From positions 62,001 to 126,000 of the forward strand of contig NZ_VZOV01000007.1 of assembly GCF_008801915.1 (NCBI RefSeq): DNA of 64,000 nucleotides, in the 5' to 3' direction. How positions within the stretch are numbered: position 1 is the first letter of the stretch; every line of letters begins with the position of its first letter. A program made the translations under genes and the position numbers. The notes beneath the pieces were generated by a model, which made no database searches, had not been told where the DNA came from, and was given only the letters and a program-made list of their open reading frames with translations. Positions 1 through 64,000 of the stretch are shown here, in pieces. Source of the DNA: Cupriavidus gilardii (GTDB lineage: Bacteria; Pseudomonadota; Gammaproteobacteria; Burkholderiales; Burkholderiaceae).

Positions 1-385
1 CGCACATCGCGATCATCTCGCCGACCTGGCGCACCTTGGCGTCGGCGAGCACCGGCTGCGCCGACGACTTGAATCCGGCCAGCCCGGAGTCGGCAACGAT
101 GGGCCGCACGCCGTCGAGATCGGCCAGCGTAAATACCGCATCGGCCAGCCCTTCGGGCTTCTCGATGCCACGGATGCGCGCATGCGCCAGCGGGCTGCGA
201 ACGAACGCGACATCGCGCATGCCGACCATCCGCAGGTTGGCGACATAGTCGCCTCGGCCCCGCAGGAAACGATCGTCCTCCTTGCGGCGCAGCCGCGCGC
301 CGATGCCGCTGGTCTTGCTGCCGTTGTTGCCGCCGTTGTTGCCGCCGTTGCCGATGCGGTCGTCGTGCGCTGCCGGGGTCGTCAT
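1..385 (-). CDS. Molybdenum hydroxylase large subunit (CoxL/xanthine dehydrogenase family), N-terminal part
   Basis: This gene runs off the left edge; only its first 128 codons are present. The translation has a low-complexity start (Gly/Asn repeats, residues 12-22) and then GIGARLRRKEDDRFLRGRG, typical of the large molybdopterin-binding subunits of CO-dehydrogenase/aldehyde-oxidase enzymes, followed by the family-like SPLAHARIRGIE. Such subunits hold the molybdenum cofactor and oxidise aldehydes, purines or CO together with FAD and 2Fe-2S subunits, which must lie outside the window if present. The ATG is preceded by GGGAG at good spacing and lies 10 nt after the stop of the amidohydrolase, so the two are probably co-transcribed. 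Substrate cannot be told. Confidence 0.8.
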   Translation of the reverse strand, partial: MTTPAAHDDRIGNGGNNGGNNGSKTSGIGARLRRKEDDRFLRGRGDYVANLRMVGMRDVAFVRSPLAHARIRGIEKPEGLADAVFTLADLDGVRPIVADSGLAGFKSSAQPVLADAKVRQVGEMIAMC

Positions 386-395
386 CGCGATCTCC

Positions 396-1679
396 CTAGG
401 CGACCTGCGCCACCGGCAGGATCGGTGCGGCGGCGTCGAAGCGCCGACCGGCGCGCAGGCAGAACGCCGGCTCCAGCATCCGCTCGGCCACCACCTGGGT
501 GCCCTCGTTGTCGGCCAGCACCCAGCGGCCGCGCAGATCCTCCAGCACCGAGACGTTCGCCTCGGCCCCGACGCGCAGCGTGCCGGCGCCGTCGGTCAGC
601 CCTGCCATGCGCGCCGCATTGACGGTGGCCATGCGTACCACGTGATCGAGCGGCAGACCGAGCGCCAGCATGCTGGTCATCGCCGACACCAGGCTGAAGC
701 GGACACGGCCGAGGAACATGTGGTCCTGGTCCGGATGTTCCGCCGGCGTCCCCGCTGGCGCCGGCACGTGCGTGTTGTAGCCGTGCATGTCGGCGCCCAG
801 CGTATCGGGCACGATGCCGGCTTCGAGCACGGTGCGCGCCATCCGGTAGCTGAAGTGCGAGCCGTGACCGACATCGATCTTCAGCCCGCGCGCCGCGGCC
901 TCGCGCGCCAGCGGGTGCACGGTGCCGTCGCGGTTGACGAAGCCGCCGGGATGGCGGCTGAACGGGTGCGCCAGCACGTCGCCAGGCTTGAGCATGTCGA
1001 CCACCTGCTCGAGGATCGTGTCGGGGTCGATCTCGTGCGCGGGGTGGCCTGGCATCGGCCACAACTGGCCGAAATGGACATAGACAGGCAACCCGGTCTG
1101 ACGGCCGATCTCGGCCGAGGCACGCATCACCTCGATACCCCAGCGCGCAAATCCGCCCAGTTCGGCATGGGCCTTGATGCCGCGCACCAGATCGGCATTG
1201 GCCAGCGCCGCCTTCACCGTGGCATCGACATCGACGCATTCGGGCCGATACAGCTCGGCGTAGTAATGGCCTTCGAGGCCGCCGACCAGATAGGCCGACA
1301 GGAAGGCATGGATGCGGCTGCTTGCCGGCTCGGCGACGTAGTGCCGAAACCCGGGCAGCGTCATGCAGCTCGCGCCCCCCTGATCGATCAGCGTGGTGAC
1401 GCCGGAGTGTACGCCGCACATGTCCGCGTTCAGACCGAAGCGTCCGGTCACGTACTGGTAGACGTGGGCGTGGGTATCGATCAGGCCCGGCAAGACCAGC
1501 TTGCCGCGGCAGTCGATGACGTCGGCAACGGCCGCCTCGGCGGGCAATGCCAGCGAGCTGTCGCCGACCGCGGCGATGCGCCCGTTGCGGATCCATACAT
1601 CGCACACCGCGTCGATGCCGGCGTCCGGATCGATGACGCGGCCTTGCCGAAGAACGATGTCGCGATTGCTTGCAGTCAT
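396..1679 (-). CDS. Amidohydrolase/deacetylase-family metallohydrolase
   Basis: A 427-residue protein of the amidohydrolase superfamily (dihydroorotase/D-aminoacylase-like). The metal-binding DTHAHVYQ motif follows GKLVLPGLI around residues 60-70. Further candidate ligands are in KAHAELGG, VHFGQ and AHPFSRHPGG, and the late aspartate is in GADMHGYN. These enzymes hydrolyse cyclic or N-acyl amide bonds with one or two metal ions in the cytoplasm. The ATG at 1679 is the first that fits the usual N-terminal beta-sandwich; the open frame extends far upstream without family-like sequence. It precedes the molybdenum hydroxylase gene and faces a MarR regulator, suggesting catabolism of a cyclic amide or N-heterocycle (inference). 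Confidence 0.85.
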   Translation of the reverse strand: MTASNRDIVLRQGRVIDPDAGIDAVCDVWIRNGRIAAVGDSSLALPAEAAVADVIDCRGKLVLPGLIDTHAHVYQYVTGRFGLNADMCGVHSGVTTLIDQGGASCMTLPGFRHYVAEPASSRIHAFLSAYLVGGLEGHYYAELYRPECVDVDATVKAALANADLVRGIKAHAELGGFARWGIEVMRASAEIGRQTGLPVYVHFGQLWPMPGHPAHEIDPDTILEQVVDMLKPGDVLAHPFSRHPGGFVNRDGTVHPLAREAAARGLKIDVGHGSHFSYRMARTVLEAGIVPDTLGADMHGYNTHVPAPAGTPAEHPDQDHMFLGRVRFSLVSAMTSMLALGLPLDHVVRMATVNAARMAGLTDGAGTLRVGAEANVSVLEDLRGRWVLADNEGTQVVAERMLEPAFCLRAGRRFDAAAPILPVAQVA

Positions 1680-2046
1680 GCTGGCCTCATGGGGTGAAAA
1701 CGCTGGCTGCAAAACGCAAGAACTTTGCCAGTGCCTGCCGGCGCTCGCCCCGCCTTGGCCGCAAACCGTTGCGGCGCAAGGCTTTGCGGTTTTCCGGCCG
1801 CTTTCCCGGATGCGGGGTATGCCACCTATTGGGAGAGGATGCGCATGCGCGGCCCTGGTGCCGGCGCACCGCCAACCGGCGCAGACGGATGCTGCGCGCG
1901 GCGGGCGTGCCCCTTTGCTGTGCAATACGGGGTATGCCACGTATTCGGCGATAATGGGCGGCCGATGTCGCGCTGGAACGGCTCGTGCTTGACCAGCCCC
2001 AATCTGCCGGCGGCGAAGCGCCGTCGGTTTCGGACCACCACACCGC
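1680..2046. promoter_or_regulatory. Divergent intergenic region with a repeated putative operator
   Basis: This gene-free stretch separates the amidohydrolase from the MarR gene. It contains two near-identical 17-bp direct repeats, GGGGTATGCCACCTATT at 1814-1830 and GGGGTATGCCACGTATT at 1929-1945, 115 bp apart. Their GGTATGCC cores are nearly palindromic. The position between a MarR-type regulator and a divergent catabolic operon makes them plausible operators. No protein-binding data are available and promoter hexamers are not clear. Confidence 0.4.
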
Positions 2047-2565
2047 ATGACGACCACCAAACGACCCATTGCCATCAAGACCGAGATCGATGCCGCCCGG
2101 CACCGCTCCACGCTGCTCGGACGCCCCGGCTTCCTGATCCGGCGCCTGCATCAGGTCCACTGCTCGCTGTTCCTCGAGGAAACCGAGGCGTTCGGCATCA
2201 CGCCGGTCCAATACAGCCTGTTGACCGCGCTCGAGCAGCACGGCGAGCTGGACCAGAACACCGTGGCGCTCGAGGTAGGCCTGGAGCGCACCACGGTGGC
2301 CGAAGTCATTCCTCGGCTGGAGGCGCGCGGCCTGCTGCAGCGGCGGCAAAGCGAGACCGACCGGCGCGTCAAGCTGGTCAAGCTGACCCGCAAGGGCAAG
2401 ACACTGGTCAGGAAGATGGAGGCTGCGGTTCAGCGCGCGCACGACCGCACCGTCGACCATCTGCCGCCCGCCGACCGTGAACGGTTCCTGCTGTATCTGA
2501 TCCGGCTGGTCGAGGCGACCAACGAGCACGGCAGCGTGCCGTACCGGCTGCCGCCCGCGGAGTGA
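2047..2565 (+). CDS. MarR-family transcriptional regulator
   Basis: A 172-residue regulator with the MarR winged-helix fold. The recognition region is visible as LDQNTVALEVGLERTTVAEV with a wing around RRQSETDRRVKLVKLT, and helices at both ends for dimerisation. MarR proteins are usually dimeric repressors released by small aromatic or related ligands. It is divergent from the amidohydrolase/molybdenum hydroxylase pair, and the repeated GGGGTATGCCAC motif lies in the shared upstream region, so it most likely controls that operon and itself (inference). The N-terminal 30 residues precede the conserved core; the ATG lacks a strong ribosome binding site, so a slightly later start is possible. 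Confidence 0.88.
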   Translation: MTTTKRPIAIKTEIDAARHRSTLLGRPGFLIRRLHQVHCSLFLEETEAFGITPVQYSLLTALEQHGELDQNTVALEVGLERTTVAEVIPRLEARGLLQRRQSETDRRVKLVKLTRKGKTLVRKMEAAVQRAHDRTVDHLPPADRERFLLYLIRLVEATNEHGSVPYRLPPAE

Positions 2566-2670
2566 CTGTCTGCGGAGAAATGTGACGAGTGATACATTAG
2601 CGCCAGCGCGATTTCCGGCTGGTCGTTGCCGTCGTTGCGCCAATCCACGTTCTTCCGCATGGAGCGCCGC

Positions 2671-3684
2671 ATGAGCCCGTCCCGTTTTGCCGTCCCGCGT
2701 CGTGTTCTCCCACTCGCCCTTGCGGCTGCACTGTCGTGCGCTGCGCTGGCCGGCGCGCCGGCCCACGCGCAAGGCGTGCCCGCGCAGCAGCAGAGCCAGG
2801 TGCCCGGCTACTACCGGATGATGCTCGGGGAGTTCGAGATCACCGCGCTGTACGACGGCTATATCGATCTGGACCCCAGGCTGCTGCGCAACACCAGCGC
2901 CCGCGAGGTGCAAACCCTGCTGGCGCGCATGTTCGTCGAGTCGACCCCCGGCGTGCAGACCGCGGTCAACGGATTCCTGATCCACACCGGCAAGAATCTG
3001 GTGCTGATCGACACCGGCGCGGGCGCCTGCTTCGGCCCCGCGCTGGGCAAGATCGTCGACAACGTTCGCGCGGCCGGCTACGACCCGATGCAGGTCGACA
3101 CGGTGCTGCTGACCCATCTGCACGGCGACCATGCCTGCGGCCTCACGGTCGACGGCAAGCCGGCGTTCCCGACAGCGACGGTCCATGCATCGCAGATGGA
3201 CGCCGACTACTGGTTGTCGCAGGAGATCGCCGACAAGGCGCCGGCCGAGGCCCAGCCGTTCTTCAAGCTGGCGCGCGATTCGGTCGCCCCCTATCAGGCG
3301 GGCGGGCGCTTCCGTACCTTCAAGGCCGGCGACGAACTGGTGCCGGGCATCGCCGCGGTGGCCGCGTATGGCCACACCCCCGGCCATACCGGCTACCTGC
3401 TGCGCTCGGAGAAGAACGGCAAGGCGCACAGCCTGCTGGTGTGGGGCGACATCGTGCACAGCCATGCGGTGCAGTTCCGCCGGCCGGACGTGGCGATCGA
3501 GTTCGACGTGGACAGCCGCGCCGCGGTGCGCACGCGCAAGCGGCTGTTCAACGATGCCGCGCGCAACAAGCTGTGGGTCGCGGGCATGCACCTGCCCTTC
3601 CCTGGCATCGGCCATGTGCGGGCCGACGGCAACGGCTATACCTGGGTGCCGGTGGAGTTCGGTCCGATCCGCCCGGACCGCTGA
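2671..3684 (+). CDS. Exported MBL-fold metallohydrolase
   Basis: A 337-residue metallo-beta-lactamase-fold hydrolase with a clear signal peptide (arginines, hydrophobic core, cleavage near APAHA-QG). The zinc-binding motif is THLHGDH (T-H-x-H-x-D-H), followed by YGHTPGHT and a late HLPFPG that supply further ligands. The overall pattern (DTGAGACFGPALG, GDIVHSHAVQFRRP) fits the periplasmic group of MBL-fold proteins often annotated as beta-lactamase-like or lactonase-like. The chosen ATG has GGAG 6 nt upstream; an in-frame ATG 12 nt earlier at 2659 is the alternative. Natural substrate is unknown. Confidence 0.85.
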   Translation: MSPSRFAVPRRVLPLALAAALSCAALAGAPAHAQGVPAQQQSQVPGYYRMMLGEFEITALYDGYIDLDPRLLRNTSAREVQTLLARMFVESTPGVQTAVNGFLIHTGKNLVLIDTGAGACFGPALGKIVDNVRAAGYDPMQVDTVLLTHLHGDHACGLTVDGKPAFPTATVHASQMDADYWLSQEIADKAPAEAQPFFKLARDSVAPYQAGGRFRTFKAGDELVPGIAAVAAYGHTPGHTGYLLRSEKNGKAHSLLVWGDIVHSHAVQFRRPDVAIEFDVDSRAAVRTRKRLFNDAARNKLWVAGMHLPFPGIGHVRADGNGYTWVPVEFGPIRPDR

Positions 3685-3703
3685 TGGCTGCTACCGGGGC
3701 GCA

Positions 3704-4639
3704 CTAGCCCCGCTGCCGCTGATCCCGCCGCATCACGGCATCGCACATCGCCTGCAGGCGCGCCGCCATGTCGCGCGCGGGCGCCGACGGCTCCGGCCTG
3801 ACATGCAGGCTCAGCTCGACCGGCGGCACCGCGCCGATCAGCGCCGGCTCGTCCAGCACCCGATGCGCGCGCGTGACCACGCGGCGCGGCAACAGGCTGA
3901 TGCCAAGGCCGTCCGCCACCGCCGAGCTCAGGCTCGCGAGGCTGGCGCTGACGAAACCGATGCGCCAGCGCCGGCCGCTCGCCTCCAGCGCATGCGTCAT
4001 CTCGCCGCGATACAGCGCGCCGCCGGGAAAGACGGCCAGCGGCACCGGATCGCGGCCGATGGCGGGACGCCGGCGGCTGTCGATCCAGCACAGCGGCTCG
4101 GGCCAGCTCGCCAGCCCCGCGGCGCTGCCCTCGCGCTGCTTGATCAGCGCCAGATCGAAATCCCCCTCCTGAAAGCCCTGCCACAGTTCGTGGCTCAGGC
4201 CGCTGGTGACCTCGAGCCGCACGCCGGGCCAGGCGTCGGCGAAATCGGCCAGCACCGGCGTCAGCGTCTGCGCCGCGAAGTCTTCCGGCACGCCGAGCCG
4301 GATCTCGCCCTGCACCGCGCTGTCGCGGATCACCGCGACAGCCTCGCCCGACAGCTGCAGGATCCGCCGCGCATAGCCGAGCAGACGCTCGCCCTCAGGG
4401 GTCGGCGTGACATAGCGGCCGCCACGGTCGAGCAGCACGCAGCCGCACTGCTCCTCGAGCCGGCGCAACTGCTGGCTGACGGTCGACTGGGTCAGATGGA
4501 CGCGCTCGGCCGCGCGGGTAAAGCTGCCGCTGTCTGCCACGGCGACGAAGCTGCGCAGCAGCTGGGGATCGAGGATGCCGTTCAAGGAAGGTCGTCCGAC
4601 CGGATGTCGGCAGGTATTGGGTTTCGCACTGCCGCGCAT
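3704..4639 (-). CDS. LysR-family transcriptional regulator
   Basis: A 311-residue LysR-type regulator. The N-terminal winged helix is plain (LRSFVAVADSGSFTRAAERV, then TQSTVSQQLRRLEEQ), followed by a periplasmic-binding-like effector domain. Start choice is uncertain: the ATG at 4639 is the first in frame, while a TTG at 4585 would give the more usual short lead into the helix-turn-helix. It is transcribed away from the deaminase/transporter pair with a short gap, the classical arrangement for a LysR regulator and its target operon. It converges on the MBL-fold gene, with 19 nt between their stops. Confidence 0.85.
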   Translation of the reverse strand: MRGSAKPNTCRHPVGRPSLNGILDPQLLRSFVAVADSGSFTRAAERVHLTQSTVSQQLRRLEEQCGCVLLDRGGRYVTPTPEGERLLGYARRILQLSGEAVAVIRDSAVQGEIRLGVPEDFAAQTLTPVLADFADAWPGVRLEVTSGLSHELWQGFQEGDFDLALIKQREGSAAGLASWPEPLCWIDSRRRPAIGRDPVPLAVFPGGALYRGEMTHALEASGRRWRIGFVSASLASLSSAVADGLGISLLPRRVVTRAHRVLDEPALIGAVPPVELSLHVRPEPSAPARDMAARLQAMCDAVMRRDQRQRG

Positions 4640-4722
4640 TCCATCATTTAATTTCCCAATTGCCAAGCACGCGCGTACAGTCTGCTCCTCTACCCGCAGG
4701 CTCTTTTTCCGCGAGGCATCCC

Positions 4723-5166
4723 ATGTCCAACCACGAATCCCTGCTGCGCGAGGCCGTGCATCTGGCGCAGGCCAATCGCGCGCGCGGCGGCCGGCCCTTC
4801 GGCGCCGTGCTGGCGCGCGACGGTCAGCTGATCGCCACCGGCGTCAACGGCATCGTCCACAGCCACGATCCGACCAGCCATGCCGAGATGGAGGCGATCC
4901 GCGCTGCCAGCCGGCGGCTGCAAAGTCCGGACCTGCGCGGCTGCGCGATCTATGCCAGCGGCCATCCCTGCCCGATGTGCCTGGCCGCGCTGGTGATCAG
5001 CGGCGTGCAGGAGGTCTACTACGCCTTCGACAACAACGACGCCGCGCCCTACGGCCTGTCCAGCGAGGCCACCTACCAGGCGTTGCGGCTGATGCTCGAC
5101 CCGCCGCCCCTGCCGCTGATCCGGCTCGATGTGGGTATCGGCGCGGATGCGGTCTATGGCCGTTGA
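4723..5166 (+). CDS. Nucleoside deaminase (guanine/cytidine deaminase family)
   Basis: A 147-residue zinc deaminase. The catalytic HAE appears in SHAEMEAIR and the zinc cysteines in PCPMC, the hallmark of the CDA superfamily; length and sequence resemble guanine deaminase and tRNA-adenosine deaminase-like proteins. It would hydrolytically deaminate a purine or pyrimidine base in the cytoplasm. The ATG has GAGG at good distance, and longer in-frame starts only add unrelated sequence. It is followed after 5 nt by the CynX-like transporter, so the pair probably imports and deaminates a nitrogenous compound under control of the divergent LysR regulator (inference). Confidence 0.87.
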   Translation: MSNHESLLREAVHLAQANRARGGRPFGAVLARDGQLIATGVNGIVHSHDPTSHAEMEAIRAASRRLQSPDLRGCAIYASGHPCPMCLAALVISGVQEVYYAFDNNDAAPYGLSSEATYQALRLMLDPPPLPLIRLDVGIGADAVYGR

Positions 5167-5171
5167 GATCC

Positions 5172-6464
5172 ATGGCAGTTGAAGTCTCCACCGGCCGGCG
5201 CGGCATCGGCGCGCCGGGCTGGGCGCTGGCCGCGATCGTGCTGGCCGGCCTGAACCTGCGCCCCTTCCTGACCGGCATCGGGCCGCTGGCTCCGGTCATC
5301 CGCAACAGCACCGGGCTGGACTACCGCGGCATGGCGTGGCTGACGCTGCTGCCGATGGTACTGATCGGCGTCGGCGCCTGCCTCGCCCCCGCGATGCGCC
5401 GATGGCTGGGTGAGCGGCGCGCGGTGCTGCTCGCGCTGGCGCTGGTCGGCATCGGTTCACTGTTGCGCCTCGCCTGGCCCGGCGGCACGGCGCTGATCGC
5501 CACGGCCGCGCTGTGCGGCCTCGGAACGGCGGCCGCGCAGGCGGCGCTGCCCGCGATCGTCAAGCGCCAGTTTCCGGCGCGGATGGCGATGGTGATGGGC
5601 CTCTATTCGGCCGCGCTGATGGCGGGCGGCGCGCTCGGCGCGCAGCTGACGCCGTGGATCGCCGGGCTGAGCGGCAGCTGGCATGCGGGGCTGGCGGCGT
5701 GGGCGCTGCCGGCATGGGCGGGGTGGCTGCTGGCGTGGCGGACGCTGCCGGGCGATGCGGCCGTCGAGCCAGCGACTGCTGCCGGCGACGTCGCCGATGC
5801 CAGGGCCAACGCAAACGCCACCGTTGATGCCAGAGCCAGGGCCAACGCCAGCCGCCCCACCGCCATTCCGGTGCTGCGGCTGCTCAAGCGCCCGCGCACC
5901 TGGCTGCTGATGGCCTCGTTCGGCGTGATGAACGGCGGCTATGCCTCGCTGATCGCGTGGCTCGCCGCCTACTACCAGGAGCGCGGCTGGAGCGGCCCGG
6001 CCTCGGGCGGCCTGATCGCGGTGATGTCGGTGGCGCAGGCCGCTGCCGCGCTGGCGCTGCCGACACTGGCGGCCCGCAGCCCGGATCGCCGCACATGGCT
6101 GGCGCTCGCGCTGGCCATGCAGGCAATCGGCTTCGCCGGCCTGGCCGGATGGCCCGATCTCGCACCGCTCGCATGGGCCATCATCGGCGGCGCCGGCCTG
6201 GGCGGCTGCTTCTCCCTCTACCTCGTGGTCGCGCTGGACCACCTGCCCCGTCCCGAAGACGCCGCCGCGCTCGGCGCGCTGATGCAGGGCGGCGGCTTCC
6301 TGCTGGCCGGCTGCGCCCCATGGCTGGCGGCGGTGCTGCACGACGCCACCGGCAGCTTCGCCGCCGCCTGGTGGTACCACCTCGCCGCGGTCGTGCTGGT
6401 GATGCTGGCCACCACGCGTTTCGATCCGCGCCGGTATCTAGCGGCGATGCCGAGCCGGGCCTGA
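5172..6464 (+). CDS. MFS transporter, CynX/NimT family
   Basis: A 430-residue major-facilitator protein with about 12 hydrophobic segments and a hydrophilic Ala/Asn/Arg-rich loop in the middle (around residues 200-220). The early stretch LAGLNLRPFLTGIGPLAP is typical of the CynX (cyanate)/NimT (2-nitroimidazole) group. It sits in the inner membrane and would move a small organic ion or nitrogen compound. It begins 5 nt after the deaminase stop codon and is the last gene of that operon; a strong hairpin follows. The central loop has internal repetition (ADARANANATVDARARANAS), probably from local expansion of GC-rich codons. Confidence 0.85.
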   Translation: MAVEVSTGRRGIGAPGWALAAIVLAGLNLRPFLTGIGPLAPVIRNSTGLDYRGMAWLTLLPMVLIGVGACLAPAMRRWLGERRAVLLALALVGIGSLLRLAWPGGTALIATAALCGLGTAAAQAALPAIVKRQFPARMAMVMGLYSAALMAGGALGAQLTPWIAGLSGSWHAGLAAWALPAWAGWLLAWRTLPGDAAVEPATAAGDVADARANANATVDARARANASRPTAIPVLRLLKRPRTWLLMASFGVMNGGYASLIAWLAAYYQERGWSGPASGGLIAVMSVAQAAAALALPTLAARSPDRRTWLALALAMQAIGFAGLAGWPDLAPLAWAIIGGAGLGGCFSLYLVVALDHLPRPEDAAALGALMQGGGFLLAGCAPWLAAVLHDATGSFAAAWWYHLAAVVLVMLATTRFDPRRYLAAMPSRA

Positions 6465-6472
6465 CGGTCTTG

Positions 6473-6502
6473 CTGGGGCGAAGGGGAAGGCCTTCGCCCC
6501 AG
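6473..6502 (+). terminator. Hairpin terminator after the CynX-like gene
   Basis: A perfect 12-bp stem CTGGGGCGAAGG/CCTTCGCCCCAG (6473-6484 with 6491-6502) with a 6-nt loop lies just past the stop codon. The T-tract after it is weak, so termination may be partial. Confidence 0.55.
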
Positions 6503-6655
6503 CCTTATCTGCTCTCCGTCCGCGTCGACCCGGCACTTCACCATCGTGGATAGACCTCCGATTTACGAATCTCGCCTGCCGGTACTTGCCCCAGGAAAGC
6601 TGCCTCGGAGACGCTTCGTAGAACCTTCAGTCATCGATGCATTCAAAAGTGTAAG

Positions 6656-6676
6656 ATTGCAGTCAATGAAAGCAAT
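6656..6676. promoter_or_regulatory. Possible autoregulatory inverted repeat of the toxin-antitoxin operon
   Basis: ATTGC (6656-6660) and GCAAT (6672-6676) form a 5-bp inverted repeat 11 nt apart, just upstream of the antitoxin start. FitA/VapB-type complexes repress their own operons by binding such repeats. The arms are short, so this is only suggestive. Confidence 0.25.
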
Positions 6677-6691
6677 TCTCACGAGGTGACT

Positions 6692-6946
6692 ATGGCTATC
6701 CTGACGATCCGAAATGTGCCAGACGAGGTGCACCGCGCCCTGCGCATGCGCGCCGCGGTCCACGGCCGCAGCACCGAGGCAGAGGTACGACAAATACTGG
6801 AGAACGCTGTGATGTCGGAGCAACGTGTTCGGCTGGGTGACGCCTTGGCCGAAATCAGCCGCCGAGTCGGACTGACAAACGAAGACTTCGCCGTGCTGGA
6901 GCAGGGACGCGATAAAACGCCAGCGGAGCCAATGAGGTTCGAATGA
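6692..6946 (+). CDS. FitA-like antitoxin (ribbon-helix-helix)
   Basis: An 84-residue protein starting MAILTIRNVPDEVHRALRMR, the Arc/FitA-type ribbon-helix-helix pattern followed by GRSTEAEVRQILENAV. It should dimerise, bind the operon promoter and neutralise the PIN-domain toxin through its C-terminal tail. The ATG is preceded by GAGG; a GTG two codons earlier is also possible. It overlaps the toxin gene by the 4-nt ATGA, the usual translational coupling of such pairs. The codon choice is less GC-biased than in neighbouring genes, consistent with a mobile module. Confidence 0.88.
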   Translation: MAILTIRNVPDEVHRALRMRAAVHGRSTEAEVRQILENAVMSEQRVRLGDALAEISRRVGLTNEDFAVLEQGRDKTPAEPMRFE

Positions 6947-7362
6947 TCGTACTCGACACGAATGTCGTCTCCGAGGCGATGAAGCCGGCACCCAACGAAG
7001 CGGTACGCGCCTGGCTAAACGATCAGGTCGCGGAAACCTTGTATGTGTCCAGCGTGACGCTGGCAGAACTGCTGTTCGGCATCGGAGCGCTCCCGGACGG
7101 GCGACGCAAGCAAGGCTTGACGGAGGCATTGGACGGCGTGATCGCGCTGTTCGGTGAGCGGATATTGACGTTCGACACCGATGCCGCCCGGCACTATGCC
7201 GAATCGGCGGTCAAGGCAAGAGCAGCGGGCAAAGGCTTTCCGACACCCGACGGATATATTGCGGCCATTGCCGCGTCGAGGGGATTTATCGTGGCGACCC
7301 GCGATACCAGCCCCTTCGAAGCAGCCGGACTCACTGTCATCAATCCCTGGAACCGGCCGTAA
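6943..7362 (+). CDS. FitB/VapC-type PIN-domain toxin
   Basis: A 139-residue PIN-domain ribonuclease. It opens MIVLDTNVVSE (first catalytic Asp), has the glutamate in SSVTLAELLFG, and later acidic residues in FPTPDGYIAAIA and ATRDTSPFE, so the acidic pocket that binds Mg2+ looks complete. Family members cleave tRNA or rRNA when released from the antitoxin. Its start overlaps the antitoxin stop (ATGA). Its place on a secondary replicon next to two stray iterons makes an addiction role conceivable, but this is inference. Confidence 0.88.
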   Translation: MIVLDTNVVSEAMKPAPNEAVRAWLNDQVAETLYVSSVTLAELLFGIGALPDGRRKQGLTEALDGVIALFGERILTFDTDAARHYAESAVKARAAGKGFPTPDGYIAAIAASRGFIVATRDTSPFEAAGLTVINPWNRP

Positions 7363-7790
7363 CCTGAAGTCGCCATTCCAGACCACCCGCCACGGTCCAC
7401 CAACCAGCTACGCCCCGCGTACCCGTTTCTGCGTACAACCGAGGTGATGCCGGACACGGCCGTACCCGTTTCTGCGTAGACCGGCCCGGCCTTTCAATGA
7501 GGTCGTGATCCCAGGCACGGCGTGCCGATCGGCATGCCGCCGCCCTGCCACGTTCATTTCCGATGTAACGCCGCATTACGCGCGCGCAATGCACCGCGTC
7601 GCTTGCACACCCTTTCATCCCGGCGAAAAAGCCTTGCCGCGCAACGAGATACGCCGCTCGACGCCGTCGATCGGCGCGGCCGGCGCCATCCCATGGCGCT
7701 GTGAGAGAGCCTTACAAGTGCAACGTCCGCCGCAGCATGCGCGCCGCTACATTGCAGCCATGTTCAACGCGCCCCGACAAGGAGCCAAAG
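7363..7790. other. Intergenic region with two remote iterons
   Basis: No gene is supported in these 428 bases. The only notable content is two exact copies of the 16-bp origin iteron at 7418 and 7461. The remainder leads into the promoter and ribosome binding site (AAGGAG at 7779) of the small lipoprotein gene. Confidence 0.6.
7418..7476 (+). repeat. Two exact iteron copies far from the origin
   Basis: CGTACCCGTTTCTGCG occurs at 7418-7433 and again at 7461-7476, 43 bp apart, in the same orientation as the main origin array about 49 kb away. Both match the commonest iteron exactly. They may bind the replication initiator and titrate or bridge it to the origin. Confidence 0.85.
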
Positions 7791-7919
7791 ATGAAACGAA
7801 CCAAACGAACGCTGTCGATTCTCGTGCTGCTGTCCGCCACCGCCGCCATGCTGTCCGCCTGCATCGTCGTGCCGCATGGACACGGACATGGGCATCACCA
7901 TCGCCATCACCGTTATTGA
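7791..7919 (+). CDS. Small histidine-rich lipoprotein
   Basis: A 42-residue precursor with a lysine/arginine start, a hydrophobic stretch and a lipobox ending LSAC, so the mature peptide (about 19 residues) would be lipid-anchored. The mature part is dominated by Gly-His pairs (HGHGHGHHHRHHRY), suggesting binding of nickel, zinc or copper, or a periplasmic buffer role (inference). The ATG has a strong AAGGAG. It is followed by another exported protein gene after 76 nt and the two may be co-transcribed. Too short for a confident family assignment. Confidence 0.7.
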   Translation: MKRTKRTLSILVLLSATAAMLSACIVVPHGHGHGHHHRHHRY

Positions 7920-7995
7920 TTGAAATGCGGTCGCGCCGACTGGCCGGACCGCATCAGAACAAACCCAAGCTTGTTTCCCGAAGCAGGAGTACCCG

Positions 7996-8331
7996 ATGAC
8001 CCGTCCCTTGATTCTCGCGCTCGCCACCCTCGCCGCCGGCTCGGCCTTCGGATTCGTGTCGCCCGTCCAGGCATATGATGGCCATCGCTACGACCGCGAC
8101 CCCGGCTATCGGCGCGATGCACCGCCACCGCCGCGCCATGAAGCGCCACCGGCCGCACGCCGGGGACAGGTGTGGGTGCCGGGCTACTGGCGCGCCGCCG
8201 GTCCGCGCTATGTCTGGCAACCGGGCCACTGGGAACGCGCCCGCCCCGGCTACCGCTATGTGCCCGAGCGCTGGGTGCGCGGGCCGCATGGCTGGGTGAT
8301 GCGGCCTGGCCATTGGGTGCGATTCCGTTAG
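7996..8331 (+). CDS. YXWGXW-repeat exported protein
   Basis: A 111-residue protein with a signal peptide (cleavage near VQA-YD) and a Pro/Arg/Tyr/Trp-rich mature region. It has repeated W-V/Q-P-G-Y/H-W units (VWVPGYWR, VWQPGHWE, RYVPERWVRG, VMRPGHWVR), matching the YXWGXW-repeat family of small periplasmic or surface proteins common in Burkholderiales. Function is not established for the family. The start has GCAGGAG upstream. It closes a small cell-envelope pair with the His-rich lipoprotein and is followed by a strong terminator. Confidence 0.8.
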   Translation: MTRPLILALATLAAGSAFGFVSPVQAYDGHRYDRDPGYRRDAPPPPRHEAPPAARRGQVWVPGYWRAAGPRYVWQPGHWERARPGYRYVPERWVRGPHGWVMRPGHWVRFR

Positions 8332-8417
8332 CGCGCAGTGCATGAATGCCGCCCCACCAGCGCGGGGGCGGCAACCGTGTCGGCATTCGTTGAATGCCGT
8401 TCCACCGAGCACCGAGA

Positions 8418-8443
8418 GCCGGCCGTTGTGCCGGCTTTTTTTG
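8418..8443 (+). terminator. Rho-independent terminator
   Basis: AGCCGGC (8418-8424) pairs with GCCGGCT (8431-8437) around a CGTTGT loop and is followed directly by a run of seven T. It ends the small exported-protein pair and insulates the EPS locus. Confidence 0.85.
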
Positions 8444-8590
8444 TCATCGCCGCGCCACTCACAGCGCCGCACGAGGACCGTCGACCTCTGTTGCCTAGCA
8501 AACATTGCTGCGGCACAGCGGTCGATACACTTGCCCTGACGGTTTCACCCAATCGCATCGGCACGCGCGCAGCGGCCGATTGGAGGTGTC

Positions 8591-10015
8591 ATGGCAAGCG
8601 AGAATCGAATCGTACCGGTGGTGCTGTGCGGCGGCACCGGTTCGAGGTTATGGCCGCTGTCGCGCGACGGCCATCCGAAGCAGTTCCTGCGTCTGCTTGG
8701 CAACCATACCTTGCTGCAGGACACGCTGCTGCGCGTGCGCGGCATCGACGGCGTCGGCGCGCCGATCCTGGTCAGCAATGAAGCGCATCGCTTCGTCGTC
8801 GCGGAACAGGCGCGCGAGATCGGCTGCGAACCGGCGGCGATCCTGCTCGAGCCGCATGCCCGCAACACCGCGCCCGCCGCCGCGGTCGCCGCGCTCAAGG
8901 CCCAGGCCGGCGGCGACGATCCGATCCTGCTGGTGCTGCCGTCGGACCATCTGGTGCGCGACCACGTCGCCTTCGCGCGCTCGGTGGCGGCGGCCAGCGC
9001 AGGCGCGGCCGCCGGCGCGATCGCCACGCTGGGCGTGGTGCCGACCTTTCCCGCGACCGGCTACGGCTATATCAAGGCGGTACCGACCAACGACACCGGC
9101 CTGATGACGGTCAAGCGCTTCGTCGAGAAGCCTTCGCTGGAACAGGCGACCGACTTCCTCGGCGAGGGCAACTGCTATTGGAACAGCGGCATGTTCCTGT
9201 TCCGCGCCTCGGTCTATCTCGAGGCGCTGCGGCAATTCGCGCCCGAGATCCTGCGTGCCGCCGAACAGGCCGTGGCGCGCGGCAAATCGGACCTGGACTT
9301 CTGCCGGCTCGATGCCGATGCGTTCGGGGCGTGCCCGTCCGATTCGATCGACTACGCGGTCATGGAGCATCTGCGCGACGCACGCATGGCGCCGCTGGCC
9401 GCCGACTGGAGCGATATCGGCTCGTGGGACGCGGTATGGAAGGCGGCCGACAAGACCGAAGACAACAACGCGGCGATCGGCAATGTGGTCACGCACGGCG
9501 CGCGCGACTGCCTGGTCCACGCGTCGCACCGGATGGTTGCCGTGGCGGGGCTCGACAGCGTGATCGTGGTGGAGACGCCCGACGTCGTGCTGGTGGTCCA
9601 CAAGGACCATGCGCAGGACGTCAAGCAGCTGGTCGAGGCGCTGCGTGCGCAGGGACGATCCGAAGCGACGCAGCACCGCCAGATCTACCGCCCATGGGGT
9701 TCGTACGATTGCGTCGACCACGGCCAGCGCTATCAGGTCAAACGCATCAGCGTCAAACCCGGCGCCAAGCTGTCGCTGCAGAAGCATCACCATCGTGCCG
9801 AGCACTGGGTGGTGGTGTCGGGCACCGCGCGGGTGCGCCGCGGCGACGTCGAATTCCTGCTGACCGAGGATCAGTCCACCTATATCCCGATCGGCGAAAC
9901 CCACAGTCTCGAAAATCCCGGACGGATCCCGCTCGAACTGATCGAGATCCAGTCCGGCTCGTACCTTGGCGAAGACGACATCATCAGGATGGCAGATATT
10001 TATGGGCGCACTTGA
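8591..10015 (+). CDS. manC: Mannose-1-phosphate guanylyltransferase / mannose-6-phosphate isomerase
   Basis: A 474-residue bifunctional type II enzyme. The N-terminal nucleotidyltransferase carries the signature [13 protein letters not shown] followed by HPKQFL, with VEKP and NSGMFLFRA further on. The C-terminal cupin isomerase half contains [19 protein letters not shown] and the metal histidines of [15 protein letters not shown]. It makes GDP-mannose from mannose-1-P and probably interconverts fructose-6-P and mannose-6-P. GGAGG lies 5 nt before the ATG. It is the first gene of the EPS locus and feeds Gmd immediately downstream, whose start overlaps its end. No phosphomannomutase is in the window. 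Confidence 0.95.
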
Positions 10016-11228
10016 CCTGCAACCGCTCGGCCCGCTGGCGGCCGGCGATCTCGAACTCCAGCCGCGGCAGCACGACGAGGGAACGTCCGGCGGCGGCGCG
10101 CGCCGCAAGCGTGCGCTGATCACCGGCATCACCGGGCAGGACGGCGCCTATCTGTGCGAACTGCTGCTGGCCAAGGGCTACGAGGTCCATGGCATCAAGC
10201 GGCGCAGCTCGCTGTTCAATACGGAGCGGATCGACCATCTGTACCAGGACCCGCAGGCCCCCGACCGCCGCCTGATCCTGCACCACGGCGACATGACCGA
10301 TACCGCGAGCATGGTGCGCGTGGTGCAGCAATCGCAGCCGGACGAGATCTACAACCTGGCCGCGCAGAGCCATGTGCAGGTGTCGTTCGAAGAGCCGGAA
10401 TACACGGCCAACACCGATGCGCTCGGCACGCTGCGCCTGCTCGAGGCGATCCGCATCCTCGGCCTGGAAAAGACCACGCGCTTCTACCAGGCGTCGACCT
10501 CCGAGCTGTACGGCCTGGTGCAGGAGATTCCGCAGAAGGAGACCACGCCGTTCTATCCGCGCAGCCCGTATGCGGCCGCCAAGCTCTACGCATACTGGAT
10601 CACGGTCAACTACCGCGAGGCGTACGGCATGTACGCCTGCAACGGCATCCTGTTCAATCACGAGAGCCCGCTGCGCGGCGAGACCTTCGTGACGCGCAAG
10701 ATCACGCGCGCCATCGCGCGGATCGCGCTGGGCCTGCAGGACACGCTGCATCTGGGCAACCTGTCGTCACTGCGCGACTGGGGCCATGCGCGCGACTACG
10801 TGCAGATGCAATGGATGATGCTGCAGCAGGAGCAGGCCGAGGACTTCGTCATCGCCACCGGCGAGCAGCACAGCGTGCGCGAGTTCGTGCAGCGCGCCGC
10901 CGCCGAGCTCGGCATCACCGTGCGCTTCGAGGGCAGCGGCGTCGACGAGATCGGCGTGATCGCCGCGCTCGACAACAGCCGCCAGCAGCTGGCGCCGGGG
11001 CGCAAGGTCGGCGACGTGATCGTGCGGGTCGATCCGCGCTACTTCCGCCCGACCGAGGTCGACACGCTGCTCGGCGATCCGACCCGCGCGCGCGAGCGGC
11101 TGGGCTGGTCGCCGACCACCAGCTTCGACGAACTGGTGCGCGAGATGATCGGTGCCGATTACGCGGCGGCGCGGCGCGATGCGCTGTGCAAGCTGGCGGG
11201 CTTTCGCGCCTACGACCATCACGAATGA
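10002..11228 (+). CDS. gmd: GDP-mannose 4,6-dehydratase
   Basis: This enzyme converts GDP-mannose to GDP-4-keto-6-deoxymannose. The Rossmann motif [10 protein letters not shown] begins near residue 40; STSELYG and [10 protein letters not shown] supply the catalytic Thr/Ser, Glu and Tyr-x3-Lys; [18 protein letters not shown] is a family signature. The 408-residue product has about 36 residues before the usual start, so either this is a real extension or translation starts at a non-ATG codon inside it. The chosen ATG overlaps the end of manC by 14 nt, pointing to coupling. Together with the GDP-fucose synthase at 15.8 kb it yields GDP-L-fucose. Confidence 0.93.
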
Positions 11229-11317
11229 TGCGGTGGACACGAGTTTGAACGCATAAGCGCATGGCATGACGGCCCGGGCCTGCCGCGGCAGCCGGGCCGC
11301 AAACGGAAGAGGCGAGC

Positions 11318-12622
11318 GTGGAGCGGATATTGCGCGGAATCGGCGCGAACGCGCTGGGCCAGGCGGTCACCATCGTGACGCAGCTGCTCAGCGTGCCGAT
11401 GTTCCTGGCGGCATGGGGTCCGGAGCGCTATGGCACCTGGCTGATGGTGATCGCGGTGCCGGTCTATCTGGGGCTGGCCGACCTGGGCTTCACCGGCGTG
11501 GCGGTCAACCGCATCAACATGAGCATCGCCGCCGGCAACCAGCGCGCCGCGGTGGTGTGCTACCAGTCGGCGCTGGTGCTGCTGCTGGGGATCGGCGCCG
11601 TGCTGGCGGGTCTGTCGATGCTGCTCGGCGCGGCCTTCGGCAACGCGATCCAGGGCTGGACCGGCCTGGCCGGCGGCGCCGCGGTGCTGGCGATGCTGAT
11701 GATCGCGATCCAGGTCTCGACCTATATGCTGGCGCTGCTGTCGCACGGCGTGTTCTGGAGCGCGGGCCGCTACGCCGAAGCCACGATGTGGTTCAACCTG
11801 TTCCGGCTGCTCGAGTTCGGTGCGCTGGCGGCCGGCGTGCTGCTGTTCGACGGCGGCTTCCTGCTGCTGCTGACGCTGCTGGCGATCGTCCGCGTGCTGC
11901 TGGTGATCGTCATGTATCGCCGCATGATGGCGTTCGCCCCGTGGGCGCGCGTCGGCGTGTCGGCCTTCTCGCGCGCCGAGGTGCGCGAGATGCTGCTGCC
12001 GGCGCTGGCGCTCAATGCCTTCCCGATCGGCAATGCGCTCAATATGCAGGGCATGGTGCTGTGCGCCGGCTTCGTGTTCGGGCCGGCCTTCGTGGCCTAC
12101 TTCAGCGCGATGCGCACGCTGTCGCGCATCCCCTACCAGCTCGGGCAGCTGATCAGCCAGGCGCTGTCGCCCGAAATCGGCCGGCTCTATGGCCAGCGCA
12201 ACGCCACCGCGCTGCGCGCGCTGTTCCGCCACGCGCTGACCGCGTCGGTCGGCCTGGCCACCGCCTGCGGCATCTTCCTGTACGTCGCCGGCGAATGGAT
12301 CTGCCAGTTGTGGACGCACGGCAAGATCTCGCCGATCCATCCCGACTACAGCTGGCTGCTGGCCGCCGCGGTGGTCAATTCGCTGTGGCACACGGCGTCG
12401 GTGATGGTCACCTCGACCAACAACCATGCGCGGCTGTCGCTGGTGTATCTGGGCGCCAATGTCGCGGGCCTGCTGATCGCGGTGGTCGGCGGCAAGCTGT
12501 TCGGGCAGCCGGCGGTGTCGTTCGGCGTGCTGGCCACCGAGCTGCTGATCCTGCTGGTGCTGCTGCCGCAGATCCATGGATTTGCGCGGCACGGGTTGGC
12601 GGGGGCGCTGGTGAAGCCGTGA
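11318..12622 (+). CDS. wzx: Wzx-type polysaccharide flippase (MATE/PST family)
   Basis: A 434-residue, almost entirely hydrophobic protein with around 12-14 predicted membrane helices, in the polysaccharide-transporter branch of the MOP superfamily. The start is a GTG with AAGAGG upstream. It would flip undecaprenyl-diphosphate-linked repeat units across the inner membrane for Wzy. It lies 89 nt after gmd and is probably in the same transcript. Its stop codon sits inside a 14-bp tandem repeat. Assignment as the flippase rests on fold and context; no other flippase is seen in the window. Confidence 0.85.
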   Translation: MERILRGIGANALGQAVTIVTQLLSVPMFLAAWGPERYGTWLMVIAVPVYLGLADLGFTGVAVNRINMSIAAGNQRAAVVCYQSALVLLLGIGAVLAGLSMLLGAAFGNAIQGWTGLAGGAAVLAMLMIAIQVSTYMLALLSHGVFWSAGRYAEATMWFNLFRLLEFGALAAGVLLFDGGFLLLLTLLAIVRVLLVIVMYRRMMAFAPWARVGVSAFSRAEVREMLLPALALNAFPIGNALNMQGMVLCAGFVFGPAFVAYFSAMRTLSRIPYQLGQLISQALSPEIGRLYGQRNATALRALFRHALTASVGLATACGIFLYVAGEWICQLWTHGKISPIHPDYSWLLAAAVVNSLWHTASVMVTSTNNHARLSLVYLGANVAGLLIAVVGGKLFGQPAVSFGVLATELLILLVLLPQIHGFARHGLAGALVKP

Positions 12623-12685
12623 CAAGCCGGCCGTGACATGCCGGGCGTGACAAGCCGGCCGTGACATGCCGGCCGTGCAATGCGG
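12617..12685. repeat. 14-bp tandem repeat across the wzx stop codon
   Basis: Nearly five copies of a 14-bp unit (CCGTGACAAGCCGG or CCGTGACATGCCGG) run from 12617 to 12685. The A and T variants alternate, and the last copy is degenerate. The TGA of wzx is in the first copy. The array lies between convergent genes. Confidence 0.85.
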
Positions 12686-12770
12686 CCGTGCGACGCGTCA
12701 TTCCCGCGCACGCATGCAGGTCCCCGCATTCGCGCGGACGGCGTCGGGCCGCTTCGCGCGCCGTGCGGCC

Positions 12771-13445
12771 TCAGACGATATACCCTTCCTCGCGGCGGAA
12801 ATACGCCAGGTCTTCCGGCAGTTCCTGCACCGCCTTGGCGGGGCAGCCGCCGTACAGCATGTGCGGCGCCGCCATGCTGCGGTTCAGCACCGCGCCGGCG
12901 GCCAGCACGCTGTAGTCGGGCAGCGCCGCGCCGGGCAGCAGGATCGAGCCGGTGCCGACGAAGCAGTAGGCGCCGATCGTCACCGGCGCGCAGCGCTGGC
13001 GCGATTCGCGGATCGACACGCTATGCGTCAGGATCTGGCTGCGATAGCCGGCCACCGTCGAATAGGCGCCGACCGTGATCGTATCGGTGCAATCGAGGAT
13101 ATGGCGCGAGGTGATCGCGGCATGCCGCCCGATCACCAGCGCCGGATCGCGATCGGCGGCATCGCGAAAGTGCGGCGAGTCGGTCAGCCCCTGCGGGAAT
13201 CCCGACACCCAGTTCAGGCTGCCGAGAATCGCATGCTCGCCCAGGCTCAACCGGCGGATACCCTTGACCAGCGTCAGATGGGCGATATGCGAGTGCGGCC
13301 CCATCTCGAGCTCGTCGCACAGCACCAGCGACCAGCCGATGCGCGCGCTCGGATCGATGCGCGCGCCGCAGAAGCGGTTCAGCAGCCGCCGCCGCAGCGG
13401 CCACGGCAGGCCGATCGAGACGGCCGCCAGCACTTTCCGGATCAT
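12771..13445 (-). CDS. Hexapeptide-repeat acyltransferase (EPS O-acetyltransferase)
   Basis: A 224-residue left-handed beta-helix acyltransferase. Hexapeptide rungs are visible as ARIDPSARIG, TITVGAYSTVAG and VTIGAYCFVGTGSILLPGA, ending with a WcaF/LpxA-like tail (GGCPAKAVQELPED). It probably adds an acetyl or other acyl group to a sugar of the EPS repeat or its precursor. Its ATG overlaps the stop of the preceding glycosyltransferase (ATGA) and has GGGAGG upstream, so it is the last gene of a three-gene operon wzy, GT2, acyltransferase. Donor and acceptor are unknown. Confidence 0.85.
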   Translation of the reverse strand: MIRKVLAAVSIGLPWPLRRRLLNRFCGARIDPSARIGWSLVLCDELEMGPHSHIAHLTLVKGIRRLSLGEHAILGSLNWVSGFPQGLTDSPHFRDAADRDPALVIGRHAAITSRHILDCTDTITVGAYSTVAGYRSQILTHSVSIRESRQRCAPVTIGAYCFVGTGSILLPGAALPDYSVLAAGAVLNRSMAAPHMLYGGCPAKAVQELPEDLAYFRREEGYIV

Positions 13446-14245
13446 GACTGCCTCCCGAACACGGGGCCGCGCACCACCCGTTCATAGGTCGCGCGCGGAT
13501 TGGCCAGATGCTTGGTCACGCGGTACCAGGCCGATGCCAGGTCATCGTAGCGGCGCCGATCGCGCCCGAGAATCTTGCGGAACATGCGCTGCTCGAACTG
13601 CCGGTGCGCCTCGGCAAGCCGCGCCGAGCCGGTGATCGACTCGGCGTAGACGCGGTAGCAGCTGAGGAAGTCCGGCACATTGCGGAAGGTCGCTCCCGCC
13701 AGCGCCATGTCGACGACCAGTTCGCCGTCCCAGTTCGAGCGGTTCTCGACGTTGAAACCGCCGACCGCGCGATAGGTCTCGGCGCGGAAGAACGTCGACG
13801 GCTGGATCGCGATGCTCGCGCCATAGGCCGCGCGGCGCAGGCCGAAGCGGTCGGAGTACACCCGCCGCACCAGCGCGCCCTCGCCGTCGATCACGTAGCC
13901 GTTGCCGCAGATCACGTCGGCCGACGGATAGCGGCGGAAATACGCGGCCACCTTGGCGAACGCTTCGGGCAGGAACAGGTCGTCGGAGTTCAGGTAGCAG
14001 AAGATCTCGCCGGTCGCCGCCGCGAAGCCCTTGTTCAGTCCGTCGGCGGGGCCGCTGTCCGGCTCGAGGATGCAGCGGTCGATCGAGCCCGCATGGCGCG
14101 CGATGATGTCGCGGCTGCCGTCGGTCGATCCCGGGTCCACCACGATGTATTCGAGCTCGCAGCCGCGCTGGCCGGTGACCGAGCGGATCGCCTGTTCCAG
14201 ATAGCGTGCCTGGTTGAACGAGACCGTGACCACGCTGAATTTCAT
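13442..14245 (-). CDS. Family 2 glycosyltransferase
   Basis: A 267-residue GT-A transferase starting [22 protein letters not shown]. The nucleotide-sugar signature is visible in YIVVDPGSTDGS and the DxD-type motif in YLNSDDLFLPEAF, followed by GGFN. It belongs to the WcaA-like group that adds single sugars to lipid-linked intermediates at the cytoplasmic face. GGAG precedes the ATG, which overlaps the wzy stop by ATGA, and its own stop overlaps the acyltransferase start. The sugar transferred cannot be inferred. Confidence 0.9.
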   Translation of the reverse strand: MKFSVVTVSFNQARYLEQAIRSVTGQRGCELEYIVVDPGSTDGSRDIIARHAGSIDRCILEPDSGPADGLNKGFAAATGEIFCYLNSDDLFLPEAFAKVAAYFRRYPSADVICGNGYVIDGEGALVRRVYSDRFGLRRAAYGASIAIQPSTFFRAETYRAVGGFNVENRSNWDGELVVDMALAGATFRNVPDFLSCYRVYAESITGSARLAEAHRQFEQRMFRKILGRDRRRYDDLASAWYRVTKHLANPRATYERVVRGPVFGRQS

Positions 14246-15513
14246 CGCACGCTCCGCAGCTGGCGATAGCGGGAGGCATGGTGCCACGCGAACAGCATGC
14301 CGAGGAACATCGCGGACTCCCAGCGGTGGTCCGCCGAGAACGGCGAGAAGAACACGTCCCAGACGAACTGCGCGGTGCCGACATAGAAGAAGATCGGCAT
14401 CGTGGGCATATTGCGCACGAACAGCCACAGCGTGCGGGCCAGCATGCAGATCCAGTAGAGGCCCCCGACGATGCCGCTCCAGATCAGCGCGCCCATCAGG
14501 AAGGAGTGCGCGGGAATCAGCGTGTCGTCGGTGACCACGATCTTGTCGTCGAGCGCCGCGCCCATCTGGTAGACCATCACGCTGTAGGCGTCCTGGTAGC
14601 CGTTGCGGTCGACCGCCCATGAACCGTGGCCGAGCAGCGGCGCATCGAGGAAGGCGCGCACCGAGATCAGGATCTCCGAGCGGCCGCCGAACAGGATGCC
14701 CAGCTCGCTGGTGGCCTGCACCGTATATTTGTGCGCCGCTTCGGGCGTCAGGAAGCTGAACTCGCCGGCGTGCGCGAAGATCATCGAGAACAGCGCGTTC
14801 AGCGAGGCGATCACCAGCACCAGCACGCCGAACAGCAGCGGAATGCCGCCGCGCGTATTGGTCAGGCTGCGTATCCATGCCACCACCGACGTTCGGCGCA
14901 GCAGATAGATCGCCAGCGCCAGCAGCGGCAGGCCGGCGGCGCTGCGGAAGTCGAACACCACCGATACCGCGCAATAGGCAACGATGCACAGCGCGATGCG
15001 CAGCGCGCCGGCACGCGCCATCGACAGGTAGCACAGCAGCAGCATCAGCACCGGCATCGCATAGCCCCATTTCCAGGGGTTGAACAGCATCTCTTCGGTG
15101 GGTGCGCGGCTGAGGTTGACGATCTCGCTGAGCGCGGCGCCGATCAGGAAGTACCAGATCCGCTTCGAGCTGCCCTGGCTGAAGTGGGTGCCGATGGCGA
15201 ACACCGTCAGGAAGAACACGCCGGGCGCCAGCACGCCCTTGATCGACGAGTTCAGCGGCGTACCATTGGACAGGTCCGACAGCGCCTGCGCGAAGGCCCA
15301 CATCAGCGTCAGGCCGAGGAAGGAGGCATAGGCGCGCTCGATCCGCAGCGTGGACAGCATCGCCAGCGCGTAGGCAGCCGCGACGAACTCGCCGACATAC
15401 ACTTCGCCGATCACGTTGACCTTGATCGCGCACAGTGCGCCCAGCCCGAGATACAGCAGCATGGCCGAGTGGCTGGTGCGGGCGCCGATCGGCAGGGTCG
15501 AGGTCGTTTGCAT
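14242..15513 (-). CDS. wzy: Wzy-type EPS polymerase / O-antigen ligase family membrane protein
   Basis: A 423-residue polytopic membrane protein with about ten hydrophobic segments and a large periplasmic loop toward the C-terminal half, containing [23 protein letters not shown]. This layout is that of Wzy polymerases and WaaL ligases. In a Wzx/Wzy-dependent locus it is the likely polymerase that joins repeat units in the periplasm. The ATG at 15513 (AAGGCGG upstream) gives a normal first helix; the open frame continues upstream without membrane character. It is the first gene of a coupled operon and is divergent from fcl. Confidence 0.8.
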
Positions 15514-15790
15514 GGTCTGGCCGCCTTCTGAGTCGGTGAGCGGGTATGCCGTGCGGGCCATGAACCCGCATGGCCGCACGATGCCGGGGGGTAAGCATGT
15601 TTTCCGTTCGATGGCGCACACCGGTTCGACGCGGCCTGCGCGAATGTGCGCAAGCCCACAGTCGGCGGCGGGAGCGCGCGCTAGAGTCCGTCCAGTGCAC
15701 GCCCTTCCGGGTGCAGCCCGGTGTGCCCGCCCATCGTCCGACGGCCACGTTGGTGGCCCACTTCGCCGATCCACAGTCAGTGTCACAGCC

Positions 15791-16792
15791 ATGAATCAGC
15801 CTCCACACCGCATCTTCGTCGCCGGCCATCGCGGCATGGTCGGCGGCGCCATCGTGCGTGCGCTCGGCACGCGTCGCGACATCACCGTCATCACCCGCAC
15901 GCATGCCGAACTGGACCTGTGCGACCAGGCCAAGGTACGCGCGTTCTTCGCCGAGCAGCGCATCGACGAGGTCTACCTGGCCGCGGCGCGCGTGGGCGGC
16001 ATCCATGCGAACAACACGTATCCGGCCGAGTTCATCCAGCAGAACCTGATGATCGCGGCCAATGTCGTTCACGAGTCGTGGCGCTCCGGCGTCAAGCGCC
16101 TGCTGTTCCTCGGTTCGAGCTGCATCTATCCGGCCTTCGCCGCGCAGCCGATCGACGAGGCGGCGCTGCTGACCGGCGCGCTGGAGCCGACCAACGCGCC
16201 GTATGCGATCGCCAAGATCGCCGGCATCAAGCTGTGCGAGAGCTACAACCGGCAATACGGCACCGATTTCCGCTGCGCGATGCCGACCAATCTGTACGGC
16301 CCCGGCGACAACTACCACCCCGAGAACAGCCACGTGATTCCGGGCCTGCTGCGGCGCTTCCACGAGGCCAAGCAGAACGGCGCCAGCGAGGTCGTGGTGT
16401 GGGGCACCGGCACGCCGCTGCGGGAATTCCTCTACGCCGACGATCTGGGCAAGGCCTGCGTGCACCTGATGGGGCTGCCGCAGCAGGAGTACCGCAATCA
16501 CGCCGGCGCCCCGGGCTTCTTCAATGTCGGCAGCCCGGACGAGGTCAGCATCCGCGTGCTGGCCGAGCTGATCGCCGACACCGTGGGCTTCCGCGGCGCG
16601 ATCCGCTTCGACACCAGCAAACCCGACGGCACGCCGCGCAAGCGGCTGAACTCGCACCGGATCGAGGCAACCGGCTGGAAGCCGACCGTGTCGCTGGTCG
16701 ACGGCCTGCGGCTGGCCTATCGGGACGCGCTGCAAAGCGGCCGCCTGGAAAGCCCGCCCAGACGCCAGCCGCGGCTGGTGGCGCTGCGCTGA
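15791..16792 (+). CDS. fcl: GDP-L-fucose synthase
   Basis: This 333-residue bifunctional epimerase/reductase turns GDP-4-keto-6-deoxymannose into GDP-L-fucose with NADPH. The Rossmann start is [14 protein letters not shown]. The catalytic residues are in GSSCIYP and YAIAKIAG (Tyr-x3-Lys), the family Cys/His pair appears in [23 protein letters not shown], and [13 protein letters not shown] is typical. The ATG at 15791 is chosen because upstream in-frame sequence is unrelated. With manC and gmd on the same strand the whole route to GDP-fucose is present, so the polymer probably contains L-fucose. Confidence 0.94.
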
Positions 16793-16820
16793 TCGCGCGC
16801 ATCGAGAACGGCGCGCGCCG

Positions 16821-18086
16821 ATGAAGATCCTCCTGTACTGCCTGAACTACTCCCCCGAACTGACCGGCATCGGCAAGTACACCGGCGAGCAGGCACGCTG
16901 GTTCGCCGCGCGCGGCCACCAGGTGCGCGTCGTCACGGCGCCGCCCTACTATCCCGCCTGGCGTGTCGGCACCGGGTATCGCGCATGGCAATACCGGCGC
17001 GAGCAGCACGATGGCGTGCAGGTATGGCGCGCGCCGCTGTGGGTGCCCAGCCGCCCCTCGGGCCTGAAGCGCGTGCTGCATCTGGCCAGCTTCGCGGCAA
17101 GCAGCGTGCCCTGCCTGCTGGCGCAATGGCGCTGGCGTCCGGACGTGGTGATGGTGGTCGAGCCGCCGCTGCTGTGCAGCCCGGCCGCGCTGCTGCTCGG
17201 GCGCTGGACGGGCGCGAAGACCTGGCTGCATGTGCAGGACTACGAGGTCGATGCCGCCTTCGCGCTGGGCCTGCTGAAGCAGCCGTTGCTGCGCAAGGTC
17301 GCCTTGGCGCTGGAACGCCATGCGATGGCCGGCTTCGACCGCGTGTCGACGATCTCCGAGGCGATGCTGCGGCTGGCGCGCGACAAGGGCGCGCCGGAGG
17401 CCCGCACCCAGCTGCTGCCGAACTGGGTCGACCTGCGCGCGATCCGGCCCGGCCGCGGCAGCCTCTATCGGCGTCGGCTCGGCATTCCGGCCGATGCGAC
17501 GGTGGCGCTGTACTCGGGCAACATGGGCAACAAGCAAGGGCTGGAGGTATTGGCGCAGGCGGCGCGCCAGCTGCGCGACCGGCCCGACATCTGGTTCGTG
17601 CTGTGCGGCGACGGCGCCGGCCGCGCCGCGCTCGAGCAGGCCTGCGCCGGGCTGCCGCAGGTCCGCTTCCTGCCGCTGCAGCCGGCCTCGCGCTTTCCGG
17701 CACTGCTGGCCGCCGCCGATCTGCATCTGCTGCCGCAGCGCGCCGATGCCGCCGACCTGGTGCTGCCGTCCAAGCTGGCCGGTATGCTGGCCAGCGGCAG
17801 GGCGGTCATCGCGACGGCGCATCCCGGCACCGAGCTGGCCCGCCTGGCGGCGCGCTGTGGCCGCGTGGTGGCGCCTGGCGATGGGCTCGCGCTGGCCGCG
17901 GCGATCGAACAACTGGCCGCGGACCCGGCCACGCGCGACACGCTGGGCGCGGCGGGCCGCGCCTGGGCCGAGCGCCATCTGGACCGCGACGCGGTGCTTG
18001 GCCGCTGGGAGGCCGCGATGCAGGCCCTGTGCGGCGAGCACACGGCGGTCAGCGTGCCGGCCGCCAGCGTCGGCACCGAGCGATGA
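16821..18086 (+). CDS. WcaI-like family 4 glycosyltransferase
   Basis: A 421-residue GT-B transferase starting MKILLYCLNYSPELTGIGKYTGE, the signature of the WcaI group of colanic-acid-type clusters. The C-terminal half shows VALYSGNMGNKQGLEVLAQAA, the donor-binding segment, and LVLPSKLAGMLASGRAVI. WcaI homologues are thought to transfer fucose or a related sugar to the second position of the repeat. It follows fcl by 28 nt on the same strand, consistent with co-transcription. It ends 17 nt before the convergent low-complexity secreted gene. Confidence 0.9.
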   Translation: MKILLYCLNYSPELTGIGKYTGEQARWFAARGHQVRVVTAPPYYPAWRVGTGYRAWQYRREQHDGVQVWRAPLWVPSRPSGLKRVLHLASFAASSVPCLLAQWRWRPDVVMVVEPPLLCSPAALLLGRWTGAKTWLHVQDYEVDAAFALGLLKQPLLRKVALALERHAMAGFDRVSTISEAMLRLARDKGAPEARTQLLPNWVDLRAIRPGRGSLYRRRLGIPADATVALYSGNMGNKQGLEVLAQAARQLRDRPDIWFVLCGDGAGRAALEQACAGLPQVRFLPLQPASRFPALLAAADLHLLPQRADAADLVLPSKLAGMLASGRAVIATAHPGTELARLAARCGRVVAPGDGLALAAAIEQLAADPATRDTLGAAGRAWAERHLDRDAVLGRWEAAMQALCGEHTAVSVPAASVGTER

Positions 18087-18102
18087 TTCGCACGGCGGGG
18101 GC

Positions 18103-18795
18103 TTACCGGTCGCTGCCGCTGGTCACACCGCCACCGCCCGTGCCGCGATCCGAGGTGCCGCTGCCTTTGGTCGCGCCGGACGGCGTGCTGGCCTTGCCGC
18201 CGCCGGCACTGGCGCGGCTGCTGCCCTGGGTCGAGTCGGACACGCCGCTGGCACGGCGCGAGTCGGTCGCCGGCCTGCCGCCGGTCGCGTCGCCGCCGCG
18301 GTTCGCCGCGGCATTGCCCGCGGTGTTCGCCGTCCCCCCGCCGCCGGGCGCTGCCTTCGCGCTGCCGGGCGGCTGACGTCCGCCGGACGGCGATCCGGTG
18401 GTGGGACTGCCGCCATGCTCGACATCGCCGGCGCGGGATTGACGCGAATCGCCGGCGCCGGCTTGTGCGCCACCCTGAGCGCCACTCTGGACACCACCTT
18501 GCCCGCTTCCTTGCGTGTTCGACTGCGCGCCCTGCCCGGGACCGACCGCGCCGCGCGCACCGCCGCTGAGGGGACCGCTGGCGCCGCCCGCCGTGCCGGT
18601 CGCCGCACCGGCTTCGGCGCCGGTTCCCGACGATGTCGCGCCCGTGCCCGTGTTGCCCTGCGCGCTAGCGCCTTCGCTCATGCCGGTCGATCCCGCCTTG
18701 CCGCTGCCGCCGCTCGAGCGGCCCTGCGCCATCGCAAGCTGGCTGGCCAGCGCGAGGCAGGATGCGGCCACCACCAGCAGATGTCGTGGTTTCAT
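18103..18795 (-). CDS. Secreted Gly/Ser/Ala-rich low-complexity protein
   Basis: A 230-residue protein with a signal peptide (MKPRHLLVVAASCLALASQLAMAQG) and a mature part composed almost only of Gly, Ser, Ala, Thr and Gln with scattered Arg and Asp. No domain is visible and it is probably disordered. An AGGAGG precedes the ATG at ideal spacing, which argues that the gene is real despite the low complexity. It lies inside the EPS locus; a matrix- or surface-associated role is possible but unproven. Such composition can arise in GC-rich genomes by slippage, so rapid length variation between strains would be expected. Confidence 0.7.
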   Translation of the reverse strand: MKPRHLLVVAASCLALASQLAMAQGRSSGGSGKAGSTGMSEGASAQGNTGTGATSSGTGAEAGAATGTAGGASGPLSGGARGAVGPGQGAQSNTQGSGQGGVQSGAQGGAQAGAGDSRQSRAGDVEHGGSPTTGSPSGGRQPPGSAKAAPGGGGTANTAGNAAANRGGDATGGRPATDSRRASGVSDSTQGSSRASAGGGKASTPSGATKGSGTSDRGTGGGGVTSGSDR

Positions 18796-19004
18796 GCTGT
18801 CCCTCCTGATTGTCGACGTGGCGACCCACGCGATCTCTGCGCGATCTCCAATCCCCCTCTTCACGCAAGCCGCATGCCGGCATGTGGGCACGATCCGCGG
18901 CATGCGGACGCCGCGCCGCGCGGCATGCTTGCAGAATTTGCTCCACGGACTTGCATATTTGGGGCCGGCACGCCCCGCGTATCGGCGAACGCTTCCCCCG
19001 TGGA

Positions 19005-19877
19005 TCACGGCGCGGTGGCGAACGCGCTGGCCGGCACGCGGGCCGAGCGCCGCGCCAACCGTTCGAACTCGACCATGTCGTGGCCGCAGCAGACCGTCAT
19101 GTGGCCATCGCGCCGTTCCTTCAGTTCGCGCAGATGCCGTTGCGTGGCCAGCCGCGCCTCGCGGTCCTTTTCCATCATCCATTGATAGAAGCGCAGCCCT
19201 GGCGTGCAGTACGGCCGCGCCGGGTCGAGTTCGCCGTGATGGAAATAGGCGTCGCCGGCCTGCAGCAGCCACTCGCCCTGCGCCTGTACCGCAATGCCCG
19301 CGTGGCCGAAGGTGTGGCCCGGCAATGCAACCAACGCCATCTCGGGCGGCAGGCCGTCGAGCGTGCGCACCTGGTCGAAGCCGTACCAGCGCTCGCCGGC
19401 GTCCGGCGCGTAGGCGCGCCAGCGCTCCTGCGTCGACCACTGCTGCGGGCGAAAGCGCTGGCGGTCCAGCCACGTACGTTGCAGCCGCGCATAGTCGCGT
19501 TCGGCGGCCATCAGGTGCACGGTGGCCCAGGGAAAGTCGTCGAGGCCGCCGGCATGGTCGAAGTCCAGATGCGTCAGCACGATGTGCCGCACGTCGCGCG
19601 GATCGAAGCCCAGCGCCTCCACCTGCCGATAGGCCGTCATCTCGTCGCGGAAATCGGGCCGCAGCAGCGTCAGGAAGAAGGCGCTCAGGCGCGAGCGCGG
19701 ATCCTGCACGTCGCGCCGGCCGAGGCCGGTATCGACCAGCACCAGGCACTCCGGCAACTCGACGAGCAGGCAGTGGCAGGCCAGTTCGCCGCGCTCGAGG
19801 ATCGAGCGCGAACGCCCGTCCATCAGCCGCCCGCCGAGCGGACAGGTCGAGATGCAGTTCAGATGATGGATCCGCAT
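19005..19877 (-). CDS. MBL-fold hydrolase, N-acyl-homoserine-lactonase-like
   Basis: A 290-residue metallo-beta-lactamase-fold enzyme without a signal peptide. The metal motif is THLDFDHAGG (H-x-D-x-D-H), with LPGHTFGHAG, AGDAYFHHGE and CCGHD providing later ligands. This arrangement and the YQWMMEKDREAR tail region are like the AttM/AiiA lactonases that open homoserine-lactone rings, but related proteins act on other esters. GGAGG precedes the ATG. Its position among EPS genes raises the idea of a quorum-signal-degrading step linked to EPS control; this is inference only. Confidence 0.8.
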   Translation of the reverse strand: MRIHHLNCISTCPLGGRLMDGRSRSILERGELACHCLLVELPECLVLVDTGLGRRDVQDPRSRLSAFFLTLLRPDFRDEMTAYRQVEALGFDPRDVRHIVLTHLDFDHAGGLDDFPWATVHLMAAERDYARLQRTWLDRQRFRPQQWSTQERWRAYAPDAGERWYGFDQVRTLDGLPPEMALVALPGHTFGHAGIAVQAQGEWLLQAGDAYFHHGELDPARPYCTPGLRFYQWMMEKDREARLATQRHLRELKERRDGHMTVCCGHDMVEFERLARRSARVPASAFATAP

Positions 19878-20033
19878 GAATGCCCTCCGGTTGGATCCAC
19901 CGTTCGTGCAAGTCCCATTCCAGGCCACCTTCGCGGCGCGCATGGCGCGGGGTCTGTGACCGGCCGCACTGACCGGCGGCGTGCGCCGGCTCACCATCGT
20001 GCCGTGCGCGCCGTGCGCTGACCGGGACAGCCG

Positions 20034-20591
20034 ATGCTGATTACGCAAGACGATCCGACCATGGGCCCCTCGTTTTCGCTGGGGAACCGCGTGCAGCGGC
20101 AGATCTGGAACTGGGTCTGGCTGTTGCTGTTCCGCCCCAGCCCGCGGCCCGCGCATGCGTGGCGCGCCGCGCTGCTGCGGCTGTTCGGCGCACAGCTTGG
20201 GCGGCATGTTCATGTCTATCCCGGCGTGCGGATCTGGGCGCCGTGGAATCTGCGCATCGGCAACAATGCCGGCGTGGCCGACGGCGTCACGCTGTACAAC
20301 ATCGAACGGATCGACATCGGCGAGTACTGCGTGGTGTCGCAAGGCGCGCATCTGTGCACCGGTTCGCACGACTACAACAGCCCGAACTTCCAGCTGATCG
20401 CGTTCCCGATCACGCTCGCCCCGCGGGTATGGATCTGCGCCGAGTGCTTCGTCGCGCCCGGCGTGTCGGTGCCCGAAGGCGCGGTGGTCGCGCCGCGCTC
20501 GGTGGTCACCAAGCCGCTGCCGACCGCGTGGACCGTTTACGGCGGCACGCCGGCAAGGCCGATCGGCAAGCGCAAGCCGCAGGGACGCTGA
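20034..20591 (+). CDS. WcaF-like colanic-acid-type acetyltransferase
   Basis: A 185-residue hexapeptide acyltransferase of the WcaF group. It has a short membrane-proximal N-terminus (WNWVWLLLFRPSPRP) and beta-helix rungs such as LRIGNNAGVADGVTLYN and IDIGEYCVVSQGAHLCTGSHDY, with the WcaF-typical GSHDYNSPNF and ending PARPIGKR. It would O-acetylate a sugar (fucose in the colanic acid system). An in-frame ATG at 20061 is an alternative start. It stands alone on the plus strand, convergent with the next glycosyltransferase. Confidence 0.88.
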   Translation: MLITQDDPTMGPSFSLGNRVQRQIWNWVWLLLFRPSPRPAHAWRAALLRLFGAQLGRHVHVYPGVRIWAPWNLRIGNNAGVADGVTLYNIERIDIGEYCVVSQGAHLCTGSHDYNSPNFQLIAFPITLAPRVWICAECFVAPGVSVPEGAVVAPRSVVTKPLPTAWTVYGGTPARPIGKRKPQGR

Positions 20592-20618
20592 TCGGCGACG
20601 CGCAGCGCGGTACTGCGT

Positions 20619-21785
20619 TCAGCCAACCAGGTCCATCACGATCTGCTGGTAGGTCTCGGCGAAGCGCCGACGGCGCCGTACCAGGTCGTCGCGCGCAACG
20701 CGCGCCTGTTCGGCGTCCCGTTCCGGCGCCGCCGGGCCGGCAAGGACCTGCGCCATGGCGTCGGCCAGGGCCGGCGCATCGTCCGGCGCGAAATAGACGC
20801 CGCGCGGCGGTGCCTGTTCCCGATGCACCTCGATATCGGACAGCAGGATCGGCTTGTCCAGCGACTTGGCCTCCTCCACCGTGGTGCTCCATCCTTCGAA
20901 GCGCGACGGATTGATCAGCGCGGCCGCGCCGCGCATCAGGCCGGTCAGATCGCCGTGGGGCACCACGCCGAGGAAACGGAAATGCCGTTGCAGCCCGGCC
21001 TCCTCGACGCTTCGGAACAACCGCTGGCCATAGCCGGGCTTGCGATGGTCCGCGGTCTGGCCGGTGGACAGCACCAGCGCGTCGATCCCGCGCCGACGCA
21101 GCAGGCGCAGCGCCTCGACCACGATGCCGTGGTTCTTGTGCTGCCACAGCTGGTTCGGCAAGTGAAAGTAGGGGCCGCGAAAGTCGTAGCGGCGTTCCAG
21201 TTCGGACACCGGCGGCGCCGGCGCCAGCGGATTGATGTTGGCGACGAACTGCAGCACGCGGGCGCGATGCGCCTGCGCCGGAAAGCAGCGCTGCAGGTCG
21301 CGGCACGCGGCGTGGCTGCTGACCAGTATCCGGGCCGAGCCCTCGCACAAGGAGGCGAACAGGCGATCGCGCATCGCGATCTCTTCGGCCGAGAACATCT
21401 CGGGCAGATGCAGATGCTGGAAATCCGGGATCCAGCCGAGCGTCGGCACGCCGGCGCGCGGACCGAGCGGGTTGTGGTGCGACAGCACCGCGATGCCCTT
21501 GCGGACCAGATAGCGCGCCAGCATCAGGTCGTTGCCGCTGGCCGCCTGGCATGCCTTGCGCATGTACCACCACGGATGGCGGCGGTCGAGCAGGCCCGTG
21601 CGGTGGACCGGCAGCGGCGGCATGCCATCGAGCAGATACGCCGGCGTACGCGCGCCGGTCAGGATCACCGGATCGATGGTCCGTTCGGGCAGCGTGTGCA
21701 ACGCCCACAGCAGGTTGCGGAAGTAACTGATGCCGCCGAGCCAGCCACGATCCTGGAAGGCAAAGACGAAGCCGACCCTAGTCAT
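20619..21785 (-). CDS. Family 4 glycosyltransferase
   Basis: A 388-residue GT-B transferase starting MTRVGFVFAFQDRGWLGGISYFRNL. The C-terminal donor site is recognisable from HLPNQLWQHKNHGIVVEAL and INPSRFEGWSTTVEEAKSLDKPI (the E-x7-E type motif). It would add a sugar to the EPS intermediate at the cytoplasmic membrane. The start overlaps the end of the epimerase gene by 8 nt, so the two are translationally coupled. The later ATG was preferred over one 27 nt upstream because it fits the first beta strand. Confidence 0.88.
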   Translation of the reverse strand: MTRVGFVFAFQDRGWLGGISYFRNLLWALHTLPERTIDPVILTGARTPAYLLDGMPPLPVHRTGLLDRRHPWWYMRKACQAASGNDLMLARYLVRKGIAVLSHHNPLGPRAGVPTLGWIPDFQHLHLPEMFSAEEIAMRDRLFASLCEGSARILVSSHAACRDLQRCFPAQAHRARVLQFVANINPLAPAPPVSELERRYDFRGPYFHLPNQLWQHKNHGIVVEALRLLRRRGIDALVLSTGQTADHRKPGYGQRLFRSVEEAGLQRHFRFLGVVPHGDLTGLMRGAAALINPSRFEGWSTTVEEAKSLDKPILLSDIEVHREQAPPRGVYFAPDDAPALADAMAQVLAGPAAPERDAEQARVARDDLVRRRRRFAETYQQIVMDLVG

Positions 21786-22698
21786 CGCAGGCCGCCTCGA
21801 ACCAGCGCGCAAAGCGCTGCACGCCCTCTTCCAGCCGGATTTGGGGGGCCCAGCCGGTGCTCAGCGTATGGCCGATATCGGCACGCTGGTCGCAGGGATC
21901 GCCATGGCGCGCCTCGCGCGAAAACCGCGGATGACGCGCGGGCGCCAGCTCCCGATACAGCAGCGCCAGTACCTGCCTGACCGTGGTGGCCGTGCCGCTT
22001 GCCCCGTTGTAGATCGCGCACGCCGGCGAGGCATGCGGCGCCACCGCGGCCACCAGGCGCGCCGCATCCTCGGCATGCAGCCAGTCGCGGCTCTCCTCGC
22101 CCGTGCCGCCATAGAGGTCGTCGCGCTGACGGATCTTGCGGCAGGCGTCCCACAGCAATTGCTTGCGCTGGCCCTCTCCATACAACGAGAAGAAGCGGAC
22201 CACCGCGACCGGCACGCCGAAGTGCGCGCCATACGAGGCGCACAACTGTTCGGCCATCAGCTTGTGCGCGCCGTAGGGTGAGGCGGGCCGCAATGGCACC
22301 GTGCTCCCTTCGCGGGCCGGGCAATGCGCGGCGTCGCCATAGACGGCTGCGCTGGACGGATAGACCACCGGCGTGTTCGGGCAATGTCGACGGACATATT
22401 CGAGGACGGCGGCGGTACTGTCGACGGTGCGCGCGTGGTCGCCGAAGGGATCGCGCAGCGACGCCGACACCGAACCGCTGCCGGCGCAATGCACCAGCAG
22501 GTCGGGCTCGATCTCGAGCCGCTCCAGGCTCTCGAGCGCGACATTGGCGCGATGCCAGACCATGCGGCCCTGGCAGGCGCAACCCGGCAGCCCGTGACCA
22601 AGGCCGACCACGCGCCAGCCCGCGGCCAGATAGTGCTCCACGACGTAGCCGCCGAAGAAGCCCCTCGCCCCGGTCACCAGCACGGTCTTCTCAGTCAT
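21778..22698 (-). CDS. NAD-dependent sugar epimerase/dehydratase
   Basis: A 306-residue extended SDR enzyme: VLVTGARGFFGGYV is the NAD-binding glycine motif, YPSSAAVYGD supplies the catalytic Ser, and YGAHKLMAE the Tyr-x3-Lys. It should act on a nucleotide sugar, as a 4-epimerase, dehydratase or reductase of the GalE/RmlD/RmlB kind; the exact reaction cannot be read from sequence. It is the first gene of a two-gene unit with the downstream glycosyltransferase, suggesting that the sugar it makes is used by that transferase. Confidence 0.88.
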   Translation of the reverse strand: MTEKTVLVTGARGFFGGYVVEHYLAAGWRVVGLGHGLPGCACQGRMVWHRANVALESLERLEIEPDLLVHCAGSGSVSASLRDPFGDHARTVDSTAAVLEYVRRHCPNTPVVYPSSAAVYGDAAHCPAREGSTVPLRPASPYGAHKLMAEQLCASYGAHFGVPVAVVRFFSLYGEGQRKQLLWDACRKIRQRDDLYGGTGEESRDWLHAEDAARLVAAVAPHASPACAIYNGASGTATTVRQVLALLYRELAPARHPRFSREARHGDPCDQRADIGHTLSTGWAPQIRLEEGVQRFARWFEAACDD

Positions 22699-22727
22699 CG
22701 TCAAATCGCCTGCAACGCGTTGCCAAC

Positions 22728-22780
22728 CCGAACGTTCGGTTGTGTGAACAATATAGCGTTGACGCCGGCAATCGAACGTT
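22728..22780. promoter_or_regulatory. Palindrome CCGAACGTTCGG and a related half copy
   Basis: A perfect 12-bp palindrome at 22728-22739 lies 30 bp upstream of the epimerase start. CGAACGTT recurs at 22773-22780 in the same 150-bp gap. The position is right for a repressor or activator site; the factor is unknown. Confidence 0.35.
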
Positions 22781-22848
22781 GCCTGGGCCTCATAACGTGA
22801 AGCGTCCTTGCTGACGGTCGTGCGGCGGGATCGGGAGCGCCCTGCGTG

Positions 22849-23994
22849 CTAGACGCAATGGCTGTGCAGCAGTTGCTTGACCTGTTCGCCGGCACTGCGC
22901 CAGTTCAGCCGTTCGGCGTACTCGCGGTACGCGCCCCGGGCGAGCGCGCCATAGTGCGGGGCGGACTGGAACACGCGCTCGATGTAGTCGCACCACTCGA
23001 GCGGATCGGCCTCGAGCTCGAAGGTCATGCCGTTGCGGCGATCGCGGACCGCGGTCGGAATGCCGCCGACGCGCGTGGCCAGCGACGGCAGGCCGAAGGA
23101 ACTGGCCTCGGCCAGCACCACGCCGTAGCACTCGGCGGTCGACGGCAGCAGCAGGAAATGCGCCTCGCTCATCAGCCGCTCGAAACGGCGGCGGCCCTGC
23201 TCGGTCGTCTTCGGCACGAAGCCGTGCAGCTTGACGAAGCTCGGCGGCTCGTACGGCGGGCGGCAGCCGACCACATGCAGCTCGGTGGGCAGGCCGCGGC
23301 GGTTCAGGCACTGCGCCACCGCCAGCGCGGTTTCGCCGCCCTTGCGCGTCCAGTCCACGCCGACCAGCAACAGCCGGCACACGCGGTAGTCCTTGCCGAG
23401 CACGATCCGCTCGATATCCTGCGACGTGCGCCGGCAATCCAGGTTCGCGCCGAACGGCACCACCTTGACCTTGGCCGCATCGACGTCGTAGTGGCGCAGC
23501 GCGGTGGCGGCCGCCCATTCCGAGCTGAAGATCGCCAGCCGGCAGCGCGACAGCGCCTGCTGCTCGAGCCGATGGCCGTCGCGCAGCGTTTCCGCGCAGA
23601 AATTGCTGAAGCCGGGATAGAAGCCGACCATGCCGTCGAAGGTCGCGTCGGTCCAGATCGCGATCGGGCGGTCGGTGTCCAGGCACGACACCGGCAGCGT
23701 GCCGGGGCTGAGCACCGCGTCGCAATGCGCGCCCTCCAGGCGGCGCTGCACGCGCCGCGCATAGCGGCGCGCCACCGTCGGCGAGCGATCGCGCTGGTAA
23801 TCGCGCCGCAGCAGCCGCCGATAGGCCAGCGCCTTGGCGCGCAGCAGGCAGGCCAGCACCGGCCCCTCGTCGACCTTGTCGATCACCTCGGTCTCGATCG
23901 CGCTGCTGCGCAGCGCGCGCGGGATATAGCTTGCCGATCCCGACCAGGCATGGGGATCGGAGGCATCGTATGTCGTCACATAGGCCACTCGCAT
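22849..23994 (-). CDS. Family 4 glycosyltransferase
   Basis: A 381-residue GT-B transferase with MRVAYVTTYDASDPHAWSGSASYI at its start and VVPFGANLD, LLVGVDWTRKGGETAL and LPSTAECYGVVLAEASSFGLP in the C-terminal donor domain. The last carries the E-x7-E-like catalytic motif. GGAGAG precedes the ATG. It follows the downstream glycosyltransferase/deacetylase operon by 31 nt and is probably co-transcribed with it on the minus strand. Donor sugar unknown. Confidence 0.9.
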   Translation of the reverse strand: MRVAYVTTYDASDPHAWSGSASYIPRALRSSAIETEVIDKVDEGPVLACLLRAKALAYRRLLRRDYQRDRSPTVARRYARRVQRRLEGAHCDAVLSPGTLPVSCLDTDRPIAIWTDATFDGMVGFYPGFSNFCAETLRDGHRLEQQALSRCRLAIFSSEWAAATALRHYDVDAAKVKVVPFGANLDCRRTSQDIERIVLGKDYRVCRLLLVGVDWTRKGGETALAVAQCLNRRGLPTELHVVGCRPPYEPPSFVKLHGFVPKTTEQGRRRFERLMSEAHFLLLPSTAECYGVVLAEASSFGLPSLATRVGGIPTAVRDRRNGMTFELEADPLEWCDYIERVFQSAPHYGALARGAYREYAERLNWRSAGEQVKQLLHSHCV

Positions 23995-24025
23995 GGTTCT
24001 CTCCAGCGGTGGCGGCGCAAGCCGG

Positions 24026-24973
24026 CTACAGGGGTAACTGCATCGCCCGTCGTCGCTGCTCCTGTACCTTCAGCACCACCATGTATTCGTAGATCGATAC
24101 CAGCACGCAGTAATGAAATCCGGCCTTCCCGTCGATGAAGCCGAACTTCAGCAGGTACAGGTATAGAAAGCGCGCCACCGGCCGCATCGGCAGGCGGAAC
24201 GACAGCTCTTTCAGCGCCCGCCGGCGCGCCGGCGGATCGGAGGCCAACAGCGAGGAAAAACGGAACTTGTCCTCGTCCAGACTGCGAATGGTCTCCAGCG
24301 CCTCCCCCATCGAATATTTGTTGTGCTTGTCGAACCAGGCGTCGAAGCCCTTGTTGAAGCTGTAGTGCAGGAAGTGATGGCGCAGGAAGCCGACCGACCC
24401 GTCGACTACCGGCGCCGGGTTGACGAGCCGCTCCCAGCGCACCTTGTCGGGCTGGAAGAAGCGCAGTACCCAGATCGGATAACCGCCGGCGAAGCGGATC
24501 CATTTGCCGAGAAAGTAGTTCTTGTAGCGCACGCGGTAGGCCACGGGCGCCGCGGCCTCATCGCCCGGCACCCGGTCGGCGATCTCGCGCAGCTCCGCCG
24601 CCAGCTCCGGGCTGACCACTTCGTCCGCGTCGGAGTAGTAGACCCACTTGTGCTTGAAGTCGATGTTCTCGTTGGCCCAGTTCTGATGGGCCGACCAGTT
24701 GTCGAACTTGCGCTGGAAGACGCGCGCGCCGTGGCGCCGTGCGATCTCCAGCGTCTGGTCCGTGCTGTACGAGTCGAGCACGACCACATCGTCGGACCAC
24801 GACACCGATTCCAGGCACCGGGCGAGGTTCTTCTCCTCGTTCAGCGTCAGGATCAGCACCGACACCCGGGCCGTCTGGCATGGCACGGCATGCGTGCCGT
24901 CGGCGGCGGCCTGCGGCGTGTCGGGGCGCGCCACCGCCTGCGGCGGCAGGCTACGGGCCAGCGGAGCGGTCAT
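24026..24973 (-). CDS. Family 2 glycosyltransferase
   Basis: A 315-residue GT-A transferase. After a roughly 36-residue variable lead comes VSVLILTLNEEKNLARCLES, the usual first strand, and the DxD-type YYSDADEVVS. The C-terminal part has hydrophobic segments (FLYLYLLKFGFIDGKAGFHYC) that suggest membrane attachment, as in WaaE/KdtX-like and EPS transferases. Its ATG overlaps the stop of the ChbG-like gene (ATGA), so translation is coupled. The sugar added is not predictable. Confidence 0.9.
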   Translation of the reverse strand: MTAPLARSLPPQAVARPDTPQAAADGTHAVPCQTARVSVLILTLNEEKNLARCLESVSWSDDVVVLDSYSTDQTLEIARRHGARVFQRKFDNWSAHQNWANENIDFKHKWVYYSDADEVVSPELAAELREIADRVPGDEAAAPVAYRVRYKNYFLGKWIRFAGGYPIWVLRFFQPDKVRWERLVNPAPVVDGSVGFLRHHFLHYSFNKGFDAWFDKHNKYSMGEALETIRSLDEDKFRFSSLLASDPPARRRALKELSFRLPMRPVARFLYLYLLKFGFIDGKAGFHYCVLVSIYEYMVVLKVQEQRRRAMQLPL

Positions 24974-25731
24974 TGGCCGTACCTCCGCAGCGCGATGCCC
25001 GCGCGCTGCAGCGCCGTGCGCAACGCGGCGGCGTTGACCAGCGGTTCGGTTTCGCCGCGCCGCCATGGTTCGGCGTAGCCCGGATGCACCGAGATCTCGG
25101 TGATGCCGTCGCGCAGCAGCTCCGGCAGCCGCGCGGCCCAGTCGGTGTTGTCGTGGTTGATCGCGCCGTAGTAATGGGTATGGCGCAGCCCGCTGAAGTA
25201 GCGCTGGCAATAGCTGTTCATCACCGCCTGGCGCGGATTGGCGGTGAAATAGAAGTTCTGCGGGCGCCGTACCCATTCGAGGCCGGCGCGTTCGAGTTCG
25301 GTGCGCAAGGAACTGATCACGATCGGGAACTTGTGCAGGTGGCCATGGCTGTCGACATAGGTGACCTCGACGCCGTTGTCGCGCAGCTCTTCGAGCTGGA
25401 CGCGGAACTCGCGGGCGATATCGTGCTCGGACAGCATCCACGCGAGCGCGCGCACGCGCTGCCGATGGCTGGCGCGAAAGCGTCCGTCGCGCGAACACAG
25501 CGACGACGGCCGTCCCGCATGCGGCAGATGGCCATCGACCATGTTGAAATGCAGGCCGAACGAGAAGCGGCCGCGATTGCGGCGCGCGTAGTCGTACGCC
25601 TGCTGCGACGCCGGCCGGCCGGTCATGATGGTGGCGCTGGTCAGCAGCCCTGCCTCGAAGCAGGCAATGGTGGCGTCGCAGGTATCGGCATCCCAGCCGA
25701 AGTCATCGGCATTGAGGATCAGTTCTCGCAT
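24970..25731 (-). CDS. ChbG/HpnK (YdjC) family carbohydrate deacetylase
   Basis: A 253-residue protein beginning MRELILNADDFGWDADTC, the metal-binding ADDFG motif of YdjC-type deacetylases, with SFGLHFNMVDG and VDSHGHLHKFP providing the histidines. ChbG deacetylates chitooligosaccharides and HpnK a hopanoid sugar. Within an EPS locus it is likely to deacetylate an N-acetylhexosamine of a lipid-linked intermediate. GGGAG precedes the chosen ATG; the frame opens 18 nt earlier. It is coupled to the following GT2 by an ATGA overlap, suggesting that the two act on consecutive steps. Confidence 0.88.
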   Translation of the reverse strand: MRELILNADDFGWDADTCDATIACFEAGLLTSATIMTGRPASQQAYDYARRNRGRFSFGLHFNMVDGHLPHAGRPSSLCSRDGRFRASHRQRVRALAWMLSEHDIAREFRVQLEELRDNGVEVTYVDSHGHLHKFPIVISSLRTELERAGLEWVRRPQNFYFTANPRQAVMNSYCQRYFSGLRHTHYYGAINHDNTDWAARLPELLRDGITEISVHPGYAEPWRRGETEPLVNAAALRTALQRAGIALRRYGQ

Positions 25732-25752
25732 CTGGGGTCTCCCGGTCAACCG

Positions 25753-26958
25753 CTAAGGGGCCGCATGCGAAAGCGCCGGTCCCGAATCGCGGTCGGCCGG
25801 CGGGGCGCCATCGGCGCGGCCCTGGATGATGTCGAGCAGGCGTTCTCCGACCTGCCTGCTCTGGAAGCGGCGCGCGAACGAGAGCGGCGCGGCGGCGCGC
25901 ATGCGCGCGCGCGTGGCCGCGTCGGCGGCCAGCCATTCGCGCAGCCCCTGTTCGGTGCCATCGACGGTATCGGTCCGCACGATGCCCGCGCCGTCGGCCT
26001 CGATCTCGCGCCAGATATTGACCTTGTCGGAGATCAGCACCGGCACGCCGCAACCGAGCGCCTCGACCACGGCCACGCCGAAGTTCTCCTGGTGCGACGG
26101 CAGGCAGAACACCTCGGCCGCATGGAAGGCGCCCCACTTCTGCGGGCCGGACAGCATGCCGGTCCAGACCACGCGCGGCGCGATGCCGACCCGTTCGGCC
26201 AGCATCTCCAGTTCCTCGCGCAGCGCCGGCGTGCCCGGGCCCGCGATCACCAGCTGCAGCGCCGGATCGACGTTGGCCACGCGCGCGAAGGCCTCGATCA
26301 GCAGATCGCAGCCTTTCTTCTCGTGGATGCGCCCAAAGAACAGCACGATGCGCTTGCCCTCGGTCTGCGGAAAGGCGGCGTGGAAGGCGGCGCGCAGCGT
26401 GCCGTCGTCGGCGGGCGGCTGCGCGGTGCCATAGGACGCGATGCGTTCGGTACAGCGGTACCAGGGAAACGACAGGCGAGCGCGCCGGCGCTCCTCGTCG
26501 CAGGTGAACAGCACCGCGGTCGCATGGCGCAGCGCGCGGCGCTCGAACAGCAGCCAGTACGCCAGCTTCTTCAGATGCTTGAGCGGATAGCGGGCCTTGA
26601 ACCACGGATCCAGCATGCCGTGGGTGAACACGTAGTACGGCACCTTGCCGCGCAGCACCCGCAGCGCCGCAAGGCTGTGGAATTGCCACAGACCCTCGAT
26701 GATCACCGCGTCGTAGCGCGCGCCGTGCTCGCGCAGCCATGGCACCAGCCGCGGGTTATAGGTGTAGATGCCCTTCGACGGCCCCAGCGCGATCACGTTG
26801 AGCTCGCTCTCGCGCACCCATGGCGCGGCGGGATCATCGCCGCAGACGACGTCGACATGCACGCCGCGTTCGACCAGCGGCATCCGCAACTGGCGCAGGC
26901 CTTCGATCGGGCCGCCGCCGGCCGGATTGATTGTCGCGATGATATGAAGAAGCTTCAT
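25753..26958 (-). CDS. Family 4 glycosyltransferase
   Basis: A 401-residue GT-B transferase starting MKLLHIIATINPAGGGPIEGLRQL, a common signature of EPS GT4 enzymes. The second domain shows VLFFGRIHEKKGCDLLIEAF and FCLPSHQENFGVAVVEALGCGVPV with the E-x7-E motif. It lies 21 nt upstream of the ChbG-like gene and is the first gene of a minus-strand operon of four to six genes running to about 20.6 kb. The 812-bp region upstream carries parS-like sites. Confidence 0.9.
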   Translation of the reverse strand: MKLLHIIATINPAGGGPIEGLRQLRMPLVERGVHVDVVCGDDPAAPWVRESELNVIALGPSKGIYTYNPRLVPWLREHGARYDAVIIEGLWQFHSLAALRVLRGKVPYYVFTHGMLDPWFKARYPLKHLKKLAYWLLFERRALRHATAVLFTCDEERRRARLSFPWYRCTERIASYGTAQPPADDGTLRAAFHAAFPQTEGKRIVLFFGRIHEKKGCDLLIEAFARVANVDPALQLVIAGPGTPALREELEMLAERVGIAPRVVWTGMLSGPQKWGAFHAAEVFCLPSHQENFGVAVVEALGCGVPVLISDKVNIWREIEADGAGIVRTDTVDGTEQGLREWLAADAATRARMRAAAPLSFARRFQSRQVGERLLDIIQGRADGAPPADRDSGPALSHAAP

Positions 26959-27297
26959 GGCCCTGACCGTATCGGCATGCAGCAGAAGGGATGGCGCGCG
27001 CAACGGCGGAACGTGCCGCGCCAAGACGCGCCGTGCTGGCGGGCGGCGCTCCGTGCCACAAAGCGTAGGCAGCGCGATGGGCAAGCTCTGTTCGCTGGCG
27101 CACCCAGGGGCCGTGCCGACAGGCGGCGCCCGGAGGGTGGAAGCGGGAGGAAGGCGGGGTGGAGGAGGGACGAGGCGCCCGGCCCCGCGGCCATCATCCT
27201 GATGGTGGAGAACCCGCTCATCCATTTGGCGGGACCCTCGTTTGCGGGGTGCCTCCGGAGTGCGCGGCGCGATCCACGGCGGGGCGGACCGACACTG

Positions 27298-27418
27298 TTT
27301 CAGCGCTGTATCGACAGGCCACGCCAAGCCCGGCCTACTGCGATGGGAGCGTCATCGGCGAGGAGACGAGTTTCAACGCTGAAACATTATCCGACAAGCG
27401 CTGTTTCATTATTGAAAC
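27298..27418. promoter_or_regulatory. Cluster of three parS-like palindromes
   Basis: GTTTCAACGCTGAAAC (27370-27385) and GTTTCATTATTGAAAC (27403-27418) share the arms TTTCA/TGAAA with the palindromes in parB and upstream of parA. A third copy, TTTCAGCGCTG at 27298-27308, has one intact arm and core. All lie within 121 bp of non-coding DNA, as expected for ParB-binding sites. Confidence 0.55.
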
Positions 27419-27535
27419 TCGAATGGGCGCATTTATTCTCACCCATTTGGGGAGGCTGGAAACGCTTATGGATCAAGGGTTACCGGATTATGAAAAGCGG
27501 TGGTAATCCCATCCTTCCGGGGCCCCGGAGGTGAC

Positions 27536-27564
27536 TTGATTTCGACTGACTCAACCCATAAGAT
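27536..27564 (+). promoter_or_regulatory. Sigma-70-type promoter of the LuxR-type regulator
   Basis: TTGATT (27536-27541) and TAAGAT (27559-27564) are separated by 17 bp in a locally AT-rich stretch. They would start a transcript near 27571 with a leader of about 200 nt before the regulator gene. Confidence 0.5.
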
Positions 27565-27770
27565 GCCCTAAACGGATTAAAGATAAATGTTTTGGGGTGG
27601 GGATCAGGGTTGGCTATCGGACCGGCGCACCACAGTGGCCTGGTGATGCCGACACCGACAGACGGGGGGAAGGCCTGAGCCGCTTCGCCGGGAAGCTACC
27701 TGCGATGGGGCAACTGCGTTCACCAGTGTGTTTACCTGTTTTCCGCCCACAGATACGGGGGAAAAAGAAG

Positions 27771-28706
27771 ATGAATGCACTGTTGATTGAAAGCCATCCC
27801 TTGCTCCGGCTGGGCCTGCACCAGATGCTGGAGCGCATCGACGGAATCGACCAGGTCATCGCCATCGATCCCGCCGATGTCACGCTTCTCGATGGCACCG
27901 ACGGCGACACCGACCTGATGGTGTTCGGCATGCCGCAGGATGTCGACGCCGGTTGGCAACTGCTGACCCAGGTTCGGCGGGTGCTCAACGCCCACCGCGT
28001 ACTGCTGCTGTCCGATACGGTTCCCTTGCAGGTGCCCGCTGCCGCCATGGCGCAGGGCGTCTGTGGCTGCCTGCCGAAATCCGCCTCGCTCGCCGTGCTG
28101 GAAGCGGCCATTCGGCTGGCGATGGTCGGCGGCTATTTCGTGCGCGGCAACGGCGCCGCCGGCACGCTGTCGTCGTCGCTGCCGGGCGCAGGCTATGGCG
28201 GTCCGGTGGTCGCGCCGCCCTCGCTCGGCGCGCGCCCGGCGATCGCGGGTACCGCCACCGTATCGCCGCATCCGGCGATGCCGGCGTCCTCGCGCAGCGG
28301 CATCGTGCCGCCGCACGCCGCCGCGGCCGCGCCGCGGCCCGCACCGGTCGACACCGGCAGCGCGGAAGCAACCTACTACGACGAAGCCGAGATGCTGCAG
28401 ATCACGCCGCGGCAATACGAGGTGCTGGTACTGCTGGCACGCGGCCATCCGATCAAGACGGTCAGCCGCATGCTCAATATCTCGGTGGCGACGGTCAAGA
28501 GCCACGCCTGCACGCTGTATCAGCGCTTGAAGGTGCGCAACAAGGGCGAGGCGGTCTACACCGCGCTGCAACGCGGCGCCAAGCTCGAATGGGTCAACGG
28601 CGATGGCGCGGCGCCGGTAGCGTCGGTCACGCGCATGCCGCGCCCGGCGAGCGACCGCGCGGAGATCGCCGACCTGCCGCTGCAGGCGGGAGGCGGCATG
28701 CGCTGA
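27771..28706 (+). CDS. LuxR-type regulator with degenerate receiver domain
   Basis: A 311-residue protein: receiver-like domain (residues 1-115), Pro/Ala-rich linker (about 120-195) and a LuxR/FixJ helix-turn-helix (ITPRQYEVLVLLARGHPIKT, then SVATVKSHACTLYQRLKVRNK). The receiver starts MNALLIESHPLLRLGL as in NarL proteins but has only one acidic residue there, and the phospho-acceptor strand reads DLMVFGMPQ, lacking the aspartate; the lysine (LPKSAS) is kept. It is therefore probably not controlled by phosphorylation. It lies directly upstream of wza-wzb-wzc and is a likely EPS regulator. A close paralogue is at 49.3 kb. Confidence 0.88.
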   Translation: MNALLIESHPLLRLGLHQMLERIDGIDQVIAIDPADVTLLDGTDGDTDLMVFGMPQDVDAGWQLLTQVRRVLNAHRVLLLSDTVPLQVPAAAMAQGVCGCLPKSASLAVLEAAIRLAMVGGYFVRGNGAAGTLSSSLPGAGYGGPVVAPPSLGARPAIAGTATVSPHPAMPASSRSGIVPPHAAAAAPRPAPVDTGSAEATYYDEAEMLQITPRQYEVLVLLARGHPIKTVSRMLNISVATVKSHACTLYQRLKVRNKGEAVYTALQRGAKLEWVNGDGAAPVASVTRMPRPASDRAEIADLPLQAGGGMR

Positions 28707-28730
28707 CGCTGCGGGTTTCGAACGAAGGCG

Positions 28731-28760
28731 GGCCGGATATTTTCCGGCCCGTTTTCGTTT
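28731..28760 (+). terminator. Terminator after the LuxR-type regulator
   Basis: GGGCCGGA (28731-28738) pairs with TCCGGCCC (28744-28751) around a TATTT loop, followed by the T-rich GTTTTCGTTT. It should end the regulator transcript, so wza probably has its own promoter in the 200 bp that follow. Confidence 0.75.
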
Positions 28761-28972
28761 GGGTACCGCGGACGGCCGCGCGACATCGAACGCTGGCAAC
28801 GACAACGTCAAGACGCGGCCCTGCAAACCCCTTCCGTGGCCCTGCCCTTCCACGCCGCATCAAATGTGTGACAACGCACCGATACCCAGTGCCTCGGCGG
28901 ACACGATGGCAGCATCCGGGGGACATGGCCGTGCGCGTGTCCATGTGCAAGTCGCAGTGGGGGGAGGTTGCC

Positions 28973-30154
28973 ATGAAAGCATTGGAACAGCATCAGCAAC
29001 GCGGTCCACGCAGTGTGCGCCGCGGTCGATCGGTGGCGGGACTGGTCGCCGCCGGCGCGGTGGGTGCGGCGGCGCTGCTGGCCGGTTGCGCCAGTTCGCC
29101 GGGCATGTATTTCGACAAGCAGGCGCCGGTCTCCGCGATCGGCCCCGATGCGGTGCCCAAGATCACGCCGATCACGATGGACCTGGTGCGCGAGCTGCGC
29201 AACAACTCGCGCCGCGACAACGAGAACGTCGAGGAACTGTTCGCCGCGCCGCAGCCGTATCGCGTCGGCCCCGGCGACATCATCTCGGTGGTCGTCTGGG
29301 ACCACCCCGAACTCGTGTTCCCGACCCAGACCTACAGCATCGGCCAGGCCTACGAACTGCCGAGCACCGGCGGCAGCCCCAACGTGCCCGGCTATGTGGT
29401 CAGCCCGCACGGCGACATCCAGTTTCCGTATGCCGGCGTGATGAAGGTCGCCGGCAAGACCGCCAACGAGGTGCGCGACCAGATCGCCAAGGCGCTGTCG
29501 CGCGTGGTGCGCGATCCGCAGATGACGGTGCGCGTGCTGGCGTTCCGCAGCCAGCGCGTCTATGTCGACGGCGAAGTCAAGACACCGGGCATGCTGCCGA
29601 TCGACGACGCGCCGATGACGCTGGTCGAGGCACTGAACCGCGCCGGCGGCGTGCTGACGCAGACCGGCGACAGCAGCCGCATCCGCGTGACGCGCGGCGA
29701 GCGCAGCTGGTACATCAACATGCCGGCGCTGCTGGCCAAGGGTGTCGACCCGTCGCGCATCCTGCTGCGCAACGGCGACATCGTTCGCGTCGAACAGCGC
29801 GAGGACAGCAAGGTGTTCGTGACCGGCGAAGTGCTGCGTCCCACCGCGTTGCTGATGAGAAACGGCCGCATGACGCTGAACGAGGCGCTCGGCGATGCCG
29901 GCGGCGTGAATCCGAGCTCGGCCAGCGCCGATCAGATCTACGTGATTCGCAAGACCACGGCCGGCGAAGAACCGAAGGTGTTCCACCTCGACGGCAGCTC
30001 GCCGGTAGCCCTGGCCATCGCCGAAGGATTCGAGCTCGAGCCGAAGGACGTCGTCTACGTCGATGCGCGCGAACTGGTGCGCTGGAGCCGCGTCATCAAC
30101 CTGCTGATCCCGTCGACGCAGCCGGTAATCGGCACGGCCGGCGTGGTCCGATAG
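28973..30154 (+). CDS. wza: Polysaccharide export outer-membrane lipoprotein
   Basis: A 393-residue OPX protein. After an unusually basic 30-residue lead comes a hydrophobic stretch and the lipobox LLAGC. YRVGPGDIISVVVWDHPEL is the polysaccharide-export (PES) domain signature, followed by SLBB domains (VDGEVKTPGMLPI, VTGEVLRPTALLM) and a C-terminal segment VINLLIPSTQPVI that would form the outer-membrane alpha-barrel. As an octamer it makes the export channel. A GGGGGAGG precedes the ATG. wzb follows after 8 nt and wzc overlaps wzb: the classical wza-wzb-wzc order. Confidence 0.95.
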   Translation: MKALEQHQQRGPRSVRRGRSVAGLVAAGAVGAAALLAGCASSPGMYFDKQAPVSAIGPDAVPKITPITMDLVRELRNNSRRDNENVEELFAAPQPYRVGPGDIISVVVWDHPELVFPTQTYSIGQAYELPSTGGSPNVPGYVVSPHGDIQFPYAGVMKVAGKTANEVRDQIAKALSRVVRDPQMTVRVLAFRSQRVYVDGEVKTPGMLPIDDAPMTLVEALNRAGGVLTQTGDSSRIRVTRGERSWYINMPALLAKGVDPSRILLRNGDIVRVEQREDSKVFVTGEVLRPTALLMRNGRMTLNEALGDAGGVNPSSASADQIYVIRKTTAGEEPKVFHLDGSSPVALAIAEGFELEPKDVVYVDARELVRWSRVINLLIPSTQPVIGTAGVVR

Positions 30155-30162
30155 GCGGCGCG

Positions 30163-30627
30163 ATGATCCGAACCATTCTGGTGGTCTGCATCGGCAATAC
30201 CTGTCGCAGTCCGATGGCGGAAGTCCTGCTGCGGCAGGCGCTGCCGACGTGCGAGGTGGCCTCCGCGGGACTGGCGCCGCCGGTCGGCGCGGCGGCGCAC
30301 CCGTGCGCGATCGCGCTGATGGCCGCCGAAGGGCATGAACTGCGCGGGCATCGCGCCCGCGTCGTCGACGCGCAGCTGGTGGACTGGGCCGATCTGGTGC
30401 TGGTGATGGACCTCGAGCAGCGCGACGAGGTCGAGCGCCGGTTTCCGGATGCACGCGGCCGCGTCTATCGCATCGGCGAATTCATCGCGGCCGACGTGCC
30501 CGATCCCTTCGGCGGTTCGCACAGCATGTTCGCCATCGCACTCGGCTTGATCAAGACGGGCATCGAATCCTGGTCGGTACGCATACGAGCCATTGCGCCG
30601 GCCGAATGTCACGGGGAGGCATCATGA
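30163..30627 (+). CDS. wzb: Low-molecular-weight protein-tyrosine phosphatase
   Basis: A 154-residue phosphatase. The P-loop is VVCIGNTCRSP (C-x5-R-S) at residues 8-18 and the general-acid aspartate is in VPDPFGGS. It would remove phosphate from the C-terminal tyrosines of Wzc, the cycle needed for high-molecular-weight polymer. It begins 8 nt after wza and its TGA overlaps the wzc ATG (ATGA). Length is normal for Wzb. Confidence 0.95.
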   Translation: MIRTILVVCIGNTCRSPMAEVLLRQALPTCEVASAGLAPPVGAAAHPCAIALMAAEGHELRGHRARVVDAQLVDWADLVLVMDLEQRDEVERRFPDARGRVYRIGEFIAADVPDPFGGSHSMFAIALGLIKTGIESWSVRIRAIAPAECHGEAS

Positions 30628-32867
30628 ACAGCAACAACATCCGGAGCACCCACGCCGAGCGCGCGGACGACCGCGACGGCATGGTCGATCTGACATCCTG
30701 GTTCGACGTGCTGGCGCGATACCGTTGGACCTTCCTGACGGTGGCGGGCCTGGTCATCGCGCTCGGTGCGATCTATGCGTTGATCGCACGCCCGGTCTAT
30801 CGCGCCGACATCATGGTGCAGGTGGAGGAGAGCACCAACACCACCGCGGCGACCAATCGCGTGGCCGCGCAGATCTCGCCGGTGATCGAGGTCAAGTCGG
30901 CCGCCTCCGCCGAGATCGAACTGCTGCAATCGCGCATGGTGGTCGGGCGCGCCGTCGACAACCTGATGCTGAACGTCGAGGCGTCGCCGCGCTACTTCCC
31001 GGTCATCGGCCGCGCGATCGCGCAGAACAACAGCGAACTGTCGCGGCCGGGGCTGTTCGGTTGGGGCGGCTTCGCCTGGGGCAGCGAATCGATCGCGGTC
31101 AGCGAGCTGACGGTGCCGGCCGAGATGGACGAACGCAGGATCACGGTCACCGCGCTCGGCAACGGCGAATACCGCGTCGGCTTCGACAGCGATCCGGCCC
31201 GCGCCAACGGCAAGGTCGGCGAGCCGCTGACCGTCAAGACCGCCTACGGCCCCGTCAACCTGACCATCAGCAAGCTCGACGGCCGTCCCGGCGCGCAGTT
31301 CACGCTGCGCCATCTGCCGCGCCTGGCCGCGATCGCCCGCCTGCAGCAGCAGCTGCACATCATGGAGCGCGGCAAGCAGAGCGGCGTGATCGGCGTCACG
31401 CTCGAAGGCGATTCGCCGCAGCTGACCGCGGCGATCCTCAACGAGATCGGCATGGAGTACGTCGAGCAGAACGTCCGCCGCAAGGCCGCGGAAGCGGAGA
31501 AGTCGCTCGAATTCCTGCAAGGCCAGATGCCGCAGCTGCGCCAGCAGGTGGAGGCCGCCGAATCGCGCTATAACGCGATGCGCAACCAGCGCGGCACGGT
31601 GGATCTGAGCGAGGAATCGAAGCTGATCCTGGCGCAGTCGGTGCAGATCCAGACCCGCTTGCAGGAACTGAAGCAGAAGCGCCAGGAACTGGCGATGCGC
31701 TTCGTCGGCGACCACCCCAGCATCACCGCGATCGACGGCCAGATCGACAGCCTGACCGCGCAGCTGAACGGCGTCACCGGCCGCATCCAGCGCCTGCCCG
31801 ATGTCGAGCAGAACGTGCTGCGGCTGATGCGCGACGTCAAGGTCAACACCGAGCTCTATCAGGCCCTGCTCAACGACGTGCAGCAGCTCAAGCTGATGAA
31901 GGCGAGCAAGGTCGGCACCGCGCGCCTGGTCGATCCGGCCAACGTGCCGCTCAAGCCGGTGCGGCCGAACCGCCCGCTGATCGTCGCGGTGGCGGTGGGC
32001 CTGGGCGTGCTGGCCGGCCTGCTGATGGTGGTGGTGCGCCGCTCGCTCGATGGCGGGCTGACCGACGCCGACGAGATCGAGCAGCAGACCGGCCTGACGG
32101 TCTACGCGACGATCCCGCTGAGCCAGCAGCAGACCCGCAAGTTCGGCGGCGCCAAGCCGCTGCCCGGCCTGCTCGCGCTGCAGGAGCCCGAGGACCCGGC
32201 GATGGAGAGCCTGCGCAGCTTCCGCACCGCGCTGCAGTTCGCGCTGGTCGGCAGCCGCAACCGCATCGTGGTGATCACGGGCCCCGCGCCGGGCGTCGGC
32301 AAGTCGTTCATCGCCGCCAACTTCGCCGCGATCCTCGGCGCCGGCGGCAAGCGGGTCGCGCTGGTCGACGCCGACCTGCGCCGCGGCGGGCTGAACCACC
32401 GCTTCGGCTCGCGCCGCTCGCCGGGCCTGAGCGACGTGCTGCTCGGCACGCCGCTGGACAAGGTGGTGCAGCGCCAGGTCGCGCCGGGGCTGGACTTCAT
32501 CCCGACCGGGGCGCAGGCGCCGCAGCCGGCCGACATGCTGAACAGCCCGGGCATGGAGGCGCTGATCGACGAGCTGAAGGCGCGCTACGACGTGGTGCTG
32601 ATCGATTCGCCGCCGGTGCTGGCGGCCGCCGATGCCGGCATCCTGGCCAGCCGGGCGGGCGCGGTGTTCCTGGTGGCGCGCGCCGATGTCACCACCGCCA
32701 GCGAACTGCAGGCGACCGACAAGGCGATCCGTCATGCCGGCGGCGACGTCAAGGGCGTGCTGTTCAACGGCCTGCACGTCGAGGGCCGCTGGTACCGCTC
32801 GCACTACCACTTCGGCAAGTATCGCTATATGAACCAGTACAGCGCGATCAAGGCCAGGCGAGCCTGA
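30624..32867 (+). CDS. wzc: Polysaccharide co-polymerase tyrosine autokinase
   Basis: A 747-residue PCP-2a protein: Wzz-like N-terminal domain with a membrane helix near residue 40 and another near 440, a periplasmic coiled coil between, and a cytoplasmic BY-kinase. The kinase shows Walker A GPAPGVGKS, Walker A' LVDADLRRG and Walker B VLIDSPPV, and ends in a tyrosine cluster (five Tyr in the last 27 residues, within WYRSHYHFGKYRYMNQY). It controls chain length and couples polymerisation to export through Wza. GGGGAGG precedes the ATG. A strong terminator follows. Confidence 0.95.
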   Translation: MNSNNIRSTHAERADDRDGMVDLTSWFDVLARYRWTFLTVAGLVIALGAIYALIARPVYRADIMVQVEESTNTTAATNRVAAQISPVIEVKSAASAEIELLQSRMVVGRAVDNLMLNVEASPRYFPVIGRAIAQNNSELSRPGLFGWGGFAWGSESIAVSELTVPAEMDERRITVTALGNGEYRVGFDSDPARANGKVGEPLTVKTAYGPVNLTISKLDGRPGAQFTLRHLPRLAAIARLQQQLHIMERGKQSGVIGVTLEGDSPQLTAAILNEIGMEYVEQNVRRKAAEAEKSLEFLQGQMPQLRQQVEAAESRYNAMRNQRGTVDLSEESKLILAQSVQIQTRLQELKQKRQELAMRFVGDHPSITAIDGQIDSLTAQLNGVTGRIQRLPDVEQNVLRLMRDVKVNTELYQALLNDVQQLKLMKASKVGTARLVDPANVPLKPVRPNRPLIVAVAVGLGVLAGLLMVVVRRSLDGGLTDADEIEQQTGLTVYATIPLSQQQTRKFGGAKPLPGLLALQEPEDPAMESLRSFRTALQFALVGSRNRIVVITGPAPGVGKSFIAANFAAILGAGGKRVALVDADLRRGGLNHRFGSRRSPGLSDVLLGTPLDKVVQRQVAPGLDFIPTGAQAPQPADMLNSPGMEALIDELKARYDVVLIDSPPVLAAADAGILASRAGAVFLVARADVTTASELQATDKAIRHAGGDVKGVLFNGLHVEGRWYRSHYHFGKYRYMNQYSAIKARRA

Positions 32868-32901
32868 TTCGCGCCGCCTTCGTCGCTGCCGTCGCATCGA
32901 T

Positions 32902-32935
32902 GCCGATCCCCGCCGCGCGCGGGGATCGGCGTTTT
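32902..32935 (+). terminator. Terminator of the wza-wzb-wzc operon
   Basis: An 11-bp perfect stem GCCGATCCCCG/CGGGGATCGGC (32902-32912 with 32920-32930) is followed by GTTTT. It lies 35 nt past the wzc stop. Confidence 0.85.
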
Positions 32936-33141
32936 GTAGGACAGCGGGCGCGCGCCGCGTAGGACGGCGCTGTCGGTCTTCTTGCCATTTGTAAGCAGTT
33001 GTTGGAACGCGGAAACGGCGACGGCCGCTTGCCATCAAAAATCGAGCGGGCGGCAGCATCTCTGTAGCGCGTGCCGCCACCGTCGTCCCCGCGGCCTGCA
33101 CGGCCGCGGGCTTCGTTCGATAACAACTGACGAGGTCCGAT

Positions 33142-33660
33142 ATGTCCCGAAACCTGACTGTGCGCAACCGAACCGCCCTGGCGGCGCTGGCCGCGGGTCT
33201 GATCAGCGCGACCGCCTTTGCGCAGGCGCCGATGGCGCCCTCCACCGGCACCGGTGCCGACACCAGCGTTGGCGCGGGTGCCGCCGCTGGCGCCGGCGGT
33301 ACCGGTGTCGGCGCGGGTGCCGGTGCCAGCGTTGGCGCCGGCGCTGGTGCCGGCACGATGGCGCCCGCCGGCGCCGCCTCCACCATGCCGACGACCGGCC
33401 CCGCTCCCGGCAGCGTTCCGGCCGGCATGGTCGCCGTTCCTCACGGGCCGGGCGTCTATCAGCTCCAGCCGAAGCTGGACCCGCTGGTCGAGCGGCGCAT
33501 GGCACGCGCCGAGGCACGCGGTGAGTACCGCGCGCGCAAGTCCGAGGCGCGGCAGGAATACCGGCAGGAAGTAAACGCCGCCAAGCAGGAGCGCAAGGCG
33601 GAGATGCGCGAGGCCAACGAGGAAGCCAAGCGCGAACTGACCACCCCGCCGGCGCGCTGA
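33142..33660 (+). CDS. Exported Gly/Ala-rich protein with charged helical C-terminus
   Basis: A 172-residue protein with a signal peptide (cleavage near TAFA-QA), a Gly/Ala/Val repeat region (residues 35-75, GAGAG-type) and a strongly charged C-terminal half (residues 110-165) rich in Glu, Lys and Arg that should form a long helix or coiled coil. A GAGG lies upstream. No family is recognised. It stands alone between the wzc terminator and the convergent hydrolase gene. It resembles in style the secreted low-complexity protein at 18.1 kb and may be surface- or matrix-associated (inference). Confidence 0.7.
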   Translation: MSRNLTVRNRTALAALAAGLISATAFAQAPMAPSTGTGADTSVGAGAAAGAGGTGVGAGAGASVGAGAGAGTMAPAGAASTMPTTGPAPGSVPAGMVAVPHGPGVYQLQPKLDPLVERRMARAEARGEYRARKSEARQEYRQEVNAAKQERKAEMREANEEAKRELTTPPAR

Positions 33661-33738
33661 TGCGCTGATGTCCTGACGTGTCGCGGGCCGCCGTCGGACG
33701 CCGCCGGATGAAGCCGGCGCGCCAGGCGGTCCGCGCGT

Positions 33739-35592
33739 TCAGCGCAGCGACTGGCGCAATGCCGGCGAGGCGCTCGGCGAAGTTGCCGGCAACGTTGCCG
33801 GCGGCATCGCCGATGCCATCTCCACCGGCGCATCGAACGCCGCCAGATGCCGCATCAGACAAGCGGCGAATTGCGCGCGGCTCTCGGCCAGAAACAGCGA
33901 ATGGTCCAGCCGCGGCAGCACATGAGTGCGGATGCCGCTCAGCTGGGCCAGCGCCTCCAGATGCCGGCCGAAGCGCGAGCGCGCTTCCTCCAGGCCGATA
34001 TCCCCCGCCCCATACAGCAGGTCGACGCGCACGCCGCGGCGTTGCAGGCTCTGCATCGCTTCGCGCGCGTAGGCATCCAGATCGTTCGCGCCCCGCTTCG
34101 AGCTGCCCCTCGCGCGCCCGCCAAACAGCCGGCGCGCCAGCGCCGCGGCATGCGGCCATGGATCGATCTCGCCGCGCAGCAGCCGCAGCCATTGCGCCGG
34201 ATTGCGCGCCGCGGCCAGATAGACGCGTGTCGATTGCAGTTGCGCATCGGCATCATCCGCACCGTCCGCGCCGTCCCCACCGTCCCAGCGGAATTTCAGC
34301 AGATTGGCGAGCACCAGCCCATCGATCACCGCCCCGGCCAGCGCCGCCTGCAGCGCGATGAAGCCGCCCGAGCAAACCCCGCCGACGACCACGCGCCGAT
34401 ATCCGCGCGCCCTCAGCCAAGCCACTGCCGCCGCGACATCGCGCGCCGGCTGTTCGCCATAGAGCGCCGCAATGCGCATCGTGCGCGCCGCCAGCGGACT
34501 GTCGCCAAGCGCCGATACGTCCAGCCGCAATGCCGCCACGCCGGCGGCAGCGAGCTGGCGCGACAGCGTGACGAACAGCCGGCAGTCGCCGACGTGGTGA
34601 TTGCCGCCGGTGTTCGGAAACAGCACTGCGGTGGCGGTGGCAGAGGCCTCGGCTGATGCCATGGTTTCGTCACCACCGCCCGGCGTGCACAGCAGGCCGA
34701 ACTGGCGACCGCCATCGAGCCACACCGGCTGCTCGACCGCTGCGTCGAGCCGCAGCACCGCATCGCCGGCGACATGGCTGGAGGGCCGGCCACGGCGCGC
34801 GACCGATGCGGCGGGGCCCAGCCATTGCGCGATCTGCTGCCACGCCTGCTCGGGGACGCTGCTGTTCTCGGCCGAACGCATCATCGCGGGATACTCGTCG
34901 AAGTCGAGCCGCGTCACCTGCGCGCCCTGCGCACGATAGCGGCCCGCCAGCGCGGCGACCGGCGACCCGGCGCCGGGCCACGCATCGAGCAGCAGCATGC
35001 GCGGCGCGGGACAGACCGCACGGCGTTCGAGCCGCAGGCTCTCGAGCAGGGCCACCGCGTCGGACGGCAGCCGATAGCCCAGCACCTCGCAGGCACCGTC
35101 GCCCGGCGGCGCGACCGGAATATCGGGGATCGCGTTATTGCACCAGCTGCTCTGCAGCGCGCGCAGCTCGCGCAGATAACCGCGGCCCGTCACCGGGGGC
35201 GCCAGCAGGATCAGTCCATCGGCGCGCTGGCCGCCGTCGGCGGCCATCGCCTCGGCGGCCAGCACCGCGAGCGTCGCGCCCAGGCGCAGGCCGCACAGCA
35301 CCACGCGCTCGACGCCGGTATGCGCGCGCAGCGTCTGCGCAGCGCGCACGATGCTGTGCGCACAGATGCCGAGCCGATCGGGACCGTCCTCGCTGCCCGC
35401 GGAATCGCCGCAGCCGGGATAGTCGAAGCGCAGCACCGGCATGCCGGCGCTGGCGAGGTCGTCGGCCAGATGCCGCCACGCGCGATGCGACCACATCGCT
35501 TCGTGACCCCAGGGCGCGCACAACACCACGCCGGTTGCGCCAGGGCCCGGATGCAGCCAGCCGACGCAGCGGTCGAACGCCACGCGTTTCAT
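33739..35592 (-). CDS. Tandem alpha/beta hydrolase (exosortase-system-associated hydrolase 1/2-like fusion)
   Basis: A 617-residue protein made of two alpha/beta-hydrolase domains. The first (about 1-260) has VLCAPWGHEAMWSHRAWRHL and the elbow CGLRLGAT, where the usual nucleophile is replaced by Arg, as I recall for the exosortase-associated hydrolase 2 group. The second (about 280-590) has the elbow GGVCSGGF with Cys at the nucleophile position and a late histidine in LPRLDHSLF. In EPS/exosortase loci these occur as two neighbouring genes; here they are fused. No exosortase is visible. GGGGGAAG precedes the ATG. Substrate unknown; de-acylation of a lipid or sugar intermediate is possible. 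Confidence 0.75.
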   Translation of the reverse strand: MKRVAFDRCVGWLHPGPGATGVVLCAPWGHEAMWSHRAWRHLADDLASAGMPVLRFDYPGCGDSAGSEDGPDRLGICAHSIVRAAQTLRAHTGVERVVLCGLRLGATLAVLAAEAMAADGGQRADGLILLAPPVTGRGYLRELRALQSSWCNNAIPDIPVAPPGDGACEVLGYRLPSDAVALLESLRLERRAVCPAPRMLLLDAWPGAGSPVAALAGRYRAQGAQVTRLDFDEYPAMMRSAENSSVPEQAWQQIAQWLGPAASVARRGRPSSHVAGDAVLRLDAAVEQPVWLDGGRQFGLLCTPGGGDETMASAEASATATAVLFPNTGGNHHVGDCRLFVTLSRQLAAAGVAALRLDVSALGDSPLAARTMRIAALYGEQPARDVAAAVAWLRARGYRRVVVGGVCSGGFIALQAALAGAVIDGLVLANLLKFRWDGGDGADGADDADAQLQSTRVYLAAARNPAQWLRLLRGEIDPWPHAAALARRLFGGRARGSSKRGANDLDAYAREAMQSLQRRGVRVDLLYGAGDIGLEEARSRFGRHLEALAQLSGIRTHVLPRLDHSLFLAESRAQFAACLMRHLAAFDAPVEMASAMPPATLPATSPSASPALRQSLR

Positions 35593-35665
35593 CGGTCTTC
35601 CCCCGGATGCGGAAATGCGCGGGCATTGCGCCCGCGCAGCTCCTGTCGATGCGGATCAGGACGCT

Positions 35666-35681
35666 CGCAGAAACGGGTACG
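35666..35681 (-). repeat. Remote iteron copy
   Basis: CGCAGAAACGGGTACG is the exact reverse complement of the origin iteron, 20 kb from the origin. It lies between the stop of the second kinase-like gene and the hydrolase start, beside a 16-bp tandem array. Confidence 0.85.
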
Positions 35682-35683
35682 CT

Positions 35684-35763
35684 GCCCGCTTCACGCCTTG
35701 CCCGCTTCACGCCTTGCCCGCTTCACGCCTTGCCCGCTTCACGCCTTGCCCGCTTCACGCCTT
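35684..35763. repeat. Five-copy 16-bp tandem repeat over the kinase stop codon
   Basis: Five perfect copies of GCCCGCTTCACGCCTT run from 35684 to 35763. On the minus strand one copy contains the TGA that ends the tyrosine-kinase-like gene, and further TGAs fall in each copy with the frame shifting by one base per unit. It begins 2 nt from an iteron. Confidence 0.9.
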
Positions 35764-38133
35764 GCCCGCGGCGGCCGCGACCGGACGCTCGAGCGCACGG
35801 GCGGCCGGTGTCGCGGGCGGCAGCGGCATGCCCAGATACGGATTGATGGTGGCGAAGTCCGCGCGGTTGCTGCGACGCTGCGCCACGCCGTTGATGATGC
35901 CGCCCGCGATCCGCGCATCGGCGCGCGCCAGCCGCTTGAGCGTGTCGTCGACCTGGCCGGGCAGCGTCACGTCGGCACGCATCACCAGCAGCGTCGAGCC
36001 GGCCAGGCTGGCGATCAGCATCGCGTCCGCGACCGACAGCACCGGCGGCGTATCGACGATGACCAGGTCGAACCGCTCCTTGCACTGCTGCAGCGCGTCC
36101 TTCAGCGTCGGCAGCATCAACAGCTCCGACGGGTTGGCCGGCGTCGCACCGGCACCGAGGATGCACAGCCCCGCGACCACGGTGGGCTGCACCGCCGCGC
36201 CGACCGGAATGCGGCCGGCCAGCACATCGGACAGGCCCGGTTCGGCGGCCTGGCCAAACCACGTCGATACCTTGCCGCGCCGCATGTCGGCGTCGATCAG
36301 CAGCACCCGCTGCCCGGCCTCGGCGAACAGCACCGCAAGATTGACCGCGGCGAAAGTCTTGCCGGCGCCGGGCGCGGGGCTGGTGATCGCCAGCACGCCA
36401 TCGGGCGCGCCGCGCAGGCCGAAGTACAGCGAGGCGCGCACGCTGCGCAAGCCTTCGACCGCCAATGCGTGCGGCGAGCGGCGCGCCAGCAGGAAGCGGT
36501 CGTGCAGGCCATTGCCGGTGCGGGCGCCGGCCTGCGGGTCGGCGCCGCCTTGCGCCTCGGCCAGCGCCGTGCCGGGCGCCGGTGCGGCCAGCCGCTGGCG
36601 CGCAGCGTCCGCCAGCCCCATTGCCGCCATCGCACCGAAGCGCCGCTCGAGTTCGGCCTGGCGCTCGAGTTCGGCCTGCTCGTCGCTGAAGGCGACGTCG
36701 CCAAGCATCGACAGCCCCAGGCGCGCCTCCGCTTCGTTGGCATCGGCGACCACGGGTTTCACGCGCCGGCGCAGCATCACGCCGCCGATAGCCAGCGCCA
36801 GCGCCGCCACGCCGCCTGCCACCGCGGCCGGCCACGGGCCGATACCGACCGGCACGGTCGACGCAGCGGCCGCATCGACGACGCGCACCGCGCTGCTGCG
36901 GTCGGCCTGCACCAGCGACAGCTGTTCGATCTTGCGGCGCAGGGTCATGTACATGTCCTCGGCCACCTTGACGTCGCGCGTCAGCGCCACCGATTCGCGC
37001 TCGGACAGCGACAGGTTCTGCATGCGCTCGTCGAGCTCGCGCCGCTCGCGGATCAGCTGCTGGATCTGGCTGTCGACGGTCTTCACCTCGTTGGCATCGG
37101 TGGTGAAGCGCTGCAGCAGCTTGGTACGCTCGAGCCGCAGCGCGGCGATCTGGCGCTGATATTCCATGCTGCCTTGCAGATACGACTGCGCATCCTGCGT
37201 CGGCTGGATCGAGCCCGAGCGCGAGCGATAGCGCGTCAGCGCCGACTCCGCGCGCTCGAGCTCGGCCTGCACGCGCGGCAGCTCGGCCGCGAGGAAAGCC
37301 AGCGATTCGGCCGCGTCGCCGCGCCGCGCGCTGGTCTGCCCGCGGATATAGCCGTCGGCGATGCCGTTGATCAGATCGGCGGCCTGCTTGCGATCGCCGC
37401 TCTGCCACGACAGCCGCACGGTGCCGCCCGGCATTTCGCTGACCTTGAGCTGGCTCGCGATCGCATCGACCGTCGCGACCGGATCGCGGCGCATCAGCGT
37501 GAAACGCGTGCCCGGCCGCGCGTCGATGCGCGAGATCAGCACCTCGACGCCATCGACCGCGGCCGACTCGCCGACGCGCCCTTCGAGCAGCGTACGGTCG
37601 GCATCGCTGAGGCGGAACGCGCCGCCGCTGAGCACCTCCAGCGTCAGCGGCTTGTTCAGCAGCCGCTCGGGCACCGCGAGCGTATCGAGCGCGATGCGCT
37701 CGCCGCCCCACGCATAGCCCATTCCCGGCGGCCAGGCACCGCGCACCTGTCCCGGCTCCGACAGCCGGGCCGCCAGCGCACCGACCAATGGCGCGCGTAC
37801 AGGCTCGGCGGTGATGCCGAGCCGAAGCTGCTCGATCACCGGCGCAGCCACCGCGCGGCTCTTCAGGATGCTGGCGTCGAAGCCGGCGGCCGGCGCCGAT
37901 GGCGCGCCCGGCGCGCCGCTGGCGGCAACGTCGGGCCGCGCGACCTGGATCAGCGCCGCGGCTTCGTAGCGCGGCGGCACCGTCAGCGCCGCCAGCCCGG
38001 CCACGGCCGCGCCGGCCAGCGTCGCACCGACCAGCAGGCCGGCGCGATCCTGCAGCGCACGCGCATAGCCGGCCGGCCGTTGCGGCACCACGTTGGGAGC
38101 CGGCATCGTTCCGGCGAAAGACAACCTGTCCAC
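35755..38133 (-). CDS. Second Wzc-like polysaccharide co-polymerase/BY-kinase
   Basis: A 792-residue Wzz/Wzc-like protein with membrane helices near residues 35 and 430 and a coiled-coil periplasmic region between. The cytoplasmic ATPase part has SPAPGAGKT (Walker A), LIDADMRRG (A') and LVIVDTPPV (B). Unlike the Wzc at 30.6 kb it has no C-terminal tyrosine cluster; only one Tyr (INPYLG) lies near the end, so autophosphorylation control may be absent or altered. The GTG start at 38133 has AGGAG 7 nt upstream; the frame opens slightly earlier at another GTG. A 16-bp tandem repeat covers its stop codon. Confidence 0.88.
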   Translation of the reverse strand: MDRLSFAGTMPAPNVVPQRPAGYARALQDRAGLLVGATLAGAAVAGLAALTVPPRYEAAALIQVARPDVAASGAPGAPSAPAAGFDASILKSRAVAAPVIEQLRLGITAEPVRAPLVGALAARLSEPGQVRGAWPPGMGYAWGGERIALDTLAVPERLLNKPLTLEVLSGGAFRLSDADRTLLEGRVGESAAVDGVEVLISRIDARPGTRFTLMRRDPVATVDAIASQLKVSEMPGGTVRLSWQSGDRKQAADLINGIADGYIRGQTSARRGDAAESLAFLAAELPRVQAELERAESALTRYRSRSGSIQPTQDAQSYLQGSMEYQRQIAALRLERTKLLQRFTTDANEVKTVDSQIQQLIRERRELDERMQNLSLSERESVALTRDVKVAEDMYMTLRRKIEQLSLVQADRSSAVRVVDAAAASTVPVGIGPWPAAVAGGVAALALAIGGVMLRRRVKPVVADANEAEARLGLSMLGDVAFSDEQAELERQAELERRFGAMAAMGLADAARQRLAAPAPGTALAEAQGGADPQAGARTGNGLHDRFLLARRSPHALAVEGLRSVRASLYFGLRGAPDGVLAITSPAPGAGKTFAAVNLAVLFAEAGQRVLLIDADMRRGKVSTWFGQAAEPGLSDVLAGRIPVGAAVQPTVVAGLCILGAGATPANPSELLMLPTLKDALQQCKERFDLVIVDTPPVLSVADAMLIASLAGSTLLVMRADVTLPGQVDDTLKRLARADARIAGGIINGVAQRRSNRADFATINPYLGMPLPPATPAARALERPVAAAAGKA

Positions 38134-38160
38134 GGCAATCTCCTGACGCACTGGCGCAAA

Positions 38161-38883
38161 TCACGCTTCGGCGAGGGCCGGCAGCAGCCGGTCGAATTCG
38201 CGCTTGACGAGCTTGTAGCATTCGCACGAATGCGCTTCGAGCCCATGACGATCGAGCACCGTGATATGGCCGCGGCTGTGGTGGATCAGGCCGAGATCCT
38301 CCAGCTTGCCGGCAGCCTCGGTCACGCCCTCGCGCCGCACGCCCAGCATGTTGGCGATGACCTGCTGCGTGATCACCAGCTCGTTGGTCGCCATGCGATC
38401 GAGCGCGAGCAGCAGCCAGCGGCACAACTGCTTGTTCAGCGAATGATGGCGATTGCAGACCGCGGTCTGCGCGATCTGCGTCAGCACCGCCTGCACGTAC
38501 AGCAGCGTGGCGCGCTGGATCGTCGGCGAGCGCATGAACTCCTGGCGCAGCGTGCCGGCCGACAGCCGGTATGCGAAGCCCGGCGTGCGGACCTCGACAC
38601 GGCATGGCATGGTGTCGCCACCGGTCAGCACCGGAATGCCGACCAGACCCTCGTTGCCGATCGCGGCGATTTCGGCCGTCGCGCCGTTCTCGAGCAGCGA
38701 CAGCATCGAGACGATCGCCGTGGTCGGAAAGTACACATGATGGATGCGTTGACCCGAGTCGGTGAGCAGTTGTCCCGCACGCATCCGTACCAGCTCCAGG
38801 TGCCCCGACAGCGTTTCCCATTCCTTGCGCGGCAGCGAGGCCAGCAGGTGGTTGACGTGCAAATCCGAACGTTGACCGATCAT
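38161..38883 (-). CDS. Crp/Fnr-family transcriptional regulator
   Basis: A 240-residue regulator: N-terminal cyclic-nucleotide-binding-like beta barrel (VYFPTTAIVSML, AAIGNEGLVGIPVLTGG) and C-terminal winged helix (ITQQVIANMLGVRREGVTEAAGKLEDLGLI). The cysteines are not arranged as an FNR iron-sulphur site, and the barrel lacks the classic cAMP signature, so the ligand is open. GGGAG precedes the ATG. It lies 27 nt upstream of the second Wzc-like gene on the same strand and probably heads that operon. It may link EPS production to an intracellular signal (inference). Confidence 0.88.
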   Translation of the reverse strand: MIGQRSDLHVNHLLASLPRKEWETLSGHLELVRMRAGQLLTDSGQRIHHVYFPTTAIVSMLSLLENGATAEIAAIGNEGLVGIPVLTGGDTMPCRVEVRTPGFAYRLSAGTLRQEFMRSPTIQRATLLYVQAVLTQIAQTAVCNRHHSLNKQLCRWLLLALDRMATNELVITQQVIANMLGVRREGVTEAAGKLEDLGLIHHSRGHITVLDRHGLEAHSCECYKLVKREFDRLLPALAEA

Positions 38884-39189
38884 TTCTGTTCTCCCTTCTT
38901 GTCCTTCTTGTTCCCGGTTTTTCCCCCGCCTCGCACCGATTCCGATCGACGGCGTCCGTCACAACCACGAGACAACTCGCTGACCGTGACGGCGACGCGG
39001 TGCGGCTTGCGTGCTTCCATTAAGTTCCATCTGTGGGACGCCCAACAGTAGCCGCACGGCTGAAACCTGCTCATCCTTCGGTAGGTGGGAATCGGGAGGG
39101 AGCCGCGTTACAGCGGTGCAACCATTTGGCGCACCATATCGGCGACGCGTCGGCGCGTCGTGACGGGGACTGGCCTGCGCGCCGATGCG
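38884..39189. other. Intergenic region upstream of the Crp/Fnr gene
   Basis: About 300 bases without a supported gene, between the end of the GH2 gene and the start of the Crp/Fnr gene, both on the minus strand. No convincing terminator, promoter hexamer pair or repeat was recognised. Confidence 0.5.
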
Positions 39190-41853
39190 CTAGGCGCTGT
39201 AGCCAAGTGGACGAGGCGCGTTCAGCGCGCGAATCTCACCCATCGGGATGGCCGCGCCTGCCAGACGGTTTAGGCCTTCCGCGGCGCGCCTGTCGTCGTG
39301 ACCCGGTCCGTCGTCGGCACGCAGCAGCACACGGCGGCTCGTACCGGGCGCGAGATGGAAGTAATCGCTTGCCGGCCGCAGGTTGGCATCGTCGATCTGC
39401 ACCCAGCGTGCGAAACGGCGCGCCGATATCGTCAGCCACCACTGGCCGTCGATGCGCTCGACCTGCGCGTGCAGCTCCGGCGGCGGCAACGCGGCGGCGC
39501 TGCGATCGGGCAGATAGAAGGCCTCGCTGACCACGTTGCCGTCGCCATCGCGCCACGCCGCATGGACCACGTCATGCAGGCGCGGGCCGAAGCGGTAGGC
39601 ATGGGCGAAGTCGAAGAACTGGCCCGCCAGTTCGGCGCCGCTGACGCATTGCACCGAGCGCGGCGCCAGCGTGAAGTCCCGCGTCACGTCGAGCAGCGGC
39701 GTCAGGCCGTCGCGCAGGCAACGCAGCTGCAGGCGCATCGGCTGCGCCACGGCGCTCTCGTTGATCAGATGCACGTGGATGCCGTTCAAGCCTTCGTCGG
39801 TGATCAGCGCCTGCAGCGGCTGCCAGACCTGGCGCAGCGCATGCCAGCCGGACTTGGGCCGGCGCAGCGCATCGACGATGCCCCAGCCGGCGCCGGGCAC
39901 CAGGTCCTGCCATTGCCATACCAGTCCTCCGGCGCAGCAGGAGCCGGCGCGGCGCCATTCGGCAAACACCTCGCTCATCAGCTCGGCGACCACCGCGCGC
40001 GAGCAATGCAGATAGCGCGCCGGATCCTCCCGGCGCAGACGCGCGGGATCGACCGCATAGAGCGACTGCAGGTAGAAGTCGCGCACGTCCTCGAAGTCCC
40101 AGCTTGCGCCGGCATCGCGCGGCACCGTGCGCTTCCAGCGTGGATCGTGCACCGGCGCGACGCCGGCCATCGTCTCGCGCAGCGTGCGCTCGCACGGCAC
40201 GTTGGCGAAGGCCAGGCACTCGGCGGCAAAGCGCACGCGCGCGCGCCGCGCATCGTCGAGCGGACGCTGGTAGGCGCCGACGCCGTAGTAGTGGCTGACG
40301 CCGCGATCGGGCTGGAACGGCCAGGCACCGCCGCTCGGCGAGTTGCGGACATAGGGCACATTGACGCCGTGCGCGGCAATGCCGTCGGGAATCAGCGTGT
40401 CGAACAGCGGCTGGCGCCACGCCTCGCGCGGGGCCCCGAGCATCGCCGCCTGCTGCTCCGCCTCGCTGCCGCCGCACAGCACCGCAAGGCTCGGATGGTG
40501 TCCATGCGCGGCGAGCCATTGGCGTACCTCGCGGCGTACGTCGTCGCGCAGCGAGGCGTCGGCATCGGTGCCGGCAGCGGAGGCAGGCCGGGTGCCATCG
40601 ATGTTCGAATAATCGAAGTTGGCGAACGCAAGGTCCTGCCACACCAGCAGGCCCATCGCATCGCACGCCGCGTGAAACGCCTCGCCCTGATAGCAGGTCA
40701 CGCCGCTGACGCGAATCATGTTCATGTTGGCTTCGCGCGCCTGCGCAAGCCACGCCGCACAGGTGTTCGCATCGGGCGCATGGCCGTGCAGGTCCAGGCT
40801 TGCCACGCAGGCGCCGCGGCAGAACACCGGTACGCCGTTGACGCGGACCACGAAGCCGCCATCGCTGTCGTCGACGTCGATCCGCCGGAAGCCGACCCGC
40901 GCGCAGTGCAGCGTCTGCATGCCGGCGCGCAGCGTGACGTCGTACAGCACCGGCTCGCCGTGCGTGTGCGGCCACCATTTGCGCACGCGGGGCAGCGATA
41001 CGCTGCCGTGCCAGATCGCGCCGTGCTGGGCGTCGTGCCGGCATGTCAGCGCGGCCTCGTGGCCGTCGACCTGCAGCGTCAGCGCGTCTTCGATCTGCGC
41101 GGGGACGCCGCGCAGCTGCACCGACACGACACCGTCGTCACCGTCCAGGCGCGCGCCGATCTCGCAGCGCGCCGCGGCGAGCGCCCGCGTCGCCGATGGC
41201 GCCGGCAACAGATCGATCTCGCGCCATGGCCCGACGGCGTGGACCGGCGGGCACCAGCCCGGCATATGGCCGAGCAGCGTGGTGCGGACATGGCGCAACG
41301 ATGGCATCGACACCAGCCGCGGCTTCCATCGCACCGGGCCGCGCCGCCCGCGCAACGCGCGTTCGAGCGAACGGAAGCACAGCGACAGCGTGTGGGTACC
41401 CGACAGCGTCAGCGCGATCTCGTGCTCGGCGAACATCGACCGGCTCTCGAGCATGCGCGTGCCGTCGAGCCACACCTCGCAGATCGTCGCGAGGCCGCGC
41501 AGCCGCAGGCAATGCAAGCCCTCGCCGGAGATCGGCGCGCGATACCAGTAATCGTGCCGGTGCAATGCGGGCGGCGCTTCGGCCTCCCAGCGGCCGGCCG
41601 CCTGCAGCGCCTGCGCGACCGTGCCGGGGACCGGTGCCGGCAACCAATCGCCGTCAGCCGGCAAGTCGAGCGGCGTGGCGATGGCATCGGCGTCGGTTTC
41701 CCGCATGCGCCATGGACCGGCAACAGGCTGCCGCACCAGCGGCCTGCCGAGCGGGATGGCCGTCGCCATCCGCTCGCACCGATCGGGCGCGGTCATCGCC
41801 GCGCCCGGGACGCTCACGGCGCCCGCGGCGTCAGGATTCACCCTCGCCGACAT
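39190..41853 (-). CDS. Glycoside hydrolase family 2 protein (beta-mannosidase-like)
   Basis: A protein of up to 887 residues with the GH2 layout: jelly-roll sugar-binding domain (about 40-230, APVPGTVAQALQAAGRWE), Ig-like domain, then the TIM barrel (NMNMIRVSGVTCYQGEAFHAACDAMGLLVWQDLAF). The acid/base glutamate is likely in VLCGGSEAEQQ and the nucleophile in RFAAECLAFAN, so activity is plausible. No signal peptide is seen, implying a cytoplasmic enzyme. The first ATG (41853) overlaps the DUF1839 gene by 23 nt; an ATG at 41796 is the alternative. It is last in the carrier-protein operon and may hydrolyse or trim a mannoside or fucoside (inference). Confidence 0.85.
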   Translation of the reverse strand: MSARVNPDAAGAVSVPGAAMTAPDRCERMATAIPLGRPLVRQPVAGPWRMRETDADAIATPLDLPADGDWLPAPVPGTVAQALQAAGRWEAEAPPALHRHDYWYRAPISGEGLHCLRLRGLATICEVWLDGTRMLESRSMFAEHEIALTLSGTHTLSLCFRSLERALRGRRGPVRWKPRLVSMPSLRHVRTTLLGHMPGWCPPVHAVGPWREIDLLPAPSATRALAAARCEIGARLDGDDGVVSVQLRGVPAQIEDALTLQVDGHEAALTCRHDAQHGAIWHGSVSLPRVRKWWPHTHGEPVLYDVTLRAGMQTLHCARVGFRRIDVDDSDGGFVVRVNGVPVFCRGACVASLDLHGHAPDANTCAAWLAQAREANMNMIRVSGVTCYQGEAFHAACDAMGLLVWQDLAFANFDYSNIDGTRPASAAGTDADASLRDDVRREVRQWLAAHGHHPSLAVLCGGSEAEQQAAMLGAPREAWRQPLFDTLIPDGIAAHGVNVPYVRNSPSGGAWPFQPDRGVSHYYGVGAYQRPLDDARRARVRFAAECLAFANVPCERTLRETMAGVAPVHDPRWKRTVPRDAGASWDFEDVRDFYLQSLYAVDPARLRREDPARYLHCSRAVVAELMSEVFAEWRRAGSCCAGGLVWQWQDLVPGAGWGIVDALRRPKSGWHALRQVWQPLQALITDEGLNGIHVHLINESAVAQPMRLQLRCLRDGLTPLLDVTRDFTLAPRSVQCVSGAELAGQFFDFAHAYRFGPRLHDVVHAAWRDGDGNVVSEAFYLPDRSAAALPPPELHAQVERIDGQWWLTISARRFARWVQIDDANLRPASDYFHLAPGTSRRVLLRADDGPGHDDRRAAEGLNRLAGAAIPMGEIRALNAPRPLGYSA

Positions 41854-42823
41854 AGGCCGCTAGCGCCGGCACCGCTGCCTCATAGCAGGCTTCCATCTGA
41901 TCGAGGCAATCCTGGCAGGGGTCGGGCCGGCGTCCGAGGATCGAGCGGATCAGCCGGAACTGCATCACCATCGCCTCGGACGCCAGCCGCTGGCACGCGG
42001 TGGCGATCGCGGCCGGCAATGGCTGTCCCTGCAGGCTGAGCCAGCGCAGGTACTTGCCGAGCAGCTCGAAATTGGCGCCCAGTTGACGCAGCACGTTGAA
42101 CGCGTACGGGTGGAAGGCCGGTTCGCCGCGTACCGCGAGTTCGTCCAGATGCTGCGGAAACACCTGCCGGTACGCCGCGATCGGGTTCTGCCGCGGGCGC
42201 CGCGCTAGATGCCGCCGCAACAGCGCCAGCGAGGCGCGCAGCAGCATCGGCCCGGACAGCGGCGGAAAGCGCCGCCGCACCACCTCGGCGTACGGGAACA
42301 GCAGGTGCGGATCGGCCTGCAGCTCGGGCAGCAGCCGGAACAGGCCGGCATAGTCGTCGCCGCGCGCGACGTGGTAGCCGTCGTTGTGGTAGTAGCCGAC
42401 ACCGCGCGCCTCGGGCATCAGCACGTCGATCCCGATGGTGGTCTTGGTGTGCTGGCGCCGGTACGACGTGGCGCGATTGTCGGGCAGGTAGTAACCGTCG
42501 ACTTCGAGCAGCACCACATGCCCGCGCGCGGTCTGCGTCGCCACATGGCGCTCCATCGCGTCGTACAGCGACAGCTCCTGCACCACCACGCCATAGAGAC
42601 GCTCCAGATCGTCGACCGGGTATTTGAAGAAGGTGAACTGGTCGCCCTCGAAGTCCTGCGCGACGGTGAAGGGCAGCGCCGCCAGCGGATCGAGCTGCCA
42701 GCCGTGCAGCAACTCGATCCACAGGTCGACATAGCAGTTGGTCTGCGGCCAGACCGCCTGCTCGGTATGCAGGACATGCGAGGCATGCACGGATGGCGCC
42801 AGCCGCCCGGTGCCGTCATACAT
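41831..42823 (-). CDS. DUF1839-family protein
   Basis: A 330-residue protein of the uncharacterised DUF1839 type: VWPQTNCYVDLWIELLHGWQ near the start, DFEGDQFTFFKYP, then VVLLEVDGYYLPDN and GYYHNDGYHVA. The conserved Cys, His and Asp/Glu residues hint at a cysteine-type transferase or hydrolase, and I infer a possible acyl or aminoacyl transferase from its constant neighbourhood. It overlaps the end of the amino acid:carrier-protein ligase gene by 8 nt and is followed by the GH2 gene with overlap, so it belongs to the same translation-coupled operon. The frame opens earlier, but this ATG is the natural start. Confidence 0.85.
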   Translation of the reverse strand: MYDGTGRLAPSVHASHVLHTEQAVWPQTNCYVDLWIELLHGWQLDPLAALPFTVAQDFEGDQFTFFKYPVDDLERLYGVVVQELSLYDAMERHVATQTARGHVVLLEVDGYYLPDNRATSYRRQHTKTTIGIDVLMPEARGVGYYHNDGYHVARGDDYAGLFRLLPELQADPHLLFPYAEVVRRRFPPLSGPMLLRASLALLRRHLARRPRQNPIAAYRQVFPQHLDELAVRGEPAFHPYAFNVLRQLGANFELLGKYLRWLSLQGQPLPAAIATACQRLASEAMVMQFRLIRSILGRRPDPCQDCLDQMEACYEAAVPALAAYVGEGES

Positions 42824-43829
42824 GGCGCAGTCCCAGCAGCTCGCGCACCTGGCCCGGCCAGCGTGCCAGCGCGAAACCATGGTGGCGCAGCAGCGCCAGA
42901 ATCAGCCGGTCGATCCCGAAGCCGACGCAGCCGGTATGGGCACGCCCGCCGTCGGCGGTGCGCAGCGGCCAGACCTCGGCGAAGTGATCCTTGTGGTAGT
43001 TGAAGCTCATGCAGGCGGTCGGTGGGGCGTCGTCGTGGATCGGAATCAGCAGTTCGAACTTCAGCTTCTGTTCGCGCTGGCCGTCGGCGACGATCTTGCC
43101 GCCGCGGCCGAAGAACGGGTCGTTGGCCAGATCGAGCCGCCAGGGCAAGGCCAGCTGCTGCGCCAGCGCACTGCCGCGCTCGATCCACTGCGTGCGGAAC
43201 GCGACGATCTGCTCGGCAGTGCCCAGCCGCACGTACTCGCGCATGCGGAACAGCTGCATGCGCGCCGGATCGACCGACGGCTCATGGCGGAAGCAGTACG
43301 ACAGCACGTCCACCACGCGGCCCTGGGGCGGCAGCGCACCGCGCGCGGCGATGACCGGATAGACCGGATAGCAGGCGGCCGGCGTCAGCACCACGCGCGT
43401 GGGCCGCTGCTGGTCGGCCCACTCCTCGCCGGCATCGAGCCGCGCCAGCAGCCGGTGATGGTCGCGATCGCTGCCGCAGAAACTGTGCACGGTGCCGGCC
43501 AGTTGCGGAAAGCTTTTCAGGTATTCGCTGGCTTCGAAATCCTGCCGTGCCATCGCCGGCGGAAAGCGCATCACCTCGGCCTGCTGGTCGGCGCCGAGCG
43601 CGCCAATGGCCGCGTTCAGCCCGTCGGCAATGGCCTCGAAGTCGGCGCTGCGGCCATACAAGCCGTCGACGCCGGTCGGGATCAGCAGGCCCGCCTCGAT
43701 CAGCGCCTGGCGAAAGCGCCGCTGCGCCGCCAGCGCGGCCTCCTCCGGTGGCCGGGACAGGCGCTGCGGCGGCGCCGCGGTGTCGGCAGGCTCGACGGCG
43801 CCACCTTGCTGGCCGCTCTGGTACTCCAT
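42816..43829 (-). CDS. Amino acid--[acyl-carrier-protein] ligase (class II aaRS homologue)
   Basis: A 337-residue homologue of the catalytic core of atypical seryl-tRNA synthetase without a tRNA-binding domain. Class II motif 2 is visible as LFRMREYV (residues 193-200) and motif 3 as GFGIDRLILALLRHHG (303-318). Cys153, Glu198 and Cys301 are placed like the Cys-Glu-Cys zinc site of this family. Characterised members (Bradyrhizobium Bll0957 type) activate glycine or alanine with ATP and load it on the phosphopantetheine of a small carrier protein, not on tRNA. A carrier protein gene is two genes upstream in the same operon. GAGGAG precedes the ATG. Confidence 0.9.
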   Translation of the reverse strand: MEYQSGQQGGAVEPADTAAPPQRLSRPPEEAALAAQRRFRQALIEAGLLIPTGVDGLYGRSADFEAIADGLNAAIGALGADQQAEVMRFPPAMARQDFEASEYLKSFPQLAGTVHSFCGSDRDHHRLLARLDAGEEWADQQRPTRVVLTPAACYPVYPVIAARGALPPQGRVVDVLSYCFRHEPSVDPARMQLFRMREYVRLGTAEQIVAFRTQWIERGSALAQQLALPWRLDLANDPFFGRGGKIVADGQREQKLKFELLIPIHDDAPPTACMSFNYHKDHFAEVWPLRTADGGRAHTGCVGFGIDRLILALLRHHGFALARWPGQVRELLGLRHV

Positions 43830-43840
43830 GCCGATTCTCC

Positions 43841-45076
43841 TCAATGCGAACGTTCGGCCAGCAGCAGGCTGGCGGTATTGGTCAGGATGCGGTCGTTGCT
43901 GATCATCAGCGGCGCGGACCACAGGTCGCGCAGATGGCGGCCCACGCTGAACGGCGTGCCGTGCTTGTAGCCCGCCATGCCGCAGATCAGCAGCGCGGTC
44001 TGCACCGCTTCCAGCGCCAGCGTCGACACGCTGGTCTTCAGGCCGTTCATTTCGGCGGCAAAGGCAAAGTCCGCGGAGACGGAACGGCCCGGCGTGTGCT
44101 GGCGGTAGTGCGCGAGCGCCATCTGCACGCGCGCCTCCATCGTGTCGATCATCGCCGCGGCCTCGGCCAGCCGCGTGGCCGACGGCGGCAGCGTGCCGGG
44201 CCGCGCGCGCGCCTGGCCCTGGAAGAAGGTCTTGGCCCGCTGCACCGCGTCGGCGGCGATGCCGGTCCACAACGCGCTCCACAGCATGTGCGACACCGGC
44301 GTCATGGTCGCGTCGGCGATCTCGCCGAACGGCACCGGCACGATCTGCTCGCAGGCGCCGCGCGCCTCCAGCCGGAAGCCGTTGCTGCAGGTGCCGCGCA
44401 TGCCCAGCGTGTCCCACCCGCTCGTGCATTGCAGCGTGCAATCGCCATCGAGCACGCAGACCAGTACCTGGTCGGACTGCGGCGCCTCCGCATGACGGCG
44501 CGCGGTGGCGAGAATCACGTCGGCCTGCGCGCCGTACGAAATGGTCGGCGCCATCTTGACCAGATGAAAGCGCCCGCCGTCCGTCGCCACCGCGCAGCCG
44601 CTGGTGCGCAGCGCGCCGCCGGTCGACTGTTCCGAGGTCGCCGAGGCCAGCAGCAACTGGTCGGCCGCGATGCGCGCGAGCAGCCGCTCGTGCCAGATGC
44701 TGCCGCGCGCATGGGCGACCAGGCAGGCGACCTGGATCTGGTGCATCGCGTAGATCATGCCGGTCGCCGCGCAGGCGCCGCCGAGCACGCGGCAGATCGC
44801 CGCGATGGTATCGAGCGACGCGCCGCCGCCCCCGAGCTCTGCCGGCACCATCGCACCGAGCAGGCCGCGCTCGCGCAACGCCGCGAACGCCGCTTCGGGA
44901 AATGCCGCCTCGCGGTCGACGCGATCGGCCTGCGCCGCGGCAAGCGGCACCACCTCGCGCGCAGCGGCCAGGGCATCCCGCGGCGGATGCTCCGGCTGCG
45001 GCGCATCGTCCCGCCCCCGATCGGCGGCAGCGTCGTGCGGGTGGGGCTGCACCGCATGCGCCGCGAACGCGTTCAT
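43841..45076 (-). CDS. Acyl-CoA dehydrogenase-like flavoprotein
   Basis: A 411-residue acyl-CoA dehydrogenase-fold protein. LLGAMVPAELGGGGASLDTIAAICRVLGG, ASATSEQSTGGALR and WDTLGMRGTCSNGF are family landmarks for FAD and substrate binding. After a roughly 40-residue charged lead the domain is complete through the C-terminal helical bundle. The classical active-site Glu of fatty-acid dehydrogenases is not evident to me. Its ATG overlaps the stop of the carrier protein gene (ATGA), so its natural substrate may be an acyl or aminoacyl group tethered to that carrier rather than CoA (inference). Confidence 0.88.
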   Translation of the reverse strand: MNAFAAHAVQPHPHDAAADRGRDDAPQPEHPPRDALAAAREVVPLAAAQADRVDREAAFPEAAFAALRERGLLGAMVPAELGGGGASLDTIAAICRVLGGACAATGMIYAMHQIQVACLVAHARGSIWHERLLARIAADQLLLASATSEQSTGGALRTSGCAVATDGGRFHLVKMAPTISYGAQADVILATARRHAEAPQSDQVLVCVLDGDCTLQCTSGWDTLGMRGTCSNGFRLEARGACEQIVPVPFGEIADATMTPVSHMLWSALWTGIAADAVQRAKTFFQGQARARPGTLPPSATRLAEAAAMIDTMEARVQMALAHYRQHTPGRSVSADFAFAAEMNGLKTSVSTLALEAVQTALLICGMAGYKHGTPFSVGRHLRDLWSAPLMISNDRILTNTASLLLAERSH

Positions 45077-45324
45077 GCCGCCTCCTGCTGCTGGCGCAGA
45101 TAGACGATCGCGTCGGCCAGCGACTGGATGCTGCGGAACAACTGGCGCGTCAGCATTCGGTCCGGGATCTCGATATCGAAGGCGTTTTCGATGGCCAGCA
45201 TCACATGCACCGTGGCGAGCGACGACAGACCGGCTTCGTAGAGGTCGGCCTGGTCGTCCAGCGTGTCCGCTGGCACCTCGAGCCGGCCCACCTCCGCCAG
45301 GATCGTGCGTAGGGTGGCTTTCAT
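45073..45324 (-). CDS. Acyl carrier protein
   Basis: An 83-residue carrier protein. The phosphopantetheine serine is Ser35 in YEAGLSSLATVHVM (the usual GxDSL has Ser instead of Asp before it), and the helical pattern and acidic character (IENAFDIEIPDRML) fit ACP. A strong GGAGAGGAG lies before the ATG. It is the first gene of the operon ACP, acyl-CoA dehydrogenase, amino acid:CP ligase, DUF1839, GH2, and is the likely partner of the ligase. The D-to-S change in the motif also occurs in specialised carriers and need not stop modification. Confidence 0.9.
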   Translation of the reverse strand: MKATLRTILAEVGRLEVPADTLDDQADLYEAGLSSLATVHVMLAIENAFDIEIPDRMLTRQLFRSIQSLADAIVYLRQQQEAA

Positions 45325-45432
45325 GGTCTCCTCTCCCTGGGGTCTTGGTATGCCCCATTTGGCTCGACCGTACCCGCCGGCACCGTGCGCTTGCCAACGC
45401 ACGTTCGCCACCGCCGTGGGCCGGACCCCTTT

Positions 45433-46845
45433 TCAGAATGCGCTCTTGCCAGTCCAGCCGTGCAGCGCGGTGCGCGCGATGATCCGCAGGTCCAGCTGGA
45501 AGGACCAGTTGCGGATGTAGTAGATGTCGAACTCGATGCGGGCGCGCATCTTCTCGACCGTGTCGGTCTGTCCCCGCAGGCCGTTGATCTGCGCCCACCC
45601 GGTGATGCCGGGCTTGACGCGATGGCGCAGCATGTAGCGGTCGATCAGCTCCTTGTACATCTCGTTGTGTTCGAGCGCGTGCGGGCGCGGACCGACCACC
45701 GACATCTCGCCGCGCAGCACGTTGAAGAACTGCGGCAGCTCATCGAGGCTGGTACGGCGCAGGAAGCCGCCGATGCGCGTGACACGCGGATCGTTGCGTG
45801 TCGCCTGCGTGACGCCGCGGTCCTGGTGGACCACCATCGTGCGGAACTTGAAGACGTCGAACGGCTTGCCGTCGATGCCCAGGCGCTTCTGCCGGAACAG
45901 CACCGGCCCGGGGGAAGACAGCTTGACGCCGATCGCGATCGCGATCAGCAGCGGCGACATGCCGAGCAGCGCGACCGCGGCGAACACGCGATCGAAGCTT
46001 GCCTTGAGCAGGCCGGTGATCCGCGAATCGGGCGGGCTGTTCAGATCGATAACCGGCAGGCCGAGGAATTCGCTGAAGCGATGGCCCAGCAGCTCGACCG
46101 ACATGATGTCGGGCACCCAGCGAATGTCGACCAGGTCGTTGCGGAACTGGTAGACCACGTCGCACAGATCGCGGCACGCCGCCATCGGCAGCGTCAGCCA
46201 GATCTCGCGCACGTCGTGGCTGCGCACGAAGCGCGTGACGTCGCTCATCTCGCGCAGGATCGGCACGCCGGACGGCAGCGCATCGTCGTCGTGGTCGCAG
46301 TAGATGCCGACCACGTGATAGCCGGCCTCGCGAATGCGCTGCACGCGCCGGTACATCTCGTTGCCGAGCGGGCCGTAGCCGAAGATCAGCACGCGCTTGG
46401 CATTGATGCCCTGCTGCCGCACATTGCCCAGCAGCTGGTACAGCACCAGCCGCGAGCCGACCAGCGCCAGCGAGACGGCGCCGAACCAGGTGGTCGACCA
46501 CAGCCGCGACACCGCGCCGATCTGATGCATCAGGTAGGCCAGCACCAGGCCGCTGACGGCCACCAGGCTCCATGCCGCCAGCGTGCGCAGCCCGAGGGCG
46601 GCGCGGCTGCGGCCGCGCCACGATTCGTAGAGTCCGCAGGCAGGGAACACGATCAGCGCGGCGACCGCGCAGAACGCGGTCAGGAAGCCGTGCACCGGCG
46701 CCGCCGATGCCAGTCCGCCTTCGGGAAACCAGAATTCGCCGACCAGGATGCCGCAGACGCCCACCGTCAACGCATCCGAGACCCGATACAGCAGTTGCAG
46801 CGCTGTCTGCCGCTCGACGACCGCTTGCGCGCTTGCCGTTGCCAT
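45433..46845 (-). CDS. wcaJ: Undecaprenyl-phosphate sugar-1-phosphate transferase (WcaJ type)
   Basis: A 470-residue polyprenyl-phosphate hexose-1-P transferase. The N-terminal half has four to five membrane helices and a CoA-binding-like Rossmann domain (RVLIFGYGPLGNEMYRRV). The C-terminal catalytic domain shows KRLGIDGKPFDVFKFRTM, SLDELPQFFNVLRGEMSVVGPRP and WAQINGLRGQT. It transfers glucose-1-P (or galactose-1-P) from the UDP-sugar to undecaprenyl phosphate, starting the EPS repeat. GGGGAGAGG precedes the ATG at 46845. It lies just upstream of the carrier protein operon with a 108-bp gap, so it may be co-transcribed with it. Confidence 0.93.
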   Translation of the reverse strand: MATASAQAVVERQTALQLLYRVSDALTVGVCGILVGEFWFPEGGLASAAPVHGFLTAFCAVAALIVFPACGLYESWRGRSRAALGLRTLAAWSLVAVSGLVLAYLMHQIGAVSRLWSTTWFGAVSLALVGSRLVLYQLLGNVRQQGINAKRVLIFGYGPLGNEMYRRVQRIREAGYHVVGIYCDHDDDALPSGVPILREMSDVTRFVRSHDVREIWLTLPMAACRDLCDVVYQFRNDLVDIRWVPDIMSVELLGHRFSEFLGLPVIDLNSPPDSRITGLLKASFDRVFAAVALLGMSPLLIAIAIGVKLSSPGPVLFRQKRLGIDGKPFDVFKFRTMVVHQDRGVTQATRNDPRVTRIGGFLRRTSLDELPQFFNVLRGEMSVVGPRPHALEHNEMYKELIDRYMLRHRVKPGITGWAQINGLRGQTDTVEKMRARIEFDIYYIRNWSFQLDLRIIARTALHGWTGKSAF

Positions 46846-47049
46846 GACCCTCTCCCCTTGCTGCCCGTCGATGCCGTGCGTCGGCATATCGCGAACATCG
46901 TCGCGCGCGGGTCGGCGCAGGGTCTGTTTGCTCCCCCACACAGGTGAAGGCCGTGCGCCGCGGTCGCCGGTGCGGTGGCGGGTGTTGCCGGTGTTGCGGG
47001 TCTTTTGGGCTCTGTGGGTCTTGTTGCGCGTCGGTCCTGTGCGCGTTCT

Positions 47050-47844
47050 TCAGTCGCGCATGACGGACATCGAGTCGAGATGCCATTGCGCAAGGCGCAG
47101 CGGCGGCCGTGCGGCGGGCGTCGGCATGGCCGTGGCTGCGGACGTGCGTGCGGACGTGCGTGCGGACGTGAGGGCGGGGGCGAACGTGGAGAGCGACAGC
47201 GGTGACGATGGCTGGATCGTCGCGGCTTCGCGCCGTTGCCAATCCGCGCGTTGAAACGGCCGTGCGCGTCCGGACAGATACAGCGCGATCTGCTCGATCC
47301 ATTGTTCGGTCGGCGCATGCGCCCCCGATGCCGGCACGCCCAGCAGCAACGCGCCGATCAGCAGCAGCAGCGGTGCGCGCGGCGAACGGTGGCGCCGATG
47401 CGGCACGGTAGCCAGCAGATAGCCGCCGCTGACGGCAAAGCCCAGCGCCAGCCCGCCAATCACTTCGCTGGCCGAGTGCGCGCCCAGCGGCAGACGCGAA
47501 TAGCCGACCAGCAGCGCAAGCCATGCGCCCAGCATTGCCGCGGCCCACCGCAGGCGCGGCGCACGCCCCGGCGCGAGCCGGTGCATCAGTACCGGCAGCA
47601 CGCTCGCCGCCATCATGCTGTGGCCGGAGAAGCCGGTGAAGTCGAGCGCCGGCACGCCGACGCCCCAGCCGATGAAGGCGAGTTTCGATACCAGCGTCAG
47701 TCCCGCCGCGGCGGCGAACGCGAGGCACCAGTGGCGCGCCGCGCGCCATTCGCCACGATGGCAAAGCGACAGCAGCAACAGCGCGGCGCAAGGCAGCAGC
47801 AGCGCGGTGTCGCCGAAGCGCGAGATCAAATGCCAGTTCCACAT
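47050..47844 (-). CDS. PAP2-superfamily membrane phosphatase
   Basis: A 264-residue membrane protein with about six helices. The PAP2 motifs are FSGHSMMAA (C2, catalytic His) and SRLPLGAHSASEV (C3, with Glu in place of the common Asp); the first motif K-x6-RP is not clear. Such enzymes dephosphorylate lipid phosphates, for example undecaprenyl pyrophosphate, which fits recycling of the EPS carrier. The C-terminal 60 residues are hydrophilic and contain TSARTSARTSA from a 12-bp repeat. The start has no strong ribosome binding site. Confidence 0.75.
   Translation of the reverse strand: MWNWHLISRFGDTALLLPCAALLLLSLCHRGEWRAARHWCLAFAAAAGLTLVSKLAFIGWGVGVPALDFTGFSGHSMMAASVLPVLMHRLAPGRAPRLRWAAAMLGAWLALLVGYSRLPLGAHSASEVIGGLALGFAVSGGYLLATVPHRRHRSPRAPLLLLIGALLLGVPASGAHAPTEQWIEQIALYLSGRARPFQRADWQRREAATIQPSSPLSLSTFAPALTSARTSARTSAATAMPTPAARPPLRLAQWHLDSMSVMRD
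47138..47173. repeat. Three-copy 12-bp tandem repeat in the PAP2 gene tail
   Basis: GCGGACGTGCGT is repeated at 47138 and 47150, and with two changes at 47162. It encodes the T-S-A-R repeats in the hydrophilic C-terminus and is a probable slippage site. Confidence 0.75.
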
Positions 47845-48252
47845 GGTGTCGAAGGCCCCGCGCCGTCGCGCTGCGGCCGTGGGCTTTTGGTCCTTTTGGT
47901 TGATGGAAGTCGCAAGATCGATTGGATATCGTCAGTCTTGTGGTGGGCCAGGCGGAATCGGCCTGCCACTTTGGAGCCCGCATGGTCCCCCGGTCTGCGG
48001 GCTTCTTTTTTCCCCCTTCCCGGGTTGCGCTCGCCGTCGCCTCGCCGACATGCCCGCGCCCCTCCAAAAAAGAAAGGACCCCGGCGTGCCGCCGATCGAG
48101 CGGCGGCTCCGCCGTGGTCCGCAGATCCGGCCGGGCGGTTGCCGCGGCCGAGACGCGCGTGTACGCATGTCGTTCGATTCGCCATCCGACATGCGGCTCC
48201 CCCGAGCACGCGCCTTGTTTCCCCCCTTCGTGTTCGTACGGCCCGCTTCGCT
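47845..48252. other. Intergenic region holding a candidate small RNA
   Basis: No protein gene is supported in these 408 bases. On the plus strand there is a structured segment ending in a strong terminator (47936-48011). The rest, 48012-48252, shows only a pyrimidine-rich run and nothing recognisable. Confidence 0.5.
47936..48011 (+). ncRNA. Candidate two-hairpin small RNA
   Basis: A stem made from GTGGGCCAGGC and GCCTGCCAC (with a small bulge) is followed by AGCCCGCA/TGCGGGCT (47975-47982 with 47996-48003) and TCTTTTTT, a complete intrinsic terminator. There is no plus-strand gene upstream for it to serve: both flanking genes are on the minus strand. A weak promoter (TTGATG at 47900, GGATAT at 47924, 18-bp spacer) would start a transcript of about 75 nt. 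It could be a regulatory RNA of the EPS locus; expression is not shown. Confidence 0.4.
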
Positions 48253-48561
48253 TTACCGGTCGTGCGGCCGCGGTGTCTTGCTGTCGCCGCCCTCGCCCGC
48301 GCACGTGCCGGGCGCCACCGACAGGAACGACGTCGCCAGGCCCGCCGCGATACGCCGCCGCGCTTCGCGCTCGCCGGCTTCGCGGGCGGCGATCACCGCG
48401 GCATCCTCGCTGCAGAATGCGCGGCCATGCAGTTCGCCGCGATAGACCAGCGGCCCATCGCACGCCGACGCCAGCCGGATCTCATAACAACATGCCCACT
48501 TGTTGCGGCCCTCCGGCACGGCAAAGCCGCGCACGATCAGGACCGCCGATCCTCCATTCAT
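48253..48561 (-). CDS. Small hypothetical protein
   Basis: A 102-residue frame starting MNGGSAVLIVRGFAVPEGRN. The first 70 residues look like a compact alpha/beta peptide (WACCYEIRLASACDGPLVYRGELHGRAF) with an Ala/Glu/Arg helix after it, and the last 25 are disordered. A G-rich ribosome binding site precedes the ATG. No family is recognised. Amino-acid composition is less Arg/Pro-skewed than shadow frames nearby, supporting a real gene, but it could be spurious. Confidence 0.5.
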   Translation of the reverse strand: MNGGSAVLIVRGFAVPEGRNKWACCYEIRLASACDGPLVYRGELHGRAFCSEDAAVIAAREAGEREARRRIAAGLATSFLSVAPGTCAGEGGDSKTPRPHDR

Positions 48562-48660
48562 ATGACCCCCCGCTTCTGCGGCGGCGGACCTTCTGATCCC
48601 GGGGTCCGGCTACGCCAGCAGCGTAGTGCCAGCATAGGCGGCATCGCCGGTGGACGACCA

Positions 48661-49128
48661 TCAGCCGCTTGCCGTAGAACCGGGGTGCAAAAAGTTGGAG
48701 GTCGGAGCGGGAGCGGGCGCCATCAACCAGGCCATGCTCGCCCGTGGAAAGCATTGGCCGCCGGCGCTGACCAGCGCCACCGCGGCGCTGACCAGATCGG
48801 GAGAAGCCGGCGCCAGCAGGCAGCCGCCGGCACCGAGCCGGGCTGCGCGCTGGGTCAGCGCGGTGGCCCCGGGCCGGGCGATCAGCAGCCATCGGCGCGG
48901 CGCGATGCGCTGGCACAGGGCATCGATCAGTGCGAGCGGGTCCGCTTCGCTGCTGCTGCAATCGAGCAGCGCGAAATCGACGGGTTGCTTGGGCAGTTCG
49001 GTCGAGGGTGCGTTCAGCAGCCATTCCGGCGACTGCAAGGTCAACGGGCGGGAGGCCTGGCGCTTGCCCAGGTAGCGCGAGAGCGCGCGCACCATGATCG
49101 CGTTGTTGGCCAGAAGAATGGTCGTCAT
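48661..49128 (-). CDS. Stand-alone receiver-like domain protein
   Basis: A 155-residue protein resembling the receiver half of the adjacent LuxR-type regulator but lacking any DNA-binding domain. It starts MTTILLANNAIMVRALSRYL and has the strand VDFALLDCSS, where an Asp is present at the phospho-acceptor place, then RRWLLIARPGATALT and GAGGCLLAPASPDLVSAAVAL. The first acidic pair is missing (ANN). It may be a decoy or partner for the paralogous regulators, or a truncated regulator gene. The start is uncertain; an ATG at 49179 adds 17 residues. It lies downstream of the LuxR-type gene on the same strand. Confidence 0.65.
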   Translation of the reverse strand: MTTILLANNAIMVRALSRYLGKRQASRPLTLQSPEWLLNAPSTELPKQPVDFALLDCSSSEADPLALIDALCQRIAPRRWLLIARPGATALTQRAARLGAGGCLLAPASPDLVSAAVALVSAGGQCFPRASMAWLMAPAPAPTSNFLHPGSTASG

Positions 49129-49287
49129 CGACTCGGGCGAGCTCAGGAGGGCGAGGTGACTGCCGGCGTGCATGTCCATAAGCCTAGCAAGCCGCCTCCC
49201 GGGCCGCCTCGACCATTGGCATGAAGTCCCTCAGCCGAAAGGATGAGTTCGCGCCAGCACATGCCCCCATCATCGGCGCTGCCGAGA

Positions 49288-50151
49288 TCACGCCGCCTGA
49301 CAGACCGCGGGCAGCCGCACGCCGTCCGCGTGCAACGGCACCGCGCCGAGCGTCGAGGGTCCCGGCCAATTCAGCTTGGCACCGCGCCGCAGCGCTTCGT
49401 AGACGGCCTCGCCCTTGTTGCGGACATGCAGGCGGTGGTACAGCGTACAAGCATGGGTCTTGGCCGTGGCGACCGAGATATTGAGCACGCGGCTGACCGT
49501 CTTGATCGGATAGCCGCGCGCCAGCAGCGCCAGCACCTCGTATTGCCGCTCGGTGATATTGAGCAGATGCGAGCCGAACGACGGCGTCTCGATATCGGGC
49601 TGGATCAACGGGGCGGTCCGGATGGCGATGTCGGCGGACCAGCCGGGCACCGTGCGCCTCGACTCGATCGGTTCGTCCGGCCGGTTCACCGCTGCCTCCC
49701 CTTTCCCGTCCGCGTCCGCGTGCACGGCGCGCAGGGCGGCATGCTGCGTCGGTTCGGCGTGGACCAGTGCCGGGAAACATTCGCCGCCGGCAAGCACCAG
49801 CCGGATGGCGGCGTCCAGCACTTCGGCGCAACAGTTCTTCGACAGCAGGCCCGCCACCATCGGCGGCACCGATTCCTGCGCCATCGCGGCGGGCAGGCCA
49901 TCGGCCAGCACCAGCACCCGCTGCGGCGCCAGGTAGCGGCACACGTCTTCCATCGCGCACCAGGTGCCGCTGCCATCGTCGTGCCAGCCGTAGATCAGCA
50001 GGTCGGCGTCGCGCAGGCGGGCATCGTCGACGGACGGCAGCGCAGCCGGTTCGACATCGATGACGTGCACGGGAAGCTCGGATTGCGCCAGTAGCTGGCG
50101 CAGGCCCAATCGCAGTAGTGGATGAGGCTCGATCAACAGAATGGTGGCCAT
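49288..50151 (-). CDS. LuxR-type regulator with degenerate receiver domain (paralogue)
   Basis: A 287-residue paralogue of the regulator at 27.8 kb: MATILLIEPHPLLRLGLRQLL at the start and ITERQYEVLALLARGYPIKT with SVATAKTHACTLYHRLHVRNKGEAV in the DNA-binding domain. The receiver lacks the acidic pair (IEP) and the phospho-acceptor Asp (ADLLIYGWHDD), so it is probably a pseudo-receiver. A linker rich in charged residues joins the domains. It marks the right border of the EPS locus, mirroring its paralogue upstream of wza, and may regulate the same genes. The stand-alone receiver gene follows. Confidence 0.87.
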   Translation of the reverse strand: MATILLIEPHPLLRLGLRQLLAQSELPVHVIDVEPAALPSVDDARLRDADLLIYGWHDDGSGTWCAMEDVCRYLAPQRVLVLADGLPAAMAQESVPPMVAGLLSKNCCAEVLDAAIRLVLAGGECFPALVHAEPTQHAALRAVHADADGKGEAAVNRPDEPIESRRTVPGWSADIAIRTAPLIQPDIETPSFGSHLLNITERQYEVLALLARGYPIKTVSRVLNISVATAKTHACTLYHRLHVRNKGEAVYEALRRGAKLNWPGPSTLGAVPLHADGVRLPAVCQAA

Positions 50152-50695
50152 GCCGCTCTCGTTCTTGTTGCGACACGTGCGCCGCGACGGTCGCCCGTGT
50201 GATCGGAAGTGCGGCGCTATGTTGCGCCTGCCCCTCCCTACGATCCACCCCGCTTCAGTTCGGCGCAGCGTTCAGCGCGGCCGTCCCTCCCGTCAAGCGC
50301 GATGCGATCGCCCCGTTTGCGTGTTTGCACGCTTTCGATCCCTCTAAAGACAGACTTAACTTTCACTTATTCTGCGGTCCAGCATATGCAGGGCAAAACA
50401 GGAAAGCAAGGCTCGCCAGATGGTTGGTAAGTCGCTTTTGTGCGAATGCGTACGCAGCGCAAGGCTGGAGGCGGCCTCGGGATTTTCCCTTACGTCGATC
50501 TCGAAGCGGCCGCCTTCTCAGGGTTCGGACCGATGTCCCGGGGCGTTTCCTGGCGAGCCTGGCGCGGTGGATGGCCGGCGCTGACAGGTGTGCGCCGAAA
50601 ATAATTTACATTACACTTCGGGTAGCAATTTGGGCAGGTTGCGCTACTCGTCTGCCGAAAGTCGTTATCAATCAATCACTTAAGGCCGATTGTCA
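50152..50695. other. AT-richer gap before the integrase-like gene
   Basis: About 540 bases with lower GC than the surroundings and no supported gene. It must hold the promoters of the LuxR-type gene (leftward) and the integrase-like gene (rightward). The stretch near 50600-50695 is AT-rich. No iteron, attachment-site repeat or tRNA was found. Confidence 0.5.
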
Positions 50696-52351
50696 ATGTC
50701 TGTGCGGGACGACACGCTGGACCCCTTGAAGCTGACCCGGACCGAATTCGCCGTGGTGCGCGCGTATGCCCAGGGCATGGCGGCGGTCGACATCGCCAAC
50801 CGTTATCTGCTCGACCCAGACGAGGACGAGGCGCTGACCGAGCATCAGGCGGTACAGCGCATCCTGCGGCTGCGCGATCGGCTGGTGCAGTTCGCGCTGC
50901 AGAACAACCGCCCCGATATCGCGGCGATGTTCGACTCGCTGAAGGGCCGGTCCAATGTCGCGATGGACCGGCGCGTCGACGCCCTGTCGTCGCTCGAGCG
51001 GCTGTCGCCGGGACGGCCGGCGCTGGACCATGCGGTGTCGTTGTGGTTCGGGCCGAGCCTGTCGCGCCGACTGGTGGCGGGCGGCATCGGCAGCATCGGC
51101 GAGCTGGTGGAGAGGGTCAACCGGCGCGGCGCCGCTTGGTGGCGCGGGGTGCCGCGCCTGGGCGCCAAGTCTGCGGACGTGGTTCGGCACTGGCTGGAGC
51201 GGCAGCGGGAAACGCTGCGCGCCAGCGACGGCGGGCCGGTGCTCGGACCGCAGGTCGGCGCGCTGCTCGCGCCGTCGCAGCGGCCGCCGATGGCGCCTGC
51301 CGTGCTGGACGATCGGTTGGGCGAACCCGTTCCATTGGAATATATGCTTCATACCGCACCTAATACGGACTGGCGCTTTGCCCTTGGCGAAGAGCTGCAG
51401 CTGGTGCGTCAATGGCTGGACGGCAAGCGGCCCGGTTCGCATACCTGGGCCAGCTATCGTCGGGAGGCGGAGCGGCTGCTGCTGTGGGCGGCGCGGCGGC
51501 GGCGGCCCTTGCGCGTCATGACGGCGCAAGATCTGGCGGCGTATTGGGACTTCCTGGCCGATCCCCAACCGGCGTCGTTCTGGCAGGGGCCTGCCGGTCC
51601 GCGCGACCGCAGGCCATGGCGGCCGTTCGAAGGCGGACTGCGGGACAGTTCACGCCAGGCGGCCATGCGGGTGATACGGGCGCTGTTCGGTTGGCTGCGG
51701 CAGCGTGGCGTGCTGGCGCGCCATCCCTTCGACGGGTTCGCGATACCGGTTGCTGCGGCGGCATTGCCCGCAGGCGACCTGGAAGAACCCGGCATGGCGG
51801 TCAACGGCGACACCAGCGTGATTGCATTTCGCCGCTGGCTCGACGCGGCGGACGGCACGCCGATATGGCGGACGGCCAATGCCGCGGCCTATCTGATCGG
51901 GGATTGCGGAATGCGGATCGGCGAAGCCGTCTTGGCCACCGGTCGGCATCTTCGGCGGGACGACGGCGGGCGCTGTCTGCTTCGGCCGCGGTTTGCGGCG
52001 GAAGATCTGGCGGTCGTTGTGCCGGAGATCGGATCGAATCTCGAGGTGCCACTCGCCGCGCTTGGCGACGATGCCTGGAACGCCCTCTGCCGGCATTGGG
52101 CGGACCGGGGATGGACGGCGGACGGGCTACCCCCGGCGGCGCCCTTGTTGGGTCCGCTGCGATTGCCGCCCACCTCGCGGGGACAGGCCAAGCAGGCCAC
52201 CCTGCCCTTGGCCGGTTACTCCGCCAGCGGGCTTGATCGCCTGCTGCGGGCGGCATGGCGGGATTTCGTTGCGTTGCCCGAACATGCGGACCATCGCGCC
52301 GTCCGCTTCACGCCGCGCATGTTGGCTCGGGTGCAAAGCGCGGAGTCGTGA
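50696..52351 (+). CDS. Integrase-like protein without recognisable catalytic tyrosine
   Basis: A 551-residue protein. The N-terminal 170 residues (LTRTEFAVVRAYAQGMAAVDIANRYL onwards) resemble the accessory domain of integrases found beside Burkholderiaceae chromid origins. A SAM-like DNA-binding domain follows (LVRQWLDGKRPGSHTWASYRREAERLLLWA) and then a catalytic-type domain with the first arginine in GDCGMRIGEAV. The end, HRAVRFTPRMLARVQSAES, stops where the H-x-x-R box should be, and the box-III histidine and the tyrosine are absent. It may be C-terminally truncated or a DNA-binding relic. It converges on parB with 58 nt between stops. The ATG is preceded by an in-frame TTG. Confidence 0.75.
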   Translation: MSVRDDTLDPLKLTRTEFAVVRAYAQGMAAVDIANRYLLDPDEDEALTEHQAVQRILRLRDRLVQFALQNNRPDIAAMFDSLKGRSNVAMDRRVDALSSLERLSPGRPALDHAVSLWFGPSLSRRLVAGGIGSIGELVERVNRRGAAWWRGVPRLGAKSADVVRHWLERQRETLRASDGGPVLGPQVGALLAPSQRPPMAPAVLDDRLGEPVPLEYMLHTAPNTDWRFALGEELQLVRQWLDGKRPGSHTWASYRREAERLLLWAARRRRPLRVMTAQDLAAYWDFLADPQPASFWQGPAGPRDRRPWRPFEGGLRDSSRQAAMRVIRALFGWLRQRGVLARHPFDGFAIPVAAAALPAGDLEEPGMAVNGDTSVIAFRRWLDAADGTPIWRTANAAAYLIGDCGMRIGEAVLATGRHLRRDDGGRCLLRPRFAAEDLAVVVPEIGSNLEVPLAALGDDAWNALCRHWADRGWTADGLPPAAPLLGPLRLPPTSRGQAKQATLPLAGYSASGLDRLLRAAWRDFVALPEHADHRAVRFTPRMLARVQSAES

Positions 52352-52409
52352 TGGCCGGCCGCTGCCTGGGCCGTTCCCGTCCGCGCGGTACACGGCCGCC
52401 CGCTGCTTG

Positions 52410-53438
52410 CTACAGCAGCGATTTGTCCAGGCCGAAACGCGCCTTCAGCGCTTCCAGCAGCGCTTCGCGCGCGTCGCGATCGGTCAACTGGACATCGAGC
52501 ACGACGCGGCCGGAGTCCCACTCCTTGATCGTGCCCAGCAACTCGCCGCCGCTGGTGCGGATCTTGTACTGGCGGCTGATCTCCTTGACCTTGCGCGCCT
52601 TGCCCTCCTGCGCCTGCTTGCGGATCGCCTCGACTTCGCGGCTCGACAGGCCGTCGTTCATGATCCGCATCGCGAGTTCGCGCGTGCGTTCCTCGCCGGC
52701 CAGCTTGTAGTACAGCGTCAGCTCGTAGCCGGCCGCGATGCCGATCGCGCTGGGACGCTCGCGCATCACCATCAGTACCGACTCGGGCAGTTTCAGCAGC
52801 GCCAGCGTCTTGTTGACGGTCCCGGCCGACATGCCGGTCAGCTCGCAAATATCTTCTTCCTTGGCAACCTTGCCCTCGTCCAGCAACTGGCGCCAGGCGA
52901 TGGCGTTGTCGAGAGCCGACTGGTCCGAGCGCTGCTCGTTCAGCAGGAAGGACAAGCGATAGAAATCGAGGTCGCTGAGATCGCGCTCGACGAAGCACTC
53001 CATCTCGAGCTTGCCGGCCGCGGCCAATGCGCGCTTGCGGTAGTGGCCGTCAATCAGGATGTAGTGACCGGGACGGGACGCGTCCGGCGCCGCGAGGCCC
53101 GGCGTCTTCTGCCCATGCGTCGCGATCGAGGCAGCGCGTTCCTGGACCACCGCGGGATCGTAGATCCGGCGGGCGTTCAGCGGGTTGTCATGCAGCTGGG
53201 ACAGTGGGATGCGCTTCAGCACCCGCCCGTCCGCCGAGCGCTCCTCGGTTTCAGCGCTGAAAGTTTCAGCGCTGAAAGTCGCGCGGGGTTCGGCGCCCTT
53301 GGCCTGCAGCAAGCCGTGCGGGTGCTTGGCGATCGCGGCTTCGGCGCGGGCGAAGCGATCCAGTGTGTCAGCGCGGTTCTTTTCCGCCGCCATGCCCGCC
53401 AGCATGCCGGCCCGCAGATTCTTGATCTTCGTTGCCAT
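52410..53438 (-). CDS. parB: ParB-family chromosome/plasmid partition protein
   Basis: A 342-residue CTP/DNA-binding ParB protein. The ParB/Srx fold is clear (IPLSQLHDNPLNARRIYDP, ILIDGHYRKRAL), followed by a helix-turn-helix (ICELTGMSAGTVNKTLALLKLP) and a C-terminal region with KorB/RepB-like character. It would load at parS, spread and act with ParA to segregate the replicon. It starts 5 nt after the parA stop in the same operon. The N-terminal region carries a duplicated F-S-A-E-T encoded by two adjacent TTTCAGCGCTGAAA palindromes, candidate parS sites inside the gene. Confidence 0.93.
   Translation of the reverse strand: MATKIKNLRAGMLAGMAAEKNRADTLDRFARAEAAIAKHPHGLLQAKGAEPRATFSAETFSAETEERSADGRVLKRIPLSQLHDNPLNARRIYDPAVVQERAASIATHGQKTPGLAAPDASRPGHYILIDGHYRKRALAAAGKLEMECFVERDLSDLDFYRLSFLLNEQRSDQSALDNAIAWRQLLDEGKVAKEEDICELTGMSAGTVNKTLALLKLPESVLMVMRERPSAIGIAAGYELTLYYKLAGEERTRELAMRIMNDGLSSREVEAIRKQAQEGKARKVKEISRQYKIRTSGGELLGTIKEWDSGRVVLDVQLTDRDAREALLEALKARFGLDKSLL
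53248..53278. promoter_or_regulatory. Tandem parS-like palindromes inside parB
   Basis: Two copies of the perfect palindrome TTTCAGCGCTGAAA (53249-53262 and 53264-53277) lie 15 bp apart within the parB coding sequence. The same palindrome precedes parA. Such replicon-specific inverted repeats near parAB are typical ParB-binding sites. Confidence 0.6.
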
Positions 53439-53443
53439 TCTCT

Positions 53444-54100
53444 TTACTCGATCAGGGACAGCACCTCGTCCACCATGATGTCGACCTCCTGGACCGCTTC
53501 GCGTGCGCCCGCGACGCCATGCACGGTGCAACCGATCGCCTGGCACTCGCGGAACGCCGAGCGGGAGCCGATCATCGATTGCAGCAAGGGGAAATCGCCG
53601 TCATCGCCCAGGATCTCGATGGCCTGGCGCGCGATGGAAACGCGGCGTTGAACCATATTGGCCATCACACGGACGGTCAACGTTTCGTTCTGGACCTGCG
53701 CATGCTGCGCGAGGGTCTTGGCGGCCACCGCGGCCCACAGGTCGGGGGGCGACGGGACCACGGGAATCACCGCCAGATCGGAGATCAGCAGGGCGCTGGA
53801 TGGCGCCGCCGAATGCACGGCGGGCGGACAGTCCACGACGATATAGTCGTAGTCCTGTACGAACTTGCGCACTTCGCGGTGCATTGCACCGCCGGACGCC
53901 GCCAGACCGATGACCGACGCCGGGAAAGGACGCTCGTCCGAGGCCTGCGCGGCCCAACGCGTCGCGGTTCCCTGCTCGTCCATGTCGACCAGCATCGCGC
54001 GCGCGCCGCGCAAACCCAGGGTGCCGGCCAGGTGCATGCTGACCGTCGTCTTTCCGCAGCCGCCCTTCTGATTGAACACCGTGATGATTTTCGCTGCCAC
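53444..54100 (-). CDS. parA: ParA-family partition ATPase
   Basis: A 218-residue Walker-type ATPase. The deviant Walker A is KGGCGKTT (residues 12-19), Walker A' is MLVDMDEQGTATRW and Walker B YIVVDCPPA. It has no N-terminal helix-turn-helix and is short, so autoregulation, if any, would come from another factor such as ParB at the upstream palindrome. It moves ParB-parS complexes over the nucleoid. It is the first gene of parAB; CTTTCAGCGCTGAAAG lies 13 nt upstream of its ATG, downstream of a good promoter. Confidence 0.94.
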   Translation of the reverse strand: MAAKIITVFNQKGGCGKTTVSMHLAGTLGLRGARAMLVDMDEQGTATRWAAQASDERPFPASVIGLAASGGAMHREVRKFVQDYDYIVVDCPPAVHSAAPSSALLISDLAVIPVVPSPPDLWAAVAAKTLAQHAQVQNETLTVRVMANMVQRRVSIARQAIEILGDDGDFPLLQSMIGSRSAFRECQAIGCTVHGVAGAREAVQEVDIMVDEVLSLIE

Positions 54101-54112
54101 CGGGGCCTCTCT

Positions 54113-54128
54113 CTTTCAGCGCTGAAAG
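54113..54128. promoter_or_regulatory. parS-like 16-bp palindrome upstream of parA
   Basis: CTTTCAGCGCTGAAAG is a perfect palindrome between the parAB promoter and the parA ATG. It matches the two sites inside parB. ParB binding here would both nucleate partition complexes and repress the operon. Confidence 0.65.
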
Positions 54129-54149
54129 CGCGGTTTGACTGTAGGCGAA

Positions 54150-54178
54150 ACTTTAGACAATCGCCTCGGTGCTATCAA
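54150..54178 (-). promoter_or_regulatory. parAB promoter
   Basis: Read on the minus strand, TTGATA (54178-54173) and TAAAGT (54155-54150) are 17 bp apart. Transcription would start near 54143, just before the palindrome and about 43 nt before parA. Confidence 0.55.
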
Positions 54179-54253
54179 CCGATTTTCTTCAAATACACAA
54201 ATTAGTTACGGTGCGCGCCGCAAAAGCCGCGCAAGTATCTTCAAAACTTGTGC

Positions 54254-54283
54254 TTGAAAATCGGTCGAGAATCGGCCTACATT
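54254..54283 (+). promoter_or_regulatory. Promoter of the first cold-shock gene
   Basis: TTGAAA (54254-54259) and TACATT (54278-54283) with an 18-bp spacer would give a leader of roughly 170 nt. Long leaders are characteristic of cold-regulated csp messages, where RNA folding controls translation. The 363-bp gap between parA and this gene holds nothing else recognised besides the parA control region. Confidence 0.45.
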
Positions 54284-54463
54284 AGAGGTTGTGCGTTGTA
54301 CGCCGCACATGACACGGTCAGACAAACTGGATATGATGCCCAATACAGTCGCGTCAAGTCGTGTCACCCTCGTCGGCTTCCGTTCGGTATCTGCGAGACA
54401 TCAACGTGCTTGAACGGTTGTTTGCGTCGTGTACAAAGAACTTGCGTCGGAAAGGAAACTCAC

Positions 54464-54667
54464 ATGGCAACCGGTACGGTTAAGTGGTTCAACGAAACCA
54501 AGGGGTTCGGCTTCATTACCCCTGACGATGGTGGCGCGGACTTGTTCGCCCATTTCTCGGAAATCCAGGGCACTGGATTCAAGACGCTGAAGGACGGCCA
54601 GCGAGTGACCTTCGAAGTCAAGGAAGGTCCGAAGGGCAAGCAAGCTTCCGGCATCAAGCCGGCCTGA
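54464..54667 (+). CDS. Cold-shock protein (CspA family)
   Basis: A 67-residue cold-shock domain: [20 protein letters not shown] contains RNP1 (KGFGFI), and [10 protein letters not shown] contains RNP2. It binds single-stranded RNA or DNA and acts as an RNA chaperone. AAAGGAAA precedes the ATG. It is convergent with repA and shares a bidirectional terminator with it. A paralogue of equal length is found on the other side of the origin at 57.4 kb. Confidence 0.95.
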
Positions 54668-54710
54668 TCGCCCGCGTCGCCGCTGGTTCGCGGCACTGGC
54701 CAGGAACCAG

Positions 54711-54743
54711 CAAAAAAGCAGGTGTTGAACACCTGCTTTTTTT
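54711..54743. terminator. Bidirectional terminator between csp and repA
   Basis: AGCAGGTG/CACCTGCT (54717-54724 with 54730-54737) is flanked by a run of A on the left and seven T on the right. It can terminate the csp transcript and, on the other strand, the repA transcript. Confidence 0.85.
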
Positions 54744-54793
54744 ATTGGCGCGGCGAACAGCGCGCAGCTTCCGCGGCCGCCGCGGGCGGCTGT

Positions 54794-55888
54794 TCAGGCC
54801 AGCTTGCGCACGCTGGTCCGCGAGGGCTGCAGAATCAGCGCCTTCGACGAATCTGCGTCGACCTTCGCGTCCGGATACACGACCAGCACATCCTTCAGCG
54901 CCTTGCGGAACAATGCACGGAACTTGCGCTCGCTCTCGGTTTCGGTACCGAACTGCATCTGCAGCGCTTCCCACGGAATCTCGGTGCGCCGCTGAATCGT
55001 GAAGAAGCGGTAGGTCAGCCACGAATAGACGTCCAGCGCGAACGGCGACTGCTTCAGCGCCTTCAGCGCGCGCATGTCGACCGGCACCGGACGATTGACC
55101 AGCTCGTTGAAGAACGGCTCGGACAGCACCACGAAGCTCTCGAACATCGAGCCCTGGCCGGGCTGCATCGGATCCCACCACGTCGACAGCTGGTCGGCCA
55201 GCAGATAGCCGACGCGATCGATCGACATCGGCTCGTGGTTGTTGGTCTGGTTCTGGGTCGGCGCGGACTTGTTCTGGACGATCGCAATGGTCGCCGAGAA
55301 CAGGCGGATCATCTGCTGGCGTACCAGCGTCATGGTCCCGCGCTTGCCGCCCGTTGCCATCGGGATCCCGAGGTTGTACATGAACTCGGACAGCGAGTTG
55401 CCCAGCGAGATGCGGCGATCGTCGACGGTGCCGGTAAACTCGCCGCGCTTCTTCTTCGCCATGATCTCCTTGCCGATCCAGGCCAGCATCAGACGCGGAT
55501 AGGAGCCGTAGGGATAACCGAGCGACACGGTTTCCGACACCAGCTTCTGGCGGCCATTGCTGGCGCGCTCCGAACGCTGCTGCGTGAAGTACCCGGGCTG
55601 GATCATCAGCGAGATATTGCCGCTGGTGCGCGTCCAGACGGGCGGCGCGCCCTTGGGCGCGCGATAGGGCAGGGTGACCTGAACGCTTGCACGACTCAGA
55701 AAGCCGACTTCGCCACTTTGCCAGGCGTCCTCGCGCTCCATGGCCTGTGCTTCGTCGAACAGCCGCTGAAATTTTTCGGACGGGACCAACGGCGCATCGT
55801 TGCCAGGAACGATGATGCGCGAGGGACCGGTTTCAACGTCGGTGACGGTGCGGTCGTCCGGGGTGGCCAGGGAACGTTTGATCGGCAT
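54794..55888 (-). CDS. repA: RepA-type replication initiator
   Basis: A 364-residue initiator of the RepA kind carried by Burkholderiaceae secondary replicons. Landmarks are VQVTLPYRAPKGAPPVWTRT, VSLGYPYGSYPRLMLAWIGKE, LGNSLSEFMYNLGIPMATGG and FALDVYSWLTYRFFTIQRRTEIPWEALQMQFG, with a C-terminal winged-helix-like region. It should bind the iterons that start 54 nt upstream and open the origin with DnaA. The ATG at 55888 is preferred; a GTG at 55942 would put the start inside an iteron. Gene, iterons and parAB together define this window as a replicon origin. Confidence 0.88.
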   Translation of the reverse strand: MPIKRSLATPDDRTVTDVETGPSRIIVPGNDAPLVPSEKFQRLFDEAQAMEREDAWQSGEVGFLSRASVQVTLPYRAPKGAPPVWTRTSGNISLMIQPGYFTQQRSERASNGRQKLVSETVSLGYPYGSYPRLMLAWIGKEIMAKKKRGEFTGTVDDRRISLGNSLSEFMYNLGIPMATGGKRGTMTLVRQQMIRLFSATIAIVQNKSAPTQNQTNNHEPMSIDRVGYLLADQLSTWWDPMQPGQGSMFESFVVLSEPFFNELVNRPVPVDMRALKALKQSPFALDVYSWLTYRFFTIQRRTEIPWEALQMQFGTETESERKFRALFRKALKDVLVVYPDAKVDADSSKALILQPSRTSVRKLA

Positions 55889-55941
55889 ATCAGCGTGCTT
55901 CGAATTACCCGCCTTTTTACTTGATGACGCCACCCTTGTCA

Positions 55942-55957
55942 CGCAGAAACGGGTACG
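55942..55957 (-). repeat. Inverted iteron next to repA
   Basis: CGCAGAAACGGGTACG is an exact iteron in the opposite orientation to the main array, 54 nt upstream of the repA ATG. It is well placed for repA autoregulation by RepA binding. Confidence 0.85.
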
Positions 55958-56224
55958 TTCGGGGATTCGGGCGTATACCCCGGCACGGCGCCCGGTCTGG
56001 CCGCGAATACGCCGACTTGGCGCCCGTTCACGCCAGCCCCAGGATTCCTGCCGATGTTTCTCTGTTGCCAGCTCGCATGCCGTGCGGCAGGGGGCAACCC
56101 GGCAGGGTTGTCCACTTCCGCGCGGTCATCCACTACAAGCAATACATACCTTTACGGTTAACTACTCGTAAACCGTATACGCGCGGCCAAGCCGTTGAAC
56201 CGTAAACGTAAACCGTCCCCTCTC

Positions 56225-56329
56225 CGTACCTGATTCTGCGCTGCAGCGTACTCGATTCTGCGAAGCCTCGAACCCGAATCTGCGTATACGCGAACCCGTT
56301 TCAGCGCAAGGGCCGAACCGTTTTCTGCG
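56225..56329 (+). repeat. Helically phased degenerate iterons
   Basis: Five variants of the iteron start at 56225, 56247, 56269, 56291 and 56314, so the steps are 22, 22, 22 and 23 bp, two DNA turns. Each differs from the consensus at one or more positions (for example CGTACCTGATTCTGCG and CGAACCCGTTTCAGCG). This spacing is typical of the core iteron array where initiator molecules bind on one face. Confidence 0.88.
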
Positions 56330-56354
56330 GGGATAACTTCGGCATTGCACAGGC

Positions 56355-56363
56355 TTATCCACA
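56355..56363 (+). promoter_or_regulatory. DnaA box
   Basis: TTATCCACA matches the high-affinity DnaA box exactly and lies between the phased and the dispersed iterons. A weaker candidate, TTGTCCACT, is at 56109. Confidence 0.75.
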
Positions 56364-56380
56364 GCGGGTCCGACATCTGG

Positions 56381-57200
56381 CGTACCCGTTTCTGCGCCGC
56401 AATCAAGGCGCCTCCCGTGCGGAAAGACCATATAAGTGCCTACTGAGGCATGTTCATGGCTCTCGAGCCCGGTTCTCGCCAATTGCGTACCCGTTTCTGC
56501 GTGAGCCCGGCACGATCGTCGCCGCGGCTAGCCCGTACCTGTTTCTGCGGCGTACCCAGTTCTGCGAGCTGTTCGGGCCGGCGCGGCTTCCGAAAAGCGT
56601 ACCTACTTCTGCGTACCGAAACCGGGTCATGCGGACGGGAACGTACCTGTTTCTGCGAGCCTCCACGGCCGGCGGAAGGCGCTCCTGAGACCAAAGGTCC
56701 ACGTATACGTACGTCAAATAAAAAGCGGGTACTCGCAAACATATGTGGCCGCAGGACACTGCCGCGACCGCCAGCGTACCCATTTCTGCGGCAAGCGACC
56801 GCACCGGCCAGCGATCCCGCAGGAAGCCGCCAGCCAACGCGTACCCGTTTCTGCGCATCAAGGCGGGGAATCAGCCGGTCCTTCCGCGTACCCGTTTCTG
56901 CGGCAGGCAGCCGCGTGTCGGACGGTAGCAAGCGGACGCAACAAGCCGTACCTGTTTCTGCGTCCCAAGGAAAAAATCGCTCGGACCGTACCCGTTTCTG
57001 CGTGCGCCGCCGCGCGAGGCCGGCCGATCGGTAGCCAGAACCTGCGGCCGCGTACCCGTTTCTGCGCGCTCCGAGCCTTCGCCAGGACCGGCATTGCGTA
57101 CCCGTTTCTGCGGGCGTCGATACGCGGAGGACGGCCGTGCATCGGGAAGCCGTACCCGATTCTGCGGACGATGCAGCGCGATTCCGTACCCGTTTCTGCG
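56381..57200 (+). repeat. Dispersed iteron array (15 copies)
   Basis: Copies of CGTACCCGTTTCTGCG or one- to two-base variants start at 56381, 56486, 56534, 56551, 56598, 56642, 56775, 56840, 56887, 56947, 56987, 57051, 57097, 57151 and 57185, all in one orientation. Spacing is irregular (17-133 bp) and the DNA between copies is unrelated. Commonest changes are CCC to CCT and GTTTC to GATTC. The irregular spacing suggests copy-number control (titration or coupling) rather than the melting site. Confidence 0.92.
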
Positions 57201-57311
57201 GCGGTCGGCTTGCCGGATGCGCGGCGCTCCGTTCCGGCAACACGTGGGTCAGGGGGGCGGGAAGGGAAGGGGAGGACAGGGGAAGGAGCGGCCGAGCAGA
57301 CCGGCCAGCCG

Positions 57312-57342
57312 CAAAAACAAAAAGCCCCGCACAGGGCGGGGC
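57312..57342 (-). terminator. Terminator of the second cold-shock gene
   Basis: GCCCCGC (57324-57330) pairs with GCGGGGC (57336-57342). On the minus strand it is followed by TTTTTGTTTTTG. It lies 41 nt past the gene's stop and shields the origin from transcription. Confidence 0.85.
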
Positions 57343-57382
57343 TTTCAGCGTCGTCTCGCCGCGAAGGCGAGGAGCGCGATGC

Positions 57383-57586
57383 TTACAGCGGGGTGATGTT
57401 CGCTGCTTGCAGGCCCTTCGGGCCGTTCTTCACTTCGAACGAAACGCGCTGGTTTTCTTGCAGCGACTTGAATCCAGAGCCCTGGATTTCCGAGAAGTGG
57501 GCGAACAGATCATCACCGCCTTCGTCCGGCTTGATGAAACCGAAACCCTTGGCGTCGTTAAACCATTTGACGATACCGGTTTTCAT
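57383..57586 (-). CDS. Cold-shock protein (CspA family), second copy
   Basis: A 67-residue cold-shock domain protein: [20 protein letters not shown] with RNP1 KGFGFI and [10 protein letters not shown] with RNP2. About two thirds of residues agree with the paralogue at 54.5 kb. It points toward the origin but is insulated by a terminator. Its promoter and about 140-nt leader are recognisable upstream. It acts as a nucleic-acid chaperone, constitutive or cold-induced. Confidence 0.95.
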
Positions 57587-57734
57587 GGTCTTGCATTTCC
57601 TAAAAAAAATTAAAAAACGGAGGCGCGCGGCGCTTCCGGCAGAGCAACTCAAGGAAAGGACACCATGGACAACCGAAGTACCATGACGGTGGCTAACGAA
57701 TGTGCTGTTGCCTCGTCGCTTGAATCTAGCGCGC

Positions 57735-57763
57735 TTTATACGGGGGATCGGAGCCCACGTCAA
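57735..57763 (-). promoter_or_regulatory. Promoter of the second cold-shock gene
   Basis: On the minus strand, TTGACG (57763-57758) and TATAAA (57740-57735) are separated by 17 bp, close to the sigma-70 consensus. It gives a leader of about 140 nt. Confidence 0.7.
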
Positions 57764-57840
57764 GCGCGGTGTTCCCCTGCTGCAGGCTAGATCACGCGAG
57801 TGCCCTCGTGCGATCATCACCCATTTTGCATACAGTCTAT

Positions 57841-57869
57841 TTGTCCGTATCGGCGCACCTGTATACAAA
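57841..57869 (+). promoter_or_regulatory. Permease promoter with overlapping palindrome
   Basis: TTGTCC (57841-57846) and TACAAA (57864-57869) have a 17-bp spacer. The palindrome TGTATACA (57860-57867) overlaps the -10 element, a typical position for a GntR-like repressor. Confidence 0.4.
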
Positions 57870-57962
57870 AGTGTAAGACATTACGTGTGCCTCCCTGGCT
57901 CATGCATGGGGAGGCTCTTGCCTTTTGCGAGAGACGGGACAAAACGATACAGGAGACACAGC

Positions 57963-59327
57963 ATGTCGATGCCCGAACCCCTTTCCGAACCCAACGACAC
58001 ACCCGCCATGGCCGCGCCGTCGCGCCGTTCCCCGCTCGAACGCCTGTTCAGGCTGCGCGAGCACCAGACCAACGTGCGCACCGAGATACTGGCCGGCGTC
58101 ACCACCTTCCTGACGATGGCGTACATCATCTTCGTCAACCCGACCATCCTCGGCGATGCGGGCATGCCGAAGGACGCGGTGTTCGTCGCCACCTGCGTGG
58201 CCGCGGCGCTCGGTACGCTGATCATGGGTTTCTATGCCAACTATCCGATCGCGATGGCGCCGGGCATGGGCCTGAACGCCTATTTCGCCTACACGGTGGT
58301 CAAGGGCATGGGACTGCCATGGGAAGCCGCGCTCGGCGCGGTGTTCATCTCCGGCTGTCTGTTCCTGCTGGTCACGCTGCTGCGCGTGCGAGAGATGATC
58401 GTCAACGGCATCCCGCATTCGATCCGCGTGGCGATCACCGCCGGCATCGGGCTGTTTCTTGCCATCGTCGCGCTGAAGAACGCCGGCATCGTCACGGCCA
58501 GCCCCGCCACGCTGGTCACGCTCGGCGACCTGCATCAGCCCTCGGCGGTGCTGGCCATCGTCGGCTTCCTCGCGATCGTCGCGCTCGACCGCCTCAAGGT
58601 GAAGGGCGCGATCCTGATCGGCATCCTGCTGACCACGCTGCTGAGCTTCGCCTTCGGCGGCAATACCTTCCACGGCATCGTGTCGGCCCCGCCGTCGATC
58701 GATCCGACCCTGTTCAAGCTCGACATCACGGCCGCGTTGTCGATCGGCATCATCAACGTGGTGCTGGTGTTCTTCCTGGTCGAGCTGTTCGACGCGACCG
58801 GCACGCTGATGGGCGTGGCCAACCGTGCCGGCCTGCTGAAGGCCGGCAAGATGGATCGGCTGAACAAGGCGCTGATGGCGGACAGCACCGCGATCATGGC
58901 CGGCTCCTTCCTCGGCACCTCGTCGACCACCGCCTATATCGAAAGCGCCTCGGGCGTGCAGGCCGGCGGCCGCACCGGCCTGACGGCGGTGACCGTGGCC
59001 GTGCTGTTCCTGGCCTGCCTGTTCATTGCGCCGCTGGCCGGCACCGTGCCCGCCTACGCGACCGCGCCGGCGCTGCTGTATGTGTCCTGCCTGATGCTGC
59101 GCGAGCTGGTCGAGATCGACTGGAACGACGCGACCGAGGTGGTGCCGGCCGTGCTGACGGCGCTCGGCATGCCGTTCACCTATTCGGTTGCCAACGGCGT
59201 GGCCTTCGGCTTTGTGACCTATGCGGGCCTGAAGCTGCTGACCGGCCGCGCCAAGGACGTGCCGGTCATGGTGTGGATCATCGCCGCGGTGTTCGTCTTC
59301 AAGTTCTACTATCTGCCCGGTCATTGA
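57963..59327 (+). CDS. NCS2/AzgA-type purine permease
   Basis: A 454-residue inner-membrane transporter with about 13-14 helices. TEILAGVTTFLTMAYIIFVNP, APGMGLNAYFAY, FLVELFDATGTLMGVA and GTSSTTAYIESASGVQAGGRTGLTA are signatures of the AzgA subgroup (adenine, guanine, hypoxanthine). It should import purine bases by proton symport. AGGAG lies before the ATG; an ATG two codons later is possible. It is a single-gene unit closed by a terminator. Confidence 0.93.
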   Translation: MSMPEPLSEPNDTPAMAAPSRRSPLERLFRLREHQTNVRTEILAGVTTFLTMAYIIFVNPTILGDAGMPKDAVFVATCVAAALGTLIMGFYANYPIAMAPGMGLNAYFAYTVVKGMGLPWEAALGAVFISGCLFLLVTLLRVREMIVNGIPHSIRVAITAGIGLFLAIVALKNAGIVTASPATLVTLGDLHQPSAVLAIVGFLAIVALDRLKVKGAILIGILLTTLLSFAFGGNTFHGIVSAPPSIDPTLFKLDITAALSIGIINVVLVFFLVELFDATGTLMGVANRAGLLKAGKMDRLNKALMADSTAIMAGSFLGTSSTTAYIESASGVQAGGRTGLTAVTVAVLFLACLFIAPLAGTVPAYATAPALLYVSCLMLRELVEIDWNDATEVVPAVLTALGMPFTYSVANGVAFGFVTYAGLKLLTGRAKDVPVMVWIIAAVFVFKFYYLPGH

Positions 59328-59348
59328 CCGCAGCCGTGTTTGACGGAC

Positions 59349-59372
59349 AGGGCGGCCAGGGCCGCCCTTTTT
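59349..59372 (+). terminator. Permease terminator
   Basis: AGGGCGGC (59349-59356) pairs with GCCGCCCT (59361-59368), followed by five T. It lies just past the permease stop. Confidence 0.85.
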
Positions 59373-59433
59373 CTTGCCCATCGCTCTCGATGTATCGGGA
59401 AACGTTCGAATTTTCGCTGCAATCTCACCGAAC

Positions 59434-59494
59434 CGTACCCGTTTCTGCGTACCGCCGGGCTTGGCAGAGCGGGCGGCGCGTACCCGTTTCTGCG
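59434..59494 (+). repeat. Two exact iteron copies right of the origin
   Basis: CGTACCCGTTTCTGCG is present at 59434-59449 and 59479-59494, 45 bp apart, about 2.2 kb beyond the main array and in the same orientation. The spacing is close to the 43 bp of the pair at 7.4 kb. Confidence 0.88.
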
Positions 59495-59857
59495 TACAAG
59501 GTAAGTGCTTATTTACCTCAAGGGCCATGGCCGGTCTCCCTTGTTACCGTCATACCGAAGGATGATTTTGGGGGCATGCCCCACGCGGGGGCTAGACAAA
59601 CGAAGCCAAATGCACTGAACTAGAGGCATATTCCGGGGGCGCTTCGAGGCGCCCCTTGTTGACTCCGGGAAACGGAGTGCGCCAGTGGCGCGACGCAGAC
59701 CCATTCGATCCGCTGCAGCGGACGTACAGACAGACCGCCGCCAGGCGGCTTCGCCTCCACGACGAGAGCATGCGCCAAGCGTGCCGGAACAATAAGCGGA
59801 ACAAGTGGTAATCGCGAACGTGTAGTGCCGGGGGATGTTGTTCAACGGGGAAGAATC

Positions 59858-60337
59858 ATGACCGCAGGAGAAGTCCATCGGCCCGTTCTCGAGCCGACTC
59901 GATCCGCCACGCCTTCGATTGCCCGTGCCTGGAGCCATCTGGCCGATGTTGCCAGCGCCAAACCCGATCACGATCCCAGCCAGTCCCATCGCGAGCATCG
60001 CGACGAATCGATCGCCGATGCCGTCGCCGCCGTGCTCGCGGCCGACGACAGCGTGCCGCCGGCCATACGGCAGGCCGTCCAGGGCCTGTTGCAACGCCAC
60101 CGCCAGCTCGAAGCCGACGTCGCCCGCCTGCGCGCCCAGCGCGAGGAATGGATCGTCAACGTGCTGACCTATCAGGCCCTCTATCACCGTTATTCCGGCC
60201 AGACCCTGCATGACCCCAGCGACCGCCTGATGCGCGAGCGCGACAGCATGCGCCGGACCATCCGCGAACAGCTGCGCAGCGGCACGACGCCGACCGCGAT
60301 GTTCGATCTGCCTCCCCACAGCGTTTCGAGCGTGTAA
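59858..60337 (+). CDS. Hypothetical coiled-coil protein upstream of the sigma-54 activator
   Basis: A 159-residue protein with no recognised family. Residues 60-130 are helical and charged (IRQAVQGLLQRHRQLEADVARLRAQREEW, split here as one long helix) and should form a coiled coil; the ends look disordered. GGGGAAG precedes the ATG. It is immediately upstream of the sigma-54 activator, whose longest frame overlaps its stop, so it could modulate that regulator or its target (inference). Confidence 0.7.
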   Translation: MTAGEVHRPVLEPTRSATPSIARAWSHLADVASAKPDHDPSQSHREHRDESIADAVAAVLAADDSVPPAIRQAVQGLLQRHRQLEADVARLRAQREEWIVNVLTYQALYHRYSGQTLHDPSDRLMRERDSMRRTIREQLRSGTTPTAMFDLPPHSVSSV

Positions 60338-60462
60338 TGGCGGCCCCGCACATGGGTGCGCAGGCGCACCGCTTACCACAGGACCGCAGCCCGATCCCGT
60401 CCGCCAGCCGGCGCGGCGAGACGGTCAGGCACGCGGCCACGCCAAACGCGCGGGAGAACGGG

Positions 60463-61833
<1,371 letters not shown>

Positions 61834-61860
61834 CCGCGCATCGCGACCGCGGCAACCGCC

Positions 61861-61891
61861 AGGGCCGACGATGCGTCGGCCCTTTTTTTTT
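61861..61891 (+). terminator. Terminator of the sigma-54 activator
   Basis: AGGGCCGAC (61861-61869) pairs with GTCGGCCCT (61875-61883) and a run of nine T follows. One of the strongest terminators in the window. Confidence 0.9.
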
Positions 61892-61933
61892 GATGGCGAG
61901 GCGGGCAGCCGGGCAGCGCCGTTCCGTGCCGTT

Positions 61934-62293
61934 TCAGCGCCGCGGCGCCAGCGACGACGCAGGCTTCCAGCATCCGGAGCCAAGGCCGCCGCCATAGCCG
62001 ACCGAGTCGCCCGACGCCGCCAGCAGATCGATCGGCATGCGCGCGGCCTGTCGCATGCTGCCGTCGTCGTCCACCGCGGCCTGCCGGCCGGGCGGCAGGC
62101 CCTCGCCTTCCTCCGCGCCGGCGCCAAGCACGCCCAACGACAGGCCGAAGCCCCTGACGTAGATATCGTTGCTCAGTGCCGTATGGCTATGGATCTCGGC
62201 ATCGTCGGACCGGTCCAGATGGCTGAAGCTGCCGGCCGCGGCGCTGGTACAGACGATAGCCATCGCAGCCAATGCGCAAAGTCTGATTTTCAT
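61934..62293 (-). CDS. Small exported protein of unknown function
   Basis: A 119-residue precursor with a signal peptide (MKIRLCALAAMAIVCTSAAAG) and a strong GGAGGAGAG ribosome binding site. The mature part has GSFSHLDRSDDAEIHSHTALS and then a Gly/Asp-rich region (GLSLGVLGAGAEEGEG) without a known domain. It is probably periplasmic. It converges on the sigma-54 activator. Function unknown. Confidence 0.7.
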   Translation of the reverse strand: MKIRLCALAAMAIVCTSAAAGSFSHLDRSDDAEIHSHTALSNDIYVRGFGLSLGVLGAGAEEGEGLPPGRQAAVDDDGSMRQAARMPIDLLAASGDSVGYGGGLGSGCWKPASSLAPRR

Positions 62294-63181
62294 TTCTCTC
62301 TCCTCCCTGTCCGGATGCCGGACGTGCCGCCGGTGCGCGAGCTGCGGCGCACGGACAGACGACCGGCGGGCGGCATCATGCCGCCGACGACCCACGGGAA
62401 GGCGGCTAGCGCCGCGTCCGGCTGCGGAAGGCCGCGACTGGCAGGACGCGGTTGGACTCCAGGCAGAACGACGATGTCGCCCGATGCGGCAACCGCGGCG
62501 CGGGCAATAACGGGGGCGACAGCAGTTGCAATACCGACGGCGCGGCGCGCGCCGGACGTTGGGCGCGGCGGCGTGCCGTCATGCGTGCTGGAGGGTGACG
62601 CATGGTGGGGCGCTCTCCCGTGGCTGAAGCGTGGATCCTGGCTCTTTGGGGACTGTTGCGACAAGCATGCCAGGACGCCGCGGCCCCTGTTCCGGCTCGA
62701 TTTGCGGAATCGCGGCGGCGGCGCGCTCGGCCGCCGCGGCCCGGCCGGTCCCAATCTGTTGCGGCCCTGAAACCCGGGTGGCGCCGACGGCCCGCGCAGT
62801 GTTTCCGCCACCGGACTCGCTGCCATCGCCTGCACGGTGGCTCGCGGCGGGCGGGCACAACGGCACCGGCGCCGACATCCGTCCGAAGGAGGAAGTTCGG
62901 ATGAAGCCGCGGCAGGCAGCGCTGGGAAGGGCTCCCCAAAACGGCGGAAGTGGCGCGATCGGACGGCGCTTCCGCCGACCGTGGCTCGCAGGTTGCAGCG
63001 GCTTAACGGAGCGCGGCCCGGCCGTGTGCGTGCGAATCCGACACGCCGGGGCGCATGCAGGGCATCCGGACACACGCCGATCGCACACACGGACGGGCCT
63101 TGGGGCCACGGCGGCGCCCGCAGAAACGGGTACGCCCCTCGGGCTGCGGGGTACGCCCCTCGGGCCGCGGCCGTGCCTGGG
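62294..63181. other. Long gene-poor stretch with one iteron
   Basis: Almost 0.9 kb without a convincing gene: frames on both strands are Arg/Pro/Ala-rich shadows. It contains an iteron at 63119 and a two-copy 21-bp direct repeat (63128-63148 and 63149-63169) that overlaps the iteron's end. Decayed coding sequence is possible but nothing is recognisable. Confidence 0.5.
63119..63134 (-). repeat. Remote iteron copy, inverted
   Basis: CGCAGAAACGGGTACG, exact reverse complement of the iteron, about 6 kb beyond the origin. Its last seven bases (GGGTACG) begin a directly repeated 21-bp unit. Confidence 0.85.
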
Positions 63182-63364
63182 TCATTCCTTGCGGACCGGC
63201 GGATGAGTCGATGGCGCGGTCTCGGCTGCCGGTGCGTCGCCCGAAATCGGCTTGGGGCCGGGCTGGCTGCGGTCGCAGCCGGCGCTCGCGAGCAGGGCGG
63301 CAATGCCCAGCGCCAGCGTGCCGAGTCGGACGGTGCGCAAGGATGCGGTCGGAAGACGGATCAC
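63182..63364 (-). CDS. Small lipoprotein
   Basis: A 60-residue precursor starting at GTG with AGGAGG at ideal distance. Residues 1-30 form a lipoprotein signal ending ALLASAGC, and the mature 31 residues are Pro/Ser/Lys-rich (DRSQPGPKPISGD...). Such short lipoproteins are common in this group; no function can be given. The non-ATG start means it is easily missed by simple gene calling. Confidence 0.7.
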   Translation of the reverse strand: MIRLPTASLRTVRLGTLALGIAALLASAGCDRSQPGPKPISGDAPAAETAPSTHPPVRKE

Positions 63365-63640
63365 GGTACCTCCTGATGGAAAGAGGGCGGACAACAGACA
63401 GACACAAGGGCGAGACACAAGGGCGGACGGAAGGCCGCTGCGCCCCGGCAACGGCGCGCCGCCTGCATTCACTCTAGCAGTTGCCCCCGCCGGCCCCGCC
63501 GCCGGCACCGGCTTGGGCACAGGCGCGAGGCGGGGTATCCTGAACGCTGCCCCGCCTGGCCCGTCCGGGCCGGCGGTTGCAGGACCCCAGCCCATCCGGA
63601 CTTCAGCCCACCGACCAAGCCAGGGAGCGCCGTCTTGCCG

Positions 63641-64000
63641 ATGTTCCAACCCGACCCCGAGCACCGCAATGGCCGCCGGCGCGGCCTCGCCCGCATGCTG
63701 CCCGACCGTTATACGCTGCGCCGCACCGCCATGGTGGTGACCGCCGCCGTGCAGTCCTGGTTCGCCCACCGCGCTGCCAGCAAGGGCGCCGCGCTGTCGT
63801 TCTACATGCTGTTCTCGCTGGCGCCGATCCTGGTGCTGGTGATCTCGATCGCGGGGCTGTTCTTCGGCGCGGAAGCGGCGCGCGGCGAGATTTTCGCGCA
63901 ACTCGAGGGCCTGCTTGGCACCCAGGGCGCGGCAGCGATCCAGCAGATCCTCGCCGCCACGCATCGCGCCGGCGGCAGCGGCATGGCGGCGCTGATCGCC
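63641..64000 (+). CDS. YihY/BrkB-family membrane protein, N-terminal part
   Basis: The first 120 residues of a gene that runs off the right edge. After a basic lead (EHRNGRRRGLARM) come SWFAHRAASKGAALSFYMLFSLAPILVLVIS and GLFFGAEAARGEIFAQLEGLLG, which are characteristic of YihY/BrkB inner-membrane proteins (once called ribonuclease BN by mistake). A TTG at 63635 is a possible earlier start with GGGAG upstream. Function of the family is poorly defined. Confidence 0.88.
   Translation, partial: MFQPDPEHRNGRRRGLARMLPDRYTLRRTAMVVTAAVQSWFAHRAASKGAALSFYMLFSLAPILVLVISIAGLFFGAEAARGEIFAQLEGLLGTQGAAAIQQILAATHRAGGSGMAALIA

Follow-up and report, generated by a model that had tools for sequence, protein, structure and literature searches.

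A conserved carrier-protein cassette in an EPS locus of Cupriavidus gilardii and its possible part in the attachment of amino acids to glycans

Genes of the locus and conservation of the cassette

The window, that is the whole stretch of Cupriavidus gilardii DNA analysed (64,000 nucleotides of contig NZ_VZOV01000007.1), contains five coupled genes on the minus strand, hereafter the cassette. A sixth partner, absent from the earlier five-gene description of the window, and three context genes are listed with them.

45073-45324, minus strand: ACP, acyl (aminoacyl) carrier protein; 83 aa, attachment Ser35; Pfam PP-binding
43841-45076, minus strand: flavoprotein with acyl-CoA-dehydrogenase fold; Pfam acyl-CoA dehydrogenase N- and C-domains
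42816-43829, minus strand: amino acid:[carrier protein] ligase, class II aaRS-like, Bll0957 family; NF005479 and Bll0957 structures
41831-42823, minus strand: DUF1839, papain-like candidate carrier-protein-dependent condensing enzyme; PF08893 (E 1e-137) and AF2 model
39190-41853, minus strand: GH2 beta-mannosidase-like glycosidase; Pfam GH2 N-domain, Ig_mannosidase
33739-35583, minus strand: double alpha/beta-hydrolase, sixth partner; exosortase-A hydrolase models 1 and 2, both below cut-off
45433-46887, minus strand: WcaJ-type undecaprenyl-phosphate glucose phosphotransferase, adjoining the cassette upstream (context); TIGR03023, 527.4 bits, cut-off 410.75
38161-38862, minus strand: Crp-like regulator, adjoining the five genes downstream (context); Pfam
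35755-38091, minus strand: Wzc-type chain-length kinase (context); WZC_N, Wzz, GNVR

The junctions in the window are an ATGA overlap (ACP/flavoprotein), an 11-nt gap (flavoprotein to ligase), an 8-nt overlap (ligase/DUF1839) and, provided that the upstream ATG of GH2 is its start, a 23-nt overlap (DUF1839/GH2). Coordinates, overlaps and families all agree with the sequence-only reading, which had described five coupled minus-strand ORFs here. The ACP/flavoprotein overlap measures 4 nt in 75 of the 86 loci where both genes were called nearby on the same strand, with start codons picked by script.

Conservation was surveyed in two overlapping genome samples, a phylum sample and an order sample (300 and 398 genomes), and in 79 named loci. 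The ligase adjoins DUF1839 in all 19 distinct sampled genomes with DUF1839; by sample, DUF1839 occurs with the ligase in 16/16 (phylum) and 7/7 (order) genomes, with hypergeometric tails of 2e-21 and 2e-13, kinship ignored. For three of the 19 (G402, G489, G538; the G489 ligase has an internal stop) ligase adjacency alone was checked; all 16 contexts read show the five genes in one order, GH2 included. The named loci come from the 80 top-ranking of at least 588 candidates and are therefore biased to Burkholderiaceae; some, to judge from contigs of identical length, repeat a sampled genome (e.g. L022, L055). The five genes stand in order in 67/79; in three of these, by script, one gene has a best match interrupted by an in-frame stop (L083 and L085, GH2; L103, DUF1839). 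The other 12 comprise two loci with all five genes and DUF1839 inverted (L092, L095), one truncated by a contig end (L104), one second-copy contig end (L091), one with no GH2 match (L101), and seven with at least one gene lacking a match or present in pieces only (L029, L030, L053, L079, L081, L082, L086). The sequence-only reading had named merely occasional adjacency as the outcome that would speak against it; adjacency is constant in the samples and holds in 67 of the 79 named loci. Chance adjacency is ruled out by the genome and locus surveys, and the five genes form a real unit.

Ligase matches below cut-off (3/11 genomes in one survey, 16/44 in the other) lie outside these counts. The order-sample ligase genome without DUF1839 (G153, locus L027) has the ligase adjoining the flavoprotein, and a short divergent ACP match. 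Clustering of the neighbours in 35 loci was dominated by spurious GC-rich frames, and is left out of the results.

Enzymes of the cassette and the sixth partner

The ligase has no Pfam match at E 0.001. Against NF005479 ('amino acid--[acyl-carrier-protein] ligase', curated cut-off 357) it reaches 518.6 bits, and it aligns with the structures of Bll0957 at E 1.6e-93 and 3.6e-91, which bears out its earlier assignment to the Bll0957 type. Assuming a 20-residue tag on the crystal chain, Cys153, Glu198 and Cys301 align with Cys131, Glu176 and Cys279 of Bll0957, which we take to be its zinc ligands; all three are kept in 28/28 aligned rows (window protein plus 27/30 of the non-redundant set). The ACP exceeds the NF005480 cut-off (128.4 bits, cut-off 72), matches DltC models below cut-off only, and keeps Ser35 in 25/25 aligned rows (window protein plus 24/37 of the non-redundant set). 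The residues that the proposed ligase and ACP roles need are invariant throughout both alignments.

The AF2 model of the flavoprotein (pLDDT 90.0) does not distinguish by fold between dehydrogenases and monooxygenases (Z 39.0-42.1); the Group-D flavin monooxygenases DszC, KijD3 and DnmZ were used for comparison. The MCAD-type catalytic Glu is absent: position 392, placed by eye from the RD motif and from what we take to be the MCAD motif with its catalytic Glu, is Ile or Val in 36/36 rows (window protein plus 35/37 of the non-redundant set), in which W221, H263, W266, W270 and N394 are invariant. The Trp of a W-x-x-(L/I/M)-G-M-R stretch is found in the listed DszC, TdsC, KijD3 and DnmZ alignments and is absent from two listed dehydrogenases, the two groups tying in sequence score. 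The protein may be a monooxygenase rather than a dehydrogenase. It probably oxidises the carrier-bound aminoacyl group. The pairing of its gene in nine opened phylum-sample loci without DUF1839 and GH2 supports the earlier proposal that it acts on the aminoacyl carrier: flavoprotein and ligase stay together there, with a divergent ACP in 7/9.

DUF1839 was modelled with AF2 (pLDDT 92.1) as a papain-like core with a helical domain. Among structures compared by VIA-align, the top 14 rows are all CcbD, AziU3 or CtaG (Z 16.8-19.5; best Z 19.5, 18.1 and 17.8, respectively), aligned over 272-290 of 330 residues, both domains included (rmsd 3.5-4.0, identity 10-13 percent); the first row beyond them has Z 8.1. 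All 19 Foldseek matches at E <=0.001 belong to the same set. DUF1839 profiles run against PDB sequences gave nothing convincing, CcbD having no match even at E 10. The modelled fold lends strong structural support to the role of transferase that DUF1839 had been given.

Cys30 of DUF1839 is kept in 37/41 rows of alignment A3 (window protein plus 40/41 of the non-redundant set), His125 and His146 in 41/41, and Asp157 in 40/41 (one Glu). Cys30, His146 and Asp157 are a candidate triad, His and acid being assigned by spacing only; alternative catalytic residues, C(T/S)H, are proposed in a passage of PMC10318531. Copies were counted by tblastn over 95 loci (13 two-copy, 82 single-copy). Cys30 is kept in 81/82 single-copy loci and in 13/13 second copies; the in-cassette copy of the latter loci has lost it in 12/13. 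The losses found number 13, in 12 two-copy loci and in L021, and each is accompanied by a Cys-bearing second copy in the same locus or genome. The frames of the Cys-less paralogues are still open in 12 Cupriavidus/Ralstonia-type loci.

GH2 matches beta-mannosidase structures (E 1.1e-29). Glu464 and Glu545, by motif presumably the acid/base and nucleophile, are kept in 32/32 rows (window protein plus 31/32 of the non-redundant set), but a simple hydropathy test finds no consistent export signal in GH2, nor in DUF1839, double hydrolase, flavoprotein or ligase. Because of this, trimming of an exported polymer by GH2, the task once suggested for it, is unlikely.

The double hydrolase lacks the nucleophile Ser in its first half and carries Cys404 in a GxCxG motif, Asp528 and His561 in its second; the GxCxG Cys is kept in 18/18 rows (window protein plus 17/19 of the non-redundant set). 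Its scores against TIGR03100 and TIGR03101 are under the curated cut-offs (100.5 vs 168.45 and 72.5 vs 202.75 bits). It lies directly 3' of GH2 in L024, L025, L026, L155 and L156. A GH2-double hydrolase fusion in L025 was ruled out, the GH2 frame stopping at 11380 and the hydrolase frame beginning after. In L160 a Wzx-type flippase and the double hydrolase are fused; in L161 the two overlap, and in L159 the flippase stands on the opposite strand between GH2 and the hydrolase.

Proposed reaction, its acceptor and the alternatives

We read the cassette, with a probability of about one half, as a cytoplasmic carrier-protein system that attaches a small amino acid, probably oxidised, to an amine in the precursor of a cell-surface glycan. 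By analogy with its tested relative Bll0957, the ligase would activate the amino acid with ATP and load it on the ACP phosphopantetheine. The flavoprotein would oxidise the aminoacyl-S-ACP, monooxygenation being somewhat likelier than dehydrogenation. Cys30 of DUF1839 would take the acyl group from the carrier and pass it to a sugar amino group on the cytoplasmic side, and from the modelled fold and the Cys the chemistry may be a ping-pong amide synthesis like that of CcbD. GH2 and double hydrolase could act ahead of export, on the glycan or on an intermediate that was loaded wrongly. The product in the window would be part of an EPS, probably fucose-containing. A bolder version appears doubtful: oxidation of the carrier-held residue would be N-hydroxylation or yield an oxime or alpha-imine, its attachment to glycan by DUF1839 would create an undescribed class of polysaccharide substituent in mostly soil- or plant-associated bacteria, and the Cys-less paralogues of the 12 Cupriavidus/Ralstonia-type loci would be regulatory heterodimer partners.

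An amine acceptor raises the question of its source. Among the matches listed for the 19 cassette genomes, some with broken contigs, none that is a DegT aminotransferase of full length lies within 60 kb of the cassette, full-length ones being given first in that list. A PIG-L gene is near in 1/19 (G654, about 10 kb) and a polysaccharide deacetylase in 2/19 (G546, about 5 kb, between flippase and double hydrolase of L159; G604, 15-20 kb); by density, about 0.9 such deacetylases would be expected within 20 kb over the 19 genomes, as a rough figure. A YdjC-like protein of the window is below the chitin-disaccharide-deacetylase cut-off. No gene of these types is consistently linked, and the acceptor could therefore be a hydroxyl, or no sugar.

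With the same loading and a hydroxyl acceptor, the amino acid would be joined to the glycan as an ester, much as teichoic acid carries D-Ala or lipid A carries Gly. Papain-like enzymes are able to make esters as well as amides, amine-making genes are not consistently tied to the cassette, and a WcaF-like acetyltransferase of the window locus, just below its cut-off, suggests that O-acylation may occur. CtaG and AziU3, structural relatives of DUF1839, presumably act on amines. As far as the described reaction of CcbD goes, the closest solved relative does so too (PMC12945683), and an ester is accordingly unlikely, if the least so of the alternatives.

That the product is a small molecule or glycolipid, its genes merely located in EPS loci in a lineage-specific context, seems a shade less probable again. 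The nine DUF1839-less loci favour it: the ligase/flavoprotein pair has no further conserved partner there, only a response-regulator-type protein reaching 5/9 in a scan with many spurious antisense frames. So do L025, L026, L099, L100 and L155, in which few neighbours were scanned and none are EPS genes. Against it stand GH2 in 16/16 cassettes read in the genome samples, the double hydrolase-flippase fusion of L160, and the 62/67 complete named loci with an EPS marker no more than about 10 kb away (an initiating transferase or a homologue of Wza or Wzc; none of the three in 5/67). WcaJ-type and Crp-like regulator homologues lie at that distance in 58/67 and 59/67. The EPS link drawn earlier is firm in Burkholderiales and weak in some other lineages; only 5/19 survey genomes have an initiating transferase within 10 kb. 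As to fucose, the window encodes at 10002-11228 a GMD that clears its cut-off and at 15791-16792 a GDP-L-fucose-synthase-like protein that narrowly misses the one set for it (472 against 500 bits); the description as a fucose EPS locus is supported, not proven.

That DUF1839 is a thioesterase or amidase, removing wrongly loaded acyl groups or editing glycan, is very improbable: the papain-like fold is mostly hydrolytic and acyl-CoA-dependent glycan processing is suggested in part of PMC10318531, but the near-full-length match, helical domain included, is to three carrier-protein condensing enzymes, and peptidases among the 50 VIA-align rows listed reach Z 6.6 at most, over the N-terminal part only.

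Comparison with known systems

Structures of amino acid:carrier protein ligases have been solved and their activity measured; to our knowledge their purpose has not been demonstrated. If transfer to glycan is correct, the decoration of polysaccharides in many Burkholderiales and some Alphaproteobacteria draws on an enzyme of translation type, and a carrier-protein toolkit for attaching amino acids to sugars would be at hand. With a candidate for the acceptor step, and with the structure of its relative CcbD solved, the question narrows to a short list of experiments.

A very similar proposal was printed in 2010 in a note in proofs, the authors of which we take to be Iyer and co-workers. That note treats the same gene neighbourhood and makes the same core proposal: an amide bond between an amino acid and the amine of a cell-surface sugar, DUF1839 as the ligase, and a redox enzyme modifying the aminoacyl group (PMC2922099). 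The core idea of amino acid-to-sugar ligation is not new, and the note in proofs itself gives no fold for the uncharacterised ORF (PMC2922099); added here are the CcbD-like fold, the retention of Cys30, the sixth partner and the counted surveys. The earlier statement that the downstream use is unsolved holds for experiments, none on the cassette being found in the literature searched (most subscription journals lay outside coverage), and does not hold for prediction.

As described in PMC12945683, CcbD uses Cys-His-Glu to form an amide from an amino sugar and proline held on a carrier. DUF1839 has its fold in common with CcbD/LmbD, CtaG and AziU3 over most of its length, and with CcbD also, on that description, the Cys and a carrier-protein partner. 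In the lincosamide synthetase, whose product is an antibiotic, adenylation domains (CcbC/LmbC) select the amino acid, whereas the window cassette has an aaRS-like ligase. In Bradyrhizobium, bll0957 and bll0958 (acd, acyl-CoA dehydrogenase) are given as consecutive genes (PMC10888616), so that ligase family and ligase/acyl-CoA dehydrogenase adjacency are as in the window. The nine opened Bll0957-type loci without DUF1839, with their divergent ACP (7/9) and no GH2, differ from the window cassette, whose genes run in one direction as a single unit within an EPS locus. The double hydrolase resembles exosortase-A hydrolases 1 and 2, both in one chain, below the curated cut-offs.

AlmEFG (lipid A glycine) and Dlt (teichoic acid D-Ala) likewise comprise ligase, carrier and transfer to an envelope glycan, with an ANL-type adenylating ligase and transferase families of their own. 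The logic alone is common to them and to the cassette, in which the ligase is aaRS-like and the transferase candidate belongs to PF08893.

Composition and conservation of the gene cassette

Reading of the open reading frames confirmed the positions and couplings of the five minus-strand genes proposed in the sequence-only reading, and the profile score of the third places it clearly within the amino acid:[carrier protein] ligase family (Bll0957 structures were also matched).

45324-45073, minus strand, acyl carrier protein (ACP)
45076-43841, minus strand, acyl-CoA dehydrogenase-like flavoprotein
43829-42816, minus strand, ligase
42823-41831, minus strand, DUF1839 protein
41853-39190, minus strand, GH2 protein
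33739-35583, minus strand, double alpha/beta-hydrolase (scoring below the exosortase-A hydrolase cut-offs)

Among the matches listed, the nearest named DUF1839 loci are from C. cauae and C. gilardii (99 and 98% protein identity, respectively), in keeping with a Cupriavidus host. DUF1839 was found in seven genomes of the order sample (300 genomes; ligase over cut-off in eight) and 16 of the phylum sample (398 genomes; ligase in 28), and every one also carries the ligase (7/7 and 16/16; tail probabilities of co-occurrence 2e-13 and 2e-21, respectively, relatedness of the genomes ignored). The samples overlap, giving 19 distinct DUF1839 genomes; by coordinates, no more than about 130 bases separate the ligase from a DUF1839 copy in any of the 19. 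The order ACP, flavoprotein, ligase, DUF1839, GH2 was seen in 16/16 contexts read (the window and loci L021-L026 and L155-L163 of other genomes) and, by tblastn, in 67 of 79 named loci (pattern scan of named genomes, best of at least 588 candidates), three of the 67 having an in-frame stop in one gene. The genes are thus not just occasionally adjacent, the survey outcome that the sequence-only reading had named as refuting it. Incomplete or decayed cassettes, with at least one gene absent or fragmented, were observed at L029, L030, L053, L079, L081, L082, and L086, in records from Cupriavidus, Paraburkholderia, Caballeronia, and Burkholderia. Just 5' of the cassette of L160 lies an EpmA/EpmB-like pair (L160:4881-6991; class II synthetase and lysine-aminomutase-like radical SAM protein).

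The surrounding EPS locus encodes a WcaJ-type transferase, Wza, two Wzc-type kinases, ManC, GMD, a GDP-fucose-synthase-like protein, a WcaF-like acetyltransferase, and several glycosyltransferases. Two Wzc-type kinases thus occur within one EPS locus (35755-38091 and 30624-32867, the latter named by sequence match to Wzc); a YdjC-like putative deacetylase (24970-25731), a candidate amine-maker, also lies inside it.

Relatives of the double hydrolase stand immediately 3' of GH2 in L024-L026, L155, and L156; the two genes overlap by four bases in 4/11 loci with both close together on one strand, and 26 of the 67 complete named loci have such a relative at a distance of up to about 10 kb. In L160, a Wzx-type flippase and the double hydrolase share one frame of 1108 amino acids (L160:14373-17699). 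The second half of the hydrolase carries GxCxG, with Cys in 18/18 aligned rows; in the first half the nucleophile Ser is absent from the aligned rows. A polysaccharide deacetylase gene (L159:14591-15283; G546:C17:108755-109108), flanked by a flippase-like gene on one side and the double hydrolase on the other, is a possible amine-maker in that lineage.

Common core, catalytic residues, and location

DUF1839 is absent from 12 of the 28 ligase genomes of the phylum sample. At the nine such loci opened, the flavoprotein adjoins the ligase (9/9), a divergent carrier protein stands beside them in 7/9, and neither DUF1839 nor GH2 was found within the 18 kb read at each; L027, from the sole ligase genome without DUF1839 in the order sample, is similarly arranged. 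The experimentally tested ligase Bll0957 appears to belong to this architecture, bll0957 and bll0958 (acd) being listed consecutively in PMC10888616. Because these loci keep them, ligase and flavoprotein form a common core, usually including the carrier, which argues that the flavoprotein acts on the aminoacyl carrier and not on a sugar.

Invariant residues (window-protein numbering) are Cys153, Glu198, and Cys301 of the ligase (28/28 aligned rows), Ser35 of the ACP (25/25), Glu464 and Glu545 of GH2 (32/32), and His263, Trp221, Trp266, and Trp270 of the flavoprotein (36/36). The flavoprotein has Ile/Val at the position of the MCAD Glu; the Trp of its WDTLGMR motif recurs in alignments with DszC, TdsC, KijD3, and DnmZ and is absent from two dehydrogenases compared, and neither sequence scores nor fold separate dehydrogenase from monooxygenase. 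N-terminal export signals, judged by simple hydropathy (mean over 13 residues above 2.0 within the first 45), were detected in 1/85 GH2 proteins, 0/93 DUF1839 proteins, 0/37 hydrolases, 1/97 flavoproteins, and 2/96 ligases; Wza and PAP2 of the window score 2.29 and 2.62. Their near-absence suggests that the cassette chemistry should be cytoplasmic.

Predicted product and alternatives

The sequence-only reading had an aminoacyl-S-carrier oxidised by the flavoprotein, passed by DUF1839 to a glycan, and trimmed by GH2. This is close to a prediction of 2010: a note in proofs of PMC2922099 already described the neighbourhood and predicted that a linked uncharacterised ORF (example Atu2574, presumed to be a DUF1839 protein) joins the aminoacyl group, probably after monooxygenation, in amide linkage to a sugar of the cell surface. 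No experimental test of the cassette was found in the literature searched, most subscription journals being outside its scope. As far as these searches go, new elements are the structural resemblance of DUF1839 to condensing enzymes that work with carrier proteins, the way Cys30 is kept or lost among copies, the hydrolase as a partner, the existence of two architectures, and the counts given here.

Several findings weigh against a glycan amine as acceptor. DegT aminotransferases (among the matches listed), PIG-L proteins, and polysaccharide deacetylases showed no consistent proximity to the cassette in the 19 genomes, as would fit an ester-linked product, which we consider unlikely. An initiating transferase lies within 10 kb in only 5/19 genomes, and no EPS genes were among the few neighbouring ORFs scanned in L025, L026, L099, L100, and L155; these five loci would fit a small-molecule product, less probable again. 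Inconsistent amine-makers, initiating transferases, and EPS neighbours thus leave both alternatives some weight beside amide ligation to a glycan.

DUF1839 as candidate condensing enzyme

DUF1839 copies were counted by tblastn at 95 loci, 82 single-copy and 13 two-copy, the latter all from Cupriavidus/Ralstonia-type genomes (L064, L066, L068, L069, L073, L076, L077, L084, L089, L093, L094, L096, and L163). The second copy is inverted and lies 3' of a Crp-like gene. Cys30 is present in 13/13 second copies and 81/82 single-copy loci, and is replaced by Arg or Gln in 12/13 in-cassette copies at two-copy loci, counts of non-independent events, given that the set includes loci from identical or closely related genomes. 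Among the single-copy loci L021 alone departs from this, and its genome (G158) carries a Cys-bearing DUF1839 on another contig (L002). Each genome examined thus has at least one Cys30-bearing copy, as expected of a catalytic residue. In the 12 two-copy loci covered by the motif scan, the stretch that follows the motif contains no stop, and the Cys-less copies look like retained pseudoenzymes.

DUF1839 is classed as papain-like in PMC10318531. An AlphaFold2 model (41 aligned input sequences; mean pLDDT 92.1) gave 19 Foldseek matches at E 0.001 or better, every one AziU3, CtaG, or CcbD; VIA-align gave Z 19.5 for CcbD (rmsd 3.5, 289 aligned), 18.1 for AziU3, and 17.8 for CtaG, the next chain reaching only 8.1. 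The relation to CcbD is invisible to sequence searches, including DUF1839 profiles against PDB sequences; LmbD/CcbD are likewise described in PMC4351081 as lacking database similarity. According to PMC12945683, CcbD uses a Cys-His-Glu triad to couple proline, held on a carrier protein, with a thiooctose through the amino group of the sugar; so described, this reaction, of a carrier-bound amino acid with a sugar amine, is the one that the cassette hypothesis requires.
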